64,000 bases of DNA from contig BDTG01000004.1 in assembly GCA_002897695.1 (NCBI GenBank), positions 11,752 to 75,751 of the forward strand. The letters run 5' to 3'. Within the stretch, counting starts at the first letter, position 1, and each line of letters begins with the position of its first letter. The translations under genes and the position numbers were made by a program. The DNA is from a bacterium BMS3Abin14. Its GTDB lineage: Bacteria > BMS3Abin14. The notes under the pieces were generated by a model, which saw nothing but the letters and a program-made list of their open reading frames with translations, made no database searches and was not told the origin of the DNA. Shown piece by piece: positions 1 through 64,000 of the stretch.

Positions 1-550
1 GTATCCTCGCGGATTTTTTTCCCTCGCATGTCACGTGGTGGGGAGTTGTACACCGGAAATAGATGGAGTCGCCGGGTTCGAGGGTGTCCGTGTGGTCACC
101 CAGGCGCACCAGCATCCTTCCTTCCAGGACGAAGAGAAACTCCTCCCCCTCATGAGTGGAAAGGTGTTTTTCCTTAAGTGCCACCGGTTCAAGGGTGACA
201 ATGAAGGGTTCCATGCCTCTTTCCCTCATACCGAATCCAAGGGATTCGTATGTGTACCCCAGATTTACTCCGGTCCTCGAGGCCACACGGGAAACGACTT
301 TCCGTTCGTCATGGCGAATCAGGGTGAATGGTTCATCCTTCGCGTTGCCGAGAAAGTCACTGACCTCCACCTCAAGGGCGCCGGCAAGCTTGATCAGCGC
401 GCCCAGGGGCGGGCTGATGAGATGATTCTCGAACTGTGAGAGCAGCGCGGAGGAGTACCCCGTCTTCGCGGCCAGGTCCTGGAGCCCCATCCCCTTCTCC
501 TCCCTCAATTCGCGGATTCTTTTCCCAACCTCAACAGGTTTTTCCGTCAT
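1..550 (-). CDS. XRE-family regulator with C-terminal cupin domain (3' end outside window)
   Basis: Reading leftward from an ATG at 550 (preceded by GGGGAGG) gives at least 183 residues, and the frame is still open at base 1. Residues about 8-62 form a helix-turn-helix of the XRE/Cro type (GKRIRELREEKG, then a SALLSQFE recognition helix). Residues about 110-180 form a cupin barrel with HEGEEFLFVLEG and a PGDSIYF motif. The family usually binds DNA in response to a small metabolite held in the cupin. It lies just downstream of the 2-oxoacid:ferredoxin oxidoreductase genes on the same strand, so it may control them; this is inference. Confidence 0.9.
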   Translation of the reverse strand, partial: MTEKPVEVGKRIRELREEKGMGLQDLAAKTGYSSALLSQFENHLISPPLGALIKLAGALEVEVSDFLGNAKDEPFTLIRHDERKVVSRVASRTGVNLGYTYESLGFGMRERGMEPFIVTLEPVALKEKHLSTHEGEEFLFVLEGRMLVRLGDHTDTLEPGDSIYFRCTTPHHVTCEGKKSARI

Positions 551-563
551 CTTCGGCCTCCCC

Positions 564-1118
564 TCAGCTGACGCTATTTTCCCTCGCATACCGGGCACCC
601 TCACGTATGGCTTTCTCGTTCAAGGGAATAAATTTCCTGTTGCGGGCAGACACCACCGATTCGACAGCCCCTGCGACCTCGTCCGGGCTCAATGCGCCGG
701 AGAGTTCGGCAAAAGCGCCTAATCCCACCATATTTGCGAGACGTCCGTTCCCCAATTCTATAGCCAGCTCGCTCATGGGCACCGCACAGGATTCAAGGCC
801 GTCACCCTTGACATCTTCCAACCTGGCAAGGGAGCTGTTGACAATGAGCACCCCGCCCGGGGAAATGGACTCCCGGTACTTTATGAGGGACGGTTGATTC
901 ATGGCGATGACGCACCTCGGGTTGTCGACTATCGGCGAGCCGATCTCCTCATCCGAGAGGACCACCGTGCAGCGCGCGGTCCCGCCTCTCATCTCCACAC
1001 CGTAGGATGGAAAGAAGGTAACGTTCAGACCCTTTTTCATCCCTGCTTCCGCCAGCAGCTGCCCGGCCAGAAGGATCCCCTGGCCGCCGAAACCGCTTAT
1101 GAATACGTCATAGTACAT
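564..1118 (-). CDS. 2-oxoacid:ferredoxin oxidoreductase, gamma subunit
   Basis: This 184-residue protein is the gamma subunit of a four-subunit 2-oxoacid:acceptor oxidoreductase, which converts a 2-oxoacid plus CoA to acyl-CoA and CO2 while reducing ferredoxin. The N-terminal FSGFGGQGI-type glycine-rich stretch ([13 protein letters not shown]) and a GVEMRGGTA motif are typical of PF01558. Length is normal for stand-alone gamma subunits. It is the fourth gene in the ferredoxin-alpha-beta-gamma order. The 90 bases separating it from the beta gene carry a tRNA-like fragment. Substrate (2-oxoglutarate, branched-chain oxoacid or other) cannot be settled from sequence alone. Confidence 0.93.
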
Positions 1119-1149
1119 GGTTTCTCCGTGTCAATGTCCAGAGTCCAGA

Positions 1150-1200
1150 GGTCAACCTGAAACCCGTCTTCGTTCTACCAACTACACCGCGGCGGGCCTT
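1150..1200 (-). other. tRNA-like fragment in an operon gap
   Basis: On the minus strand the gap between the beta and gamma genes contains GCCGCGG followed by TGTAGTTGGTAGAAC, which resembles the acceptor stem and D-arm of a tRNA. No anticodon stem, T-arm or 3' acceptor partner follows, so this is at best a fragment. Next to it, 1136-1151 repeats GTCCAGA twice in tandem. It may be a relic left by insertion or recombination at a tRNA, or a chance match. Confidence 0.25.
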
Positions 1201-1208
1201 GAACCATG

Positions 1209-1961
1209 CTATATGTAGTCCGCCGTATCCTTCTCCTTGAATACGCCCAGGGGAAAATAGGGGATCAGTTCCTCCTGGATCCTCCTCACCGACTCCCGCG
1301 GATCCATGCCCCAGTTGGTGGGACAGGTGGAGAGCAGTTCCACGAAGGAGAACCCTATCTCGTTTATCTGCATCTCAAAGGCCTTGAAGATCGTCTTTCT
1401 CGCCTTGAGAATGTTCGCAGGTTTATCCAGAGCCATTCTGGCCACGTATGAGGTGCCGTCGAGGGTCGCCAACATTTCCGCCATCCGGATGGGATAGCCA
1501 TCCGTGTTCAGATTCCTTCCATAAGGGGAGGTGGTTGTCTGCTGGCCCAGGAGTGTGGTGGGCGCCATCTGGCCCCCGGTCATTCCATACACGGTGTTGT
1601 TGACAAAGATAACCGTGATATTTTCCCCTCTGTTGGCCGCGTGAACGATCTCCGCCAGGCCGATGGACGCGAGATCCCCGTCTCCCTGATATGTAAAAAT
1701 GATCATGTCGGGCCTTGACCGCTTCATGCCTGTTGCCACGGCCGGGGGGCGTCCATGGGGAGCCTCGATAATATCGCAGTTGAAATAATCGTACATGAGG
1801 ACCGCACAGCCCACCGGCGCCACTCCGACCGTTTTTTCGACAATGCCGAAATGATCGATAGCCTCTGCAACGAGCCGATGACCCACACCGTGCCCGCATC
1901 CGGGGCAGTAGTGCATTGTGGCGTCGTTGAGGGCTTTGGGTCTGGCGAATACCTGTTTCAT
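1209..1961 (-). CDS. 2-oxoacid:ferredoxin oxidoreductase, beta subunit (TPP-binding)
   Basis: This 250-residue subunit binds thiamine pyrophosphate and an iron-sulfur cluster. Visible marks are CPGCGHG near residue 19 (cluster ligands) and the TPP/Mg signature GDGDLASIG with the following FVNN near residues 114-142. Its start overlaps the stop of the alpha gene by four bases (ATGA), so the two are translationally coupled. It works with alpha (pyrimidine-binding and CoA domain), gamma, and the small ferredoxin encoded upstream to pass electrons to ferredoxin. Confidence 0.95.
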   Translation of the reverse strand: MKQVFARPKALNDATMHYCPGCGHGVGHRLVAEAIDHFGIVEKTVGVAPVGCAVLMYDYFNCDIIEAPHGRPPAVATGMKRSRPDMIIFTYQGDGDLASIGLAEIVHAANRGENITVIFVNNTVYGMTGGQMAPTTLLGQQTTTSPYGRNLNTDGYPIRMAEMLATLDGTSYVARMALDKPANILKARKTIFKAFEMQINEIGFSFVELLSTCPTNWGMDPRESVRRIQEELIPYFPLGVFKEKDTADYI

Positions 1962-3013
1962 GGATATTTCCTCTCTATCCTCTCCAGGACCTCAAGGGGG
2001 GTGGGGATCGCCCCGCCGGGCCGGCCATAAAAAAACACCTCGGAGTCACCAGTCACGCTGAGCCTGACATCCTCGACCATCTGCCCCAGGTTCATCTCCA
2101 CCACAAGGAATCTTCCGGTCTCCAGTGAGACAGCCCGAAGCCTTTTCCCCGGGAAAGGGTAAACGGTAACCGGTCTGAAAAGCCCGACCTTAAGCCCTTT
2201 TTTCCGGGCCAAAGAGACAGCGGTTCTGGCAACCCGGGCGGCCGTTCCGAAAGCCACGACAATCAGTTCGGCGCCATCAAGGTTCTCCTCATCGTAGCGG
2301 ACCTCATGCTTCTCAACTTCCCTGTATTTTTCCTCCAGCATCCTGTTGTGCGATTCCAGCTCCCCCTCTTTGAGGTAAAGGGATTTCAGATGCCTGGCCG
2401 GACGGCCGGCAGCGCCGGTGAGCGCCCAGGGTTTTTTCGGTTCCGCGACAACCTCGTCCCGCTCGACGATGGGCTCCTGCATCTGCCCCAGGACCGCGTC
2501 CGCGAGGACCAGGACCGGATTGCGATATTTATCCGCCAGCTCGAAGGCCAGGATCGTATGCTCGTACATCTCCTGCACGCTTGCCGGGGCGAGGACGATG
2601 GTCCTGTAGTCACCATGCCCGCCACCCTTGACCGACTGGAAATAATCCCCCTGGGAGGCGGCTATTCCACCAAGGCCGGGGCCGCATCGCACCACGTTGA
2701 TCAGAACGGCCGGAAGCTCCTGCCCGGCCATATAGGACAGTCCCTCCTGCATGAGGGAAATGCCCGGACTCGAGGATGAGGTCATGGCTCTGACACCCAT
2801 GGCCGAAGCGCCGAGAACCATGTTGATGGAGGCAAGTTCGCTCTCAGCCTGGACGAATTCCCCGCCCAGTTTGGGAAGCTCACGGGACATGATCTCCGGA
2901 ACCTCGTTCTGCGGCGTTATGGGATATCCGAAATAGTACCGGCAGCCGGCCTTGATGGCTCCCATCGCTAAAGCCATGTTTCCCTTAACCAGAATACGCT
3001 TGGCGTCACTCAA
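1958..3013 (-). CDS. vorB: 2-oxoacid:ferredoxin oxidoreductase, alpha subunit (VorB-like)
   Basis: The 351-residue alpha subunit carries the pyruvate:ferredoxin oxidoreductase N-terminal fold (GCRYYFGYPITPQNE, then QAESELASI and an AMTSSSSPG loop) and a C-terminal transketolase-like domain with VVAFGTAAR near residue 253. The length and motif set match the VorB class annotated as 3-methyl-2-oxobutanoate dehydrogenase, but 2-oxoglutarate enzymes are close relatives, so the substrate is open. It follows the ferredoxin gene by 37 bases and overlaps the beta gene by four. Confidence 0.9.
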   Translation of the reverse strand: MSDAKRILVKGNMALAMGAIKAGCRYYFGYPITPQNEVPEIMSRELPKLGGEFVQAESELASINMVLGASAMGVRAMTSSSSPGISLMQEGLSYMAGQELPAVLINVVRCGPGLGGIAASQGDYFQSVKGGGHGDYRTIVLAPASVQEMYEHTILAFELADKYRNPVLVLADAVLGQMQEPIVERDEVVAEPKKPWALTGAAGRPARHLKSLYLKEGELESHNRMLEEKYREVEKHEVRYDEENLDGAELIVVAFGTAARVARTAVSLARKKGLKVGLFRPVTVYPFPGKRLRAVSLETGRFLVVEMNLGQMVEDVRLSVTGDSEVFFYGRPGGAIPTPLEVLERIERKYP

Positions 3014-3050
3014 TTAATAGTCTCCTGCATTACCAATCGGCAATTACTAC

Positions 3051-3257
3051 TTATTTATAAACCTCAATGCACATATCCGGGCACATCACCGCGCACAGGG
3101 TACAGCCGGTGCACTTTCCCTCCGGATCTTCCAGCAGGACAAACTGATATCCCTGGTCGTTTATTGATTTGCCCTGGCGAATCAACCCGTGGGGACAAAC
3201 GTCTACACATAGAACACATCCCTTGCAACCGGCTTCACTGATCTTGATGGTCGGCAT
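3051..3257 (-). CDS. 2x[4Fe-4S] ferredoxin, delta subunit of the 2-oxoacid oxidoreductase
   Basis: The 68-residue protein has two cluster-binding motifs, CKGCVLCVDVCP near residue 10 and CTGCTLCAVMCP near residue 50, typical of the delta subunit that wires the TPP enzyme to free ferredoxin. It is the first gene of the alpha/beta/gamma operon, which is a common order. No signal peptide, so it is cytoplasmic. A free-standing ferredoxin is possible, but position and size favour the subunit role. Confidence 0.93.
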   Translation of the reverse strand: MPTIKISEAGCKGCVLCVDVCPHGLIRQGKSINDQGYQFVLLEDPEGKCTGCTLCAVMCPDMCIEVYK

Positions 3258-3270
3258 ATCTTATCGGCCC

Positions 3271-4230
3271 TTATGGTGAGTATGGTGAATCGGACGACCC
3301 TGTCGTCCTGACGGAAAAATCTTTCGGGGAATATATTCGTTTTCCCCAGTAAAAAGCCACCAGTCCGACTGCGATTCCCATCACCACGTCACTGACATAG
3401 TGATAACGATTGTACACGGTGGCAATAAAAAGCCCGACAACCAGGGGCGTAAGGAAGATCGCCATTCGTCTTCTGTAGGACCAAGCGAGCAGGAGAATGA
3501 CCAGGGCGACGGCCACGTGAGAGCTGGGCATGCATCCCCCGTGGATATCTCCGTTCTTCATGATCCACTGCTGAAACGGGGTCACAACATACCCCGTGAG
3601 AGGACCATTGTAAAGACCGGCAAGTTCGTATCTGGGCCCCTCGACCGGGAAAAGAATGAAGCCGTAGTAGGAAATAAAAAAAGCAACCGAAACGGAGAAT
3701 ACCATTCTCCTGAAGGGGATGAAATCTCTCTTTATGTAGAGGGATAACCCCAGGATGGGGATCAGCCAGTAGTAGGAATGATAGGCGATATTCATGATCT
3801 CCGTCAACGGGGGAGATGCGAAACGCCCCATCCAGACCGAGGGGTGGAAACCCAGAAGCCCCTTCTCGAAATTCGCAATATGGCTATCCAGGTAATGCCC
3901 ACGCATCCCCAGGATGAAATCGTCTATCTGCTCGTAGAAAACGGCGAGCAGAATGATGACATACCAGTAGCGGAAAAAACGGATCACGGGGTTATTGCTC
4001 CGGGACGAATACCTGACCCAGGCAACAAGCAGAAGGACGGAGGTGGAATGGATCAGGACATAGACCCACCAGTGGTCAACCCCTTTGTGAAAGAGGGTGA
4101 CCGTTACGGAGATGGCGATAAGATAGACGATGATTGCCGCGTCTTCCGGCCTGAACGCGGCCCTTAGCCTGGCCATGGGCAACCCCTTCTCGACAACCCT
4201 CCTTGATGGACCATTAATAAATTGGTTCAT
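3271..4230 (-). CDS. PAP2-superfamily membrane phosphatase/phosphotransferase
   Basis: This is an integral membrane protein of 319 residues with about six to eight hydrophobic segments. The PAP2 catalytic motifs are visible: EGPRY, then GGCMPSSH (motif 2, His acid/base) and NRYHYVSD (motif 3, nucleophile His and Asp) in the C-terminal half. The arrangement resembles the PAP2_3 / inositol phosphorylceramide synthase-like subgroup, which acts on lipid phosphates. A second in-frame ATG 18 codons in (MARLRAAF) may be the real start. It ends 13 bases before the ferredoxin start but probably belongs to a separate unit. Confidence 0.85.
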   Translation of the reverse strand: MNQFINGPSRRVVEKGLPMARLRAAFRPEDAAIIVYLIAISVTVTLFHKGVDHWWVYVLIHSTSVLLLVAWVRYSSRSNNPVIRFFRYWYVIILLAVFYEQIDDFILGMRGHYLDSHIANFEKGLLGFHPSVWMGRFASPPLTEIMNIAYHSYYWLIPILGLSLYIKRDFIPFRRMVFSVSVAFFISYYGFILFPVEGPRYELAGLYNGPLTGYVVTPFQQWIMKNGDIHGGCMPSSHVAVALVILLLAWSYRRRMAIFLTPLVVGLFIATVYNRYHYVSDVVMGIAVGLVAFYWGKRIYSPKDFSVRTTGSSDSPYSP

Positions 4231-4444
4231 TCCGGAAATGAGTATCTGGATAAAGCCCAGAGTGGGAAAAAGCTAACGGAAGATAGCAGAATCGGCCCGG
4301 CGGGTCAAACCTCCAAAGCAACTCTTTCTGGTAGGCATTGTCATGCCGCAAAGAAGGTTATTTCCCTATTAATAGATGATATCACCCATGGCACAATGGT
4401 TCATAAAGAGGCGCCCCGGTCGACACCCCCGAAGCGGGAACCTC
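4231..4444. other. Intergenic gap with a possible terminator-like hairpin
   Basis: This 214-base gap lies between the end of the peptide permease gene and the start of the PAP2 gene, both on the minus strand. Near 4409-4444 an imperfect inverted repeat (GAGG..CCCG / CGGG..CCTC) follows the permease stop, but there is no long T-run on the minus strand. No other feature could be supported. Confidence 0.3.
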
Positions 4445-5425
4445 CTACTTCAGCCTGGGGTCCACCGCGTCGCGCAGTCCTTCTCCGACCAGATTATAGG
4501 CGGTAACGGTGAGAAAAATAGCCACGCCGGGGAAGATGGTCAGCCACCAGGCGAAGTCGATATAGTGCTTGGACTGGGACAGGATCTCGCCCCAGGAAGG
4601 GGTTGGGGGCGGCACGCCAAAGCCGAGATAACTCAGGGACGATTCCACGAGGATCGCGCCGGCTATGCCGAAGGTCGCCGACACCAGGACTGGAGCAATG
4701 GCGTTGGGGAGGATATGATAGAATATGATGCGCCTGTCGGAAGCCCCGATCGCTTTTGCCGCTGCCACGTAATCCATCTTCCTCTGTTTGAGGAACTCCC
4801 CCCTTACCAGCCGGGCTACCCCCGGCCACCCGGTTACCCCGATAATAATCATGATGTTGTAGATACTCGGACGCAGGAAGGCGAGAACTGTCAGGATGAG
4901 GAAGAAGGTGGGGAAACACATCATGACCTCAATGGCCCGCGAGATAAGAACGTCAACTTTACCGCCGTAGTAACCTGCCAACGCGCCCAGGAAAACGCCT
5001 ATGAAAGCATAGATGGAAACGGCCACGAAACCGACCGAGAGGGAAACCCTCGATCCGTATATCATCCTTGCCAGTACATCCCTGCCCCGGTCGTCGGTTC
5101 CGAGAAAATGTCTCCCGTCCGGAGGCAAAAGGTTTGCCTCAAGGTCGATCTCCGTGGGGCTGTAAGGGACGAGAGGAAATATTGCCCATCCCCTTCCTGA
5201 ATCCTTGATCCCTTTCCAGTCCACGCCCCTGGTTTTGGAAAAAACGGGGATCTGGATGTGACCGTCCAGGGACGCTATCAGGGGCCTGTTGCCCGCCAAC
5301 AGGGGAGCTCCAAGAGCCACAGCGAAGAGGGCCAGGACAAAAATCAGGCCGGCGATTGAGACCCTGTCCCTGGCAAACTGCTCCCAGACCATCCTGCTGT
5401 AACTCCTTTTCGCGCCGGCTCTCAT
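4445..5425 (-). CDS. Peptide/nickel-type ABC transporter permease (OppC/DppC-like)
   Basis: A 326-residue inner-membrane permease with an N-terminal membrane segment, a periplasmic loop (about 50-110), and a five-helix BPD_transp_1 domain. The EAA loop is seen as AAAKAIGASDRRIIFYHILPN. The ATG at 5425 is chosen because it overlaps the stop of the OppB-like gene (ATGA) and has GGCGGAG upstream; a start 12 codons earlier is possible. It pairs with the OppB-like permease and the binding protein to import peptides or related solutes. No ATPase genes are nearby, so ATPases must be shared or encoded elsewhere. Confidence 0.92.
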   Translation of the reverse strand: MRAGAKRSYSRMVWEQFARDRVSIAGLIFVLALFAVALGAPLLAGNRPLIASLDGHIQIPVFSKTRGVDWKGIKDSGRGWAIFPLVPYSPTEIDLEANLLPPDGRHFLGTDDRGRDVLARMIYGSRVSLSVGFVAVSIYAFIGVFLGALAGYYGGKVDVLISRAIEVMMCFPTFFLILTVLAFLRPSIYNIMIIIGVTGWPGVARLVRGEFLKQRKMDYVAAAKAIGASDRRIIFYHILPNAIAPVLVSATFGIAGAILVESSLSYLGFGVPPPTPSWGEILSQSKHYIDFAWWLTIFPGVAIFLTVTAYNLVGEGLRDAVDPRLK

Positions 5426-6435
5426 ATCTCCGCCTCGTATGTAATCCTCGGGTCGGCCCACACATAAAGGAGGTCAGACACAAGGATGCCCAACAGTGTG
5501 AGAACCGCCGAAATTGTGGCGATTGCAAGCACCACCGGGTAATCACGGGCGAGAACAGACTCGAAGCCAAGTTGCCCCATTCCAGGGATGGAAAAAATAT
5601 TTTCGATGATTACGCTCCCACCGAACATCCCGGGAAGAAGATATCCCAGGAGTGTTACGATGGGGATGATGGAGTTCCTGAATGCGTGCTTGAAGATGAC
5701 CAGCTTCTCGGGAAGGCCCTTCGCCCTGGCGGTCCGGATGTAATCCTGTCTGATTACCTCGAGCATGCCGGCGCGCTGGTATCGCGAAAGAGCCGCCAGC
5801 CCCCCATAGGTGAGGCAGAATATCGGGAGAATGATGTGCCACAGGTGATCTAGGACCCGTGCCATAACAGAGGCGCCTGCCATCCCGGAGGACACGATCC
5901 CGTAGACAGGGAAAACATCCAGGAAATCTCCACCTCCCAGAAACATGATGAGGAGGACCGCCACCCAGAAGTTGGGGAGGGAGTACAGGACGAAGAGAAC
6001 GATGGTGGTTATGCGGTCGACGATACTTCCCTGGTGGACGGCGGAATAGACCCCCACGGGCACGGCGATGAGATAGACCAGAAAAATCGAGATAAGATTG
6101 AGTTCCACCGTAATGGGGAGCCTTTCCCATATCTTATCCATAACGGGACGGTGATCCTTGTATGAATTACCAAAATCGAGGGTCACCACTCTCCGAAGCC
6201 AGATCACGTACCGCTGCCAGATGGGTTTGTCCAGACCGTACAGCGCCCTTGTCTGTTCAACGATCTCGGTAGTCACCTTGTCGCCGATGAACCCCTGCTG
6301 CCCTCCCATCCTCAGCTTCATGGCCGCCGGATTGCCGGGGGCCAGTTGAATTACAAGGAACGTAATGAGGGTTATCCCCAAGAACGTGGGGATAATCAGG
6401 AGAAGACGACGTATGAGATATTCTCTAAGTGTCAT
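5422..6435 (-). CDS. Peptide/nickel-type ABC transporter permease (OppB/DppB-like)
   Basis: 337 residues. The N-terminal segment (LIRRLLLIIPTFLGITLITF) and the ITVELNLISIF plus TARAKGLPEKLVIFKHAFRN stretches are standard for OppB/DppB permeases of the PepT family; six transmembrane helices are expected. It lies 30 bases downstream of the binding-protein gene and overlaps the OppC-like gene by four bases, so the three genes form an operon on the minus strand. Confidence 0.93.
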   Translation of the reverse strand: MTLREYLIRRLLLIIPTFLGITLITFLVIQLAPGNPAAMKLRMGGQQGFIGDKVTTEIVEQTRALYGLDKPIWQRYVIWLRRVVTLDFGNSYKDHRPVMDKIWERLPITVELNLISIFLVYLIAVPVGVYSAVHQGSIVDRITTIVLFVLYSLPNFWVAVLLIMFLGGGDFLDVFPVYGIVSSGMAGASVMARVLDHLWHIILPIFCLTYGGLAALSRYQRAGMLEVIRQDYIRTARAKGLPEKLVIFKHAFRNSIIPIVTLLGYLLPGMFGGSVIIENIFSIPGMGQLGFESVLARDYPVVLAIATISAVLTLLGILVSDLLYVWADPRITYEAEI

Positions 6436-6465
6436 TGGTTTGCGTGCCCACCACGCCCCCTCAGC

Positions 6466-8088
6466 CTATCTGTATCTCTGGAGGTCCGCCGGTACGTACC
6501 ACTCGGTGGGATCAAGACCCAGGGGATACACATTGACGTTTTCAAATCGTTTGTCGAGCGCCACGAGGCTCTTGTTGACGAAGAGGAATGTGTAGGGCTG
6601 TTCATCGTGGAGAATTTCATGAAACCTCCTGTAATATCCGGCCCTGGTGGATCGATCAAAGGTAGTGCGGGCCTTTTCGATGATCTCATCGGCCTCCTGG
6701 TTGACAAACCCGACGAAGTTCGACCCCTTTTCTGCCTGTGAGGAGTGCCACACCTGGTAGGGGTCCGCCTCCACAGGGAGGCTCCATCCCATTATAACGG
6801 CATCGAAGCTTCTGTCATCGAGTACCTCGGTGAAAAGCGCCCATTCCAGCGGCCTGATGAGCATGTCCACACCGACTTTTCTGAGTTCCTCCTTCAGGAT
6901 AGTGGCCATCTGTTCTGCAAACTGGCTCCCCGACACGATGGTGAACTCAAACCGAAAGGGAACCCCATCCTTGTCTCTTATTCCATCCCCGTCAGAATCC
7001 GTCCAGCCGGCCTCGTCCATCAGAGCCGCTGCCTTCCGGGGATCGTGGGGCCACGGTTTGATATCCTTGTCGTAATCCCGGCTTTCGTAAAAGAAGTTCC
7101 CGGTGACGATCTGCCCCAGCCCGTACCTCAGGTTTTTCAGGATGGATTCCCTGTCCAGGACCATGGTCATGGCCCGCCGGACGCGCTTGTCGGAAAAATA
7201 CGGCCGCCTCATGTTCCATCCGATGAAAGAGTACCCGGGGAGGTAGTACTGCAGCTTGTCGAACTTCCTGGTGAATTTTCGCCTCCTGGTCTGCCTTGTC
7301 CATTGGACGGGAGTCAGCCCCATCAGATCCATCTCCCCGCGTTTGAGGACCTGCAGGGCAACCGTCTCATCGGTGATGATTTTAAAAACGATCTTTTTGA
7401 GATGTGGCTTCTTTCCCCAGTAGTCCTCGTTCCGGGAAAGGACAATCTCCTTCCCCGTCTCCCATTTGACGAACTTGTATGGGCCGGACCCGATGGGGCT
7501 TCGCCCGTGGGGGTTGGTGTTGAAATCGCCCTTGGCAAAGATGTGTCTGGGGATGATGCTCATCCCTCCGATCATCTCCAGGGATTTGAAGTAAGGTTTG
7601 GAAAAGGTGAACCTGACAGTCCTGTTGTCGAGAGCCTGGACCTTCTCGAGATTGCGATAGTAGTTTCTCAGGTGAGGAGCATCCACGGCGGGGTCCCTGA
7701 CGATTTCAAAGGTAAAAACCACGTCATCGGCCGTTAAGGGCATCCCGTCTCCCCACCTGAGTCCATCCCTCAGAGTAAAAGTGTAGCTCAGATGATCCGA
7801 AGAGGCATCCAGCGTCTGGGCCAGAAAGGGAACAAGCTCAAGGGTTCGGTTGTCCCTTTTAAGAAGGCTCTCGTATATAAAGCTGTTGACCATTCCCTCG
7901 TAGACGTCCGTGGCGGTCACCGGATTGAGGGTTGCGGGTTCCGCCGGCATACGTCGGACAAGCCAGTCTCCGTCCGCAGGAGAACCGTCGTGAACTTCCA
8001 CAGCCCCAACGAGGCGCGGAGAGCCAAGAAACAGGCACAGAAGGATCAAAAACAGATACACCGATTTTTTTCCGCACAGCCTTGACAC
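6466..8088 (-). CDS. Peptide-type ABC transporter substrate-binding protein (SBP family 5)
   Basis: The GTG at 8088 is chosen because AAAGGAGGT precedes it closely and it places a classic signal peptide (lysines, then YLFLILLCLFLG, then a VGA site) at the N-terminus; an ATG 21 codons upstream lacks this support. The 540-residue product has SBP_bac_5 motifs: LAQTLDASSDHLSYTFTLRD near 90 and WGDGMPLTADDVVFTFE near 110, with IGWNMRRPYFSDKRVRRAM in the middle. The family binds oligopeptides, nickel or sugars in the periplasm for the two permeases that follow. Confidence 0.92.
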   Translation of the reverse strand: MSRLCGKKSVYLFLILLCLFLGSPRLVGAVEVHDGSPADGDWLVRRMPAEPATLNPVTATDVYEGMVNSFIYESLLKRDNRTLELVPFLAQTLDASSDHLSYTFTLRDGLRWGDGMPLTADDVVFTFEIVRDPAVDAPHLRNYYRNLEKVQALDNRTVRFTFSKPYFKSLEMIGGMSIIPRHIFAKGDFNTNPHGRSPIGSGPYKFVKWETGKEIVLSRNEDYWGKKPHLKKIVFKIITDETVALQVLKRGEMDLMGLTPVQWTRQTRRRKFTRKFDKLQYYLPGYSFIGWNMRRPYFSDKRVRRAMTMVLDRESILKNLRYGLGQIVTGNFFYESRDYDKDIKPWPHDPRKAAALMDEAGWTDSDGDGIRDKDGVPFRFEFTIVSGSQFAEQMATILKEELRKVGVDMLIRPLEWALFTEVLDDRSFDAVIMGWSLPVEADPYQVWHSSQAEKGSNFVGFVNQEADEIIEKARTTFDRSTRAGYYRRFHEILHDEQPYTFLFVNKSLVALDKRFENVNVYPLGLDPTEWYVPADLQRYR

Positions 8089-8181
8089 ATTGACCTCCTT
8101 TATTGGACAATTGCCGACAACATCGTGAGAAACCTCTTGCAGCCATTTCATGAGGCCGCTTTACCCTCTGAGGAACATTTC

Positions 8182-8808
8182 ATGCCCCTGGAAGCACGTA
8201 AACAGGCCCTTGCCCGGGCGCTTCAGGACCCTGAAGAACTGGTGAGGGCAGCGGCGTCAATGGCTTTAGACCGGGTGGAAGGCCTGGCCATGATGGGTGA
8301 AATCAACGAGGCCGCCAGAAAAGGCGCCAAACCCCACCGCATCAGAGCCATCCATTTCCTCGGCCGGCTTAACACACCGGAATCGCTGGACATCCTGCTG
8401 TCGCTTTTACACGACCCTCATTTCGACATTCGGGTGGCCACAATAAAAGCCCTTCAGAACACCCTTCCTGAAAAAGCCCTGATGCCCCTGGTGGCCTGCC
8501 TTAACGATCCGGAACCATCCGTCCTGCAGGGCACGCTGGAGACACTATCCCGTTACCGGGACCGGAAGGTCACGGAGTATATTCTGCCCCATCTGCTCAA
8601 CGGGGACCCCGAAACGGCATGCTCGGCGGCCGAGGCCCTTGGGAGAAACGGAGATCCAAGGGCGGAACCTTACCTGGCCAAGTCCCTGGAAAGCTCATCC
8701 GACCCATTCCTCAGGGCCAAGGCGGCAGAGGCGATCGGCAACCTCCGCCCATCGGCGCCCCATGAGGAGGCTCTTCAGGACAGAAGAGATGACGCCTCGG
8801 AACGGTAG
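8182..8808 (+). CDS. HEAT-repeat protein
   Basis: 208 residues made almost wholly of short alpha-helical repeats of about 30 residues (for example HDPHFDIRVATIKALQN and NDPEPSVLQGTLETLSR), the HEAT/PBS-lyase repeat pattern used for protein-protein contacts. The ATG at 8182 has GAGGAA upstream; an ATG at 8125 would overlap the divergent transporter gene. No signal peptide. The 3' end overlaps the end of the convergent HD-GYP gene by 34 bases. Partner and function are unknown. Confidence 0.8.
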   Translation: MPLEARKQALARALQDPEELVRAAASMALDRVEGLAMMGEINEAARKGAKPHRIRAIHFLGRLNTPESLDILLSLLHDPHFDIRVATIKALQNTLPEKALMPLVACLNDPEPSVLQGTLETLSRYRDRKVTEYILPHLLNGDPETACSAAEALGRNGDPRAEPYLAKSLESSSDPFLRAKAAEAIGNLRPSAPHEEALQDRRDDASER

Positions 8809-10139
8809 AGGACGGGGTTAACCACACCTGCTATTATCCTGCCCTTCGATTCGGGTCCCGAAAGATCCACGTCCATCGTTTCCTTGAAAGGCCGCCTGTC
8901 CTCATCCAGAAGCAGCCTGATTACGGGCAGCCCCTGCCTGCCGGGGTTGATCACAACACCGATCTCGTTGGTGTTCAACCTGACCGTGGAGCCGGGGGGA
9001 TAGATTCCCACCATCGACATCAGGGCATCCACATGCCGTGGATCGTGTTTTGATCCTATTCCCCGATGGAGTTCAGCCAGAGCCTCCCCGGACGAGAGGG
9101 GCCTCTTGTAGGACCGCACAGTCATGATGGCATCGTAGTTATCAACCACGGCGATCAGCCGCGCAATGGGGCCAGGGCCGATTCCTGCGGGCCGTACCGG
9201 GTAACCCGATCCGTCCAGATTCATATGGTGCCCTTCAACGGCTCTGGCCACCTCATCGGAGATCCCCATCCGGCTGACGATATTCGCGGAATGAACCGGG
9301 TGCTCCTTTATGGCTTCCCATTCCCGGAAGGTCAGCCCGCCGGGTTTTTTGAGTATCTCGTCCGGCACCATCATCTTCCCCACATCGTGCATCAACCCGG
9401 CGAGGGTGACAAGCCGGAGGCCCCGCTCGTCAAGCCCTTCCATATCACCAAGGAGGAGGGCCTGGATTCCAACGTTGACACAGTGCTGATAGGTATAGGA
9501 GTCGTATCCTTTCAGGTTTGAACACAGCATGAGCATTTTTTTGTCTGCCCCGAGAAGATCCATGAAATTTCCGACGATCCCCTCCACCTCGCCCATGGGC
9601 GGAATGCCTCCCCTGCGGACCTCGCTGAAAAAATCGTGCATGTGTGATATTGCCGATCTATAGGATTCAATAAATCGGTTTGAAACCTGGATTTCTCCCT
9701 CACGCCCGGGGCTGAAGGTCATGAGGCCGATATGGGTCAGCCTCTCGTTACCCATGAGTTCAATAAACACATCGCGGCCGACACCCTCGACGTTCATAAC
9801 CCCCGCGAGGGAAACCACCTCCTCGGCGGTCACTCCTTTCCGAAAAAAAAGCGCGTCTATCTCGAACTGTTCGAGAATCCTGAGCAGATTGGCCGAGGTG
9901 GAGGTGGAATCGTAAAAAAGGTAATCATCCAGGTACAGGACACCGTTGATGACCCCTATGTGTACCTCCTCCTTCAGGGAAAAACTCTCATCGAGGAGCT
10001 TCAGAAACTTTTCCACCGGGGCCCTCAATGAGAAATGGGATGGGGAATAGAGAGCCTGGTTTCTCACCGAATTATCGAGAAATTTTACGGTTCTCCTGGA
10101 CCTGTCGATGGCTGCAACATCCTGGACATCCTGTGTCAA
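8775..10139 (-). CDS. HD-GYP domain phosphohydrolase (probable c-di-GMP phosphodiesterase)
   Basis: 454 residues from a TTG start with GGGAG upstream. The first 200 residues are an unrecognised helical region. The C-terminal HD-GYP domain (about 215-390) shows LMHDVGKMMVPDEIL, KEHPVHSANI, HHMNLDGSGYP, and DNYDAIMTVRSYKRP, so both the HD metal site and the GYP motif are intact. The family cleaves cyclic di-GMP. A short beta-rich tail (residues about 395-440, STVRLNTNEIGVVI) resembles the tail of other HD-GYP proteins. No membrane segment is seen. Confidence 0.9.
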   Translation of the reverse strand: MTQDVQDVAAIDRSRRTVKFLDNSVRNQALYSPSHFSLRAPVEKFLKLLDESFSLKEEVHIGVINGVLYLDDYLFYDSTSTSANLLRILEQFEIDALFFRKGVTAEEVVSLAGVMNVEGVGRDVFIELMGNERLTHIGLMTFSPGREGEIQVSNRFIESYRSAISHMHDFFSEVRRGGIPPMGEVEGIVGNFMDLLGADKKMLMLCSNLKGYDSYTYQHCVNVGIQALLLGDMEGLDERGLRLVTLAGLMHDVGKMMVPDEILKKPGGLTFREWEAIKEHPVHSANIVSRMGISDEVARAVEGHHMNLDGSGYPVRPAGIGPGPIARLIAVVDNYDAIMTVRSYKRPLSSGEALAELHRGIGSKHDPRHVDALMSMVGIYPPGSTVRLNTNEIGVVINPGRQGLPVIRLLLDEDRRPFKETMDVDLSGPESKGRIIAGVVNPVLYRSEASSLLS

Positions 10140-10151
10140 TGCGTAATCTCC

Positions 10152-10404
10152 CTACTGGGCGTTATGCCGGCGGCGGACGTACTCTGATGGCCCTCCCTCA
10201 TCCATCACCAGCTCGGCGTCATCGGAAATCATCGAGAAAAGTGCGTTCACGTCGCGCCTCTGTATTTCTCCCAAAAAAAGTATGCTCCGAATCCGCCTTT
10301 CGCCGCACTCCTCGGAAAGAAAAAGTTCGGCATGGTTTCTGGCGGGGTGCCCTACCGGATAAATGGCCGCATTTCCTACCCAATAAGCTGACGAAGGATA
10401 TCAC
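10152..10404 (-). pseudogene. Possible frameshifted small gene upstream of the HD-GYP gene
   Basis: A GTG at 10404 with a strong AAAAGGAG upstream opens a frame of low protein quality. One frame over, without a start codon, lies a more protein-like stretch that runs to a TAG at 10152 (it includes NHAELFLSEECGE, IRSILFLGEIQRRDVNALFS and DDAELVMDEGG). A single-base shift near 10375-10400 would join them into a protein of about 83 residues just upstream of the HD-GYP gene. It may be a recent frameshift, a sequencing error, or a chance open frame. No family recognised. Confidence 0.35.
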
Positions 10405-10505
10405 TTCTCCTTTTCACCGGCAACAGCGGGTCTATGGATTGCAAACCTCCTTCAATTAATGTATGTCATGAAAATCTGCAAACAATTCGACAGGGAGCAT
10501 AGAAA
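10405..10505. other. Divergent intergenic region upstream of purC
   Basis: About 100 bases separate the minus-strand start at 10404 from purC. AACAGGGAGCAT-like spacing gives purC a GGGAG ribosome-binding site at about 10493. No purine riboswitch or clear operator is visible. Confidence 0.3.
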
Positions 10506-11426
10506 ATGACCAGCGCGCAGGAACCCAAAAACTCCGACACCATTACCAGTACCGACTTCCCGGGCCTGAAACTGTTCCGCAGGGGAAAGGTCCGCGACGT
10601 CTACGACCTGGGGGAACATCTTCTCCTGGTCGCCACCGACAGAATATCGGCTTTCGACTGCATAATGCCCAACGGCATACCCGACAAGGGTCGGATCCTG
10701 ACTGCAATGTCCCTGTTCTGGTTCGAGTTTACCAGCGATATTGTTAAAAATCATCTTGTGGCACACCGGGTTGAGGATTTTCCGGAATCGCTACAGCTCT
10801 ATTCGGACATCCTGCGAGGGAGAAGCTTACTGGTGAAAAAATCCGACCCCTTCCCCATCGAATGCGTTGCGAGAGGATATCTCGCCGGCGGGGGATGGAA
10901 AGAATACCAGGAAACCGGGGCCGTCAGCGGCATCCGGCTCCCCCGGGGGCTGAGGCAGGCCGAGAGACTGCCGCAGACCATCTTCACGCCCGCCACTAAG
11001 GCCGAATCAGGGCACGACGAAAACATCTCCTTCGAGGGGGTCTGCGGTGAGGTCGGCGAAGAGACGGGCAGACGCCTCCGTGACCTTACCATCACCATCT
11101 ACGAAAAAGCCCGAGCGTACGCCGCCGATCGCGGTATCATCATATCCGACACGAAATTCGAGTTCGGCCGCACGCGGGACGGGATCATCCTCATCGATGA
11201 GATCCTGACGCCGGACTCTTCACGGTTCTGGCCCACGGAAAGCTACCGGGTCGGCGCCAGCCCTCCGAGCTTCGACAAACAGTTCCTCAGGGATTACCTT
11301 GAGGGGCTTGAGTGGGACAAGACCCCTCCCGCGCCGGAACTGCCTCCGGATATCATCAGTAAAACCAGAGAGAAGTACATGGAGGCCTATCGCCTGCTCA
11401 CCGGCAGAAATTTCATGCCGACTTGA
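10506..11426 (+). CDS. purC: Phosphoribosylaminoimidazole-succinocarboxamide synthase
   Basis: 306 residues, normal for the long SAICAR synthetase form. The enzyme joins CAIR and aspartate with ATP in purine synthesis. Motifs visible: [10 protein letters not shown] near residue 29, [17 protein letters not shown] (SAICAR signature 1), [16 protein letters not shown], and the late [12 protein letters not shown] plus [14 protein letters not shown]. Cytoplasmic. It stands first in a plus-strand run followed by rseC. Confidence 0.97.
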
Positions 11427-11457
11427 TTTTCTTGAGTTTCTCCCATAGAGTTAGCCC

Positions 11458-11865
11458 ATGTTGGAAGAAACAGCAAAAGTATTAGCGGTATCCGGAGGAC
11501 GTGCCAGGGTTTCGCTCATCAGAACCGATGCCTGCGGTGAATGCGGAGCAAAGACGATATGCCACCCATCGTCGGAGACTTCCATGGAGATGGAGGTCGA
11601 GAACCCGGCTGAGGCACAACCCGGCCAGAAAGTCATCGTCTCCCTGCCGGCAGAGGCCCTGTTGAAAGCATCTGCCACGGCCTACCTGATGCCCGCCTCC
11701 CTCATGGTTGCAGGGGCCGCCACCGGCTGGTATATCCTGGGGACGGACATGGGGGCTATCGTGGGCACCGTGACCGGGTTTGTGGCCTCGTCAATGCTGC
11801 TCTTTAAACTCAGTTCCGGCCGAAAGAACAGATCGATACCTTCCATTACAAAGGTCCTGGAATAA
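11458..11865 (+). CDS. rseC: SoxR-reducing system / RseC-family membrane protein
   Basis: 135 residues. The cytoplasmic N-terminus has the cysteine cluster DACGECGAKTIC near residues 23-34, and two transmembrane helices follow (about 70-115). This is the RseC/MucC family, linked in other bacteria to the Rnf complex and reduction of SoxR. No rnf genes are in the window. It begins 31 bases after purC and is followed by a small conserved-looking gene. Confidence 0.85.
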   Translation: MLEETAKVLAVSGGRARVSLIRTDACGECGAKTICHPSSETSMEMEVENPAEAQPGQKVIVSLPAEALLKASATAYLMPASLMVAGAATGWYILGTDMGAIVGTVTGFVASSMLLFKLSSGRKNRSIPSITKVLE

Positions 11866-11880
11866 GGAGGGGTCCGAAAG

Positions 11881-12147
11881 ATGGGCATTATCAATGATCG
11901 CAAGGACGCCGTACGGCTCGCCCGTACCATCATGTCCGATATCGCCCTGTACAACAAGGAAGCGATCCAGAAAAGCATTAAGAGCGATTCCCTTTTTGAG
12001 GACATGGCAGCTCAGCTGGAGGAGGGAAGACGGCTGTACGATTCCCGCGTAGTTAAGGACATGCCCAACCGTTGGGTTCCATACAACCGGGCCATCGTGG
12101 ACGTTCTGGTCAAGCAGTTCGGAAATATCGACTCGGATATCTGGTAA
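11881..12147 (+). CDS. Small hypothetical protein
   Basis: 88 residues with a strong AAGGAGG ribosome-binding site. The sequence is charged and mostly helical (DAVRLARTIMSDIALYNKE and EEGRRLYDSRVVKDMPNRW), with no membrane segment and no cysteines. No family is recognised. It sits 15 bases after rseC and 9 bases before the pseudouridine synthase gene, so it is very likely co-transcribed and real. Confidence 0.75.
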   Translation: MGIINDRKDAVRLARTIMSDIALYNKEAIQKSIKSDSLFEDMAAQLEEGRRLYDSRVVKDMPNRWVPYNRAIVDVLVKQFGNIDSDIW

Positions 12148-12156
12148 ACCCTCCCC

Positions 12157-13110
12157 ATGGGGCGTTCGGAATATATCGTCCCTCCCGGGGAGTCCCGACC
12201 TCGCCTCGACGTTTTTCTCTCAAGGAACCTGGGCGAATTGACCCGTTCCCGCATAAAAAAGCTTATTGAGGGCGGCCATGTTCTGGTTGACGGCAGGGTG
12301 CCGAAGGCCGGCGCACTTCTTTCAACCGGCAGTCTGGTGACCATCGTAATGCCTGAGGTCAGCGTCCCGGATGTAGAACCCCAGAACATTCCCCTCTCCA
12401 TCCTCTTTGAGGATAGCCACCTCCTGGTCCTTGACAAGGCCCCTCACATGGTCGTCCACCCCGCCCATGGCCATCCCGACGGCACCCTCGTCAACGCGAT
12501 CCTCCATCACTGCGAGGATCTGTCGGGAATAGGCGGTGTTTTGAGACCGGGGATCGTTCACAGACTCGATAAAGGAACATCGGGTGTAATGGTCGTCGCA
12601 AAGGACGACCTCGCCCATCAGTCCCTGGCCCTGCAGTTCAAGGAACACACTATTCTTCGTATGTATCTTGCGGCCGTCAGAGGCGCGATGAAGGACGACG
12701 GGGGGATAATCGACAGGCCCCTGGGCAGGCACGTCAGGGACAGGAAACGGATCGCCGTCAGGGAGGATGGCCGAATTGCCGTGACGGAATACTCGGTCAG
12801 GGCCTGGCGGGGCGGGGTTAGCCTGGTGGAGCTAAGACCCCGCACCGGGCGAACGCACCAGCTGAGGGTTCACCTTTCCTCCATAGGCCACCCTATCCTT
12901 GGGGATTCGACCTACGGCGGAGGGGTAAGGTCCATTCATGCCAGGGACCCGCAGCTCCGGGACATACTGCGGTCCCTCACCAGGCCCGCCCTGCATGCGC
13001 TTCGTCTCGAGTTCGTCCATCCCGTCACCGGGAGCGAAATGATCTTCGAATCCCCTCCACCCGATGATCTGGCGCCCATGTTCGGCTGGATACGTGGGGA
13101 GAACCGTTGA
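12157..13110 (+). CDS. rluD: RluA-family 23S rRNA pseudouridine synthase (RluD-like)
   Basis: 317 residues. An N-terminal S4 RNA-binding domain (RLDVFLSRNLGELTRSRIKKL) precedes the catalytic domain with GIVHRLDKGTSGVMVVAK, whose Asp is the catalytic residue, and later RPRTGRTHQLRVHL. RluD-type enzymes modify helix 69 of 23S rRNA; the exact uridine targets are inferred from family. The end of the gene overlaps the pgeF start (TTGA). Confidence 0.93.
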   Translation: MGRSEYIVPPGESRPRLDVFLSRNLGELTRSRIKKLIEGGHVLVDGRVPKAGALLSTGSLVTIVMPEVSVPDVEPQNIPLSILFEDSHLLVLDKAPHMVVHPAHGHPDGTLVNAILHHCEDLSGIGGVLRPGIVHRLDKGTSGVMVVAKDDLAHQSLALQFKEHTILRMYLAAVRGAMKDDGGIIDRPLGRHVRDRKRIAVREDGRIAVTEYSVRAWRGGVSLVELRPRTGRTHQLRVHLSSIGHPILGDSTYGGGVRSIHARDPQLRDILRSLTRPALHALRLEFVHPVTGSEMIFESPPPDDLAPMFGWIRGENR

Positions 13111-13904
13111 GCATCATCAGGTCCGGTCTCCTCGAGAAAGCCGGCGTTCCCCACGGATTCGGCACGGTGAACACGGTATCTTCCGAGCTTCCATCTCCCA
13201 TCTTTACACTCCAACAGGTCCATGGAAACCGCATCGTCGTCATTTCCGATCCAACGGACCATGTTAACAGAGCGATGGTGTCTGATCCTCTCTCGGAGGC
13301 AGGTGAAGAAGCGAAGTTGACCATTTACAGTGTCCCGGAGCAACCTGTTCGCTTCACCGAAGGTGACGCCCTGATCTCAAATGTTTCAGGTATATTCATC
13401 GGTATCCGGACGGCAGATTGCCTGCCCGTCCTGTTGGCCGATCCACGATCAGGCACGGCGGCCGCTGTCCACTGCGGCTGGCGCAGCCTTGCTTTGGGGA
13501 TTGCAGGCGAAGCGGTCAGAACCGTTTCGGCCCTCTCCGGAAACCCTTCCCCGGAATTCCTGGCGGCCCTCGGACCGGCCATCGGCCCGTGCTGCTACGA
13601 GGTGGGGCAGGAGGTTCAGAAGGCGCTTGAGCATCTGCCGGGGTTCCAGGCGGCCTTCATCAGGAAGAAAGAGCGGCTCTTCATGGACCTCGCCGCAGCA
13701 GCCCGCGCGCAGCTCCTGGCGGCCGGGATTCCAGGGGAAAACATGGATGTGATGGAGAACTGCACCTCCTGCGGGAAGGAGCGGTTTTTCTCCCACCGGG
13801 CAAGGAGAGATGAAGGACGGATGATCTCGTTCGTGGGCGCTCGCCCTAACGCGCCGGGACGCGCTGCAGGCGCTCAACAAGCATCCCGGCGACGAAGGCG
13901 TTGA
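13107..13904 (+). CDS. pgeF: Peptidoglycan editing factor PgeF (YfiH/laccase-domain family)
   Basis: 265 residues from a TTG that overlaps the rluD stop codon, which implies translational coupling. The zinc/active-site residues of the family are present: QQVHGN near 37, RTADCLPVLLADP, AVHCGWR, and GPAIGPCCYEVG. The family was once called polyphenol oxidase and is now linked to removal of misplaced residues in peptidoglycan precursors. The last 20 residues overlap the end of the convergent Gx gene by 59 bases and look like a run-on tail. Confidence 0.9.
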   Translation: MSIIRSGLLEKAGVPHGFGTVNTVSSELPSPIFTLQQVHGNRIVVISDPTDHVNRAMVSDPLSEAGEEAKLTIYSVPEQPVRFTEGDALISNVSGIFIGIRTADCLPVLLADPRSGTAAAVHCGWRSLALGIAGEAVRTVSALSGNPSPEFLAALGPAIGPCCYEVGQEVQKALEHLPGFQAAFIRKKERLFMDLAAAARAQLLAAGIPGENMDVMENCTSCGKERFFSHRARRDEGRMISFVGARPNAPGRAAGAQQASRRRRR

Positions 13905-14355
13905 ATAGGCCCGTGGCCAGCGCCGCGGCCCCCAGGAAGGGGAGGATGTTAAACAGGTCCGGGGACCGGACGTAGATAAAGGACGCCACGGCAAGCTGTG
14001 CCACCACGTGGGCGAAGGCCCCGGCCGTGCTCACACCGTAGAGACTGAAGCGTCCCGCCATGAGTGTCAGGGGCACCATAACGGCGAGGGCGGCCGCGCC
14101 TCCTGCCGCGGACAGCACTGCGGTAGGCGACAGGAGCCCACCCCATACCAGAGACACCAGGGCCACCCTCCCCACGGTAACCCAGACCCCGCCCCTGATT
14201 CCCACCATGACGAAGGCAACGAGGGTCATGATGTTCCCCAGTCCAAGCCGGACCATGGGCACCGGGTTGGGCAGCGATCTCTCCATGCTCGAGAGCACGA
14301 AAGCGGCGGAAATAAGAAGCGCCAGCGTTGTGATCCTAGCGGGAGACCGCATCAA
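13846..14355 (-). CDS. Gx transporter family membrane protein (heptaprenyl diphosphate synthase component I family)
   Basis: 169 residues with four to five transmembrane helices; LPNPVPMVRLGLGNIMTLV and GGLLSPTAVLSAAGG are typical of PF07456 (Gx_transp). The family is often wrongly named heptaprenyl diphosphate synthase component I; it resembles an S component of ECF transporters. It is third in a minus-strand trio with a NusG-II protein and ApbE, overlapping the former by 20 bases. That trio is common near flavin-dependent redox systems. Confidence 0.85.
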   Translation of the reverse strand: MMRSPARITTLALLISAAFVLSSMERSLPNPVPMVRLGLGNIMTLVAFVMVGIRGGVWVTVGRVALVSLVWGGLLSPTAVLSAAGGAAALAVMVPLTLMAGRFSLYGVSTAGAFAHVVAQLAVASFIYVRSPDLFNILPFLGAAALATGLFNAFVAGMLVERLQRVPAR

Positions 14356-14746
14356 CGGCGACCTTCCCCGTCACTCTGATGGATATCCGGTTGGGGATGC
14401 ACAGGATGACATCTCCCGGTTTGCTCACCGGCCCCATGGCCTCCCCTATCTTGAGGGGGCAGGGAGAGTTTTCCAGCCTCGCCTTCCCGCCCCTGACAGT
14501 GAGCTTCGCCTCTCCGAGGGGACCGCTCAACGTGTGAACTCCATCCTCCAGCAGGCTGAAGGTGGCCACACCGGTCTGGGTCCTGACCTCCAGAGTCGTC
14601 CCATCCCCTTTTTCGCCACGGATTATACCGGGAATCGTGAAGACCAGGACAAAGAGCGCCACGAAAAGAGCAACATCCCAAAGGGTAGGCCGCCGGACAA
14701 GTCCTCCAACACCCTCTTCTTTTCCTTTTCGATTAACGCTTCTCAA
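14336..14746 (-). CDS. NusG domain II-containing protein
   Basis: 136 residues: an N-terminal membrane anchor (LWDVALFVALFVLVF), then a beta-rich extracytoplasmic domain with GPLGEAKLTVRGGKARLENSPCPLKIGEAMG, typical of NusG_II (PF07009). It overlaps ApbE by 14 bases and Gx by 20. The family is regularly found next to ApbE and Gx proteins, and a role in flavinylated extracytoplasmic redox is suggested by such clustering. Confidence 0.85.
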   Translation of the reverse strand: MRSVNRKGKEEGVGGLVRRPTLWDVALFVALFVLVFTIPGIIRGEKGDGTTLEVRTQTGVATFSLLEDGVHTLSGPLGEAKLTVRGGKARLENSPCPLKIGEAMGPVSKPGDVILCIPNRISIRVTGKVAVDAVSR

Positions 14747-15761
14747 ACCTCACCACCGACCCGACACCGGATGTCTTTAAAATTCCTCCGCCGGTCTCGA
14801 TCAGAATCCCCTCCACGCCGGACGTACGTTCCAGCAGGTCCAGGCCCTTTGCCGGGCCGAGGACGAAGGCCGCCGTGGCAAGCGAATCGGCTAGGACACA
14901 GTCGGACGTAATTACCGTCGTGCTCCTCAGTCCGGACCGCGCCGGACGACCGGTCCCGGGGTCCAGTATGTGATGATAACGTACGCCGTCCACAATAAAG
15001 TACCGCTCGTAATCCCCCGAGGTGGCCACCGATCCGGCCGCAAGGTCCAGGACACCGGCCATTCCCTGGGGATCATCCGGGTCCTGGATACCGATTCGCC
15101 AGGTTTTCCTCCCAGGCCTTTTTCCGAAAGCCCTGAGATCGCCCCCCGCATTGACAATCCCCGATTCCACCCCTTCCTTCTTCATGACTTTTACGGCCGC
15201 GTCTACAGCGTAGCCCTTGGCTACTCCGCCCAGGTCGAGCCAGACCGGACCGGTAGCGGTGACCTGCCCGGCGCTGTCCATTTTCAGGCGGGCATACCCG
15301 ACGGTTTTCATCGCAGCTTTCAATTCCGCAGAGGAAGGGATTCCGGGTTCATCGCCATCGAAACCCCACAGATGGATCACCTTCTCCATGGTCGGGTCGA
15401 ATGCTCCCGAACTTCGGCGGGCCGTATCAATGGCAACAGACAGGATCTCTCTCAGATTTTCCGGCAGATTCGCCTTCTTCCCCTCCCGGAGGAGGGACAG
15501 GGGAGAGGTGTCAGAGCGAGGATCGGCCAGAGCCGCGATATCGGTCATCCGCTTAAAGGCACGGTCGACGCTTGCCCTGACAGCTGCGGTGTCCGGATAG
15601 GCAACGATCTCAACCAGGGTCCCCATGAGGAACCTGGTCTCCCGAAAAGGCTTTCGGCTGCCGCAGCCCTGAAGGATCGGGGCCAGTGAGAGGAGAGCAA
15701 GGAGAACGATAATTTTAGTGGAAAGATACCTTCTGGAAACAGGATTTTCGCTAATTCTCAT
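14733..15761 (-). CDS. apbE: FAD:protein FMN transferase (ApbE lipoprotein)
   Basis: ApbE attaches FMN from FAD to Thr/Ser residues of extracytoplasmic redox proteins. From the ATG at 15761 the product has 342 residues with a lipoprotein signal (IVLLALLSLAPILQGCGS). Then come ETRFLMGTLVEI, the AP.. helical region, WLDLGGVAKGYAVDAA, VNAGGDLRAFG, and HILDPGTGRPARSG, all family motifs. A start ten codons upstream (TTG at 15791) is less likely because it would delay the signal peptide. A 19-codon open frame starting at about 15807 overlaps its start. Confidence 0.93.
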   Translation of the reverse strand: MRISENPVSRRYLSTKIIVLLALLSLAPILQGCGSRKPFRETRFLMGTLVEIVAYPDTAAVRASVDRAFKRMTDIAALADPRSDTSPLSLLREGKKANLPENLREILSVAIDTARRSSGAFDPTMEKVIHLWGFDGDEPGIPSSAELKAAMKTVGYARLKMDSAGQVTATGPVWLDLGGVAKGYAVDAAVKVMKKEGVESGIVNAGGDLRAFGKRPGRKTWRIGIQDPDDPQGMAGVLDLAAGSVATSGDYERYFIVDGVRYHHILDPGTGRPARSGLRSTTVITSDCVLADSLATAAFVLGPAKGLDLLERTSGVEGILIETGGGILKTSGVGSVVRFEKR

Positions 15762-15831
15762 GGCCTGGAATGGTTTTCGCGTCACCAACAACCAGGATGG
15801 TTTTCATCATCGTCCCCCTGTTGATACGGTC

Positions 15832-15858
15832 GTAAAAAGTCCATTCACGGCTTTTTAC
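15832..15858. terminator. Inverted repeat downstream of dksA
   Basis: GTAAAAAG (15832-15839) and CTTTTTAC (15851-15858) form an eight-pair stem with an 11-base loop. It lies 68-95 bases past the dksA stop on the minus strand and before apbE. Stem is AT-rich, so terminator strength is uncertain; it may be part of a dispersed palindrome. Confidence 0.35.
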
Positions 15859-15926
15859 CTTATTTAAGGAGTTGTAAAGAGTGAAACAAGGGATACCTGA
15901 AAGGTGGGGCCACCTGAACTTCCCAT

Positions 15927-16289
15927 CTACTTCTGGGTGATCTTCTCCTCTTCCTCCTGAAGTGTCTTGCAATGGATACAGAGGGTGGCTACCGGCCGGG
16001 CATCAAGCCTTTTGATCTCGATGTCTTCGCCGCACCCCTCGCAGATCCCGAAAGTGCCGTCTTTGATGCGCGCCTCAGCCTTGTCGATCTTGCTGATGAG
16101 CTTCCTTTCCCGATCGCGGATCCTGAGGAGAAAATTCCGGTTGGTTTCCATGGAGGCCCTGTCGGTGGGATCGGGGAAGGTCGTCTTCTGCTCATGCATA
16201 CCATCCACGGTCTTCGTGGCTCCGAGGACAAGCTCTTCCTTCCATCCCTTGAGCTTCTTTTCGAAATACTTGATCTGTTTTTTGTTCAT
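15927..16289 (-). CDS. dksA: DksA/TraR-type RNA polymerase-binding factor
   Basis: 120 residues from the ATG at 16289; a longer reading starting at 16406 has low-quality residues. A long helical region (residues 5-75, MNKKQIKYFEKKLKGWKEE onward) leads to a C4 zinc finger, CEGCGEDIEIKRLDARP followed by CIHC. DksA binds the secondary channel of RNA polymerase and acts with ppGpp. The 39-residue upstream extension overlaps the end of the ABC ATPase gene's neighbourhood and is not supported. Confidence 0.9.
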   Translation of the reverse strand: MNKKQIKYFEKKLKGWKEELVLGATKTVDGMHEQKTTFPDPTDRASMETNRNFLLRIRDRERKLISKIDKAEARIKDGTFGICEGCGEDIEIKRLDARPVATLCIHCKTLQEEEEKITQK

Positions 16290-16399
16290 TTTCCCCGTCC
16301 GTCCAAATTGATGGGTTGCATGGCTGGAAATTTGAACGTCCCTTAGATACTCTATATAGGACCATACTGTCCAGTAGATTTTAACCTCTCTCCCCTCTT

Positions 16400-17458
16400 T
16401 TAGCAACCATCCGGAAATACGATCAGGTCATCCGGGCTGATCTTCAGCCCCACCCTCTGTCCCGATTCGAGAACGGCGATGGGCCTTGACACCTCCACGG
16501 CGAGCAAAGGCCGCTCATCCCCTTCGCACTCCGGTGCAACCCGGTAGACGACGGTGCTGCCGTAGTAGATCTTTTCCGTGATCACACCCATGATGTCCCC
16601 GGGATCGGCCCTGGAGGATATTTTAACGTTCTCCGGACGGATGGCGCACGTCACGGCGCCGTCAGCGCACGGGCACTCCAATGGCACGGGGAAGATCTTT
16701 CCCAGCACAGTAGCCAGCCTGTTTGCGACGGTTCCCGGTACGAGGTTCACCCGCCCGATGAACCCTGCCACGAAAGGCGAGGCCGGGCGCTCGTAGACCT
16801 CCCGGGGTGAGCTGTACTGTTCAATGCGGCCCCTGTTCATGACAGCAAGCCGGTCTGCGAGGCCCATAGCCTCATCCTGGTCGTGGGTGACGTATATGGT
16901 GGTCATGCCGACCTCCCGCTGGATGCGGCGGATCTCGTTCCGCATGTCCGCTCGCAGGCTGGCATCGAGATTCGACAGAGGCTCATCCAGGAGAAGGGCC
17001 TTCGGTTCGATCACCAGGGACCGGGCAACGGCGATACGCTGTTGCTGGCCGCCTGACAGTTCGTGGATCCGTCGGCCGCCATATCCTTTCAACCGCACCA
17101 GTTCCAGGACTCCGTCCACCTTCCTCTTAACTTCGCCCCTGGATGATCGGCGACGGCGCAAGCCGTAAGCCACGTTCTCGAACACGTTCATATGAGGGAA
17201 GAGGGCATAGTTCTGGAACACCATTCCGACGCCGCGCCTTTGGGGCGGAAGATGGGTGATGTCCATTCCCGACAGCCGAACCTGGCCCGAGTCGGAAGAC
17301 AGAAAACCCGCTACTATCTTGAGGGTGGTGGTTTTCCCGCATCCGGACGGTCCCAGAATACAGCACAGCTCCCCCCTTCGAACCCCGAGAGAAAGACCGT
17401 CCACAACGTACGGCCCGTCATAACGTTTAAATATGGACCGGATTTCGAGCTCCATCAT
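16400..17458 (-). CDS. Iron(III)/polyamine-type ABC transporter ATP-binding protein (FbpC-like)
   Basis: 352 residues from an ATG overlapping the permease stop (ATGA). Walker A is LGPSGCGKTTT, signature LSGGQQQR, Walker B ALLLDEPLSNLD, and H-loop IYVTHDQDEAMGLADR. Residues about 240-352 form a TOBE-type regulatory domain as in FbpC/PotA. With the fused permease it powers uptake of ferric iron, or of a similar anion or polyamine. The binding-protein gene upstream is broken. Confidence 0.92.
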   Translation of the reverse strand: MMELEIRSIFKRYDGPYVVDGLSLGVRRGELCCILGPSGCGKTTTLKIVAGFLSSDSGQVRLSGMDITHLPPQRRGVGMVFQNYALFPHMNVFENVAYGLRRRRSSRGEVKRKVDGVLELVRLKGYGGRRIHELSGGQQQRIAVARSLVIEPKALLLDEPLSNLDASLRADMRNEIRRIQREVGMTTIYVTHDQDEAMGLADRLAVMNRGRIEQYSSPREVYERPASPFVAGFIGRVNLVPGTVANRLATVLGKIFPVPLECPCADGAVTCAIRPENVKISSRADPGDIMGVITEKIYYGSTVVYRVAPECEGDERPLLAVEVSRPIAVLESGQRVGLKISPDDLIVFPDGC

Positions 17459-19197
17459 ACCGGCAAGTGATTTCTCAGCACTTTTTTCACCCATGACGCG
17501 GCGACCTCTTTTCGGTGTATGCAGTAAATGGCCAGAATCCCCGACACGGCAACAAGGATCATGACTATGGACAGGGCTGATGCATCCCCCACCTCCCCTC
17601 GCAAGGTGGCTTCAAAAACGTCAACAGCGAGTACCTTGTTGAAAGGGGTGATCAAGAAGATAATGGCCCCCAGGGTCTTGACCGAGGCGACGAAGGCGTA
17701 AAGGGCGCTGATCAGAAGAGCATAGCGGGCCTGCGGAACTACGATCCGGAAGAAGGTCAGGATACGTGATGCTCCCAGATTTGCCGAAGCGTCCTCGAGG
17801 GAATGGTCCATCTGCGCCAGGACACTGATCCCCACCCTCACTCCAAGGGGCAGTTCCCGGACCACCGTGCAGATGATGATGATCGACCACGTGCCGCTCA
17901 GGACCAGGGGCGCCTGGCTGAAAGCGATGGCGAAACCGATGCCCATGAAGGTACCCGGGATTGCGAATGGAAGGGTGGCGAGCAGGTCCACAAGTCTTCT
18001 GCCGAAGAAACTTGGTCTATGGACGATGTAGGCGATGACGATCCCCGCCAGGCTCATAAGGACGCAGGTGGCACCGGCGAACAACAGGGTGTTCCGGATG
18101 CTGTTCCAGCCCTGTTGCGGGAGGATTCGGAAATGGTCCAGCGTCAGGGTGAAGTTGGATCCGATGTGTCTGGTGAAGGCAGCGAGGAACACCGACGCCA
18201 CCAGGGCGAAGATGGCCACGGCGAAGGCGGAACTCACCCCCAGCAGAGCTTTATTGGCCCATACGGGCAGGCTGAGACATTTCCTCTCGCCGCCCCCCTC
18301 GGTGGCCAGGACCTTGCCGCTGCCCTGAAGCGTGTTATAGAGCGGGAAGATGCCCAGGCAGATCACCAGGAGAACAACGTTCATAGCGGAAGCCATGCTC
18401 ATGTCGTAGTTGCCGATAAGCTGGTTGTATGAAGCCGAGGCGAGGGTGTCGAACCGTCCGCCAACGATGAGAGGCGTCCCAAAATCGGCCATGGACCGCA
18501 GGAAGACAAGGAGGAGGGCACCGATGATGGCCGGGCGGACCAGGGGCAGGGTCACTGTGGACAGGATGCTCCACTCGCCTGCCCCCAGGTTGCGTGCGGC
18601 GTCTTCTACACGACTGTCCACTCCCGCCAGGGCCGCAGAGATCAGCAGAAAGGTGGTGGTGGTGAAGCCGATACTCTGGAGGATCAGGACGCTCCTCCAG
18701 CTGTATACCTCCCAACTGATATGAAAAAGCCTGTACGTCAGAAGCCCGTTTCTTCCCACCAGAAAGACATAGGCCAGGGCGGTGACAAAGCCGGGAAGAA
18801 TCATGGGAGTGATAGCGGCCACCGCGAACAGGCGCCTCAAGGGCAGTGCGGTCTTCATCACGGTAATGGCGAGGACCAGTCCGAGCAGAGTCGAGGTGCA
18901 TGCCGAACCCGCCGCCACAAGGACACTGCTCCAGACTTTCCTGAAAATATAGGGATTGAGCACCAGGTCCCTGTAATGGGCCAGCCCGATATTCCCCTCC
19001 ACCGCCAGGCTCTCTATGATGACGCGGGCCGCAGGATAGACCACGAAGAACAGAAGGAGCAGGAGAATCAGAAGGGGAAAGATGTGTCGTCGCCAGGCGA
19101 CCACTCGTTGCAAAGGATCAAGAGGGTCCCCGCCGGTCATGTGATCGGCAGGGACGTCAGGACTACCGGAACTGCGGGTAGCGCCGTGAGAACTCAT
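17455..19197 (-). CDS. Fused ABC transporter permease (FbpB-like)
   Basis: 580 residues with two tandem BPD_transp_1 permease domains (about 80-280 and 370-570), each with about six helices. EAA loops are visible as DAARNLGAGEWSILSTVTLP and DASANLGASRILTFFRIVVP. Two-domain permeases like this serve ferric iron and 2-aminoethylphosphonate importers. The start at 19197 overlaps the end of the binding-protein pseudogene by 35 bases; an ATG at 19140 is an alternative. Confidence 0.9.
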   Translation of the reverse strand: MSSHGATRSSGSPDVPADHMTGGDPLDPLQRVVAWRRHIFPLLILLLLLFFVVYPAARVIIESLAVEGNIGLAHYRDLVLNPYIFRKVWSSVLVAAGSACTSTLLGLVLAITVMKTALPLRRLFAVAAITPMILPGFVTALAYVFLVGRNGLLTYRLFHISWEVYSWRSVLILQSIGFTTTTFLLISAALAGVDSRVEDAARNLGAGEWSILSTVTLPLVRPAIIGALLLVFLRSMADFGTPLIVGGRFDTLASASYNQLIGNYDMSMASAMNVVLLVICLGIFPLYNTLQGSGKVLATEGGGERKCLSLPVWANKALLGVSSAFAVAIFALVASVFLAAFTRHIGSNFTLTLDHFRILPQQGWNSIRNTLLFAGATCVLMSLAGIVIAYIVHRPSFFGRRLVDLLATLPFAIPGTFMGIGFAIAFSQAPLVLSGTWSIIIICTVVRELPLGVRVGISVLAQMDHSLEDASANLGASRILTFFRIVVPQARYALLISALYAFVASVKTLGAIIFLITPFNKVLAVDVFEATLRGEVGDASALSIVMILVAVSGILAIYCIHRKEVAASWVKKVLRNHLPV

Positions 19198-19929
19198 TGA
19201 TAATCCGTTCCCGTTGGAGGCCCCACTTCAGGTAATCGTAGGCAACCAGGTTCAGCTCTTCGAGGTTGGGGACATCTTTAAGGGGCTGCACGGCGGTGGT
19301 GGGAACCCTTGGACTCGCTTCCATGAGAACCTTCTGCCCTTCGGGTGAAAGGCTCCAGTCTATGAATAACCGGGCGTTGTTGGGGTGCCTGGCCCCCGTA
19401 ACGAGAGCCACCGGCGACGGCCAGGCGAGAACCCCGTCCCTTGGCAGGACGTAGGTCAGTGGGGCATCTTCAGGCCCCTGTCGGTCAGCCGGTCGTTGTT
19501 TCCCAGGAACCCCACCACGACAAGGCTCACCCCGGTCCAGTATCCCTTGGCATCCCTGAAAGCTGCATTGACATTGGCCATGTTGGGCGACCGGTAGGCG
19601 GTAATAAGCCCTTCCCCGGCGGCCTTGATAAAAGCGTCCGATCCTCCTCCGAACCAAACGTCGGTCTGGGGGTTCGCCTTCTCCGCCTTGAGGCGGGTCA
19701 GTACCTCGCCGGAGGACATTTTGAGGAACCCTACCTTGATCCCGGTCGCTTTTTCAAAGGCCGCTGTGATTATCTCAGGTTTGCCGTAGGCGACGTACAT
19801 ACTGAGCACCTTTTCCGGATCGGGTGTCACCTGGGCACTGCACTCATGCGGGATCGCAGCCATGGAGGCGCCCAGCGCCAGACAGACGAGACCGACTGTC
19901 ATTCTCAAATGGAATCCTTTTCCTCTCAT
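19163..19929 (-). pseudogene. Iron(III)-type substrate-binding protein gene with internal deletion and frameshift
   Basis: From the ATG at 19929 (AAGGAGAG upstream) a signal peptide (VGLVCLALGASMAA) and the N-lobe of an FbpA-like protein are read to GYWTGVSLVVVGFLGNNDRL. The frame then stops at 19456. In another frame the C-lobe resumes at about 19470 (LTYVLPRDGVLAWPSPVA, then FIDWSLSPEGQKVL) and runs to 19163. The middle part normally present, including the SWADL and YxGxxG segment, is missing. About 255 codons remain where about 340 are usual. The two permease/ATPase genes that follow look intact. Confidence 0.8.
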
Positions 19930-20136
19930 GCTTTCTCTCCTTTCCCACGTTGTGGATTCATCCGGGACCGGACAACCCTCATGCTGCAAACCCGGGCATT
20001 TCAGCATGGTCGTTAGAGAGGACATAATCGCGTTGCCAACACGAGGGAAAGTTCCTTAACTTGAATCAATGCAGCATTTGAGGTATTGTCCTAATTCCTT
20101 GATTCATCATGACTTTCGACTCAGAATCTGGACACG

Positions 20137-20170
20137 GGATTGCTTCGCATGGGGCTGGCTCGCAATGACT
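20137..20170. repeat. Palindromic dispersed-repeat-like sequence
   Basis: The stretch begins GGATTGCTTCGC and ends GCTCGCAATGACT, so ATTGC and GCAAT arms flank about 18 bases. The pattern matches a short palindromic repeat (GTCATTGCGAG..GAAGCAATCC) that I know to be scattered in many bacterial genomes. It lies in the region between the fbpA-like pseudogene and the MOSC gene. Confidence 0.4.
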
Positions 20171-20232
20171 TCGCTTTCCGCGAGGACACAGAGAAGGGAA
20201 AGGGCCGAGGTATGGGAGTAGCAGGTAAAGAC

Positions 20233-20685
20233 ATGAGGATAGTAGCGGTTTCCGTAAGTGACAGTAAAGGCGTGCGCAAGGAAAATATTGCGTCCGCGAT
20301 CCTGATACCTGAACACGGCATCGAGAACGACGCCCACGCCGGGAAATGGCACCGGCAGGTCAGCCTCCTCGCCCGGGAAAGCATCGACAAGATGGTCGGG
20401 AAGGGGCTCGACGTGGGCCCGGGGGATTTTGCGGAGAACCTCACCACCGAGGGTATCGAACTGACCTCCCTGCCCGTGGGACAACGACTCAGGCTCGGGA
20501 GTGAATCCCTCGTCGAGGTTACACAGATCGGCAAGGTATGTCACGAGCACTGCGCAATCTATTATCAGGCGGGCGACTGTGTCATGCCGAAGGAAGGGAT
20601 ATTTGTGAGGGTCCTTAAGGGCGGCACAATAAAACCCGGTGATGGCATCACCGTAGTAGACAGCGGAAAAACAGATGGCCATTAA
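20233..20685 (+). CDS. MOSC domain protein
   Basis: 150 residues from the ATG at 20233 (AGCAGG upstream, and the family starts here). Conserved parts are IPEHGIENDAHAGKWHRQVSLL, DFAENLTTEGIEL, and IGKVCHEHC with its cysteine pair. MOSC domains bind molybdenum-cofactor sulfur. Stand-alone short forms like this are often next to MoaB/MogA, as here (11-base overlap), which suggests a part in cofactor synthesis or sulfuration. An in-frame ATG at 20212 is an alternative. Confidence 0.88.
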   Translation: MRIVAVSVSDSKGVRKENIASAILIPEHGIENDAHAGKWHRQVSLLARESIDKMVGKGLDVGPGDFAENLTTEGIELTSLPVGQRLRLGSESLVEVTQIGKVCHEHCAIYYQAGDCVMPKEGIFVRVLKGGTIKPGDGITVVDSGKTDGH

Positions 20686-21169
20686 GGGCGGCGTCATGAC
20701 CCTGAGCGACAGGTCTTCAAGGGGTGAATACGAGGACCTGAGCGGACCAGCTATAATCGAGGGCATGTCGTCTCTGAATATCCGGTGGGGAAAGTCGGTG
20801 GTACTGCCCGATGAGGAGAGCCTCATCGCCGCAACGCTTACGGATTGGTCCGATGAGGCAGGGCTGGATCTGATCCTTACCACCGGCGGCACAGGACCAT
20901 CGCCGCGGGATCGGACGCCTGAGGCGACCCGGGCTGTGCTGGACTTCGAGATCCCCGGAATACCGGAGTCGCTGCGGGCCGCAGCAAGGGACCGGGTTCC
21001 AACGGCCTGCCTCACCCGGGGGATCGCCGGGGTTCGCGGCAGAACGGTTATCATCAATCTGCCCGGAAGCCCCAAGGCGGTCCGGGAGAGCATGGCTGTT
21101 CTGCTCCCGTTTCTCCTTCATCTTATCGAAGAGGTCAAAGGGGATCCAACGAAATGCTGCGCACCGTGA
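20675..21169 (+). CDS. Molybdopterin adenylyltransferase family protein (MogA/MoaB)
   Basis: 164 residues with the MoCF-binding fold: GVMTLSDRSSRGEYEDLSGP near the start, LILTTGGTGPSPRDRTPEAT in the middle, and a late TVIINLPGSPKAVRES. MogA/MoaB activates molybdopterin with ATP before metal insertion. It overlaps the MOSC gene by 11 bases and forms a two-gene unit with it. Confidence 0.93.
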   Translation: MAIKGGVMTLSDRSSRGEYEDLSGPAIIEGMSSLNIRWGKSVVLPDEESLIAATLTDWSDEAGLDLILTTGGTGPSPRDRTPEATRAVLDFEIPGIPESLRAAARDRVPTACLTRGIAGVRGRTVIINLPGSPKAVRESMAVLLPFLLHLIEEVKGDPTKCCAP

Positions 21170-21245
21170 AACTGTTTTCTCACGCCCGCCTTGATTTTCC
21201 CCTCCCTCCTGGCCCGCGGAAACTTTTTGCGAAGACGGCTGCAGA

Positions 21246-21311
21246 GAGGGGACTAAGGGGAGGGTGGTGAGTTGCTCTTACCCCTGCCCTCTCCAGGAGG
21301 GAGAGGGAGAG
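21246..21311 (+). repeat. Dispersed 66-bp GC-rich repeat, copy A
   Basis: The 66 bases from GAGGGGACTAAGGGG to GGGAGAGGGAGAG match positions 50513-50578 in inverted orientation at about 58 of 66 positions. It ends 11 bases before the tmk ATG, and open reading through it would wrongly extend Tmk by 17 residues. It contains a CCCTCTCC..GGAGAGGG palindrome. Confidence 0.75.
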
Positions 21312-21322
21312 TAGGGATATCC

Positions 21323-21973
21323 ATGAGAGGTATTTTTATTACTTTTGAGGGGATAGAGGGATCCGGAAAATCCACCCTGGTTTCACAGTTGGCCCTCCTC
21401 CTCAAGAACAAAGGCATAGACCCTCTGATTACCAGGGAGCCCGGCGGCACTGCCCTTGGAAGGGAATTACGGGCGATCCTGCTGAATCCCGCAGGGGCCG
21501 ACATACAGCCTTTGAGCGAGCTCCTCCTTTACGCGGCGGACAGGGCCCAGCATATACGGGAAGTTATAGGGCCGGCCCTCGACGAGGGCAAGACTGTTCT
21601 GTGTGACCGCTTCTCGGATGCAACTGCGGCCTATCAGGGCTACGGCAGGGGGATACCGCTGGAGACGATACGTTCCGCCGACGGCCTGGCACGGGAGGGG
21701 CGGATTCCGGACCTGACAGTCCTTCTTGACCTCCCACCGGATGAAGGGTTGGAGCGGGCGAGATCCCGCAACGCACGGGACGGTGCGGGTGCGGAGACCA
21801 GGATGGACGACGAGCAGCCTGAATTTCACCGGAAGGTCCGTGAGGGATACCTCGACCTGGCGAGGCAGCAGCCTGACAGGTTCCTGATATTGGACGCGTC
21901 AAACCGGCCGGAGCACATGGCGTCACGGGTCCTCACGGTGTTTATGGAAAGATTCCCCCATGCTTTTCGATAG
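21323..21973 (+). CDS. tmk: Thymidylate kinase
   Basis: 216 residues from the ATG at 21323, the normal N-terminus (MRGIFITFEG); 17 upstream residues would come from the repeat. P-loop EGIEGSGKSTL, the DR motif CDRFSDATAAYQGYGRG, and a late QPDRFLILDAS are clear. It phosphorylates dTMP to dTDP. It overlaps holB by 14 bases, a standard tmk-holB pair. Confidence 0.96.
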   Translation: MRGIFITFEGIEGSGKSTLVSQLALLLKNKGIDPLITREPGGTALGRELRAILLNPAGADIQPLSELLLYAADRAQHIREVIGPALDEGKTVLCDRFSDATAAYQGYGRGIPLETIRSADGLAREGRIPDLTVLLDLPPDEGLERARSRNARDGAGAETRMDDEQPEFHRKVREGYLDLARQQPDRFLILDASNRPEHMASRVLTVFMERFPHAFR

Positions 21974-22979
21974 AATCAAAGGCCAGGAAAGCGCCGTACG
22001 GATCCTGGCTCGCGCCCTGGAAAGCGGGCGCATGCCAACGACATTTCTTTTCACGGGCCCCTCCGGCTGCGGCCGCATGGGAACCGCCTTGGCGCTGGCA
22101 GCGTCATTTAACTGTGAAAACAGCGCTCTGGCCTGCGGCTCATGCCAATCATGCCGGCTCCACATTTCCAACTCCCATCCTGATCTTGTGATCGTGCGTC
22201 CCCCCGAGGGAAAAAGGGTTATCGTCATTGAACAGATCCGCACACTCATCGAGAGAGCGTACCTCATGCCCTTGATGGGGACGACGTCGACATTCATCGT
22301 TGACGGCGCCCACCTGATGAACCCCAACGCCGCCAATGCGCTCTTAAAAACCCTGGAGGAGCCTCCGGCCACATCACGCTTCATCCTTATCGCGCCGGAC
22401 AGGGACTCAGTGCTGCCGACTGTTTCATCCCGCTGCCGAATCCTGGCCTTCCGCCCTCTGAGCCGCTCTGTCATGGAAGCCCTGTTGGAGGCTGAAGGCA
22501 TCGATAAAAAACGCGCAGCTCTTCTGGCATCCATGGCGAGGGGAAGCATGGCGAGAGGGTTGGAATACCACCGGGAGGAGATACCGGAAAGGATGGCTCA
22601 GGAGTTCGGGCCTCTGTCCTCGCTCCATGAAGCCGGGCCGAGCCGGCTCCTTGATCTGGCAAAAGGCTGGGGAAAGAACCGGACGGAGGCTTTAAAAATC
22701 ACTGAGCTCATGGCCCAATGGTACAGGGACATACTCGTATTGTCGGAGGGAGCTCCCAGGGAACAGCTGATCCACAGCTCACACCTGGCGACCCTGAGAA
22801 CCCTCGCTGAAGAACTGGGGAGTGCGTCACTCTCCATGATCCTCGAATCCATTGAGGATGCGAGGGAGGACCTTGAGAACAACACCAACGTCGAACTCAC
22901 CATGGACAACCTGCTTTTCCGGCTAAGGAAGTTCGGGCGGACAGGTCAGGGGAATACACTGAGCAGAGAGGGTTTTTAG
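21960..22979 (+). CDS. holB: DNA polymerase III delta-prime subunit
   Basis: 339 residues. It is a clamp-loader AAA protein with a degenerate P-loop (TGPSGCGRMGT, no Lys), zinc-binding CGSCQSC near residue 61, and the LLKTLEEPP and SRCRILAFRPL motifs. The delta-prime subunit does not hydrolyse ATP but supplies the arginine finger. Located between tmk and ricT, as in many bacteria. Confidence 0.94.
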   Translation: MLFDRIKGQESAVRILARALESGRMPTTFLFTGPSGCGRMGTALALAASFNCENSALACGSCQSCRLHISNSHPDLVIVRPPEGKRVIVIEQIRTLIERAYLMPLMGTTSTFIVDGAHLMNPNAANALLKTLEEPPATSRFILIAPDRDSVLPTVSSRCRILAFRPLSRSVMEALLEAEGIDKKRAALLASMARGSMARGLEYHREEIPERMAQEFGPLSSLHEAGPSRLLDLAKGWGKNRTEALKITELMAQWYRDILVLSEGAPREQLIHSSHLATLRTLAEELGSASLSMILESIEDAREDLENNTNVELTMDNLLFRLRKFGRTGQGNTLSREGF

Positions 22980-23828
22980 ATGGATATGGACGTCAAGAAC
23001 AACGGCAATGATACGCCGAACGAGCAGCCGCATCCCAGAAAGGTACGGGTGTTTATCAGGAGCCAGCACAGGGAGTCCCTCTTCAACACAACCGACCACA
23101 GTCTTTGCCCGGGAGACGAGGTCCTGGTCCAGACCAGGCAGGGCAATGCCTTGGGGGTAATTCGAACCCCGCCGGCTGAAATGCACTGTGACGGCTGTGG
23201 GAGGCACAGCATTCTGAGGAAGGCTGACCCTGAAGAAATCCGATGCGACAGGGAAAATCGCGCGCTGGAAAAGGATGCATACAGGATTTGCCGCGATATC
23301 ATCGCCGACTGGGAGATGGCCATGCGGCTGGTCAAAACCGAGTACCTCCTGGACCGGTCCAAGGCAATCTTTTTCTTCACTGCAGAAAAACGTGTCGACT
23401 TTCGTGAACTGGTCCGGGTACTGGCCAAAAGGCTGCAGATCCGCATTGAGATGCGGCAGATCGGCATACGTGACGAGGCCAAGGTCCTTGGAGGGGTGGG
23501 GCCCTGCGGAATGGCATTTTGCTGCAGCACATTCCTCAGGGAGTTCGCGCCGATCTCCGTGAAGATGGCCAAGGAACAGAATGTTATCCTTAATCCCACC
23601 AAGATCTCCGGTGGATGTGGAAGGCTCCTGTGCTGTCTTCATTACGAGTATGAGCAATACCAGGAAGCGACAAGCGGTCTCCCGAAGGCAGGGAAGAAGG
23701 TAAAACTACCCGAGGGGACGGGCAAGGTGAGGACCTACAATTTCTTTGCCGGGACCGTTACCATTGACATTCCGGGCCATGGCCCTTTGACCATGAGCGT
23801 CGACGACCTGAGGGAACAGCTGAAATGA
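22980..23828 (+). CDS. ricT: PSP1-domain protein RicT (YaaT-like)
   Basis: 282 residues. The PSP1 C-terminal domain holds GGVGPCGMAFCCSTFLRE and GGCGRLLCCLHYEYE, the cysteine-rich signature of RicT, which forms an iron-sulfur complex with RicA and RicF in Bacillus and affects RNA maturation. No ricA or ricF is in the window, as is normal outside Firmicutes. It starts one base after the holB stop and overlaps metG by four bases. Confidence 0.92.
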   Translation: MDMDVKNNGNDTPNEQPHPRKVRVFIRSQHRESLFNTTDHSLCPGDEVLVQTRQGNALGVIRTPPAEMHCDGCGRHSILRKADPEEIRCDRENRALEKDAYRICRDIIADWEMAMRLVKTEYLLDRSKAIFFFTAEKRVDFRELVRVLAKRLQIRIEMRQIGIRDEAKVLGGVGPCGMAFCCSTFLREFAPISVKMAKEQNVILNPTKISGGCGRLLCCLHYEYEQYQEATSGLPKAGKKVKLPEGTGKVRTYNFFAGTVTIDIPGHGPLTMSVDDLREQLK

Positions 23829-25780
23829 GCAATAAAACTTTTTACATCACCACCCCCATCTATTACGTCAACGACGTCCCCCACCTTGGCCACGTTTACA
23901 CCACCGTGGCGGCGGATGCGGCTTCCCGTTTCATGCGTTCCTCCGGCAGGTCGGTCATGTTCCTGACGGGAATCGACGAGCACGGCCAGAAGGTTGAGCA
24001 GGCCGCCCGCGATCGAGGGCTCTCTCCTCAGGAGCATTGCGACGAGATGGTGGTCCGTTTCCAGCGGCTCTGGCGGCGCTTCAATATTTCCAACGACGAT
24101 TTCATCAGGACCACTGAAAAACGTCATGAGGCGATCGTTCAGCATTTTCTTCAGGTGTTGTATGACAGGGGAGACATTTACCGGAGCACATACAATGGGT
24201 GGTACTGCGTCCCGGATGAGCGATTCTGGACGGAAAAGGATCTTCTGGACGGAAAATGCCCTGACTGCGGCCGGAAGGTCGTCGAGATAAAGGAGAGCAA
24301 CTACTTCTTTCGAATGGGTAAATATCAGGGCTGGCTTTCTGAGCATATCAAGGCCAACCCCGATTTTATCCAACCCGAAACCAGGCAAAACGAGATGCTC
24401 GGGTTCCTCAGAAAGCCTCTTGGCGATCTGTGTATCAGCCGTCCGAAGAGCAGACTTCACTGGGGTGTGGAGGTTCCATTCGACCACGAATATGTCACCT
24501 ATGTGTGGTTTGACGCTCTCATTAATTACGTCACCGGGGCAGGATTCAATGTCGATGAAGATCGGTTCACCCCGCTTTGGGAAAACTCCACCCATCTCAT
24601 CGGCAAGGATATATTAACCACCCATACGATCTACTGGCCCACCATGCTCCACGGAATCGGGCTGCCTCCACCCAACAGGGTGTTCGCCCACGGCTGGTGG
24701 ACGGTTGAAGGCCGGAAGATGTCAAAATCCACGGGGAACGTGGTTGAGCCTAACCTTCTCCTTGATGTTTACGGGGCGGACAGCGTTCGATATTTCGTCC
24801 TCAGGGAGGTGCCGTTTGGCCTGGACGGAGATTTCTCCCACTCGGCTCTGGTCAGGAGAATCAATTCAGACCTGGCCAACGATCTGGGCAACCTTCTTCA
24901 GCGTTCCCTCGGGATGTTGGGAAAATACAGGGAAGGGATCATCCCGGCACCGAAAGGCGGAAAGGACAGCGGTGATCTTGAAAAAGACCTGGCCTCCCGC
25001 GCCACCGTGACATTGAAGGACCTTTCGGCCCACATGGAGAGCCTGGCTTTCGATCGGGCGTTGAAATCCATATGGGATCTCATCGGGGCGGCCAACAAGT
25101 ACATCGATTCAGCCGCTCCCTGGGCGCTTGCGAAGGAGGGGGACGACGGGAAGCTTGATACCGTCCTGTTCACCATCTTCGAAGCCATCCGGCAGGTGGC
25201 TGTTATGGTCTCCCCTTTCATGCCGGAAACCGGGGAGAAGATGTTTCGCCAAATTGGGATCGCCGACAAACATGAACTGAAGAGCATCACATCGCTGGAC
25301 CGGTGGGGAGGCATCGCCGGAGGAACAAGGACCTTCCGGGGGCCGGCGCTGTTCCCCCGCATTGACGAGATACCTGATGTCTCCGCCGGCGGCCCGGCGG
25401 AGAAAGACAACTCTTCCGAAGCTGAAGTATCGAAAGGAGTGGAACCCACCATGGATGACAACCTTATCACCATTGATGATTTCGCAAAGGTCCAACTGGT
25501 AACCGGAAAGGTTCTCGAGGCCGAAAACGTACCGAAGTCAAAGAAGCTGATCCGGCTCAGGGTTGATACCGGGGAGGAGAGACAGATCGTCGCGGGCATC
25601 GCCGAGAACTACACACCTGAAGACCTCGTGGGCATGAATATCGCCGTGGTCGCCAACCTGAAACCTGCTACGCTTATGGGTGTTGAGTCACGGGGCATGC
25701 TGCTTGCGGCATCGGACGACGACGGAATCCACCTTTTTACCTTCAACGGGGAGGTTAAACCGGGAACACGCATCAAGTGA
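23825..25780 (+). CDS. metG: Methionyl-tRNA synthetase with C-terminal tRNA-binding domain
   Basis: 651 residues. The class I signature PHLGHVYT (HIGH-like) lies near residue 20, KMSKSTGN near 298, and a zinc-knuckle region near 117-150 (CPDCG). The C-terminal 110 residues form an OB-fold tRNA-binding/dimerisation domain (QLVTGKVLEAENVPKSKKL), after a low-complexity linker. It charges tRNA-Met. Its stop overlaps the GTG of the next gene. Confidence 0.97.
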   Translation: MSNKTFYITTPIYYVNDVPHLGHVYTTVAADAASRFMRSSGRSVMFLTGIDEHGQKVEQAARDRGLSPQEHCDEMVVRFQRLWRRFNISNDDFIRTTEKRHEAIVQHFLQVLYDRGDIYRSTYNGWYCVPDERFWTEKDLLDGKCPDCGRKVVEIKESNYFFRMGKYQGWLSEHIKANPDFIQPETRQNEMLGFLRKPLGDLCISRPKSRLHWGVEVPFDHEYVTYVWFDALINYVTGAGFNVDEDRFTPLWENSTHLIGKDILTTHTIYWPTMLHGIGLPPPNRVFAHGWWTVEGRKMSKSTGNVVEPNLLLDVYGADSVRYFVLREVPFGLDGDFSHSALVRRINSDLANDLGNLLQRSLGMLGKYREGIIPAPKGGKDSGDLEKDLASRATVTLKDLSAHMESLAFDRALKSIWDLIGAANKYIDSAAPWALAKEGDDGKLDTVLFTIFEAIRQVAVMVSPFMPETGEKMFRQIGIADKHELKSITSLDRWGGIAGGTRTFRGPALFPRIDEIPDVSAGGPAEKDNSSEAEVSKGVEPTMDDNLITIDDFAKVQLVTGKVLEAENVPKSKKLIRLRVDTGEERQIVAGIAENYTPEDLVGMNIAVVANLKPATLMGVESRGMLLAASDDDGIHLFTFNGEVKPGTRIK

Positions 25781-27177
25781 CGAAAACACACCTCATAGAT
25801 TCCCATGCACATCTCGAGATGAAGCCCTTTCGCGGAGACCTTGAGCGGGTTCTGGAAAGAGCGCACGGCGCCGGTGTTATTCACATTGTCACCGTGGGCT
25901 CCACCGTCGCCGAGAGCCGACGGGCCTTCAAACTTGCCGAGCGCTATTCGGAAATATCCGCAGTTGTCGGCATTCACCCCCACGATGCCCTGGACGCCGA
26001 CGATGAGGCGATGCTGGAACTTGCCAAGCTTGCGCACAGGGGAAAAGTCGTGGGAGTCGGGGAGACAGGCCTGGATTTTTTCCGTGACCGCTCCCCCCGC
26101 AATTTGCAGGAAGACGCCTTTCGAAGGCACCTGGACCTGGCCAAAGAGGTGGATCTCCCTGTGGTAATTCACGTTAGGGAGGCCTACCCGCGATCAATGG
26201 AGATTCTCAGGGAGGAGGGCCTGCCGCCCAAGGGCGGGGTCGTACACTGCTTTTCCGGAACAGCCGGGGATGCGGAAACTTACCTCGGCATGGGCCTCCA
26301 CCTTTCCTTTACGGGGACCGTCACCTTCCCCTCCAGACGCAGCAGGGAATGGGCTGAAGAGATTCTCACCCTTGTCCCCCTGGAAAAAATATTTGTTGAG
26401 ACCGATTCGCCCTACCTGCCGCCCCACCCACACCGGGGGAAAAGGAACGAACCGGCTCATGTCGCCCTCGTCGCCCAGAAGATCGCAGAGATCAAGAACC
26501 TTTCACCGGATGATGTGGCCCGAATCACCACCCGAAACGCCGTCCGGTTTTTCCATCTTCCGGTCACCCTGCCCGGTTCCCGTTTCGCCTACACTATCCG
26601 GGATTCGGTTTACCTGAACGTTACCGGAAAGTGCACCAGCGCGTGCGTCTTCTGCCGCAGGAGTGCAAACCCCGTCGTGAAGGGCCATGACCTGATGCTC
26701 GAGTCAGATCCTTCTGTGGAGGAGATGCTCGCCGCGCTTGAGGACGAGGGTTATGCGGAACGATCTGAGGTGGTTTTCTGCGGATACGGAGAACCGACCA
26801 TCCGATTGGAGGAAATACTTGAGGCCGCACGGCGCCTCAGGGAGCAAGGGGCCATGCACATTCGCCTGAACACGAACGGTCTCGGCAGCCTCTATCACGG
26901 CCGGGACATCACCCCGGAAATTGCAGGAATTATGGATGAGGTCTCCGTGAGCCTCAACGCCCAGGACGCCGGTACGTTTGAACGCCTGTGCCGCCCGAGC
27001 TTCGGGGAGGTGTCCTATGAGGCGGCGAAGGATTTTGCCCGATCATGCCTTGCTGCAGACATGGATGTGCTCATCACGGTGGTTGACCATCCAGATGTGG
27101 ATATCGACGCGTGCAGAGCTATCGCCGAGGGGATGGGGGCTAGATTCAGGGTGAGGCCCCTGAATGAAGTTGGGTGA
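25777..27177 (+). CDS. TatD-family DNase fused to a TatD-associated radical SAM domain
   Basis: 466 residues from a GTG overlapping the metG stop. Residues 1-258 are a TatD metal-dependent hydrolase (IDSHAHLEMKPF, GIHPHDA, GETGLDFFRD, VIHVREA, ETDSPYLPP). Residues about 265-466 are a radical SAM domain with CTSACVFC for the [4Fe-4S] cluster and VFCGYGEPTIR for the SAM-binding GGE-like motif. The second part matches the TatD-associated radical SAM family, usually a separate adjacent gene; here it is fused. Reaction of the radical part is not known to me. Confidence 0.9.
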   Translation: MTKTHLIDSHAHLEMKPFRGDLERVLERAHGAGVIHIVTVGSTVAESRRAFKLAERYSEISAVVGIHPHDALDADDEAMLELAKLAHRGKVVGVGETGLDFFRDRSPRNLQEDAFRRHLDLAKEVDLPVVIHVREAYPRSMEILREEGLPPKGGVVHCFSGTAGDAETYLGMGLHLSFTGTVTFPSRRSREWAEEILTLVPLEKIFVETDSPYLPPHPHRGKRNEPAHVALVAQKIAEIKNLSPDDVARITTRNAVRFFHLPVTLPGSRFAYTIRDSVYLNVTGKCTSACVFCRRSANPVVKGHDLMLESDPSVEEMLAALEDEGYAERSEVVFCGYGEPTIRLEEILEAARRLREQGAMHIRLNTNGLGSLYHGRDITPEIAGIMDEVSVSLNAQDAGTFERLCRPSFGEVSYEAAKDFARSCLAADMDVLITVVDHPDVDIDACRAIAEGMGARFRVRPLNEVG

Positions 27178-27519
27178 TTAATCCTCGGGCACATCGTGCC
27201 CGATCTTGCTCCTGGATCTTTTCAATCGGCTGTTTTTCCGCTTTCTCTCAACTTCCCTGGCCCTGATTCCGGCAGACTTCCTGGTACTGACCCGGGGCTT
27301 TCGGCGTTTTGCCCTGTCCTCCAGCTTGCGGGCAAGGCGCTCAAGTGCGTCCTGAAGGTTCCTGTACTGGGAACGGCGGGATTGTCCAATTACGATAATC
27401 CCCGTGGGGAGATGCCGGAGCCTTACCGCCGATTCGGTGACATTCCTGTGCTGTCCCCCCGGCCCGCCGGCTTTGAACGCCTTGACATCACACTCTTTTT
27501 TAAGTACCTCCAGGTCCAT
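27178..27519 (-). CDS. Peptide chain release factor-like protein (RF-1 domain only)
   Basis: 113 residues from the ATG at 27519; a start at 27582 adds 21 residues. The peptidyl-tRNA hydrolysis motif is present as KAGGPGGQHRNVTES, with a basic C-terminal tail (RAREVERKRKNSRLKRSRSK). The codon-recognition domain is absent, so this belongs with ArfB/YaeJ-like or C12orf65-like proteins that rescue stalled ribosomes. It abuts the stop of the TatD fusion gene tail to tail. Confidence 0.85.
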   Translation of the reverse strand: MDLEVLKKECDVKAFKAGGPGGQHRNVTESAVRLRHLPTGIIVIGQSRRSQYRNLQDALERLARKLEDRAKRRKPRVSTRKSAGIRAREVERKRKNSRLKRSRSKIGHDVPED

Positions 27520-27603
27520 GGGGGGATTATAGCACACCGCCATCTTTTGCTCTGACACCAATTTTGCTCCGGGTTTGCCCATTACTTCCCGGGTGAGAAG
27601 GGA

Positions 27604-27631
27604 TTGACATAGAAAATTAAATCCTTATACC
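27604..27631 (+). promoter_or_regulatory. Sigma-70-like promoter
   Basis: TTGACA at 27604-27609 and TATACC at 27626-27631 are separated by 16 bases, in an AT-rich segment upstream of the CCG/4Fe-4S gene at 27731. The -35 is consensus; the spacing is one short of optimal. Confidence 0.5.
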
Positions 27632-27730
27632 AATCCTATGGATTATTCGTAGGACGGATCCCCACAAGTTTCTTGTTGTCCGGGGGGCTCCCAACAAAAA
27701 GCTCTGCATCGTTCAGGGAGGAACGCGAAG

Positions 27731-28801
27731 GTGACCGTGAAAAAACATGATGGTTTCGGAGGGTCAGGCACCCCCATGTCCGGCACGACCGACGGGTTCC
27801 TGGAGGAGTGTTCCTCCTGCGGCCAGTGCACTTCCGCCTGTCCGTTCCTGGACAGGTACGGGAATCCTGACCGTATAATCGCCGGCCAGCCGGAACTTGC
27901 GTTCCTGTGCACCAACTGCACCGGGTGCGATGCCCTGTGCCCTTTGTCCCTCAGTCCATCCGAAGCCCTGTTCCAAACCAAGGAAAGGCTCATCGCGAAA
28001 GACTCCGTTTCCGGAAAAGCGGCCTCCGCCCTGAGATCGGCCCGATCGTTCGCCGAACGGGGACACAAAGCCCCTTTCATCCACTACTCTAAAACCGGGA
28101 CGGTCTTCTGGCCCGGCTGTTCCCTCGCCGGCACAAACCCCGAGACGGTCAGGGCCACAGCCTCACTGCTGGGGAAGGTACTGGAAACGGAGGTCGGGCT
28201 CGCCCTGGACTGCTGTTTTGACCCTCTCTACCAGATGGGCGACACCCGATCCACGAGGGAGACATCGAACCGCATAAGGGAAAGGCTGAAAAAAGCCGGG
28301 ATCGAAAGGATCATCGTCGGGTGCATGAACTGCCGAAAGGTCTTTCGCGAATACCTGCCGGACCTGGACATACAGTACGTACTGGAGGTCCTTCCGGATG
28401 GGATCATGGACCAACCCCCTGCCGGGAAGGTGTACCTGCACCACCCGTGTCCATTCTATCGCCTGGAGGGCATCACCGAAAAAGCCGAGGGGATGCTGCA
28501 AAATGCCGTGGAGGAGATGGAAGCCCAGAGAGCCCCGGCCTGCTGCGGACTGGGCGGGAATCTGGCTCAGCAGGCCCCGGGACTTGCGGATCAGTTCACC
28601 GAGAGAGTGACAATGGAGGCTTGCGGCTCAACCATCATAACCTCGTGCATGGGGTGCGTGAACATCTTCCTGAAGAAAGGGCAGGAGACGTACCACATAC
28701 TGGACCTGATCACAGGAACCAAACCGAAGAGCAAGCCAGTCTCATCTGTTATAAAATGGGCCAACCGTTTAAAGCTGGCCCAAACCTCCCGAAGCCGGTG
28801 A
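27731..28801 (+). CDS. CCG-domain / 4Fe-4S heterodisulfide reductase-like protein
   Basis: 356 residues; GGGAGG upstream of the GTG start. An N-terminal ferredoxin part has CSSCGQCTSACP and CTNCTGCDALCP (two [4Fe-4S] clusters). Two CCG-type cysteine motifs follow (ALDCCFDPLYQ with GCMNC, then PACCGLGGNL with SCMGC), as in HdrB/GlpC and the D subunit family. Such proteins shuttle electrons in anaerobic metabolism; the partner is not in the window. No signal or membrane helices. Confidence 0.88.
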   Translation: MTVKKHDGFGGSGTPMSGTTDGFLEECSSCGQCTSACPFLDRYGNPDRIIAGQPELAFLCTNCTGCDALCPLSLSPSEALFQTKERLIAKDSVSGKAASALRSARSFAERGHKAPFIHYSKTGTVFWPGCSLAGTNPETVRATASLLGKVLETEVGLALDCCFDPLYQMGDTRSTRETSNRIRERLKKAGIERIIVGCMNCRKVFREYLPDLDIQYVLEVLPDGIMDQPPAGKVYLHHPCPFYRLEGITEKAEGMLQNAVEEMEAQRAPACCGLGGNLAQQAPGLADQFTERVTMEACGSTIITSCMGCVNIFLKKGQETYHILDLITGTKPKSKPVSSVIKWANRLKLAQTSRSR

Positions 28802-28805
28802 CACT

Positions 28806-29009
28806 TCACCTCTTGCAGGTATTTATCCCAAACAGGGCGTAGGGGGGACAGTACCCGAAAAGGGCGGTGCCGATGAGTACGACCGCAAATATCCCCAGGA
28901 CCACAGCCAAAACTCCGCTCGCCTGCCCCATCAGAACCAGTATCCCGAAAATAGCCCCCACGATTATCCTGATCGTCTTGTCCGCTGTTCCCACATTCTT
29001 CTTCATAGT
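28806..29009 (-). CDS. DUF2892 small membrane protein (YgaP transmembrane-domain-like)
   Basis: 67 residues from the ATG at 29009 (GGGAGGAA upstream). The segment TADKTIRIIVGAIFGILVL plus a second helix and CPPYALFGINTC form the two-helix DUF2892 fold. The two late cysteines are usual in the family. It is convergent with the CCG-domain gene. Confidence 0.88.
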   Translation of the reverse strand, partial: TMKKNVGTADKTIRIIVGAIFGILVLMGQASGVLAVVLGIFAVVLIGTALFGYCPPYALFGINTCKR

Positions 29010-29091
29010 ATTTCCTCCCGATGCCGGTGGTTTACACCCCGCCCCCCTCATTCGTACATTATAACAGCATAATACAGGATTCTTTTCCATT

Positions 29092-29133
29092 TTTTCTCCA
29101 GGCTATCCGTCATTTTCTCCAAGCTATCCGTCA
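29092..29133. repeat. Two tandem copies of a 21-base unit
   Basis: TTTTCTCCAGGCTATCCGTCA at 29092-29112 is repeated at 29113-29133 with one change (AGG to AAG). As 21 is a multiple of three, the unit would encode a seven-residue repeat if translated. Confidence 0.85.
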
Positions 29134-29328
29134 GATGACGGTTCGTGATGCATTCGGGATATCAAGGGGCGATGATACGAATCCAACAAGATACTTCGAG
29201 GACCATACACGCTCAGATCTTTACGAGGCGTTCGGACTCATCGTTACGGCTACCACGGGTGAGGATGAAGAAGCACACCGACCTTCTAAAAAAAGTGTTC
29301 TGTGAACAATGAGGACATAGAATCTGAA

Positions 29329-29510
29329 GGTCGTAGCTTATATTTTAACATGTCCTACAGCGTCGGATTTTGGCAATTTCTTTGCACCATGTTTTCAGCA
29401 ATCAAACATCAAGAGGCTGGAATCGGAGGGACGGCTAAAAATGCACTCGGTTTCCATCTCACGGATTATCAGAGACTTGATAGGCAAATGTGAAAATACA
29501 AGCTACGACC
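29329..29510. repeat. 182-bp element bounded by near-perfect inverted repeats
   Basis: GGTCGTAGCTTATATTTTAA at 29329-29348, continuing to 29357, is inverted at 29481-29510 (right end AAGCTACGACC), with about 25 of 29 positions paired and one indel. The 120-base interior holds no recognisable coding. The layout resembles a miniature inverted-repeat element. No target duplication was found beside the outer ends. Confidence 0.55.
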
Positions 29511-29571
29511 CCAATATTGAAAAATTCCATGATTGAACCATCGTCCACAATCCGGCAGAAAAGGAGACTCC

Positions 29572-30045
29572 GTGACAGAGATCAGACGGAAGGTCATAGA
29601 GGGGATCAGGGTCGGGGACACCCTGACCGTTACGAGGACATTCACCCGTGAGGATACCAGGGCCTTCGCCGACGTCTCCCTGGACTACAACCCCTACCAC
29701 TTCCACCGCAGCTACACTGATTCCCGGGAATTCGACGGGCTTATCTGCCACGGGCTTCTGGTGGGGGGGATGTTGACCGAGATCGGGGGCCAATTGGGGA
29801 TGCTGGCCTCCGGCATGGAGTTCCGTTTCAGGGGGCCGGTCTACTTCGGGGATACCATCACCTGCCGCATGACGTTCACGGAAATCGATGAAAAGGGGCG
29901 GGCCGAAGCAGAGGCAGAATACACCAACCAGGATGGAGAGGTTGTGCTTCTCGCCAGTCTGAGGGGGATACTGCCCGGTCCCGAGGAGGTAAAGATCCTC
30001 AAAGAATTGGTGAAAAGAGCCGCGCGACCCGGACCGCAATCCTGA
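29572..30045 (+). CDS. MaoC-family (R)-enoyl-CoA hydratase-like protein
   Basis: 157 residues from a GTG at 29572 (AAGGAG upstream). The hot-dog fold catalytic stretch LDYNPYHFHRSYTD (Asp and His) and GLICHGLLVGGMLTEI are typical of MaoC dehydratases. It would hydrate a trans-2-enoyl-CoA or a related acyl. It is single and its end overlaps the end of the cardiolipin synthase gene by 47 bases. Confidence 0.9.
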   Translation: MTEIRRKVIEGIRVGDTLTVTRTFTREDTRAFADVSLDYNPYHFHRSYTDSREFDGLICHGLLVGGMLTEIGGQLGMLASGMEFRFRGPVYFGDTITCRMTFTEIDEKGRAEAEAEYTNQDGEVVLLASLRGILPGPEEVKILKELVKRAARPGPQS

Positions 30046-31444
30046 ACCAGAGGGACCGCTGCTCATACTCGGCGATGTCGGCCTTACGGCAGTGGGAAAA
30101 ATCCTCCTCCAGCATGGCTGCCACTTCGGAGGCAAAATCGGTATCGGCAATAACCAGGATGATCTCGAAGTTCAGCCGTAGTGACCGGCTGTCAAGATTT
30201 GCGGTCCCGACGGCCGCCAGCTCGTCGTCCACAAGCAGGACCTTCTGGTGCAGGAACCCATCCTGATACCGATATATCTCCAGGCACTCGCAGGCCGTCT
30301 CGTCCAGAAAGGAAAATGCCGCCAGGTACGCCATCAAGTGATCAATCTTCTCGGGCATCATGATTCGGACGTCCACTCCGCGCATGGCGGCCAGTCGCAG
30401 GGCACTCAGGACAGCCTCATCCGGGACGAAATAGGGACTGGTGATCCAGACACGGTCCCGGGCCATATTGATGGCCTGGACGAAAAACAGGCTGCATGTT
30501 CCCATGTCGTCCGCCGGTCCGCTTCCAAAAACGAGTACCCGTTTTCCACCCTCTTCGGCAATACTGGGTACCCAGTTCAGGTCGGGAACACTGCGGGACG
30601 CCCAGTACCAGTCCTCCAGAAAGGAGAGCTGTATCCCCAGCACCGAGGGTCCGCTGACCTTCACGTGTGTATCTCGCCATGGACTTAATTTCGGATCGCC
30701 GCCAAGATACTCGTCCCCAATGTTGTGCCCACCCACGTAAGCCTCGAGACCATCAACGACTACTATCTTGCGATGATTGCGGAAGTTGACCTGGAAACGG
30801 TTGGCCCGCCCTCTGGTCGTTCTGAATGGCTTCATGGACACACCGGCAGCGTTCAGCTCATTCACGTAGGAGGACGACAGAGAATGGCTGCCAACCTCGT
30901 CGAACAGAAAATATACCTTGACGCCCTCGGCAGCCTTTCGGATCAGGCGCTTTTGCATCTCCCCTCCAAGGCGGTCGTCGTTGACGATGAAAAACTGGAG
31001 AAGAATGTATTCCTTCGCCCTTTCGATGGCGTCGAAAATAGCATCGAAGGTCGCCCGGCCGTTTACGAGAAGCCGCACCTCGTTGTGCCGTGTGAACGGC
31101 ATCTTCGCCAGAAGCTGAAGGGCCTCCATGGAGGCTTCAGATCCCTCGAAAGGAACAACGATCTCGGGAGAATGCGCGTTCGCCACCTCCTGGGCGATGC
31201 GCCGAATGGGGATATTCTCGTCGGCCAGGGCCTCCATGTAGCCGTGAAACCGGTCACGCCCAAAGACGGCGTAAAGGGGAAGTGTGATGTAGGGGAAAGT
31301 GATGAGCGCAATGGCCCAGGCGACAGCCGCCTGGGAAGTGCGGACATTCATGACCGCGTGTCCGGCTACAACAATCCCGATCACGTGGAGGACTGCGGCG
31401 ACCAGACCGATAAAACCGAGAAGATGGGCGTAGATAACTGACAT
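29999..31444 (-). CDS. cls: Cardiolipin synthase (phospholipase D family)
   Basis: 481 residues. Two N-terminal transmembrane helices precede two HKD motifs, NHRKIVVVDG near residue 225 and LHQKVLLVDD near 398, as in ClsA-type bacterial enzymes that join two phosphatidylglycerols. The start codon overlaps a preceding 33-residue open frame (TGATG), implying coupling. Confidence 0.94.
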   Translation of the reverse strand: MSVIYAHLLGFIGLVAAVLHVIGIVVAGHAVMNVRTSQAAVAWAIALITFPYITLPLYAVFGRDRFHGYMEALADENIPIRRIAQEVANAHSPEIVVPFEGSEASMEALQLLAKMPFTRHNEVRLLVNGRATFDAIFDAIERAKEYILLQFFIVNDDRLGGEMQKRLIRKAAEGVKVYFLFDEVGSHSLSSSYVNELNAAGVSMKPFRTTRGRANRFQVNFRNHRKIVVVDGLEAYVGGHNIGDEYLGGDPKLSPWRDTHVKVSGPSVLGIQLSFLEDWYWASRSVPDLNWVPSIAEEGGKRVLVFGSGPADDMGTCSLFFVQAINMARDRVWITSPYFVPDEAVLSALRLAAMRGVDVRIMMPEKIDHLMAYLAAFSFLDETACECLEIYRYQDGFLHQKVLLVDDELAAVGTANLDSRSLRLNFEIILVIADTDFASEVAAMLEEDFSHCRKADIAEYEQRSLWFRIAVRVARLFSPIL

Positions 31445-31545
31445 CAGTCGGGCAGGGTCACTACGGTGCGGCCCCTCGACCGCCCGGATAACATACCCAT
31501 GATCCTGTCCTCCAGGCTATCGAGGACGCATTCATCCGCCATCAT
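31444..31545 (-). CDS. Short open frame translationally coupled to cls
   Basis: An ATGATG at 31545 preceded by AAGGAGG opens a 33-residue frame (MMADECVLDSLEDRIMGML then SGRSRGRTVV) that ends in a TGA sharing its A with the cls ATG. Strong ribosome-binding site and exact overlap argue that it is translated, either as a leader or as a remnant of a longer gene. No family recognised. Confidence 0.5.
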   Translation of the reverse strand: MMADECVLDSLEDRIMGMLSGRSRGRTVVTLPD

Positions 31546-31585
31546 TTTACCTCCTTGGTTCATCCGGTCTCTGACACTGTGGACG

Positions 31586-34500
31586 CTACGTTATTCCGGC
31601 GTCGGTTTTGATTCGACCCTCGCCCATGCGGACGAGGATCTTGTGCTTGATGGCGGCCTCTACGATCCCCGCCTCCTCTTCCTCCACAAGGGGCACTGCG
31701 TTTTCATCCAGCCTGCGACCGTCCATCTCGATCCAGGAAACACCTTTTCCGACCCCGTCGGGGTTCTGGACCGTTATCTCGTAAATAGCCTTTCCACGCC
31801 TGTACCGCACCGAAAACATGTCCCAGGACCCAGGAATTACCGGGTCCACCATCAGCCGATCCCCCTTGACCCTGATCCCGAGAACATCCTCGATCCAGAC
31901 ACGGTACATCCAACCGGCCGCTCCCGTGTACCACGTCCAACCTCCCTGCCCCACGTGTCCGGGAAGACGGTAGACATCGGCCGCCATTACATAGGGTTCG
32001 GTCCTGTACCGCTGCATTTTCTCAGGGTCACCGGCGTGTTCTATGGGGTTGAGCATGGTGAGGAGATCGACAGCCCTGTCACCATCTCCCAACCCGGCAA
32101 GGGCTTTGGCCAGCCACACAGCCCCGTGGGAGTACTGTCCGCCGTTCTCGCGGACACCCGGTGGGTATCCCTTAATATACCCGGGGTCTTTTTGTGAGCC
32201 GTCGAAAGGCGGCGTCAACAACAGTGCAAGCCCCTCGTCTTTCAAGACCAGCTCATCCCAGGCCGATTCCACCGCCTGACGGGATCTTTCGCCATCGGCG
32301 CCGCCGCTGATCACGGCCCACGACTGCGGTATGGAGTCAATGCGATCCTCATCGTTTTGGGCCGAACCCAAGGGGGTCCCGTCGTCAAAGTATGCTCGCC
32401 GGTACCAGCGACCGTCCCACGACGATTTCTCAACGGCCTCCGCGATACCGGCAGCCCTCTCCCTGAATGCCTCAGAATCCTCATCCCGCCCCCGGTCCCG
32501 TGACAGTTCTGAAAACCCCCGTAAAACATCCACCAGAAACCAGGCCAGCCACACGCTTTCCCCCTTGCCGCCGAGACCGACCCTGTTCATGCCGTCGTTC
32601 CAGTCCCCGGAACCGATAAGGGGCAGGCCGTGGGGGCCGGAGGTCGCACCCCGCTCGATCGCCTTCATGCAGTGATCGTACAGTGTCGTCTTTCTCGCCG
32701 TCTCCGTAGGTGACATGAACGCCTCATGCACGTCCTCATCCAGAGCTTCGCCCCAGATGAACGGAACCATTTCGTCCAGTATCCCGGCGTCCCCCGTGTG
32801 ATGCACATACCGGATGACCGCATAGGGCAGCCACAGCAGGTCATCCGAGCACCTGGACCGGATGCCAGCGCCACCGGGAGGATGCCACCAGTGCTGGACG
32901 TCTCCCTCGGCAAACTGCCGGCCGGCCGCGGTTAGAATGTGTGAACGTGCGATTCGGGGATAAGCGTAGAGCAGCGCCAGCACATCCTGAAGCTGATCCC
33001 TGAATCCGAAGGCTCCTCCGGATTGATAGAAACCGGACCGCGCCCAGATCCGGCAGCTCACAACCTGGTAAAGAAGCCATCGGTTCACCATCAGATTTAC
33101 GGATTCCACCGGGGTTTTGATCTCGACCTTCCCGAGAAGCCGGTCCCACCAGCCCATGGTAGCATTAAGGGATTCCTGGACGGTCACGGAATGGCGATAC
33201 TTCCGGGTGAGATCTCTGGCTTCATCCCGTGAGGCCCCCTGTCCCAGGAGGCAGATAACCTCTGCTTTCTCACCGGGAGGGATGGTCAGCATCGTCTGGA
33301 TGGCGGAGCATGGGTCCAGCCCCGCACCGGTCTTCCCTGAAAGGCTCACCCGTCTCATGGCTTCTGGACTGGAGAGGTTTCCGTTGCGCCCCAGAAATTC
33401 GGTGCGATCCGCGGTGCAGCTGTCGGGATGAGGGCTGATGGATGCAAAGGCCACCCGATCCGGATAATCGGGATTGTACCTGTTGGTAACCATCATCATC
33501 TGGGCGATACTGTCCCAGGCGGTGTTCACGAACATCTGGCTGCTCTCACGATCCTCGCCCAACACCCACTCAAGATAGAAGGTCACCGACAGGTTCCTTG
33601 CCTCCGGGGTGTCGTTTTTCAACCGGAGCCGCTGAATGCGGACAGGATCACCACTGCCATCTTCGCCCAGCGGCACAAAGATCGTCAGTTCCTGCTCGAT
33701 ACCATGGCTGTTGTGCTCGAAAACCGTGTATCCGGCCCCGTGGCGAACCCGATAGTCCTCCACCTCTCTGATGGGGTTCGGGGTGGGGGTCCAGAAAATT
33801 CCGCTGTCCTCATCCCGGATGTAAACAGCATCCGAAGGCGGGTCTGATACGGGGTCGTTGGACCAGGCCGTAAGCCGGTTGCGCTGGCTGTTGCCATACC
33901 AGGAGAAGCCGGCCCCGGATTCACTGACGAGGCATCCAAAGGACGGATTGGCCATGATGTTGACCCATGGAGCCGGGGTCTGCTCCCCCGACCGCAGGGT
34001 GATGACATATTCCCGGCCGTCGGTGGAGAAGCCGCCCATGCCGTTAGTTAGTTTCAGTTCCATGTGCCGTAATGCCGTGGACGCCTCCTCCTTCGGCAGC
34101 CTTTTCGGAAGATGTTTCACCGGAAGATGCCGGCGTGCGGGAGGCGCTCCCAGTTGCTGTGGGAGAGGCCCCCTTGCCGCAACCATGGCGACGTTGGCCG
34201 CGGAGAGCAGGAGGGTAAGGCTCTCCTCCGGAATCTGATCGGCGTTTCTCAGAAACACGCCGCCGGGCTGCTCGGTACCCGTGTACATCGTGTGTCCGTT
34301 TATCAGCCGGGTCAGCTGACCATGGAGCGGCTGGTCATATCCGGAGGACTCCTCATTGATTATCAGGAAGTCGGCCATAAAACCGTGCCTGCGCCAGTAG
34401 GTATGGGCCTGAAGCAACTGGGTCACCAGATTGATATCCCTGGAATCAGCCAGGGTAACAGCCAGGATGGGCAGGTCTCCCGAAATGCCGTAGGCCCACA

Positions 34501-37500
34501 GCCCCGCCTGGCCGAGGACGTTCTGTCTCAGGCGTTCTTCCGGAGACCGCATTTTCTGCCCGGGGAAGAGCATGTAACTGGCAAGGTGCTGGAAACGACG
34601 GGCTTCCTCAGGCTGAATACGGAGGTGGCGGAGCTCAAGCTGCGACTGTCTCCAGGTCCGCTCAAGCGCGCGGTGAACCGCCTTCGGATCACTGTATTTA
34701 TCCAGCAGGGCGAGAAGGGAATCCCTGGTTTCGGCGGCGCCCAATATGATGGAGAAGGATACGGTCTGACCGGCCCTGAGCCTGATCCGGCGTCTCAGGC
34801 TGAACATGGGGTCAAGGACCATTCCCGTGGACCCGGACAGGGGATTTCGCAAAGCGTCCGGATTGCCTGGCGACCGCCCCCGCCCAATAAAACGGAGACG
34901 GTCGGTCTCCATCTGCCACGGTTCCTTTGATGGCTGATCGAATGTGATCAAATGCCCCGCCCACACCGGTTCGTCATCGGGGTTTCTACGCCGCCTCCCG
35001 GCAACGAGGGCATTGAGTTTTTCCACCCGCTCCGTGAAGACAAACATCTTCTGGAACGCCGGATGCATTCTGTCGGACCGATGGTCCGCCAGGGAGAGCT
35101 CGATGTAGCTCGTAATCTCCAGCACCCTCGGCCGGCCGGATCGATTGACGATGGTCACGTGCCGGATCTCCACGTCGTCCTCGGGAGCAACGATGATCCG
35201 GCTCCCGGTTTCGATCCCTCCGTCGGAGCGCCTGATCTCCGCATGATCAAGGGTGAACCCGACGACATAGTTGTCCATTTTTCCGCCAACGGGCTGGTAG
35301 CTGTTGCTCCAGACCCTGTCTGTCTCCAGGTCGCGAATATAGCAGAAGGTACCCCACGCGTCCCGGGTGGTGTCGGCACGCCATCGGGTGAGATCGATCC
35401 CGCGCCAGCGGCTGTATCCGCCTCCGGCGTTGGTAACCATCAGGGAATAGTTCCCGTTGGATATTATCTGTGTCTTCGGTAATGCAGTGTGCGGGGTTCT
35501 GAATTTGCTCTCGGCGGGGACAAATTCAGTGGGCATCACGCTTGAGGAAGCCTGTTCCCGGGCCCGGACATGAAAGAGGGAAGGATTCGGTGGAATTCGC
35601 TCATAAAGCAGTGGTTCCAGCGCCTTCACACGCACATCCGAATGGAAGCGGCGCTGCATGACCTGATTGTGAAGGGCGTTGTCGATAGCAAGAAATCCCA
35701 TGGCCTGATGATGGGCCATGTAGGTTCTGACAATCACCCCTTTGTCCCCCTGCCGTTTTTTACGGCGGGAAAAATCGATAGACTCGAAGAAACCGAACCT
35801 CCCATAAAGTCCCATCCCGGCAAGCCTGTTCAGATTTCCAATGGCTTCAGCGGGAACGAGGGACAGGGCCAGCATAGTAGCGTAAGGGGCGACAACCAGA
35901 TCCTCATCCAGACCACGTTTGAGACCAAGTCCGGGGACCCCGAAGGCCTGGTACTGATAGATTTTGGAAGCATCCAGGTCGGCATAGGCGGATTCGGAAA
36001 TACCCCAGGGTACTCCGCGCTGTTTTCCATATTTGATCTGGGTATCCACAGCCTCACGGCAGGCCATGTCAAGCAGTGAGTTCTCGTAGTTTTTCTGAAA
36101 AAGAAGGGGCATGAGATACTCGAACATCGTCCCGCTCCAGCTGAGCAGAACACGCCGGCGGCCCATTGCGCCGAAAGGCCGGGATAGCGCCATCCAGTGC
36201 TCGATGGGGACATCCCCCCTGGCCACAGCGACATAACTGGTTAGTCGGGCCTCGCTGGCCAGGAGATCATAAAAGGCGTTGTCAAGACGCTGATCGTTGA
36301 TATTGAAACCTACGTGAAAGATCTTCCGTCTCTCATGGTAGAGAAATTTAAGGTTAATCCCGTCGGCAAGTTCCCTTCCCATCCTGATGAGGTCTTCGAC
36401 ATCTTCCAGGGTCTCCCATGCGGCCCATACAGCCGGGGCCATCGACTCTGTCAACCCTGCCGGATTACGGGAAGATGGGCTTCCATTTTCCGGCTGCCCG
36501 TCAATAACGGACTGGACAAAAGACGCGTTCTCCGCCGCGAGCTGACGGAGGGACGGCGCCTGATGGAGCAGTTTCCAATCCCTTCGCTCCCCGCCGGCGA
36601 GGGCCTCTATCTCCCCTGGATGGTTTTCAAAAAGCATCTCCGCCCATTTGAGATACCGGTCGATTATCTGATTCCATTCGGCGATTTGACTGTCGACCCG
36701 TGCCGCCCAGTAGGCAGCATCCTCAACAGGATTCAGTTCCTCATCATCCAGCTTGCGGTAATGCATTTGCGGATACCGGTCAACCTCGGCCCTGAGCCCA
36801 AGGACCATTTTCCCGGAGGGGGCGGCGATCTCCCTGATTCCTCTGATCATCCCCTCCAGTTCGTCATGCGGATCCCCGGTAAGCTCCATCAATTCAGTAA
36901 TGGTTTTCCCGAATTTGGAGGTGAGGCCCGCATCCCGGAGAGCGTCGCCGAGAATCAGCACCGTATCGTGAATCCCTCTGAATGTTCTGGGCCCTATTAT
37001 CGGCTCATCCATCAGCTCTTTGAGCCCATGTTCCAGCGTCCAGAGACTTCCGATGAAGTTCCCGCTGTCCACGGTGGAGACGTACCCGGGCATCAAAGGC
37101 CGCAGGGTTGCCACATCATACCAGTTAAAAAGGTGCCCTTCGTACCGCTTCAGCTGTTTCAGTGTGGAATGGGTATTCCGCAGGCGCTGTGAAACTTCAT
37201 CGAGGGTTATGAAACCGAAGTCCCCCGCGGCAAGCACCGTGAGCAGATAAAGCCCGATGTTCGTCGGACTGGTCCTGGGAGCTATCTCGTCCACATGTGA
37301 TATCTGATAGTTGTCGGGAGGAAGCCAGTGGGTCCCGGTCCCGACAAAATCATCGAATATCCGCCAGGTTTTCCTGGCAATCTTCCTCAGAACCAGGGCC
37401 TCACGGCGGGAAAACATCCTTTGCTTCCCCATAACCGTCAGATCCATTCGCCAGATGATAATTGGGCTGACAAGCCACAGGGCCAGGAAGGGAGCGGCCG

Positions 37501-40500
37501 GAACAAGGCTCAAGGGGTCCCTCAACCAGATCGCGGCAATCATCAGAAAGGCGAGGAATGCATTCCCCATTACCTGAGAAAAGAACTCGTGCATATGCTT
37601 CTTGGCTTTCGTCTTTGCCATCTGGGCGGTGGTCCAACGGAGGAGACCCTTGTGGCTGACAAAGCGGCGATATAGAACCCTGAGGATAGCGTCCGCCGCA
37701 AGGCCGGCCTGGTGAACCATGATTGCGATCTCGGCCAAAGAGCGGTTCAGATCATGTCGGAAGGATCGAAGAATGTTTTTCCTGACATCCCGGTTGGAGG
37801 TGAGCCAGGTTGACAGGTTTGCCATAAAAGCGGACATATACAGCAGCCCGACAAAACCACTGCACAAGAAACCTGCGGCAGGGGACATGAGCCAGGCGGC
37901 CGCCAGAAAAGGCACGGAAGCCACCGGCAGGAGGCTCCGGCGAAGATTGTCGAAAAATTTCCACCTGGCCATAGCCGAAAGCGGATTTTTTTCCCGCCTG
38001 CCGTCCTTGACCGGAACTTTCGATAGACACCACTGGGCGATCTGCCAGTCACCACGAATCCACCGGTGAGTCCTGAAACAGTAGGAATGATAGTCGGCGG
38101 GAAACTCGTCGAAAAGCTCGATATCGGTGGCAAGCCCCACCCGGGCGTATGCCCCTTCCACCAGGTCGTGGCTGAGCAGGCGGCCATCCGGAAACCTGTT
38201 CCTGAGAACCTGTTGCAAAACCTTTGGATCGTATATCCCTTTCCCAAGATATGACCCCTCCCCGGTAAGGTCCTGATAGACGTCGGAAACAGCCGTTGTG
38301 TAGGGGTCCGTACCCACCGGGTTGGTAAACAGCCGGCTGAACAAGGTGCCCGTGGCGCTGGGCAGGGAGGTACTGACCCGAGGCTGGATTACGGCATATC
38401 CGGAACGGACGACCATTTTTACGGGATCGATTACCGGTCTGTTAAGCGGGTGAGCCATAGTCTCTATAAGCCGGGCTCCGGTTCCATGGGGCAGCTGCGT
38501 GTCGCTGTCCAGGGTAATAACATACCGGATATCCGAGAGACGATCAGGGTCCCCAACGCGGACGATCTGCCGCCCATTCCGTGGTGATTCGCCGCAAATA
38601 AGGCGGTTCAGATCCTCAAGCTTGCCTCTTTTTCTCTCCCATCCCATATAACGGTCCTCAGATTCCGCCCATTCCCTTTCCCGGTGAAAAAGGTAGAACC
38701 TGTTGGAACCGTATCGGTTGTTCAGCCTCTCAAGCCCTTTTTCCGCAACACTGAAAAGCTCCTCATCGTCCTCCCGGTGGGGTTCCACGTGATCCACAAA
38801 ATCGGTGAACAACCCGAAGACAAGATTGTGGTCCGGATTTGCCTTGTAGCGTATTTCGAGGCTCTCCAGGTCCGACATGGCGCCGGCCCGGTCGGTGAGG
38901 AGAACAGGGACAACGACCAGGGTTCGAAACTCGTCGGGAATCCCTCTCTTCTGAAAAAACATCTTCGGCAGCTTCCTTGGCGGAAGAAGGCGGGTTACAA
39001 GGTAGTTGACCACCTGGACACCGAACTGGCTGGCCGGAACCAGGGAAAGAAGGACAAGGATCGCAAGGTAAGCAGGATTTGAGCCGAAGGATAGTCCCAG
39101 ACCCAGGATAGTTCCCGTCACGGCGAGGGACACGGCGCCGATTGTGGTGAGATACAGGGAAGTGTGGCGCCTGTAGACCCACTGTAAAACCCTGTTGCGC
39201 CTGTTATCCCTGCATTCCAGTCTATCTAGGAGTTCTTCTTTCCCGTCACCTATCAGATACCGCCCCACATGTGACGCCGACGGATCGGTTGACACACCGG
39301 AACCCTCCATGGCCATTTTTATGGCAAGCTGCGCAACTTCCCTTTCATCGTGTTTTCCGCATCTCGAAATCTCCTCCGCAGCTTTTCGATAGCTGTCCCT
39401 GGTGTAAAAATCCATGGATGAATATATCCCCATGGGGTCGTCACGGAGGATCGCCTCCACGGAGCTTTGTTCCTCGAAAACCTCCCGCCAGTCAAACTGC
39501 TTAAGCCAACGGAGGCTCGTCATCCCGTTGCCTATGGCGATTTCGTCCGAGGTCTGGAGCGCCCTCTCCTCACTGATAATGCTCTCCAGCGGGGATCCGA
39601 CTTTCCTCTCAAGCCATCCCCTGACCGGGTTGAGGATGGATTCCTCGTCATAAATGTGATCGATAATCTGGAGGGCAAAGTTTGCGCTGGGATCGGGGAA
39701 TTCCTCCGTGAGCCTGGACAGGATATTAAATATCTGATCGGGATCATTGCGCACGGCCACCGCAAGCCTGTTGGACCAGAAATCGGCGCTCTCACTCTCT
39801 CGCAGCCAGGAATCCACCTTCTCGAACAAACTGCGGAGGCGGTCCACAAGAGCGATACGCAGCATGATGGGCAGCGCCCACAACTCCCCGGTCGACAGGG
39901 AAGAGACAGACTGATATGCATCCAGAAAGTCACGGATGTTGTGACGATCCAGCTGACCGTCGGTGTGAATAACGAGTTCAGCGGCGATACCGTAAACCCG
40001 GGGATCACCTCTGTAAGGGCCTTCGGTCAGGACAGGAAGCTCATGATAAAACCTCTTCGACAGGTTCTCACGAACATCCGTGATGTGCCCATGAACGATA
40101 AAATAATTGTCCAGTATCCATTCAGCGGAGGTTGAGATGCTCTGTTCAAACCGTGACGCTTCAGCCAGCGTCTGGCGGACCTCCAGAATTATCTTCTCGC
40201 AGATGGCAAGATGATCGAGAAGGGGCTCCCCCCTTCCCTCGGCAGGCTTGATGGAATGGGCCTCGGCAAGTTCTCTGGCATGTTCCTCGATGTGGGCGGT
40301 GGACAGCGGCTCGTCCTGGTCATTTTCGTCTGCCTTAAGATGAATCTTTCGAGCGGGATGAGAGGCGAATATGGTGGGCTGATCCCGGCTGATCCGTCGG
40401 AGCAGCGCAACGGCCCTCCCAATGGATCTGGGGGAGGCCTGGACAATGACCACCGCCTCCTCGGCGATGAGACAGCGTGAATATCGCCCGAGAAGCTCCT

Positions 40501-40840
40501 GCTCCACCGCTATCCCGAGAAAACGGATAAACGCACGGTGGAAAACAACCCCCAGTATGAAAGAAAAGACCAGGGTGATGGATGTGAAGAACAGGCTCTG
40601 GTTTAAGGAAAAACCCAGGAAGGCCGAAAAACCGTATACCAGCACGGGCATAAAGATGCCGATAAACAGCCCCGCTATCAGCGCGTAAAATGATGAAACC
40701 TCATCGAAGGAGATCACACCGGCCGATGATCTTTGAATGAGCGCGGAACGTCGGAAGTGATGTTTTCTCAACTGCTTCAATGCTTCCTCGGCGGCCTCTG
40801 CCGAAGGGTAGAATCCAAGAAGGGATCCTGATTTTCTCAT
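31586..40840 (-). CDS. Cyclic beta-1,2-glucan synthase-like giant protein (GT84 - glucoamylase - GH94)
   Basis: 3084 residues, the usual size for NdvB/Cgs. Membrane helices lie near 50-110 and about 560-620. A GT84 glycosyltransferase follows, with VITLDSDTQLPHGTG near 775, GEGSYLGKGIYD, and RTHRWIRGDWQ near 928, then more helices near 980-1015 and 1095-1135. A glucoamylase-like region (MAHHQAMG near 1705) leads to two beta-sandwich GH94-type domains starting near 1790 and 2260, and a catalytic GH94 barrel with LIGSGDWNDGMN near 2743. The family makes and trims a periplasmic beta-1,2-glucan. The last 21 residues differ from the start of the domain, as usual. Alone in its strand run, with hpt upstream. 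Confidence 0.93.
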   Translation of the reverse strand: MRKSGSLLGFYPSAEAAEEALKQLRKHHFRRSALIQRSSAGVISFDEVSSFYALIAGLFIGIFMPVLVYGFSAFLGFSLNQSLFFTSITLVFSFILGVVFHRAFIRFLGIAVEQELLGRYSRCLIAEEAVVIVQASPRSIGRAVALLRRISRDQPTIFASHPARKIHLKADENDQDEPLSTAHIEEHARELAEAHSIKPAEGRGEPLLDHLAICEKIILEVRQTLAEASRFEQSISTSAEWILDNYFIVHGHITDVRENLSKRFYHELPVLTEGPYRGDPRVYGIAAELVIHTDGQLDRHNIRDFLDAYQSVSSLSTGELWALPIMLRIALVDRLRSLFEKVDSWLRESESADFWSNRLAVAVRNDPDQIFNILSRLTEEFPDPSANFALQIIDHIYDEESILNPVRGWLERKVGSPLESIISEERALQTSDEIAIGNGMTSLRWLKQFDWREVFEEQSSVEAILRDDPMGIYSSMDFYTRDSYRKAAEEISRCGKHDEREVAQLAIKMAMEGSGVSTDPSASHVGRYLIGDGKEELLDRLECRDNRRNRVLQWVYRRHTSLYLTTIGAVSLAVTGTILGLGLSFGSNPAYLAILVLLSLVPASQFGVQVVNYLVTRLLPPRKLPKMFFQKRGIPDEFRTLVVVPVLLTDRAGAMSDLESLEIRYKANPDHNLVFGLFTDFVDHVEPHREDDEELFSVAEKGLERLNNRYGSNRFYLFHREREWAESEDRYMGWERKRGKLEDLNRLICGESPRNGRQIVRVGDPDRLSDIRYVITLDSDTQLPHGTGARLIETMAHPLNRPVIDPVKMVVRSGYAVIQPRVSTSLPSATGTLFSRLFTNPVGTDPYTTAVSDVYQDLTGEGSYLGKGIYDPKVLQQVLRNRFPDGRLLSHDLVEGAYARVGLATDIELFDEFPADYHSYCFRTHRWIRGDWQIAQWCLSKVPVKDGRREKNPLSAMARWKFFDNLRRSLLPVASVPFLAAAWLMSPAAGFLCSGFVGLLYMSAFMANLSTWLTSNRDVRKNILRSFRHDLNRSLAEIAIMVHQAGLAADAILRVLYRRFVSHKGLLRWTTAQMAKTKAKKHMHEFFSQVMGNAFLAFLMIAAIWLRDPLSLVPAAPFLALWLVSPIIIWRMDLTVMGKQRMFSRREALVLRKIARKTWRIFDDFVGTGTHWLPPDNYQISHVDEIAPRTSPTNIGLYLLTVLAAGDFGFITLDEVSQRLRNTHSTLKQLKRYEGHLFNWYDVATLRPLMPGYVSTVDSGNFIGSLWTLEHGLKELMDEPIIGPRTFRGIHDTVLILGDALRDAGLTSKFGKTITELMELTGDPHDELEGMIRGIREIAAPSGKMVLGLRAEVDRYPQMHYRKLDDEELNPVEDAAYWAARVDSQIAEWNQIIDRYLKWAEMLFENHPGEIEALAGGERRDWKLLHQAPSLRQLAAENASFVQSVIDGQPENGSPSSRNPAGLTESMAPAVWAAWETLEDVEDLIRMGRELADGINLKFLYHERRKIFHVGFNINDQRLDNAFYDLLASEARLTSYVAVARGDVPIEHWMALSRPFGAMGRRRVLLSWSGTMFEYLMPLLFQKNYENSLLDMACREAVDTQIKYGKQRGVPWGISESAYADLDASKIYQYQAFGVPGLGLKRGLDEDLVVAPYATMLALSLVPAEAIGNLNRLAGMGLYGRFGFFESIDFSRRKKRQGDKGVIVRTYMAHHQAMGFLAIDNALHNQVMQRRFHSDVRVKALEPLLYERIPPNPSLFHVRAREQASSSVMPTEFVPAESKFRTPHTALPKTQIISNGNYSLMVTNAGGGYSRWRGIDLTRWRADTTRDAWGTFCYIRDLETDRVWSNSYQPVGGKMDNYVVGFTLDHAEIRRSDGGIETGSRIIVAPEDDVEIRHVTIVNRSGRPRVLEITSYIELSLADHRSDRMHPAFQKMFVFTERVEKLNALVAGRRRRNPDDEPVWAGHLITFDQPSKEPWQMETDRLRFIGRGRSPGNPDALRNPLSGSTGMVLDPMFSLRRRIRLRAGQTVSFSIILGAAETRDSLLALLDKYSDPKAVHRALERTWRQSQLELRHLRIQPEEARRFQHLASYMLFPGQKMRSPEERLRQNVLGQAGLWAYGISGDLPILAVTLADSRDINLVTQLLQAHTYWRRHGFMADFLIINEESSGYDQPLHGQLTRLINGHTMYTGTEQPGGVFLRNADQIPEESLTLLLSAANVAMVAARGPLPQQLGAPPARRHLPVKHLPKRLPKEEASTALRHMELKLTNGMGGFSTDGREYVITLRSGEQTPAPWVNIMANPSFGCLVSESGAGFSWYGNSQRNRLTAWSNDPVSDPPSDAVYIRDEDSGIFWTPTPNPIREVEDYRVRHGAGYTVFEHNSHGIEQELTIFVPLGEDGSGDPVRIQRLRLKNDTPEARNLSVTFYLEWVLGEDRESSQMFVNTAWDSIAQMMMVTNRYNPDYPDRVAFASISPHPDSCTADRTEFLGRNGNLSSPEAMRRVSLSGKTGAGLDPCSAIQTMLTIPPGEKAEVICLLGQGASRDEARDLTRKYRHSVTVQESLNATMGWWDRLLGKVEIKTPVESVNLMVNRWLLYQVVSCRIWARSGFYQSGGAFGFRDQLQDVLALLYAYPRIARSHILTAAGRQFAEGDVQHWWHPPGGAGIRSRCSDDLLWLPYAVIRYVHHTGDAGILDEMVPFIWGEALDEDVHEAFMSPTETARKTTLYDHCMKAIERGATSGPHGLPLIGSGDWNDGMNRVGLGGKGESVWLAWFLVDVLRGFSELSRDRGRDEDSEAFRERAAGIAEAVEKSSWDGRWYRRAYFDDGTPLGSAQNDEDRIDSIPQSWAVISGGADGERSRQAVESAWDELVLKDEGLALLLTPPFDGSQKDPGYIKGYPPGVRENGGQYSHGAVWLAKALAGLGDGDRAVDLLTMLNPIEHAGDPEKMQRYRTEPYVMAADVYRLPGHVGQGGWTWYTGAAGWMYRVWIEDVLGIRVKGDRLMVDPVIPGSWDMFSVRYRRGKAIYEITVQNPDGVGKGVSWIEMDGRRLDENAVPLVEEEEAGIVEAAIKHKILVRMGEGRIKTDAGIT

Positions 40841-40898
40841 GAAACCACCTTTGTCCCGCGAATCATCCTTGACGGACTCGCAAAAAGTCTATCCACTG

Positions 40899-41432
40899 CT
40901 ACTGTTTCACCTCAAAAATACCTGGGAGTTCCCGGTATTTCCCTCCCCAGTCAAGACCGTACCCGACGAGAAAACCCTTTTCTATCTGAAACCCGACGTA
41001 ATCGATATCGAGGGTAAACTCCTGACGTTCCGGTTTATCGACAAGGGCACACACCCTCAGGGAGGCCGGCCCACGTGTCTGGAGCTCATCCAGGTAATGG
41101 GCCAGGGTGCGGCCTGTATCAATGATGTCCTCCACAACGATCACGTGGCGGCCCGCCACCGGAGTGGTGATATCCTTGATGACCTTGATCCTGCCTGAGC
41201 TGGTGGTCTCATCACCATAGCTGGAGATCTCAGCAAAATCCACCTCAAGGGTGATATCCAGCGCCCGCACCAGGTCTGCCAGAAAGATGAATGCTCCCTT
41301 CAGGATTCCCACGAACAGGGGAAAACTGCCATCAAGTTCGCCACCGATCTGAAGGGCCATCTCCCTGACCCGATCCCCGATCTGTTCTGCGGTCAGGACC
41401 GGCCTCAGGTTTTCATTCGTTAGATTTCTCAT
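40899..41432 (-). CDS. hpt: Hypoxanthine phosphoribosyltransferase
   Basis: 177 residues; GCAGGAGGCG ribosome-binding site. The PRPP-binding motif VIVVEDIIDTGRTLAHYL lies near residue 100, and VDFAEISSYGDETTSSG plus YVGFQIEKGFLVGYGLD are family hallmarks. It converts hypoxanthine or guanine plus PRPP to the nucleotides. It is 58 bases upstream of the giant glucan synthase gene, which may share its transcript. Confidence 0.96.
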   Translation of the reverse strand: MRNLTNENLRPVLTAEQIGDRVREMALQIGGELDGSFPLFVGILKGAFIFLADLVRALDITLEVDFAEISSYGDETTSSGRIKVIKDITTPVAGRHVIVVEDIIDTGRTLAHYLDELQTRGPASLRVCALVDKPERQEFTLDIDYVGFQIEKGFLVGYGLDWGGKYRELPGIFEVKQ

Positions 41433-41567
41433 TTTACGCCTCCTGCTTTTTGATTATCTGCGACGGCCCGTTATGTGTCAAGGAAAGCGGAGCAGCCCTG
41501 TCCTTTTCAAACCCGCACTTTTGTGATAAAAAGAACATAAGTGTTTGTATCTTCCGGGGGAGTAGAC

Positions 41568-42977
41568 ATGACAGGTGTGAAGGTTCTTATCGTCGATGAT
41601 GAAGCCGTGATCCGGAGGGGACTCTGCCGTGTCCTTGAGGGAAGGGGCTATCAGGTGGAAACCTCCGAAAGCGGTTTCATGGCCATCGAAAGGCTCCAGA
41701 AAACGCCCTTTGACATAGTCATCACTGACCTCAAAATGCCGGGAATGGACGGGATCGAGGTACTGAAGGCCATCAAGATCCTGCAGCCGGCCGTGCCGGT
41801 CATCATCATTACCGGGTATTCCACCGTGGGGACAGCCGTGGAGGCCATGAAAAATGGGGCCTTCGACTATATTTCCAAACCCTTTACACCCGCACAGATC
41901 ATCGAGATGGTTGAAAAGGCGCTGGAACAGCGAACCGTTCAGATGCAGCGCACCCATCCCGAGGTCGGGCACAACCTGAACGGGTTCGAGGTCTTTATCG
42001 GTGAGAGTGAAGCGATGCAGAAGGTATACATCAGGATCAAGCAGGTTGCGCCCACCGACAGTACGGTTCTTATCACGGGTCAGAGCGGAACCGGAAAGGA
42101 ACTGGTTGCCAGGGCTATTCATAAGAACAGCATGCGCTGCAATAAGCCATTTGTAGCTGTCGACTGCACATCCCTTGTGGAGAACCTTCTGGAGAGTGAA
42201 CTGTTCGGCCATGTAAAAGGCTCCTTCACCGGGGCGGTACAGACTAAAATGGGCCTGTTCAAGGTCGCAGACGGAGGGACCCTGTTCCTCGATGAGATAT
42301 CCAACATCAGCCTGGCCACCCAGGGCAAACTATTGCGGGTCCTCCAGGAGTTCGAAATAACCCCCATCGGGGGAACCGAACCCCTCCCCATCGACATCCG
42401 TCTCATAACCGCCACCAACCGGGACCTGGATGAACTGGTCGATGAGGGGCTTTTCCGAAAGGACCTGTTCTTCAGGCTAAATATCATCCCTGTCCACCTG
42501 CCTCCCCTGGTTGATCGAAAGGGGGATCTTCCCCTTCTCATCGGACATTTCCTTAAAAAGTTCTCCGAGGAGATGGGCAAGGACATCCATGGGGTATCAC
42601 CGGCCGCCATGTCCATCCTGACGCAGCATCCCTTCACCGGGAACGTCAGGGAGCTGGAAAATATTATCGAAAGAGCTGTCGTCCTCACCAACAGCAAGCT
42701 CATTCAACCTGAGGATCTGGAAATTCGGCCGGTCGGCGACAGTCCTTCCAAGACTATTTCCGAGCCTGTTCCCCTGAGCGCGGAGAGCCTGAAAGAGATC
42801 AAGAGACAGGTCAGAGAAGAAGCGGTCAGGCCCATTGAACGCGCCTTCCTTCTCCAGGCCCTTGAGCGAAACGACTGGAACGTCACCCGGGCCGCCAGGG
42901 ATGTGGGAATGTTGAGGCCCAACTTTCAGGCGCTGCTAAAAAAACAGGGGATTTCCGCGAGGAACCATACAGGATGA
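41568..42977 (+). CDS. Sigma-54-dependent response regulator (REC-AAA-FIS)
   Basis: 469 residues from the ATG at 41568 (GGGGGAG upstream). An N-terminal receiver has the acid pair in VLIVDDEA and phospho-Asp in DIVITDLKMPGMDG near residue 55. The AAA+ core has GQSGTGKELVARAIHKNS (Walker A), SFTGA (as KGSFTGA, a variant of GAFTGA), and GGTLFLDEI (Walker B). The FIS-type helix-turn-helix is NVTRAARDVGM near 450. It pairs with the histidine kinase 78 bases downstream. It may activate the two sigma-54 promoters found in the window. Confidence 0.95.
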   Translation: MTGVKVLIVDDEAVIRRGLCRVLEGRGYQVETSESGFMAIERLQKTPFDIVITDLKMPGMDGIEVLKAIKILQPAVPVIIITGYSTVGTAVEAMKNGAFDYISKPFTPAQIIEMVEKALEQRTVQMQRTHPEVGHNLNGFEVFIGESEAMQKVYIRIKQVAPTDSTVLITGQSGTGKELVARAIHKNSMRCNKPFVAVDCTSLVENLLESELFGHVKGSFTGAVQTKMGLFKVADGGTLFLDEISNISLATQGKLLRVLQEFEITPIGGTEPLPIDIRLITATNRDLDELVDEGLFRKDLFFRLNIIPVHLPPLVDRKGDLPLLIGHFLKKFSEEMGKDIHGVSPAAMSILTQHPFTGNVRELENIIERAVVLTNSKLIQPEDLEIRPVGDSPSKTISEPVPLSAESLKEIKRQVREEAVRPIERAFLLQALERNDWNVTRAARDVGMLRPNFQALLKKQGISARNHTG

Positions 42978-43054
42978 ATGGACTATTTACGACCCTGTCA
43001 ATGTGGCAGTAACCTCTCCCTGAAAAGGGAACAGGGGAAACGGAGGAGGCGGGC

Positions 43055-44608
43055 GTGCGTCTGAAACTGATCGTTCAGATCTCGCTGATTACAGGAATCG
43101 TCCTGTTTTTTACCTCCGCCCTTTTCGGTTATTTCAACATCTCCACCCTCAAACATGCCTTCCTCGAGAGTACAGTAACCGACCTCGACCATCTGAGCGA
43201 AACCATACTTAGAACCGTATTCCATCAGATGCTGAAAAACGACAGGGATGAGATCCAGGTTACGATAAGGGAGGTCGCCCAACAGAAGGGGATTGAGCAG
43301 GTCAGGCTTATCAACAGAGAGGGAGTGGTGGCCCTCTCCACCGGAAGGGCTGGAATCAGCGCCGGCCCCGGTGGCGTAAAGGCCCCTGCCTGCATAATTT
43401 GCCATAACTATGGAATGTCCTGGGAAGATCCCTCCCCCATGGCCCGAAGCAGAATGTTCCTTGACAGTAACGGGAACAAAGTTCTCGGCCTGGTCAAGCC
43501 CATATATAATGAGAAGGTGTGCTGGACCGGTGAATGCCATACCCATTCCAGGGATACACATCTTCTGGGCCTTCTGGACATTACCATCTCCGCCGCCCCC
43601 ATGCTGTCGAAGATCCGCAATTATCGCAACAATACAATCATTCAGATACTTTTCCTGATCCTCTCCATATCACTCTGCCTCACCCTGCTCACCCAGAGGC
43701 TGATCGTCAAGCCGGTTCATACGCTGTTGGAACACACACGGGCCGTCGGCAGGGGAAAATGGCGTTTCATAGAGTCGGTGCCGGGGGATGAACTGGGGGA
43801 ACTTGCCGAGGCGTTCAACGACATGACAGGCAAACTGAAAAAGGCCCGGGAGGAACGGGATGAGTGGGCAGCAACCCTGGAAACCCGCGTGGAGGAACGA
43901 ACGCGCAAAATAAAGGAGATGCAGTCCGTTCTTATCCGCTCGGAAAAACTGGCGTCCCTCGGGGAACTCGTCGCGGGGATCGCCCACGAGCTCAATAATC
44001 CTCTTACGGGGATCATGATACACGCTCCTTTCATCGCGGAGGACCCACGGCTGGACGAAGGGCTGAAAGAGGATTGCCAAACTATTATCCACGAGGCCAA
44101 GCGCTGCTCCAGGATCGTCAGGAAACTGCTGGACTTCGCCAGGGTTTCCGATCCCCAAAAAACGATGCAGTCGGTCAATGAGGCCATTAATCGAAGCATT
44201 GCCCTGATTGAGCACCATGCCGATTTCAACGACATCGAGATCGTCAAAGAGTATGCTCCTGACCTTCCGAATACATTGATGGACGCTTCCCAGATCGAAC
44301 AGGTCTTCATCAACATGATGGTTAACGCTAGCCAGGCAATGCCGGCGGGGGGGAAGCTGACCATCGGAACGGGGTTAAATGCGGCAGGGGACAGCATCTA
44401 CATCCGGATCGAGGACACAGGCTGCGGCATTCCGAAAGAAAACATGGAAAAACTCTTCGATCCCTTTTTCAGCACCAAGGGAAACAAGGGAACCGGCCTG
44501 GGCCTTTCGGTTTCCTACGGAATCATCCAGTCCCACGGCGGTGAGATCGAGGTTGACAGCAAGCCGGACAGAGGGACAGTCTTTATCATTACTCTTCCCG
44601 TCGCATGA
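43055..44608 (+). CDS. Sensor histidine kinase with two c-type heme motifs in its periplasmic domain
   Basis: 517 residues from a GTG with GGAGGAGG upstream. A transmembrane helix (about 5-27) and a second near 190-215 bracket a periplasmic domain with CIICH at 112 and CWTGECH at 156 (CX2CH and CX4CH). HAMP follows, then HisKA with GIAHELNNPLTGIM and HATPase with NMMVNASQAM, DTGCGIP, and GTGLGLSV. The heme motifs suggest redox sensing. It is the likely partner of the upstream response regulator. Confidence 0.92.
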   Translation: MRLKLIVQISLITGIVLFFTSALFGYFNISTLKHAFLESTVTDLDHLSETILRTVFHQMLKNDRDEIQVTIREVAQQKGIEQVRLINREGVVALSTGRAGISAGPGGVKAPACIICHNYGMSWEDPSPMARSRMFLDSNGNKVLGLVKPIYNEKVCWTGECHTHSRDTHLLGLLDITISAAPMLSKIRNYRNNTIIQILFLILSISLCLTLLTQRLIVKPVHTLLEHTRAVGRGKWRFIESVPGDELGELAEAFNDMTGKLKKAREERDEWAATLETRVEERTRKIKEMQSVLIRSEKLASLGELVAGIAHELNNPLTGIMIHAPFIAEDPRLDEGLKEDCQTIIHEAKRCSRIVRKLLDFARVSDPQKTMQSVNEAINRSIALIEHHADFNDIEIVKEYAPDLPNTLMDASQIEQVFINMMVNASQAMPAGGKLTIGTGLNAAGDSIYIRIEDTGCGIPKENMEKLFDPFFSTKGNKGTGLGLSVSYGIIQSHGGEIEVDSKPDRGTVFIITLPVA

Positions 44609-44613
44609 ACCCA

Positions 44614-45129
44614 TCACTCATCCAGCAGCGCGAGGAGTTCCCGTTCCTGCCTTATTGCCTCACTGCAAACTGACCAGACCCGATAGTTCTCAAGACCGAG
44701 AATCGTCAGGCCCGCGAAGAACACCGGCCAGAAATTCTCCCGAAGCCCGCCGGCATAGTAGTAGAACAGATAAAATGCCGAAAGATACCCGATGTGCGAC
44801 CAGCCCCGGTAGCGATCGGGGCCTGTGCTCAAATGGCCCAGGATGAGAGCGAGGGCGGAAAAGGCGTAGACGACCAGTGCGATGCTGATGAGGGTGGTGG
44901 GAGGGGAGCCGCCCAGAAGATGCCGCATTTTTTCGGAAATTGGGGGGAGAAACCGGAAATTTGCCACTGCCCCCAGGCTAACCAGGAAAAAAAGGACCAT
45001 CCACCAAATACTGTAACGTATCTGTTGTTTAAGGTATCGGATTCGATCAAGGATTTTGCTGCGGCGCGAGTCCTGGCTCGGCACACCCTGTCCGGAGCCA
45101 AGCGATGACTTTGTTCCTGTTCTCGCCAT
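44614..45129 (-). CDS. Hypothetical membrane protein, last gene of the NrfD operon
   Basis: 171 residues from the ATG at 45129; a start at 45186 is possible. Four hydrophobic helices (IWWMVLFFLVSLGAV, LISIALVVYAFSALALIL, and two between 105 and 145) are separated by short loops, and both ends are charged. No cysteine or heme motifs. Family unknown. It is 66 bases after the diheme HAMP gene and convergent with the histidine kinase, 5 bases from its end. Confidence 0.75.
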   Translation of the reverse strand: MARTGTKSSLGSGQGVPSQDSRRSKILDRIRYLKQQIRYSIWWMVLFFLVSLGAVANFRFLPPISEKMRHLLGGSPPTTLISIALVVYAFSALALILGHLSTGPDRYRGWSHIGYLSAFYLFYYYAGGLRENFWPVFFAGLTILGLENYRVWSVCSEAIRQERELLALLDE

Positions 45130-45195
45130 AAGAGCACTCAGCTCGCCATTTAGCCCGAGGACTTTCAAGGGTACTCGGGGCCACACCCAAGGGGA

Positions 45196-46053
45196 CTAAA
45201 CCGGATCAACCTCCTCTTCTTTTGACATACTATCCTCTTCCCTGATTTTTCTCAATTCCATTTCAGCAAGATGTCTCCCCCTGGCCATGTCAAGATAGGT
45301 CCTTGCAAGTGACTCAACTTCCCTGACTCCTTTTGGAAGATCGTTATCCAGGCTCCCCTCGGAGACCTTTTTCACATAGTCCATCAACTGGCCAATCGGA
45401 TGCAGAAGGTTCCGTCTGAGGATGGCGCTTACCCCGCCCACCGACAAGATGAGAACCATTATGCAGAAAACCGTCATTCTCCAGCGCAGGGCGCGCAGTC
45501 TTGTGTCCAGAGGATCGGGCGACAGACCGACATCCAGTGTTCCGAGAATTTTCTGGTGGGGAGGGTGAAAATGACAGTCACCCGCGGAGCATCCGGTATC
45601 GTTGTATATGGGCGCGGTGATAGCCAGCACATTGCGGTTCTTTTTATTTACGAACCGCCTCGCCTGCTGCATGGACCCCAACCGTGCCGTCGGCTTGGAA
45701 CCGCTGTGACACCCTATACAGCCGGCTGTCTTTTTGTCCACGACCTGGTTTACCTCCCCGGGGTCCGAGGAGAACATGATAACCCCTTTTTTATTGAAGA
45801 TACGAAGATGCTCGACTCCCTTCTGGGCGCCGATACTGTCTATTACACGGTAAAGGGTTTCCCTGTCCGACTTCATCATGGTGTAGCGCGTTGAACTGAT
45901 GACGGTATCGGCAAGGCTGACCTCATGCTGTATCGCATCCCTCAGAAGGTCCCCCTTAATGGAGGAGTAGAGAATGAGGCTGCAGACGATGACAAAGCCG
46001 GTCAGGGAAAGCGCGATCGGGACAATGGCTTTGGAAACGAAGTTGTTAAACAT
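45196..46053 (-). CDS. Diheme-sensor HAMP protein without a kinase domain
   Basis: 285 residues from the ATG at 46053 (GGAGGAG upstream). A transmembrane helix (9-31) precedes a periplasmic domain with CIGCH near 112 and CSAGDCH near 156, at the same positions as in the histidine kinase at 43055. A second helix (about 190-215) leads to a HAMP domain and about 50 charged residues, after which the protein ends. No catalytic or methyl-accepting domain is present. It may be a redox sensor that signals through a partner. Confidence 0.88.
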   Translation of the reverse strand: MFNNFVSKAIVPIALSLTGFVIVCSLILYSSIKGDLLRDAIQHEVSLADTVISSTRYTMMKSDRETLYRVIDSIGAQKGVEHLRIFNKKGVIMFSSDPGEVNQVVDKKTAGCIGCHSGSKPTARLGSMQQARRFVNKKNRNVLAITAPIYNDTGCSAGDCHFHPPHQKILGTLDVGLSPDPLDTRLRALRWRMTVFCIMVLILSVGGVSAILRRNLLHPIGQLMDYVKKVSEGSLDNDLPKGVREVESLARTYLDMARGRHLAEMELRKIREEDSMSKEEEVDPV

Positions 46054-46108
46054 GTCCACTCCTCCTTTCCGGCCTTCCGTAAGCGCGGTGATGATTTCTG
46101 AAAAGCGC

Positions 46109-47401
46109 TCAACCCTGAGGTGGTCTTGAGGTAGTCCTGTACGCCGCGGACGGCGCTGCCCTCCACGGATACAGGATTGGGAGCCGGTAGAGGATAAAAC
46201 GATACACCACCACGAACAGGGCAAACAATGTTACCGATATGATCAGTTCGAACGGGTGGGGGATTTCCTGATAAAGGTTCCAGTTGAAACTGATCAGGGC
46301 AGTATCCAGACGGTTCATCACCACACCAAAAATGGTGAGAAAAGCGGTAAACCGGGCCAGACCTACGCTGTTTTTCCTGATGGCGATGGAGAAGAGGATG
46401 AGGGGAAGAATTACCCCAAGGAAGATCTCCAGCATGAACAAACGACCCCAGCCGGTTGCCAGATAGGCCCACTCGTTGTCATGGGCAATCCCTATAAGCT
46501 TGATAGCCAGGTAGGTTATCAGAGCCATGGCTGAGCCTTTGGCCAGACTGATGGTAATGGTCCCGAGATTATCCAGAAACTCACGGCTGCATCTCCAGGC
46601 CATGGTTTTTTCAACAATGGTGCTCACCGCAATGATCATGCACAGCCCCGCGAATACCGATGAACAGAGAAAAAATATCCAGAGAAACTCCTGCGAATAC
46701 CAGAGTGGATGCACCTTTCCCGGCGCATAGGTAAAGAGGGCTCCCAAGGCCCCCTGGTGGAGAGTTGACAGGATAATCCCGGCCACGGTCAGCCCGATGG
46801 TCCCACTTTTTATAAACTTCTTCGCGTTGGGCCAGTTGATCCATTCAAAAAACGACTCGGAAACTTCCATCATCTGCACTGACAGGTAGATCGCAACATG
46901 CCACCCGACCAGAAAGAGGACAGCAGCCGTACCCCAGGAAACAAACATGGGATAGTAGAGCCGCCACGGACGCCCAAGATCCATCAGGAGGTAAATAACC
47001 GCAAAGGAATATCCCATCAATCCGTTGAGCAGCGCCAGTTGCAATATGGGCTTGAATTTGCTCTGGCCAAACAGTTCCACCGCAGTACCGAGCAGAAACC
47101 CAGAGGCGGAGAGTGGGACCATTACGAAGAGTCCGAAACCCAGGAAAAGACCCCACGGATAATCGTTGGAAGCGCGGGTAACGGCGCCGAGGCCCGCGGC
47201 ATACCTGTACAGGATTAGAGGAAAGCCCACGGCAAAGATCAGGGCTATGACCCAATTGAACGGGTTATGCAGGACCTGCCGCAAGTACTCCCTGGGCGAG
47301 AATCCCAGCAGAAGTTTCTGCCTGAAGCTCCACGTATGGCCATCATCAGGATCATTCAGAGAGTCGATCGGCCTAAAGCCATTTTCCACAAGGCGGTTCA
47401 T
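46109..47401 (-). CDS. NrfD/PsrC-family quinone-interacting membrane protein
   Basis: 430 residues with nine or ten transmembrane helices (e.g. NWVIALIFAVGFPLILYRY, FLGFGLFVMVPLSASGFLL, PIIDL-like loop PMFVSWGTAAVLFLVGWHVA). This is the NrfD family that passes electrons between quinone and a periplasmic iron-sulfur partner. It overlaps the stop of the 4Fe-4S gene by four bases, and the five-heme cytochrome lies before that, giving a quinol:cytochrome electron path. No molybdopterin subunit is nearby. Confidence 0.93.
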   Translation of the reverse strand: MNRLVENGFRPIDSLNDPDDGHTWSFRQKLLLGFSPREYLRQVLHNPFNWVIALIFAVGFPLILYRYAAGLGAVTRASNDYPWGLFLGFGLFVMVPLSASGFLLGTAVELFGQSKFKPILQLALLNGLMGYSFAVIYLLMDLGRPWRLYYPMFVSWGTAAVLFLVGWHVAIYLSVQMMEVSESFFEWINWPNAKKFIKSGTIGLTVAGIILSTLHQGALGALFTYAPGKVHPLWYSQEFLWIFFLCSSVFAGLCMIIAVSTIVEKTMAWRCSREFLDNLGTITISLAKGSAMALITYLAIKLIGIAHDNEWAYLATGWGRLFMLEIFLGVILPLILFSIAIRKNSVGLARFTAFLTIFGVVMNRLDTALISFNWNLYQEIPHPFELIISVTLFALFVVVYRFILYRLPILYPWRAAPSAAYRTTSRPPQG

Positions 47402-48345
47402 TCTCCCTGGCCCTCCTCTCCATTATGCGGCTCTTTATCTTCCGTTTCTTCCTTTCCCCCGGTCGCCAGCAGGTGAAATCCCATAAACATGGCGGGCCAG
47501 ATGGCCAGGACCATCGGCACGGTGGAAAGGAAACTCTTTGCGTTGTCCAGGATCGGATGGTGCTGAAGGGTGGTGTCGAAACCCACCTGGTCGAAAGGAA
47601 CGCCGGAAAGGTACATCCAGGACGTTCCGCCTACCTCCGTCTCCCCGTAGACATAGTCTATATACTTCTCGGGTTCCGACCGGATCCGCTCATGGGCGAT
47701 CTTTATGAGGGTTTTCCGGTGGCCAAAGGTGAGGGTCTCCTGGGGGCAAGCCTCTACACAGGCGGGAGGCTTCCCATATTTCAGGCGGGTGTCGTAGCAG
47801 AAGATACATTTTCTTATCCTGGGCTCGAAAGCGCTGGAATAGGAGAATGCCGGGATTCGGAAGGGACAGGCGATCATGCAGTTTCTGCATCCGACACAGA
47901 CATTCGGGTTGTAGATAACCGCTCCCTCATCTGTCTTAGTGTAGGCGTTGACGAAACACGAGGTCAGACATGCCGGTTCGTTGCAATGGTTGCACTGGAT
48001 CTTTCGATAGACCGGCCCGCCTGATCCCTCCGTCTCATATCGGTTGACGACCGTGTAGGCCCCCTCGTCGGTTCTGCGCTTCTGTGTGCCTTCGTGGAAG
48101 GTCTGGTCAAAAACCGAAGGATCGTCGAAGGGAAGGTCGGGCTCAGGAAGGCCCTGTTCCAGGTTGCACGCCGCCTCGCAGGTTCGGCAGCCGACACACC
48201 TGGTCAGGTCCACCAGCACCCCCATCCCCTCCGGGTAACCCTCGAACTCAGCCATGCCCAGGGCATTTTTGGTTGAGAACAACACCAGGGCGCTGCCGCC
48301 GGCAACGGTTGCCTTCAGGAATCTTCTCCGGCTTATACCACTCAT
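47398..48345 (-). CDS. Tat-exported 4x[4Fe-4S] ferredoxin subunit (HybA/DsrO/NrfC-like)
   Basis: 315 residues from the ATG at 48345. The twin-arginine signal SRRRFLKATVAGG opens the protein. Four cluster motifs follow: CVGCRTCEAAC, CNHCNEPACLTSC, CVGCRNCMIACP, and CIFCYDTRLKYGKPPACVEACP. A C-terminal transmembrane helix (LAIWPAMFMGFHLLA) anchors it, as in HybA. It links the NrfD protein with the five-heme cytochrome in the periplasm. Confidence 0.94.
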   Translation of the reverse strand: MSGISRRRFLKATVAGGSALVLFSTKNALGMAEFEGYPEGMGVLVDLTRCVGCRTCEAACNLEQGLPEPDLPFDDPSVFDQTFHEGTQKRRTDEGAYTVVNRYETEGSGGPVYRKIQCNHCNEPACLTSCFVNAYTKTDEGAVIYNPNVCVGCRNCMIACPFRIPAFSYSSAFEPRIRKCIFCYDTRLKYGKPPACVEACPQETLTFGHRKTLIKIAHERIRSEPEKYIDYVYGETEVGGTSWMYLSGVPFDQVGFDTTLQHHPILDNAKSFLSTVPMVLAIWPAMFMGFHLLATGGKEETEDKEPHNGEEGQGE

Positions 48346-48396
48346 AATGTTCCAGCCCCCTTTCCATGTCGCAAGACGATCCCTTTCCATGAGAAC

Positions 48397-48924
48397 CTAT
48401 TCATGCTGCCCTCCGATCCCGCCGCCTGAAGGCGCATATTTGCCGGAATGATAGAATTTATTGCCCGCATCAGTCCTTTTGTGACAGTCCGTACACCCTG
48501 AGGGCGCTCCCATTTCAACGTGGCAATTGAGGCATCTCAGGTGATAGGCGCCTTTGAGTCCAGGTATGTCGTTATGAAACCGATCCGGATCGGACTCCAT
48601 CGCCTTGATATGTTTTGCGGTGAAAGGATCTTTAACGTGGCAATCCGGGCAAGCCGCGGAGGATGTGCCTTTGTTATCCGAATGGCATTTCGCACATTTT
48701 TTCTCCGCAACGTTCGCTCCAAACGCGTGATGATGGCAGACAGAGCAATCGTCCGCGATGTTCATGTGCATCGCGTGGTCAAAATCCACCCCACCGTAGA
48801 GGTTGGACAGGGAGTCTATCAGCAAGGATGAGGGCGGATCACCGGCGGCGCCGAAAGTTGGACCGGCGATAAAAAACAGCGCCACGATCATCCCTGCCAG
48901 TGCCCATTTCCTTCTCCTTTTCAT
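48397..48924 (-). CDS. Five-heme periplasmic cytochrome c (cytochrome c3 family)
   Basis: 175 residues from the ATG at 48924 (GGGAGG upstream). A signal peptide (ALAGMIVALFFIAGPTFG) is followed by five CxxCH motifs: CSVCH, CAKCH, CPDCH, CLNCH, and CTDCH. The distal His residues expected for bis-His heme are present around them. It is 51 bases upstream of the ferredoxin subunit and probably receives its electrons for release to the periplasm or to the outer-membrane conduit. Confidence 0.92.
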   Translation of the reverse strand: MKRRRKWALAGMIVALFFIAGPTFGAAGDPPSSLLIDSLSNLYGGVDFDHAMHMNIADDCSVCHHHAFGANVAEKKCAKCHSDNKGTSSAACPDCHVKDPFTAKHIKAMESDPDRFHNDIPGLKGAYHLRCLNCHVEMGAPSGCTDCHKRTDAGNKFYHSGKYAPSGGGIGGQHE

Positions 48925-48955
48925 CCGTTCGTCCCTCCCATGGTGTGCAGACTCG

Positions 48956-49153
48956 TTATTTATCATGTCTCTCATGTTTCCCGACATCCCCCCGGTATTT
49001 GATAACGTCCCTGTAAAATATCGGAAACACTACGAAAAACCCGAGGCAGATAAGGTATTCGACGGCCTTGACATAATTATAGTAGTCCACAAGAGTGTGT
49101 ATCTGCACCAATCTGCCGATGAAATCGAAAAACTCTGTTATCAGATGGACCAT
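48956..49153 (-). CDS. Small single-helix membrane protein
   Basis: 65 residues; AAGGAG upstream of the ATG at 49153. A hydrophobic helix (about residues 30-48, VEYLICLGFFVVFPIFY) lies between polar ends. No family recognised. It lies 31 bases before the five-heme cytochrome gene. Similar small proteins are frequent in NrfD/cytochrome modules and may help assembly; that role is inferred. Confidence 0.7.
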   Translation of the reverse strand: MVHLITEFFDFIGRLVQIHTLVDYYNYVKAVEYLICLGFFVVFPIFYRDVIKYRGDVGKHERHDK

Positions 49154-49174
49154 GGAATATCTCCTTTTTCGCTG

Positions 49175-49432
49175 TTATTCGCCCATCCGGGTGGATTCGG
49201 TCGCCGGGATCTCTTTTCTGGAATGGCCGGTCACCAGCGCCTTCATGAAACCAAGGAACAGCACAAGGGCCGGGACCAACTGGGCCACAACGATCAGCGC
49301 ACAGACACCGATAAAGATGCTTACAAGAATTCCGCTCTTGTAAACCACCGAGGTGTCCACGGCGAACGCCGGGCTTATGGCCGCCAGAACCGCAGCCAGA
49401 GCCAACGAGATTGTCGAGATAACCGTTTTCAT
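49175..49432 (-). CDS. Small membrane protein with signal peptide, paralog A
   Basis: 85 residues. A signal-like start (VISTISLALAAVLAA..AFA) is followed by a hydrophobic segment IFIGVCALIVVAQLVPALV and a charged tail. The motif IFIGV..Q.L.PA.VLF is shared with the gene at 49932, so the two are paralogs. SD GGAGAGG lies 11 bases before the ATG. Function unknown. Confidence 0.75.
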   Translation of the reverse strand: MKTVISTISLALAAVLAAISPAFAVDTSVVYKSGILVSIFIGVCALIVVAQLVPALVLFLGFMKALVTGHSRKEIPATESTRMGE

Positions 49433-49453
49433 TTTAATCCTCTCCTTTCCGTC

Positions 49454-49888
49454 CTACCCCTGTTGCATCTCCCCGCTCGGTTTCCCCGGCAGGACCTTTC
49501 TGGACAGCCTCCTGTCCGTTGAGTTATCGAAGGCACAGTGGACCACCTGTCTCAGTTCCTCCCTGTCATCGCTGTTAACGGGCTTTAAGGCATGGTAGAA
49601 GATCCCCTCTCGACGGAACCTTCGGATGAGGGGCAGGGACTCCTCATTTGATACGAGGATAATGATCAAATCCCGGTTGCACCTCTTCAAAAGGGGGATA
49701 ATTTCCCTTGCCGATAATCCGTCGAACTCACTGCCCAGCAGGATGACCTTGGCCTCTTTCTTCAGGACATCACGAAGGACCACATCCACGGAATCCGCCT
49801 CGATAACCTCGTACTCGCTCCTGCTGAAAAACCCGGCGATCCGTCTGCGAGTCTCCTCATCCTTGTCCGCTACGAGAAGAAGCTGCAT
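49454..49888 (-). CDS. Receiver-like domain protein lacking the phospho-acceptor Asp
   Basis: 144 residues from the ATG at 49888. The fold reads as a response-regulator receiver: LLVADKDEE (acid pair), then AKVILLGSEFDGLSAREII where the phospho-Asp is expected, and the conserved Lys in HALKPV. The acceptor position is Gly (LLG in place of LLD). So it cannot be phosphorylated the usual way. It sits inside the electron-transfer operon between the two small paralogs. Confidence 0.8.
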   Translation of the reverse strand: MQLLLVADKDEETRRRIAGFFSRSEYEVIEADSVDVVLRDVLKKEAKVILLGSEFDGLSAREIIPLLKRCNRDLIIILVSNEESLPLIRRFRREGIFYHALKPVNSDDREELRQVVHCAFDNSTDRRLSRKVLPGKPSGEMQQG

Positions 49889-49931
49889 GGTCCTTCCCCC
49901 TTTCCAGGAAATACCCTGGCAGGTCATCCAA

Positions 49932-50180
49932 TCAGGAGACGCCGGACTTTCCATTCTCCGTCGCTCTCCCATGGTTTTTCGCCTTTCCGAAAATGGCCAC
50001 CAGCATAGACCCGAAAAGAACCATAGCCGGGATCAACTGGAAGGCAACAATGGCAGCGATAACTCCGATAAAAATCCATCCAATTAGACCGATGCCCCCA
50101 CTTTCTGCGCCGCTCGCAGCAAAAGCCGAATTCGCGCACAGGAGGGTCATCAACGTTACGACTCGAACCGTGTTTTTCAT
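49932..50180 (-). CDS. Small membrane protein with signal peptide, paralog B
   Basis: 82 residues from the ATG at 50180 (GGAGG upstream); a GTG nine bases earlier overlaps that site. A signal segment (VVTLMTLLCANSAFA) precedes a Gly-rich stretch and the helix IFIGVIAAIVAFQLIPAMV. Related to the gene at 49175 by order and motif. It is the first gene of the operon downstream of the sigma-54 promoter. Confidence 0.78.
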   Translation of the reverse strand: MKNTVRVVTLMTLLCANSAFAASGAESGGIGLIGWIFIGVIAAIVAFQLIPAMVLFGSMLVAIFGKAKNHGRATENGKSGVS

Positions 50181-50238
50181 TGTTCTCACCTCCTTCGTTC
50201 CAGGAAAGCCTCCTGTTCCCCTTGTCGCTTCTCTTTAC

Positions 50239-50254
50239 GCATAAAACGTTCCAA
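50239..50254 (-). promoter_or_regulatory. Sigma-54 promoter of the cytochrome/NrfD operon
   Basis: On the minus strand TTGGAACGTTTTATGC gives GG and GC exactly ten bases apart, matching TGGCACG-N4-TTGC at most key positions. The start codon of the first gene is about 60 bases downstream. Confidence 0.65.
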
Positions 50255-50275
50255 CAGGTGAGTTAATCTTGCCTG

Positions 50276-50312
50276 GTTACGTAACACATTGAAATTACAA
50301 GATTTTACGTAA
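50276..50312. promoter_or_regulatory. Two TTACGTAA palindromes upstream of the sigma-54 promoter
   Basis: GTTACGTAAC at 50276-50285 and TTACGTAA at 50305-50312, with centres 28 bases apart, lie 25-60 bases above the -24 element. Paired palindromes are typical enhancer sites for a sigma-54 activator; they are closer than the usual 100 bases. Confidence 0.5.
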
Positions 50313-50448
50313 TAAACGGGTGGAAGTGAATTCGCTGTAATTCGGCTATATGTATATATTTTTTATACATTTAACGGCTATTATGGACCGCAGGGAGGTT
50401 TTGAATATACTAAACACCTTAAAATTAAAGGCTTTTACGATCACCATC

Positions 50449-50485
50449 GGGGGGTATACGAAAAACGTGCCCCCTCATATTTTTC
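50449..50485 (+). terminator. Orphan intrinsic-terminator-like hairpin
   Basis: GGGGG(TA)TACG - AAAAA - CGTG-CCCCC forms a stem with a two-base bulge, followed by TCATATTTTTC. No gene on the plus strand ends just before it, so it may end a short noncoding transcript of the divergent region, or be a chance. Confidence 0.35.
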
Positions 50486-50512
50486 TTCCCTTCTGAATGG
50501 ACCATCTCATTA

Positions 50513-50578
50513 CTCTCCCTCTCCCCCTGGGAGAGGGCAGGGGTGAGGGCAACCTACCACCCTCCCCTAAGTCCCCTC
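50513..50578 (-). repeat. Dispersed 66-bp GC-rich repeat, copy B
   Basis: Inverted relative to 21246-21311, with about 58 of 66 positions identical. It lies between the divergent NrfD operon and the GAF histidine kinase. Confidence 0.75.
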
Positions 50579-50775
50579 CCCTCAAGGGAGGGGAATGTTG
50601 AGGAGAAGCCAGGTGGGGGGAACACCCCATCCCTGTTAAATCATGCCTTTACCTGCGATAAGGGCCGCATTATCCGGATTAACCATTTTCTATTCATTTG
50701 TGATAAGTTTTGTCGGTCAGTGGATTATTCACACTCATGGGTACTGCAGGTTTTACTGGGGGGACACCGAACACC

Positions 50776-52977
50776 ATGACCAGGAGAATCCCGGAAAACA
50801 TTTTCCTCGAGATGGGTGAACTGCTGAACTCCAGCCTCGATGAGACGAGTATACTTCGAACCTTCTGCAACAAGATTCTGTCCCTGTTCGAAGCGGAAAG
50901 GGTCTCTATCCTTGCGGTGGACCCTCAGGGAAAGAAACTGACACTCACCGCATGGGCGGGCAGATACCCTGAGGATTTCGGCGGGGTCAGCATACCCATT
51001 GGAGAAGGGGTGGCAGGTTGGGTCGCGGCAACGGGAGAAAGCCTGTTGGTCCAGGACGTCCGAAAGGATCCACGATTTCCTGACCCCTTTCCGGACCGAT
51101 ACAGGACCCGGTCCTTCATCAGCGTTCCCCTCAAGAGTCGCGGAAAACTCCTTGGAGTCCTTAACGTTACCGATACATCCCGGAATGCAGGTTTTTCCGA
51201 TGAGAACCTCAGTATTCTCAACCCCCTCGCCCTGCAGGTAGGCATGGGGATGGAAAATCTTCTCTTGAAAGAAAGGTCGGATTTCGGGGGCACCGGACTA
51301 TCCACCCTCACATCGACTATCAGGAGCATCAAGACAGATGTCATCGACATGGAGAACGGGTTGATTCCGAGTCTGATGCGAGGAGTTGAATCTGTACTCA
51401 ATCCACAATTTCACATTATTCTGATGGGCGAAATGGGATCCAACCGTGCCTGGGTGGGACGTTCTTCAAGGAATGGCCTCTCCGAGGTGTCGGTCATGGA
51501 TTATTCTTCCGGTTTAAGACTGTATCAGTCCCTTTCGACAATGTCGCTCCACTCCCCCATGCCGGACCATCCTTACCTGAGGGAACCCGGGATCGAGTGG
51601 GAGCTGGTTCTGGAGGAAAAGCTGAACCTCGTCAGAAGTGTCCTTCCTCCCAGGCCAGACATCTTCGGGATAAGCCTGGGGGCGATCCTCGACATGGATC
51701 CGGAAACCGGCGGCATCCTGCGTCATTTACAGAACCTCATCATAATGTTTGGAGGCCTCGTTATGGAGAGTATTTCAGACAGGTCACAGATTCGAAAACT
51801 GGACCACCTGAAAACCGAACTCATATCCACCGTCTCCCACGAACTCAGAACTCCGTTGACATCCATTCAAGGTTTTTCGGAACTGGTTCTTCGTGGCGAT
51901 GGTATTCCTGACCCGCAGCGAAAGTATCTGTCCATTATCAACAGTGAAAGTCAAAGGCTCAACCGCCTCATCAATGATTTTCTGGATCTGGCACGCCTGG
52001 AATCCGGGCAGTTGAATCTCGTCAAGGAACCCATGGACCCGGTGCAAGTCGTGGAGAGCGCGGTGCGGCTGCTTAAACCCCAGACGGAGGCGGGAAAGGC
52101 TTTCGTACACCTCGACTGTCGGCAGAAACTGCCCTGCCTTATCGCCGATCGGGATCGAATCGAGCAGGTTCTTGTCAACCTTGTAAGCAATGCCATCCGA
52201 CATGGGGGCTCCGGGGTCCATATCAGCATCACGGTTCAAAAACATGCCGGCAATACGGTATTCGAGGTAAAGGACGATGGGCCGGGCATCCCCGAGGAGG
52301 AGCACGGCCTGGTTTTTACACGTTTCTACCGCGGCATTCTCGGCAGGGACGATGATGAGGAAGCAGGCGGGGATAAGGGAACAGGGCTGGGCCTCGCCCT
52401 GACAAAGGAGATCGTTGAACAACATGGAGGAACAATCTCTATGGAAAGCGTTCCCAACGAGAGGACTGTTTTTCGGTTTTCCCTGCCAACAAGGGGACTC
52501 ATTCGACCCCATAGCGGCATTGTAGCCTGGGATCCGGGAGACGAGGGTTTTTCCATTGACCTTGCGGGGAGGCTCTCAGAGGGAAAAACGGTTGGGGTAT
52601 TGACCATCCATGTCAATCCAATAGCCCCGATCAACGAAGCAGAAGCGGAGTTATCCGTAGAGAGGATCGAGGAGATTGAGGAACTCATCACCTCAACCCT
52701 CCGAACCCGCGGCATGGAGGACGATTTCATCCAGAGCCGGCCCCAGGCCGAATTCGTTGTCCTCACTTACGCCTCGATGGTGGATGAATACGCGGCGGGC
52801 CTTCTCAAGGCATTCACTGACCGCTTTGGTGATGTGTACGAACTGGCCATTGGTGCATCCATCTCGGAAGGAATGGACAAAAAAGATAACGGGGACCTTC
52901 TGAAGCTTTCCAGACAGGCCTGTCTTTTCGTCGAAAGAGACCGGGGAACCGGGTACCTCAAAAACAGGAGGATGTAA
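50776..52977 (+). CDS. GAF-domain histidine kinase with degenerate GGDEF-like C-terminus
   Basis: 733 residues. GAF at about 15-165 (VSIPIGEGVAGWVAATGE, FISVPLKSRGKLLGVLNV). A linker follows, then HisKA with STVSHELRTPLTSIQGFSEL near 355 and HATPase with LVSNAIRHGG, KDDGPGIP, and GTGLGLALTKEI. The last 150 residues (LTIHVNPIAPINEAEAEL, then PQAEFVVLTYA and ELAIGASISEG) look like a GGDEF fold whose catalytic motif is replaced. Start at ATG 50776 is likely; an ATG at 50737 is possible. No transmembrane helix, so cytoplasmic. Confidence 0.85.
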   Translation: MTRRIPENIFLEMGELLNSSLDETSILRTFCNKILSLFEAERVSILAVDPQGKKLTLTAWAGRYPEDFGGVSIPIGEGVAGWVAATGESLLVQDVRKDPRFPDPFPDRYRTRSFISVPLKSRGKLLGVLNVTDTSRNAGFSDENLSILNPLALQVGMGMENLLLKERSDFGGTGLSTLTSTIRSIKTDVIDMENGLIPSLMRGVESVLNPQFHIILMGEMGSNRAWVGRSSRNGLSEVSVMDYSSGLRLYQSLSTMSLHSPMPDHPYLREPGIEWELVLEEKLNLVRSVLPPRPDIFGISLGAILDMDPETGGILRHLQNLIIMFGGLVMESISDRSQIRKLDHLKTELISTVSHELRTPLTSIQGFSELVLRGDGIPDPQRKYLSIINSESQRLNRLINDFLDLARLESGQLNLVKEPMDPVQVVESAVRLLKPQTEAGKAFVHLDCRQKLPCLIADRDRIEQVLVNLVSNAIRHGGSGVHISITVQKHAGNTVFEVKDDGPGIPEEEHGLVFTRFYRGILGRDDDEEAGGDKGTGLGLALTKEIVEQHGGTISMESVPNERTVFRFSLPTRGLIRPHSGIVAWDPGDEGFSIDLAGRLSEGKTVGVLTIHVNPIAPINEAEAELSVERIEEIEELITSTLRTRGMEDDFIQSRPQAEFVVLTYASMVDEYAAGLLKAFTDRFGDVYELAIGASISEGMDKKDNGDLLKLSRQACLFVERDRGTGYLKNRRM

Positions 52978-53305
52978 GGGCAGATCTCGAACCTGCGACC
53001 CGTGACCATCAATTTTTTCCGAAGGGGAAAAATGTTATGTGTGGGATCAGTTCCACCCGGGACGGCCGCCGCAATATGCCCGACTCCCTCTGGCCGGATG
53101 CCCGAAGGGAGACGGAGGATTAACGCGCTTGAGCAGTCCATATTCCCCTCCATGAAAAACCGCGGCAAGGGGATGATGGAAGCCCTTCAGGAAAGGGAGA
53201 GAAGGGGCCTTTTCCGCCTGAAACATATCAAGAACGGAAAGGCTGGGACAATTGGCCGGTATGAAGGCGCTGGAAAGGAACCTGACAGGGAAAAGAATCA
53301 AATAA
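52978..53305. other. Gap after the GAF kinase
   Basis: A 328-base stretch between the kinase stop and the terminator at 53306. One plus-strand frame (53002-53424) runs through it but overlaps the terminator and the cytochrome gene end and has no family likeness. Nothing else was seen. Confidence 0.4.
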
Positions 53306-53332
53306 GGGGGGCGGCCATTCAGGCCGCCCCCC
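53306..53332. terminator. Bidirectional intrinsic terminator
   Basis: GGGGGGCGGCC (53306-53316), loop of five, and GGCCGCCCCCC (53322-53332) form a perfect 11-pair stem. T-rich sequence follows on the minus strand (TTATTTGATTCTTTT) and CTTT on the plus strand. It ends the multiheme lipoprotein operon. Confidence 0.85.
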
Positions 53333-53366
53333 TTTCGGATCGTAAGGATTTTCTCCTTCTTTTACA

Positions 53367-55463
53367 TCAGGGCCGGGTAGTCCCTTCCAGCCAGGCAACT
53401 CCATCCGGGTGGCTGGATGAGTAATCAGGGATGGTCCCGACCACGGACCCGTGGTTGAGAAAGTCGATGGAATCGAAGATAAGGCGCCTGGCATAGTCAC
53501 TGTTGTGGGCAAACGCCCCCGGCTCCTTGGTGAGGAGGTTCAGATTGAAGGCCGCCCCGAGGGTCTGCTCATCGGGCCAGTCTTTAAAAGCGTTCCCGTA
53601 AGTTTGCTCTGCGGGAACGGCCGAGAGGTAGAAGTAGGGATAGGCGAGCGGATTATAATATATCGGAGTCGTTTGCACACCCAGCTCATCCTCAAGAATT
53701 CCCAGCGCGTCCGCGAAGCCATCGGCCTGCTCAGCAAAGGTTGTCGGGGTCCATACGGGCTCTCCCACGCCGTTGTGGCAGATGGTACAGAAATCCGCCG
53801 GAGTGTCGTCAATGGGGTCGCCGTTAGCGTCGATCTTGAAGGGGGTGTACAGATGGTTGGCGTGCCCGTCGCTCGTGTCGTGCATATGGCAGCTGACACA
53901 GGGACCGTTATCCCCGGTTCCTTCCCAATCTCCGATGCCGATCTTGATATGCTCGAAATCCGGCGAGTTGGAGTAATCAAGCGTAGTCGTGCTGCCGGCC
54001 GGCACATATTCATAACCCATGGGCCTGGCGTCGGACCGGAAAAGGATCCCGGCGGCGGCGAGGTAGTGGGAGTTCGCGCCACCGAAGTTCGCCGTCGAAA
54101 GGGCTGTAGCATAATTATTCTTGATGTACTGACCCGTCGAGCGGCCCTGGTGGCAGTAGGAACACACCGCACTGTTGTTCGCGTTCACCGAGTCGGCCAC
54201 GGCTCCATCATGGTCAAAGAGGGATATGACGCCGGTGAACCTCAACCTGAGGTTGGCTGCCGACGGATAATCCACGCCGTTGTGACATGCGTTGCAGGTG
54301 ATGTAGGCACCCTTACCGACAGGAACTGATGTTGGCGCATCGCCCGCTGAATCGGGTGCGACCGCCGCAAACCCGTACGCTGTATGGCACCGGACACATG
54401 CCGAACTGAAATTGTGTTCGATTGCCCCCCAGTTTGCCGGACCGGATGGAGCCCCGGCAGTCAGAGGCCCCTCTGGGATGGGATGGTGCCCGCTCTTGGC
54501 CCACTCCAGGTTAATGGTCAGGTCAAATTCGTGCGGAGCATGGCAACTGGCGGTACACGAATCTTTCGAGTTGGCGTTGGCCATACCGCTGTTAGGCGAG
54601 CTGTTGCTGGTGTCCACGTAGCCGAGCTTGGCGTTGGCCGAGACGTACTGGGTGAGCATGTCGTCCCCGGCGATCCAGTATTCATTGAAATGTGTGTCGT
54701 TGATGGTGTGGTCGCCGCTGTAATAATACGGCCCGTCCCAACTCCCCGTCCAAGCGGTGCCGGAGTGAGCCGGCAACGTCCAGACCGTAATGCCGTTCGC
54801 AGTGGAGGTGATAGCAGGTCCGTTGCCACTCCCGAAGCTAATCCCGACCGAATTGGCCCAGGAATATTTACTGTCCCGACTGTGGTGTTCGGTCGCGGCA
54901 TCGGCGTGACAAACTGTGCACTGGGCATAACCCGGCACTGGGTAGGGCAACGCTCCTACGCCATAGTGAAAACTCCCGCCGCCGTGGCAGGCTTCACAAT
55001 CGATAATACTCCGGTTGACCTCCCCGATGTTGGGGTTCGTGAACACGTCCCCGCCGGCATTGATATCAAGGATGTCGCCGCCATAATCGGGCCCGGTATG
55101 GCAGGGAGCGCACCTGTCGGTTCCGTCGGCTGCGAGATGCGCACCGGGATCCCCGGTAATCTTGTCGTAGCCGTACGTCGTCCCGCTGGTTGACCCAATA
55201 GCTTCCATGCTGCTGTAGTCTATCCGGGTGCCGTCACCGAGGTCGAAGTTGGCATGGCGGCTCTTGGCCCACTGGTTGAACTTCGTCTGGTTGTGGCATG
55301 TATAGCAGTTCTGCAAACCAACGTACGTCGCAGTCTGTGCCAGCCCTCCGCCGGCGCCAGTCTGGTCCCCTCCGGATTCTTTCAGCGCGCTGCCGCAGGC
55401 GCTGACAAACCCCACGACCATGAGCGCAAACAGGACGACAACAATGTTTCGCTTAATAAACAT
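53367..55463 (-). CDS. Multiheme c-type cytochrome lipoprotein, about ten hemes
   Basis: 698 residues. A lipoprotein signal peptide (VVLFALMVVGFVSACG) suggests outer-membrane anchoring. Nine CxxCH motifs (CYTCH, CAPCH, CEACH, CTVCH, CVRCH, CNACH, CSYCH, CVSCH, CTICH) and one CTASCH (CX3CH) are visible. It may be the outer-surface electron acceptor of the conduit formed with the ten-heme protein and beta-barrel encoded upstream, in the MtrCAB style. No close relation to MtrC or OmcB could be shown by eye. Confidence 0.88.
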   Translation of the reverse strand: MFIKRNIVVVLFALMVVGFVSACGSALKESGGDQTGAGGGLAQTATYVGLQNCYTCHNQTKFNQWAKSRHANFDLGDGTRIDYSSMEAIGSTSGTTYGYDKITGDPGAHLAADGTDRCAPCHTGPDYGGDILDINAGGDVFTNPNIGEVNRSIIDCEACHGGGSFHYGVGALPYPVPGYAQCTVCHADAATEHHSRDSKYSWANSVGISFGSGNGPAITSTANGITVWTLPAHSGTAWTGSWDGPYYYSGDHTINDTHFNEYWIAGDDMLTQYVSANAKLGYVDTSNSSPNSGMANANSKDSCTASCHAPHEFDLTINLEWAKSGHHPIPEGPLTAGAPSGPANWGAIEHNFSSACVRCHTAYGFAAVAPDSAGDAPTSVPVGKGAYITCNACHNGVDYPSAANLRLRFTGVISLFDHDGAVADSVNANNSAVCSYCHQGRSTGQYIKNNYATALSTANFGGANSHYLAAAGILFRSDARPMGYEYVPAGSTTTLDYSNSPDFEHIKIGIGDWEGTGDNGPCVSCHMHDTSDGHANHLYTPFKIDANGDPIDDTPADFCTICHNGVGEPVWTPTTFAEQADGFADALGILEDELGVQTTPIYYNPLAYPYFYLSAVPAEQTYGNAFKDWPDEQTLGAAFNLNLLTKEPGAFAHNSDYARRLIFDSIDFLNHGSVVGTIPDYSSSHPDGVAWLEGTTRP

Positions 55464-55483
55464 TATTCACTCCTCCTCCTTAA

Positions 55484-56299
55484 TCAGTGGCAGCGGCGGC
55501 ACGTCTTGCCATCGCTTGCTCCATTGAGCGTGTCCTTGATATCACCCCAGTTCGCGGGATGGGGATTTACGATAAGACCTTCGCGCGCGCTGTGGCACTT
55601 CAGGCAAACGTCCGCGTCTGGATGGCATGCCTGGCACGTGGGAAGGTTGCGCCGGGCCTCACGGGCATGGCCCTCGGTCCAGTCGTGGGTAGGCAGAACT
55701 GAATTGGTATGGCAGTTCTGACAGTCCGTCACATTAAAAGTGTCATGGAGAACCAGCCCGGCGGAGATATCGCTGAATCCCCTCCTGTGAGACACAAGCG
55801 CCAGATCATCCCGCTGAAAATCATTGTGGCAATCTACACAGAAGCCCTTATCCTCGTGGCAGATGGTACAGCTGCGATCATCCGCCCTGGCGAGGATCGG
55901 ATGGGTAACCAGGAAATCACTGCGATGGATGCCGGCCTTGCCCTGCTCATCGGCAAATCCTGCCTTATGGCAATCGAGACAGAACTTCTGCTCAACATGG
56001 CAGGTCTCACAGTTCCGATCCAATTTTTTGGCATAGGGACCGTGTTCCTTATACCAGAAGCTGTCGTGGGTAACCGGGACGGGAATCCGGACCTTTTCTG
56101 CAAAACCCTTCTCGTGGCATTGCTCACAACGGGACGCCGGGGGCTGGATGGACAGATCACCGGTCTGGTGGCAGTCGGAACAATCGACCCCCTGATCCTT
56201 GACGTGGAAATCGTGATCGAAGACAGGGCTGTCCGCCGCCCACAGTGCAGCAGGCGAGAAAAGGAGGACTATGAAAGACAGGATTATTATTCTTCGCAT
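55484..56299 (-). CDS. Ten-heme periplasmic cytochrome c (MtrA-like)
   Basis: 271 residues from the ATG at 56299. After a signal peptide (IIILSFIVLLFSPAALWA) ten CxxCH motifs occur at near-regular spacing: CSDCH, CEQCH, CETCH, CLDCH, CTICH, CVDCH, CQNCH, CQACH, CLKCH, and CRRCH. The small size for ten hemes (about 25 residues each) is as in MtrA-type decaheme proteins that sit within a beta-barrel. It is 12 bases after the barrel gene and 20 bases before the lipoprotein gene. Confidence 0.92.
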   Translation of the reverse strand: MRRIIILSFIVLLFSPAALWAADSPVFDHDFHVKDQGVDCSDCHQTGDLSIQPPASRCEQCHEKGFAEKVRIPVPVTHDSFWYKEHGPYAKKLDRNCETCHVEQKFCLDCHKAGFADEQGKAGIHRSDFLVTHPILARADDRSCTICHEDKGFCVDCHNDFQRDDLALVSHRRGFSDISAGLVLHDTFNVTDCQNCHTNSVLPTHDWTEGHAREARRNLPTCQACHPDADVCLKCHSAREGLIVNPHPANWGDIKDTLNGASDGKTCRRCH

Positions 56300-56311
56300 G
56301 GCACCCACCCT

Positions 56312-57523
56312 TTAGAAGCGGTACCGCAGACTGACACGGCCCCGATTGAAGTAGTCGTATATAATGCTCTCGATCCGCTCCAGCTTGACGTCAAGTTTAA
56401 GGTCCTTGGAAATGTCCCGACCGGCCCTGATCCAGTAGCGCTTGGCGGAGGTGTCGTCATTGTTATTGGTTTCGATCCGGGTATAGACATTGTACTCGGC
56501 CCCCAGGTCAAGGGAGATCCCGTAGGGAACTTTCGTGCGGATATTTCCCTTTATCCCCTTCAAATCCTCAGCGCTGTCCCTCCAAATCCCTGACAGATAA
56601 CCCGAGATTCCCCCTGGCCGGCGAAGTTCGCACCCTGCCTCGTAGACGTGGGCATCGTTCATGGAGCGGTAGAACTCCTGAGTGTACCCCCCGAAAAGGG
56701 TCCATTCCCGGTCCAGTTGATAGTCGGCGGTAAGGGATATTTCACGGAAGTCGTCCACCGCAAAGACGGAGTAGATGTCGGTGGTATCAAACACGGGAGT
56801 GGTGCCGTAGTATTCGGCCTTGAGCTTCCAACGCTCCTGAGGCACATACCTCACGCCCGCAAGGTAGTAGCCGAAAACCTGAGACAGCAGATCGTACTGC
56901 CCCTCGGCGTAAACGGAACTGCGGGGGGCAATCCTCATGTCGGCCGACATGCCAAGGAATTCCCTCGCCAGGTCGCCGCCAACCCACTTCTGGAGATAGC
57001 TCAACCCCAGATCGGTCCCCTTCCAGTGATGGTCGCTGACGGCAAAGCCCAAGGCGTAATCATCCGACCGATCATCACTGATCGTAACGTATCCACCGCC
57101 GAAGACGTCGGCTGTAATAGACCCGAAACGCCGGGTTGTCAGCCTGACCCCGTCGATGATGGGAGATCCAGCCACCGTGTTTACCCATTGGCGGCCGACT
57201 CGCAGATCCGTTTTAAGGAGAACACCCTTTTTTTCCCAGTAGGCATAATAGAGACGGCTGTCCGCGTCCACTTCATTGGAGAGGTCCGTCCCCAGACGAC
57301 CGTAGATCCGCATCTTCCATCCGTCGGCCGCCTTCGCGTCATCGATCCGGAGATGAAAATACTGATAGAACGGCATGGCGGAGTTGCCGTTTGGCGCATT
57401 GTAGGACTCCACCACCGTCCTGGTCTCCCCGCTCACCCGCACATTCACGGCCGACATGGCCACTCCAGGAAAGACAAGGAGAAGCAGAAGGACAAGCCCC
57501 GCATAAGAACACTTTTTTCCCAT
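56312..57523 (-). CDS. Outer-membrane beta-barrel protein, probable porin of the conduit
   Basis: 403 residues from the ATG at 57523. A signal peptide (LVLLLLLVFPGVAMS) precedes alternating aromatic/polar strands such as YYAYWEKKGVLLKTDLRVG and RYWIRAGRDISKDLKLD; the C-terminus ends in YRF, the typical outer-membrane signal. It is shorter than MtrB (about 700 residues). First gene of the three-gene cytochrome operon. Confidence 0.8.
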   Translation of the reverse strand: MGKKCSYAGLVLLLLLVFPGVAMSAVNVRVSGETRTVVESYNAPNGNSAMPFYQYFHLRIDDAKAADGWKMRIYGRLGTDLSNEVDADSRLYYAYWEKKGVLLKTDLRVGRQWVNTVAGSPIIDGVRLTTRRFGSITADVFGGGYVTISDDRSDDYALGFAVSDHHWKGTDLGLSYLQKWVGGDLAREFLGMSADMRIAPRSSVYAEGQYDLLSQVFGYYLAGVRYVPQERWKLKAEYYGTTPVFDTTDIYSVFAVDDFREISLTADYQLDREWTLFGGYTQEFYRSMNDAHVYEAGCELRRPGGISGYLSGIWRDSAEDLKGIKGNIRTKVPYGISLDLGAEYNVYTRIETNNNDDTSAKRYWIRAGRDISKDLKLDVKLERIESIIYDYFNRGRVSLRYRF

Positions 57524-57645
57524 ACCCGCTCCCATCCCACGTTGGCACATCGCCGGCGTAAAAAAGCCCACCCATGGCCAACTGTTAAAGAACGCCGCTT
57601 TTCCGCACCCCTGCTTCTGAGCGACACAATCTGGGCACAGGTACA

Positions 57646-57660
57646 GCAAGGGGCATGCCA
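57646..57660 (-). promoter_or_regulatory. Sigma-54 promoter of the porin-cytochrome operon
   Basis: On the minus strand TGGCATGCCCCTTGC has the GG and GC ten bases apart and matches TGGCACG-N4-TTGC at all but one position. It lies about 120 bases above the beta-barrel start. Confidence 0.75.
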
Positions 57661-57734
57661 GCTAATTCCAACGACAAAAGGGTTTTCAAAACAGCAGGTT
57701 GCATTCATCCAGACGCGTGGCTCCCGGGCTGATC

Positions 57735-57764
57735 TGGTGAGTTCACCACTTTGACATGGTCAAA
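57735..57764. promoter_or_regulatory. Two adjacent palindromes, likely activator binding sites
   Basis: TGGTGA-GT-TCACCA (57735-57748) and TTTGAC-ATG-GTCAAA (57750-57764) are both perfect inverted repeats, about 75-105 bases above the -24 element of the sigma-54 promoter, the usual enhancer distance. Confidence 0.6.
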
Positions 57765-57808
57765 TAGCCGGACCGGAGCATGCAGCCGCTTAACGCTCGT
57801 GCTGGTAA

Positions 57809-58300
57809 ATGCGCGTAATATTAAGGGAAATCATCAGGATGTTTCGTAAACGGGATGGGGAAGCTATTTTGGCACGGGACTTGAAAAAGACCTGCAACAT
57901 GATGGACATTGTCGCACCGGTTCCCGGCACAAAACGGATCCTGATCGTGGATGACGATCCACTGACTGCTCAGGCCCTCGTGAGATCGCTGCGCCAGGAC
58001 GGCCATGACATCCTCGTCATCGGTAATGGCATGCGCGCCCTCTACGAAATCCAGGCGAACCCATACGCGCTGGTCTTCCTCGAGATCCAGATATCCGACA
58101 AGTCAGGCATGTATGTGTTACGGGAAATCAGACGGACATCACCGTCTACATGCGTCGTCGTCATGTCGGTGGACATTCCCAACGACGAGGTGAAAGAGGC
58201 CATTGAAAGATTCGCCCAGCTCTTTTTGCCGAAACCGTTTGAAATGCTTCAGGTCAGGAAACTGGCTACACAGGCCCTGGCGAAAGCAGATCCTCATTGA
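57809..58300 (+). CDS. Stand-alone receiver protein with Glu at the phospho-Asp position
   Basis: 163 residues (a start at 57899 gives 133). The receiver has ILIVDDDP (acid pair) and the conserved Lys in LFLPKPF, but LVFLEIQISDKSG has Glu where Asp is phosphorylated. A Glu can mimic the phosphorylated form. No output domain. It is divergent from the conduit operon; a weak GG-N10-GC pair lies near 57770-57783. Confidence 0.8.
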   Translation: MRVILREIIRMFRKRDGEAILARDLKKTCNMMDIVAPVPGTKRILIVDDDPLTAQALVRSLRQDGHDILVIGNGMRALYEIQANPYALVFLEIQISDKSGMYVLREIRRTSPSTCVVVMSVDIPNDEVKEAIERFAQLFLPKPFEMLQVRKLATQALAKADPH

Positions 58301-58301
58301 A

Positions 58302-58321
58302 CCGTCCCCGGATAGGGACGG
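58302..58321. terminator. Shared hairpin between convergent regulator genes
   Basis: CCGTCCC (58302-58308) pairs with GGGACGG (58315-58321), a seven-pair stem with a short loop, followed by CGTTTATTC on the plus strand. It lies between the stops of the receiver gene and the sigma-54 regulator gene. Confidence 0.65.
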
Positions 58322-58324
58322 CGT

Positions 58325-59713
58325 TTATTCAAGTCCGAATTTTTTGATTTTGTACCTGAGGGCATCGTAGCCTATTGAGAGGAGCCGCGCCGCGCCGGCC
58401 ATGTTGTTTTTCGACATCACAAGGGCTTGCCGGATGAGCGTCTCCTCCACCTCATCCAGGGATATCCCCTTTTCCGGCAGCGTAAATGCCCGCGGCCCTT
58501 CTGCCCTGGAAGTCCCCTCCTGGAGGCCAATCTCCCTGGGGAGATGATCGGGCGTGATGATCTCGGTATTTCCAAGAACAGCCATCCGTTCCACAACGTT
58601 TTTAAGCTCCCTTATATTGCCCGGCCATGGATAGGACGCCATCAGCTCCTCCGCTTCCGGCGAAAAACCACGGATGGGCATCCTCTTGTACTCCCGGGAG
58701 AACGCGTCGAGGTAGTGCAAGGCGATGGGCATGATGTCTTCCTTCCTGTGTCTCAGGGGAGGGATGTGGAAGGTAAAGGCGCTCAATCGGTAGAAAAGAT
58801 CGCTGCGGAAGGAAGCCTTTTCGACGGCTCGGGAAATATCGATATTGGTCGTTGCCATGACGGTCAGGCTTAACGGGATACTCTTCTTACCCCCGATCCG
58901 GCGCACGGACCTCTCCTCAAGGACTCTCAGGAGCTTGCTCTGCAGGTCGGTCCGCATTTCTCCAATCTCATCTAAGAGAAGCGAACCATCGTTCGCCAGT
59001 TCGAATATCCCCCTCTTGTCTGAACCGGCGTCCGTGAACGCACCTTTGACGTGCCCGAAAAGCTCGCTCTCCATCAGGTGCTCCGGAATGCCTGAACAGT
59101 TAATGCCGACAAAGGGTGAATCGGTTTTATCCCCGGCCCCGTGAATCACTCCGTGGAGATAACGGGCCAGGAGTTCCTTGCCGGTGCCGCTCTCACCTGT
59201 TATCAAAATCGCGGAAACTTTGGCGCCGGCCAGCTTGTCCGCCTTTTCCTTGAGTTCTCTCATGGCTGAAGATTCCCCGATGAACCTCTTCCCTACCTTT
59301 GGGGAAGTGAGCCGGCTCAGGTAGTCGACCCTTCTCCTGAGGTCCTCCTTTTCCATGATGCTGCCGATAACTATTTTCAGCTTCTCCATCTCGAAAGGCT
59401 TGGTCACATAGTCCACGGCGCCCAACTTCATGGCATTTATCGCCGTTTCGGCGGTGTCATCGGCGGTGAGGATCACAACATGCGTTTCTGAAAATCTCTT
59501 CCTGAGGTCCTCCATCGCCTCAAGGCCGCTCCTGCCGGGAAGACCAATATCCAGCAGAACAACGTCGGGTGAGAATGAAGCGACCTTTTCCTCCAGATCC
59601 AGGGCATTCGTTCTGGACCGGACCTGGTATCCGTCTCTCTCGAACGCCCGCATAACCACCGAGACAATGAGTTCATCGTCGTCAACGATAAGAATCCGGC
59701 CTTTTTTCATCAT
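58325..59713 (-). CDS. Sigma-54-dependent response regulator with GAFTDA loop
   Basis: 462 residues from an ATG overlapping the kinase stop (ATGA). Receiver: ILIVDDDE and VLLDIGLPGRSG (Asp intact). AAA+: TGESGTGKELLARYLHG, then GHVKGAFTDAGSDKRG and DGSLLLDEIGEM. FIS helix-turn-helix: NNMAGAARLLSIGYDAL. The loop that contacts sigma-54 reads GAFTDA instead of GAFTGA. It pairs with the heme-motif kinase upstream. Confidence 0.94.
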   Translation of the reverse strand: MMKKGRILIVDDDELIVSVVMRAFERDGYQVRSRTNALDLEEKVASFSPDVVLLDIGLPGRSGLEAMEDLRKRFSETHVVILTADDTAETAINAMKLGAVDYVTKPFEMEKLKIVIGSIMEKEDLRRRVDYLSRLTSPKVGKRFIGESSAMRELKEKADKLAGAKVSAILITGESGTGKELLARYLHGVIHGAGDKTDSPFVGINCSGIPEHLMESELFGHVKGAFTDAGSDKRGIFELANDGSLLLDEIGEMRTDLQSKLLRVLEERSVRRIGGKKSIPLSLTVMATTNIDISRAVEKASFRSDLFYRLSAFTFHIPPLRHRKEDIMPIALHYLDAFSREYKRMPIRGFSPEAEELMASYPWPGNIRELKNVVERMAVLGNTEIITPDHLPREIGLQEGTSRAEGPRAFTLPEKGISLDEVEETLIRQALVMSKNNMAGAARLLSIGYDALRYKIKKFGLE

Positions 59714-61176
59714 GATCTCCGAACCCCGTTTCCGGGGTCGTTGAAAATGTGGAGACAAAACGTTGTTCCATCCCCTTCATTATTTCGAAAGGATATCCTG
59801 CCCCCATCCTGTTCCACAAGCCGTTTACAGATCGCCAGGCCAAGACCGCTGCCCTTTGGTTTGGTGGTGAAAAAGGGGTTGAAAATCCTGTCCGCGTGTT
59901 CTGGCAGGATTCCTTCCCCCGTATCGGAGACCTCCACCCGCCAGAAACCATCCTCGGGAGTTTTGAAGCTCCGAACCGTGAGGGTACCGCCTTTCGGCAT
60001 GGCATCAACCGCATTAAGCATGAGGTTCAGGAGAACCTGCTGGAGATGAATGGCATCCGCCATTATCATGGGTATCCCGTCTGCCAGATCCCTTGCCAGT
60101 ACTACTTTGCCGGCCTTTTCCGGCGGATGGGATCTTCTCTGGAGGATGATTTCCATGGCCGATGCCGTATTATCGATGACATGGTTAAGATCTTCCATCT
60201 CCATGTGGGAGGCCGGCGGCCTGGCGAAGTTAAGCAGGTTCTGCATCAATAGTTCTATCACCTTGATCTGTTCGAGGGTTTTCATGAGCAGGTCACTGTG
60301 CTCCTCATCAAGATCGATCTCGTCGAGGACCACCTGAATGGACAGTTTGATGCCGGTAATGGGGTTTTTGACCTCGTGGGCCAGCCGTGATGCCATCTCA
60401 CCCATAAGGGCCATCTGTTCGGTGTGCGCCCTGCTCGCAATTAATTCCTTCAAAGACCCTGACATTTCGTTGAAAGAGCCGGCGAGTTCTCCAAACTCGT
60501 CCTTGAGCCCCTCTATCCTGTAATCCAGGTCCCCTTCCTTCAGCCTCGATGTCGCTTTCAACAGGGAGGAGACCGGTTTTGTAAAACTGACGAAAATCCA
60601 GACGGCCACCCCAATCACCATCATGGGAGCCAGGATGACAAGCAGGAAAAGTACCACCCGGAAACGGTTGACCCGGTCAAACGTCTCCCGGGTCAGTTTC
60701 ATCATTTTCCTGTTCGTCGTTATTACCATGCCATCAACTTCCTCAATCAGTTCCTCTCCGAGATGAAAAACTTTATCTTTATCCTCCCGCAACATCGTAG
60801 CGTTGATCTTGACGGTATTAATCCGGCTCAACGCCAACTTGAAGGTTTCGCCCTTGTCATGGAGCGTCTGGAGCCGGACCTGAACCTGTTCGCTGTGATG
60901 ACAGGTCAGACAGGTGTCTAAAGCCACGCTCATTTCTGACGCATGGGAAACCAGGGCATCGAGGTTCCTGGCGAACCGGGTGCCTTTCAAGGTAAGATCC
61001 TCCTGGACCCCTTCAAGCCGGGCCAGTAATATTTCCCTCAGGCCTGCCGCCTGATGCAATTGAATCAGATAGTACAGATTCTCAACTGACCGTTGGACTG
61101 AAACAATGGCGAAGCCGCTCAATAAAACCGAAGCTGCCGACAGGGCGATGAGGACAACAATGAGTTTTTTCTTCAC
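59710..61176 (-). CDS. Sensor histidine kinase with a CxxCH heme motif
   Basis: 488 residues. A first transmembrane helix (about 5-25) and second (about 175-200) flank a periplasmic helical region with CLTCHH near residue 88, a single heme-c attachment motif. HAMP follows, then HisKA with RLAHEVKNPITGIKLS and HATPase with NLMLNAVDAMPKGG, DTGEGILP, and GSGLGLAI. It probably senses redox or gas ligands through the heme and phosphorylates the regulator that overlaps its stop. Confidence 0.92.
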   Translation of the reverse strand: MKKKLIVVLIALSAASVLLSGFAIVSVQRSVENLYYLIQLHQAAGLREILLARLEGVQEDLTLKGTRFARNLDALVSHASEMSVALDTCLTCHHSEQVQVRLQTLHDKGETFKLALSRINTVKINATMLREDKDKVFHLGEELIEEVDGMVITTNRKMMKLTRETFDRVNRFRVVLFLLVILAPMMVIGVAVWIFVSFTKPVSSLLKATSRLKEGDLDYRIEGLKDEFGELAGSFNEMSGSLKELIASRAHTEQMALMGEMASRLAHEVKNPITGIKLSIQVVLDEIDLDEEHSDLLMKTLEQIKVIELLMQNLLNFARPPASHMEMEDLNHVIDNTASAMEIILQRRSHPPEKAGKVVLARDLADGIPMIMADAIHLQQVLLNLMLNAVDAMPKGGTLTVRSFKTPEDGFWRVEVSDTGEGILPEHADRIFNPFFTTKPKGSGLGLAICKRLVEQDGGRISFRNNEGDGTTFCLHIFNDPGNGVRRS

Positions 61177-61231
61177 TGGTCGTTCACCCCCCTATCAGGT
61201 GGCCGGTCTGGAGAAGGACAAGGCCGCCATT

Positions 61232-61585
61232 TCAACTTGTTTTAAAAAACATACGGCCAAAAAACAGAATAACAACCCATACGGTAACGAAGACGAAAAA
61301 CAGCGTGTTGAACAGCTTCTGCCGGCTGATCTGCTTCTCCAGTTCCGGGTCGTGAAGGTCCCGATAGGCTCCCTCCCTGAAAAAATGCCTGACCTTGAGA
61401 TTGCTCTCCTTGTTCGTGCTGAAAATACGAGGTTGGCCGAGGGATCTGAAGAGATCAGGGTACTTCACCTTTATGGTATTTAAAACTTTCATATACAACA
61501 GAATACTCGTCAGCCACCCCAGCAACAGGACAACAAGAGCGCCAAAAAAAACAACATATTCGATTCCCTCGGGAAGAGCGCTCAC
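61232..61585 (-). CDS. Small two-helix membrane protein (weak UspB-like resemblance)
   Basis: 117 residues from the GTG at 61585 (AGGAGG upstream). Two membrane helices at about 10-32 and 93-112 flank a basic cytoplasmic region with PDLFRSLGQPRIF and HFFREGAYRDLHDPELEKQ. The layout resembles universal stress protein B but similarity is weak. It is 55 bases upstream of the heme-motif kinase and likely co-transcribed. Confidence 0.7.
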   Translation of the reverse strand: MSALPEGIEYVVFFGALVVLLLGWLTSILLYMKVLNTIKVKYPDLFRSLGQPRIFSTNKESNLKVRHFFREGAYRDLHDPELEKQISRQKLFNTLFFVFVTVWVVILFFGRMFFKTS

Positions 61586-61674
61586 ATTAGTCCTCCTGTT
61601 TTTTATTACCGATGTGTCATAATACAAAGACAATTAATAACGGTGCGACGAAGGGCATTGTAAGAGGAGACGCA

Positions 61675-62040
61675 ATGGATTTCAAGGACCACACGACACT
61701 CGGACGCACGGGGCTTTCGGTCAACCGCCTGGGGATAGCCGCCTCGTACGGGGCTCCCGGTTCCGCAATCGAGGCGGCGTTTCACGAGCACGGGATCAAC
61801 TTTCTCTACTGGGGGTCCATGCGGAAACCCGGCATGCGGGACGCCATTTTGAACCTGAAGGGAAGCCATCGGGACGCCGAGGCTGACATTTTTCCCCATA
61901 TACCGGCCGAGAACCCACCGGGCATCATGTCGTACACCGCCACACGGTGGGGCCGTCTTCTGAATCCGAAGAAGATGCCGCCCCGGGAAAACCCCATGAC
62001 CGCGGCGGAATGCTATCGGTTCGCCCTCACTCGTATCTGA
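61675..62040 (+). pseudogene. Aldo/keto reductase remnant with internal deletion and lost C-terminus
   Basis: The 121 codons from the ATG at 61675 (AGAGGAG upstream) read as the start of an aldo/keto reductase (LGRTGLSVNRLGIAASYG, INFLYWGSMRKPGMRDAI) and then jump to a late part (ADIFPHIPAENPPGIMSYT, ATRWGRLLNPKKMPP, TAAECYRFAL). The central barrel of about 100 residues is missing without a frame change, and the last 60 or so residues are lost at the stop. The 3' end overlaps the LolC/E gene end by 14 bases. Probably non-functional. Confidence 0.75.
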
Positions 62041-63256
62041 GGATCTCCGCCGGGTGCAACCGCGACGCCCGCCAGGCCGGGTAAACCGTGGACAGATAGC
62101 TGATAACCATGGCGCATCCACCGATGATCAGGACCTCCACCAAGCGAACTCTGACAGGCAGGGTGCTCAGGTAATAGACGCTTCTCGGAAGATCTATAAA
62201 TTTGTAGCGGGCCAGCGCCCAACACAGGCCGGTTCCGGCAGCGATCCCCAGGAGGGTGCCGGCAGTCCCGATGAGCAGCCCCTCCATGCGGAATATCCTG
62301 CCGATGGACTTCCGGCTGGCCCCCATGGCGATGAGAATAGCTATCTCCCTTCCCTTTTCCATGACCACCATGATCAGGGTCCCAACAATATTAAAAGCCG
62401 CCACCAGGACAATGAGAAGAAGGATAACGAAGAGCGTGAACTTCTGTATCCTGAGAGCGGCAAAGAGGTTTCGGTTCATGCTTTTCCAATCTCGAACCCA
62501 GAAGGAATATCCCAGCGCCCCCTGAAGGTCCCGGGCAATTTGGGGAGCCTTCCGGACATCGTCGACCTTCACGGCGACTCCTGTAACCAGATTACCCATA
62601 TCGAAGAAAGACTGAGCGGACCTCAGGTTGATCAGAACCACTCCCGTATCGTAATCGTACATGCCTGTTTCAAACAGGCCGGCAACGGTAAAACGGCTCA
62701 TGACCGGGATCATTCCGAACGGCGAGGCAACCTGGGACGGGGATATAAGGGTTACCGCATCTCCAACCTTCAGGCCTTTCTCGTCGGCCAGGTCCTTTCC
62801 CACAAATACGGCCTTGCCCTCCAGATCCCCGAACCGTCCCTGTGCCATCTCCCCCACGGTCCCGGTAACATTGGCTTCGCGCCCCGGGTCCACCCCTTTC
62901 ACCGCTATTCCTACGGTCCCCCCCTTCGTCTTGAGAAGAGCTTGTCCGAGGACATAGGGAGACGCGGCAACGGCATGCGGGTTTTTCATTACCCTTCTGA
63001 TGATACCCTTATATTCTCCGATTCCTGCGCCGTTGCCCTCGATAAGAATATGGGAGGTTGTACTCAAGATCATGTCCAGCATTGATCCGGTATATCCGGA
63101 CATTACGGACGTCACGACAATCAAGGTCCCCACGCCCAGGGCGATACCCAGGATGGAAACAGCGGTAATTGTGGACACCAGCGTATTGCGCCTGCGGGAT
63201 CTCAGGTGGCGAAAGGCAACCATTGCCTCGAAAGAGAGGCTCACAAAAAGATCCAA
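62027..63256 (-). CDS. Lipoprotein-releasing ABC transporter permease (LolC/LolE family)
   Basis: 409 residues with four transmembrane helices: one near 25-50 and three near the C-terminus (LFVILLLIVLVAAFNIVGTL, LLIGTAGTLLGIAAGTGL, and VLIIGGCAMVISYL), flanking a periplasmic MacB-like domain. LolC/E with LolD moves outer-membrane lipoproteins to LolA. lolD is not adjacent in the window. Its start overlaps the end of the DUF554 gene by 16 bases. Confidence 0.9.
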   Translation of the reverse strand: MDLFVSLSFEAMVAFRHLRSRRRNTLVSTITAVSILGIALGVGTLIVVTSVMSGYTGSMLDMILSTTSHILIEGNGAGIGEYKGIIRRVMKNPHAVAASPYVLGQALLKTKGGTVGIAVKGVDPGREANVTGTVGEMAQGRFGDLEGKAVFVGKDLADEKGLKVGDAVTLISPSQVASPFGMIPVMSRFTVAGLFETGMYDYDTGVVLINLRSAQSFFDMGNLVTGVAVKVDDVRKAPQIARDLQGALGYSFWVRDWKSMNRNLFAALRIQKFTLFVILLLIVLVAAFNIVGTLIMVVMEKGREIAILIAMGASRKSIGRIFRMEGLLIGTAGTLLGIAAGTGLCWALARYKFIDLPRSVYYLSTLPVRVRLVEVLIIGGCAMVISYLSTVYPAWRASRLHPAEILRYE

Positions 63257-63921
63257 ACTAGTACCGGAGCCACGAATATCCCGGGCAACAGGTTGCCCAC
63301 CGGAATCTTCTTTATCTTCAGAAGGTCCAGTCCGATACCCACGATCAGAAGCCCCCCCACTGCGTTCATCTCAGCGATCACCGGATCGGTCAGCAGGAAC
63401 TGGACGGACCCGGCCGCCATGGTGATCAGCCCCTGGTATACCAGCACCGGGAGCGCGGAAAAGATGACCCCGATGCCCAGTGTGGACGCCAGCGCCACCG
63501 AGGCCACGCCGTCTAACGCCGACTTGGCGTACAGAATGGAGGGGCTGCCTCCAAGACCGTCCTGGATTGATCCCATAATAGCCAGGGCGCCCACACAGTA
63601 AAGAAGGCTGGCCGTCACAAAGGCCTCCGCGACATTCCCTGCGCCCGAAAACCTTTCCTGCAGGCGCCGGCCCACCCCGTCCAGCGTCGCCTCAATATGG
63701 AGCGCCTCCCCGGCAATGCCTCCCAGGATTATGCTTCCAATGAGGATAAGGGGCTGTTTTGTCTGAAAGGCCAGTTGAAAACCGATAAGGAGAACCGCCA
63801 GTCCCATCCCCGAGATGACGGTCCCTCTCACCCTTTCCGAGAGGAGATGCCCGAGGTAGCGCCCCAGGATCGATCCCACGATGATGGCGATTACGTTAAC
63901 TAATGTTCCTTGAAGTGGCAT
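63241..63921 (-). CDS. DUF554 family membrane protein
   Basis: 226 residues with six or seven helices. GTLVNVIAIIVGSILGRYLG at the start, and CVGALAIMGSIQDGLGGSPSIL-type core are typical of DUF554 (YdfK/YqgA). Function in cells is not known; one proposal is transport. The ATG is 80 bases from the window end; upstream is AT-rich and could hold its promoter. Confidence 0.93.
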   Translation of the reverse strand: MPLQGTLVNVIAIIVGSILGRYLGHLLSERVRGTVISGMGLAVLLIGFQLAFQTKQPLILIGSIILGGIAGEALHIEATLDGVGRRLQERFSGAGNVAEAFVTASLLYCVGALAIMGSIQDGLGGSPSILYAKSALDGVASVALASTLGIGVIFSALPVLVYQGLITMAAGSVQFLLTDPVIAEMNAVGGLLIVGIGLDLLKIKKIPVGNLLPGIFVAPVLVWIFL

Positions 63922-64000
63922 TGCGTCTCCTGATCCTCTTCCACCTTCGCAAATTTGAAGGTTTTGTGATTATATCCCCTGAAAATGGTTTTGACACTCA

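Follow-up and report, generated by a model that had tools for sequence, protein, structure and literature searches.

The three-gene operon examined here most probably belongs to the known OmbB-OmaB-OmcB (Pcc) family as a distant, ten-heme representative, a trans-outer-membrane conduit with the mechanism and control described below (we put the probability at about 0.86). It lies in the window, the whole 64-kb stretch of DNA that was analysed, and the genes for a beta-barrel, a periplasmic decaheme cytochrome and a lipoprotein multiheme cytochrome follow each other in that order on the minus strand (Table 1), with no other gene in the operon. This structure is real and recurs in orthologues and in dozens of other genomes. 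The preliminary description had reported a 403-residue barrel, a ten-heme protein and a lipoprotein with about ten hemes, and the open reading frames and heme motif counts bore this out. The gaps it gave are exact (12 bases between barrel and decaheme genes, 20 bases between decaheme and lipoprotein genes), the strong terminator was confirmed, and the near-consensus -24/-12 promoter was the best-scoring match on either strand of the window. The layout was also read correctly as that of an Mtr/Pcc-type porin-cytochrome conduit, which is well supported by gene order, homology and the neighbourhoods of relatives and would imply electron transfer.

Table 1. Features of the conduit operon, its control region and a nearby candidate quinol oxidase module (positions in the window)
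Feature	Position	Strand	Remarks
Candidate inner-membrane quinol oxidase module	46109-48987	-	possible link to conduit
NrfD of this module	46109-47401	-	
4Fe-4S protein of this module	47398-48390	-	
Five-CXXCH cytochrome of this module	48397-48987	-	
Rho-independent terminator	53304-53334	-	13-pair stem
OmcB-type surface lipoprotein multiheme cytochrome gene	53367-55463	-	from ATG; 698 aa, 9 CXXCH + 1 CXXXCH
OmaB-type periplasmic decaheme cytochrome c gene	55484-56299	-	from ATG; 271 aa, ten CXXCH
OmbB-type outer-membrane beta-barrel gene	56312-57523	-	ATG 57523 to stop 56312; 403 aa, 22 predicted strands
Sigma-54 promoter element TGGCATGCCCCTTGCT	57645-57660	-	predicted; best match in window
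Putative NtrC-type enhancer, palindrome TGGTGAACTCACCA	57735-57748	-	TGGT-N6-ACCA
Possible second, degenerate enhancer CGGCTATTTGACCA	57757-57770	-	6/8 fixed positions, 22 bp from first
Stand-alone response-regulator receiver protein, between conduit and two-component pair	57809-58300	+	PF00072
NtrC-family sigma-54-dependent response regulator	58325-59758	-	477 aa
Sensor histidine kinase	59710-61176	-	488 aa; HAMP-HisKA-HATPase; one CXXCH (CLTCH) in extracytoplasmic sensor

Relatives of the operon and its three proteins

Two other genomes of the family carry orthologues of the barrel (56% in G005, 53% in G002), in each case followed by a cytochrome gene (9 CXXCH in G005, 10 in G002) and then by a lipoprotein multiheme gene. 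In the one genome of the same genus that was compared, no barrel orthologue was found, only more distant barrels. A paralogous trio (barrel, ten-heme protein and lipoprotein with seven CXXCH and one longer motif) was found on another contig of the source genome (2.28 Mb in 49 contigs; completeness estimated at 100%) and is present through the family. The conduit in the window thus looks accessory and the paralogous one shared.

A scan of named genomes with an alignment of the decaheme found 50 loci, in Pelovirga, Desulfuromonas, Denitrovibrio, many Nitrospirota, bins assigned to Myxococcota, Geotalea and Geobacter, whereas the barrel alone as the query gave no matches. A barrel of the same family was directly upstream of 51 of the 55 periplasmic-cytochrome matches, usually with a multiheme reading frame downstream; of the four exceptions, two begin at the edge of a contig and another (L080) has 934 aa and 13 hemes. 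Several Geobacter loci contained a 403-aa barrel and an eight-heme protein; in L077 these two are accompanied by a TetR gene and a 12-heme lipoprotein, matching the published make-up of orfR-ombB-omaB-omcB (PMC4245776, PMC4589669, PMC6148476). In the barrel tree, the window barrel grouped with those of G002, Pelovirga, Desulfuromonas and Denitrovibrio (SH-aLRT 100), all of which have ten-heme partners, and apart from the Geobacter clade. The ten-heme proteins of the last three (L034, L050 and L035, respectively) are 46-50% identical to that of the window, and their surface cytochromes differ from the lipoprotein of the window.

All three parts of the operon are homologous to those of Geobacter clusters, a comparison that rests on Geobacter species other than G. 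sulfurreducens PCA, whose signature, two identical ombB/omaB copies, was found in none of 76 genomes. The window barrel matched Geobacter and Geotalea barrels with E values of 1e-40 to 1e-46, and the 403-aa Geobacter barrels among them with 1e-43 to 1e-46. For the cytochromes, the C, C and H of every heme motif were masked; models from three orthologues still matched the Geobacter eight-heme proteins (E about 1e-18 to 1e-20), and the model of the lipoproteins matched the Geobacter 12-heme lipoproteins (E 4e-40 and 7e-30). This rules out CXXCH bias as the source of the homology. The window operon shares with OmbB-OmaB-OmcB the order of porin, periplasmic cytochrome and surface lipoprotein cytochrome, the barrel size, eight hemes with their distal histidines and a CGSxxKE[GS]-type tether. 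It differs in that the barrels are just 30-32% identical, the periplasmic protein has ten hemes instead of eight, the lipoprotein has about ten instead of twelve, and a heme-kinase/NtrC/sigma-54 system stands in place of the TetR regulator.

The AlphaFold2 model of the barrel (48 sequences; mean pLDDT 90.7, pTM 0.81) predicts 22 strands. The closest solved folds among those compared were TonB-dependent receptors (PirA, Z 21.6, 3.6 Å over 342 residues), in which a plug domain sits inside a barrel of 22 strands. The window barrel itself lacks such a plug and has just one short, conserved loop with a helix (residues 242-258), and because it combines this with the 22-strand width of a TonB-dependent receptor, a partner that fills the cavity is suggested. 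Using the usual barrel formula, we estimate a backbone radius of ~20 Å for 22 strands against ~24 Å for 26. The predicted barrel would leave room for a cytochrome, the position of which inside is not thereby proven. MtrB was not among the matches listed in the structural search, which excludes nothing. The earlier remark that the barrel is much shorter than MtrB was right as to size and lost its force as a sign of novelty, as Pcc porin-like outer-membrane proteins are published as having 18-22 strands and being shorter than MtrB (PMC4245776).

Judged by alignment, the periplasmic protein, which has the adjacent position and a heme number within the 5-14 of Pcc periplasmic c-type cytochromes, is the Geobacter eight-heme protein with two additional hemes, each with its own probable distal histidine. 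Among 47 aligned periplasmic cytochromes, the ten hemes of the window protein correspond to the Geobacter eight plus heme 58-62 and heme 193-197, and 22 nine-heme proteins lack only heme 58-62 relative to these ten. All 10 ten-heme sequences have His32, and none of the 22 nine-heme or 14 eight-heme sequences does; for His185, the corresponding figures were 10/10, 22/22 and 2/14. Eight further histidines are near-invariant in all three groups, giving ten conserved candidate distal ligands for ten hemes. The co-loss suggests that His32 pairs with heme 58 and His185 with heme 193, and that the members of each pair were gained or lost together. An AlphaFold model of the decaheme built without heme was too poor to test its fit in the barrel (pLDDT 66.3, pTM 0.36), and no close solved relative of the OmaB-type wire was found by sequence.

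The third protein has a VSAC lipobox, from which its outer-membrane location is predicted, followed by the tether CGSALKESGG. It had been thought to lack a clear match to known outer cytochromes; relatives were, however, found by sequence, as it matches PF22113 (40 bits, cut-off 30) in addition to the Geobacter 12-heme lipoproteins. The OmcA/MtrC family (TIGR03507) was not among its matches up to E 0.1, but does match relatives. In L043 and L046, the third gene encodes a full-length protein of this family (E 6e-139 and 3e-146) with the same tether, and the surface cytochrome of Pelovirga also belongs to it (E 1.7e-85), with the tether lysine absent. A tether of the form CGSxxKE[GS] after the lipidated cysteine is common to many conduit lipoproteins, and C-x4-[KR]-[EDS] was found in 53 of 67 multiheme lipoproteins and in five of 14 lipoproteins counted as non-heme, four of these five being cut or partial conduit lipoproteins. 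The tether is kept even where the body of the cytochrome has been exchanged, sometimes for OmcA/MtrC-family proteins. Exchange of the surface lipoprotein is known among Geobacter conduit clusters (PMC6148476), and no description of Pcc conduits combined with OmcA/MtrC tips was found in the literature searched.

A putative sigma-54 control module

Candidate sigma-54 sites were scored against the -24/-12 consensus with GG and GC required, and the element upstream of the barrel gene (57660-57645) was the best of 732 on both strands of the window. The corresponding element of the G002 orthologue is TGGCACGTTCCTTGCC, and the source genome encodes RpoN, which has already been tied to omcB expression in G. 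sulfurreducens (PMC2725144). The TetR-family OrfR/OrfS genes upstream of Geobacter omcB clusters are a trait of those clusters, variable elsewhere and not essential to Pcc. They are absent upstream of the present operon, where the receiver protein, the NtrC-type regulator and the heme kinase are found instead. The reading frames of kinase and regulator overlap, and no Pfam family covers the sensor region of the kinase.

G002, L078 (Nitrospiria), L081 (Syntrophobacterales) and L052 also have a kinase/NtrC pair close to their conduits, in every case with the CXXCH of the kinase. The window, G002, L078, L081, L035 and L079 have strong sigma-54 sites ahead of the barrel gene, and in the first four of these TGGT-N6-ACCA is located further upstream than that site. 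In G002 and L081, there are tandem palindromes 22 bp apart, the same spacing as that of the degenerate copy in the window. The background of the palindrome was 42 occurrences in 1.08 Mb (about 0.02 for each upstream region of 450 bp), and the combination of enhancer and sigma-54 site was found once in the whole genome, at the conduit operon; as the palindrome and the sigma-54 score were defined on the sequences examined and the motif itself comes from these very loci, these numbers are indicative. In L052, the gene pair is present with neither palindrome nor sigma-54 site. Sigma-54 sites are not a general trait of the barrel family: for most Geobacter and Nitrospirota barrels no well-scoring one was found upstream, and the same holds for the G005 orthologue, near which no NtrC-type gene was detected. 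The operon seems to be switched on by a heme-carrying sensor of its own, and the kinase may act in redox sensing.

Proposed mechanism, alternatives and implications

We infer complex formation and electron flow, with its direction and substrate, as follows. The predicted 22-strand barrel would form the outer-membrane sleeve, the decaheme would plug it from the periplasmic side and serve as the wire, and the lipoprotein cytochrome would cap the conduit at the cell surface. Electrons would most likely pass from the quinone pool through an inner-membrane module to periplasmic carriers, and from these through the decaheme to an extracellular acceptor; a module such as that of the nearby cytochrome, 4Fe-4S and NrfD genes could feed the carriers. 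For expression, the c-heme histidine kinase would activate the NtrC-type regulator, which would bind the TGGT-N6-ACCA enhancers so that RpoN-polymerase transcribes the operon.

MtrCAB, MtoAB and PioAB work in the way proposed here, with a barrel, a decaheme periplasmic wire and a surface decaheme cytochrome, but MtrB has a published 28 predicted strands, and the present operon has no match to the DmsE/MtrA or OmcA/MtrC family above cut-off (12.7 bits for the decaheme against TIGR03508, cut-off 192.2). ExtABCD, ExtEFG and ExtHIJKL of G. sulfurreducens share the functional idea and have barrels of 18-21 predicted strands, but are described as differing in gene order and heme counts (ExtA 12, ExtG 12, ExtK 5; PMC6148476). 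In PCC3 and PCC4, an inner-membrane protein is conserved in the cluster, unlike in the three-gene operon of the window; PCC3 has very many hemes, compared with ten plus about ten here, and PCC4 has three periplasmic cytochromes and no surface cytochrome (PMC5566968).

That the operon represents a new conduit class unrelated to both Mtr and Pcc, as the preliminary description had thought possible, is very improbable. The barrel falls into no NCBIfam or Pfam family above cut-off and has no credible relative in the PDB by single-sequence search, but the strong homology of all three parts to the Geobacter eight-heme/12-heme clusters, one of them with a TetR gene, contradicts this reading. The chance that the barrel is a plain solute porin with cytochrome genes adjacent by coincidence is slimmer still. 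Its sub-threshold match to Porin_4 (25.8 bits, cut-off 27) is weak, the barrel family adjoins multiheme genes in nearly all genomes seen, contradicting the expectation of cytochrome-free neighbourhoods elsewhere, and 22 strands without a plug would leave a very wide hole if empty.

The same conduit may have another use, either the uptake of electrons from an extracellular donor (Fe(II) or a partner cell) or delivery to a dedicated acceptor (sulfur, selenium oxyanions). Several substrates have been proposed for Pcc systems (PMC4245776), and many of the relatives are in Nitrospirota bins of unknown physiology. We consider such a use unlikely, as OmbB-OmaB-OmcB, the closest relatives to have been studied, reduce Fe(III) (PMC4589669). 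Neither dsrA nor a heme-copper oxidase was found in the genome (estimated 100% complete), which also counts against it; their absence is in keeping with another mode of respiration, and the terminal acceptor must therefore come from elsewhere.

The conduit kind itself is already known from metal-breathing Geobacter, and the parts worth following are the control module and the tether. We give an even chance to the proposal that the heme-kinase/NtrC/tandem-enhancer/sigma-54 module has stayed with Pcc conduits in separate lineages, and that the constant tether CGSxxKE[GS] is a socket for exchangeable tips, including those of the OmcA/MtrC family. If true, the conduit would consist of a modular base on which tips can be exchanged, controlled by a heme sensor. 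Module and tether lead to two testable predictions, on what activates such conduits and on how surface cytochromes dock and exchange, and the 10-9-8 heme series with its matching ligand changes is useful for establishing how long the OmaB wire is and in what order its hemes lie. The analysis adds to the Pcc-type conduits one from a little-known lineage without detected dsrA or heme-copper oxidase, together with a second one, a paralogue present throughout the family.

Kinases and a possible sensor in the window

The sensor of the histidine kinase that accompanies the second NtrC-type regulator of the window contains the heme-type motifs CIICH and CWTGECH, and the HAMP-containing membrane protein weakly matched the Mcp40H-20 sensor family. 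The GAF histidine kinase has a close homologue (E 7e-277) at 11084-13342 of L026, a locus of genome G004, where it adjoins another barrel/multiheme cluster.

Additional features of the source genome
Feature	Location	Strand	Remarks
Second NtrC-type regulator and histidine kinase	window 41541-44608	+	near NrfD module
HAMP-containing membrane protein	window 45196-46224		CIGCH, CSAGDCH; directly after NrfD gene
GAF histidine kinase	window 50710-52977		adjoins conduit
Second, paralogous trio (barrel, 10-heme, lipoprotein)	G000:C19:129870-133633		L021 8849-12612
Third barrel of superfamily	G000:C43:45690-48364		L130 7691-10365

Paralogues and variants elsewhere

The paralogous trio, found in the same genome as the conduit, is common to most of the family. 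Approximately 650 bases downstream of the third barrel lies a gene for a heme protein that has six CXXCH motifs and one of greater length. The orthologue of the periplasmic cytochrome in the same-family genome G005 (L019 10703-9897) retains nine of the ten heme motifs, the other having decayed to CASCY. An additional TGGT-N6-ACCA tandem pair, located away from the conduit in the Syntrophobacterales locus L081 (15968-16004), is perhaps another target of the regulator associated with the conduit palindromes.

Lipoprotein tether and hybrid operons

A tether, CGSxxKE[GS], is conserved immediately after the lipidated cysteine in the lipoproteins of loci L037-L078 and L131 and in that of the window (start 55463), and is retained where the cytochrome body differs. 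It may be a docking signal or a surface-export signal. In three loci, L034 (from Pelovirga), L043 and L046, the third gene of the OmbB/OmaB-type trio encodes an OmcA/MtrC-family decaheme surface cytochrome (TIGR03507), which in L043 and L046 carries the Pcc-type tether CGSxxKEG. OmbB/OmaB-type operons that include an OmcA/MtrC-family surface cytochrome are hybrids of the Pcc and OmcA/MtrC conduit families.
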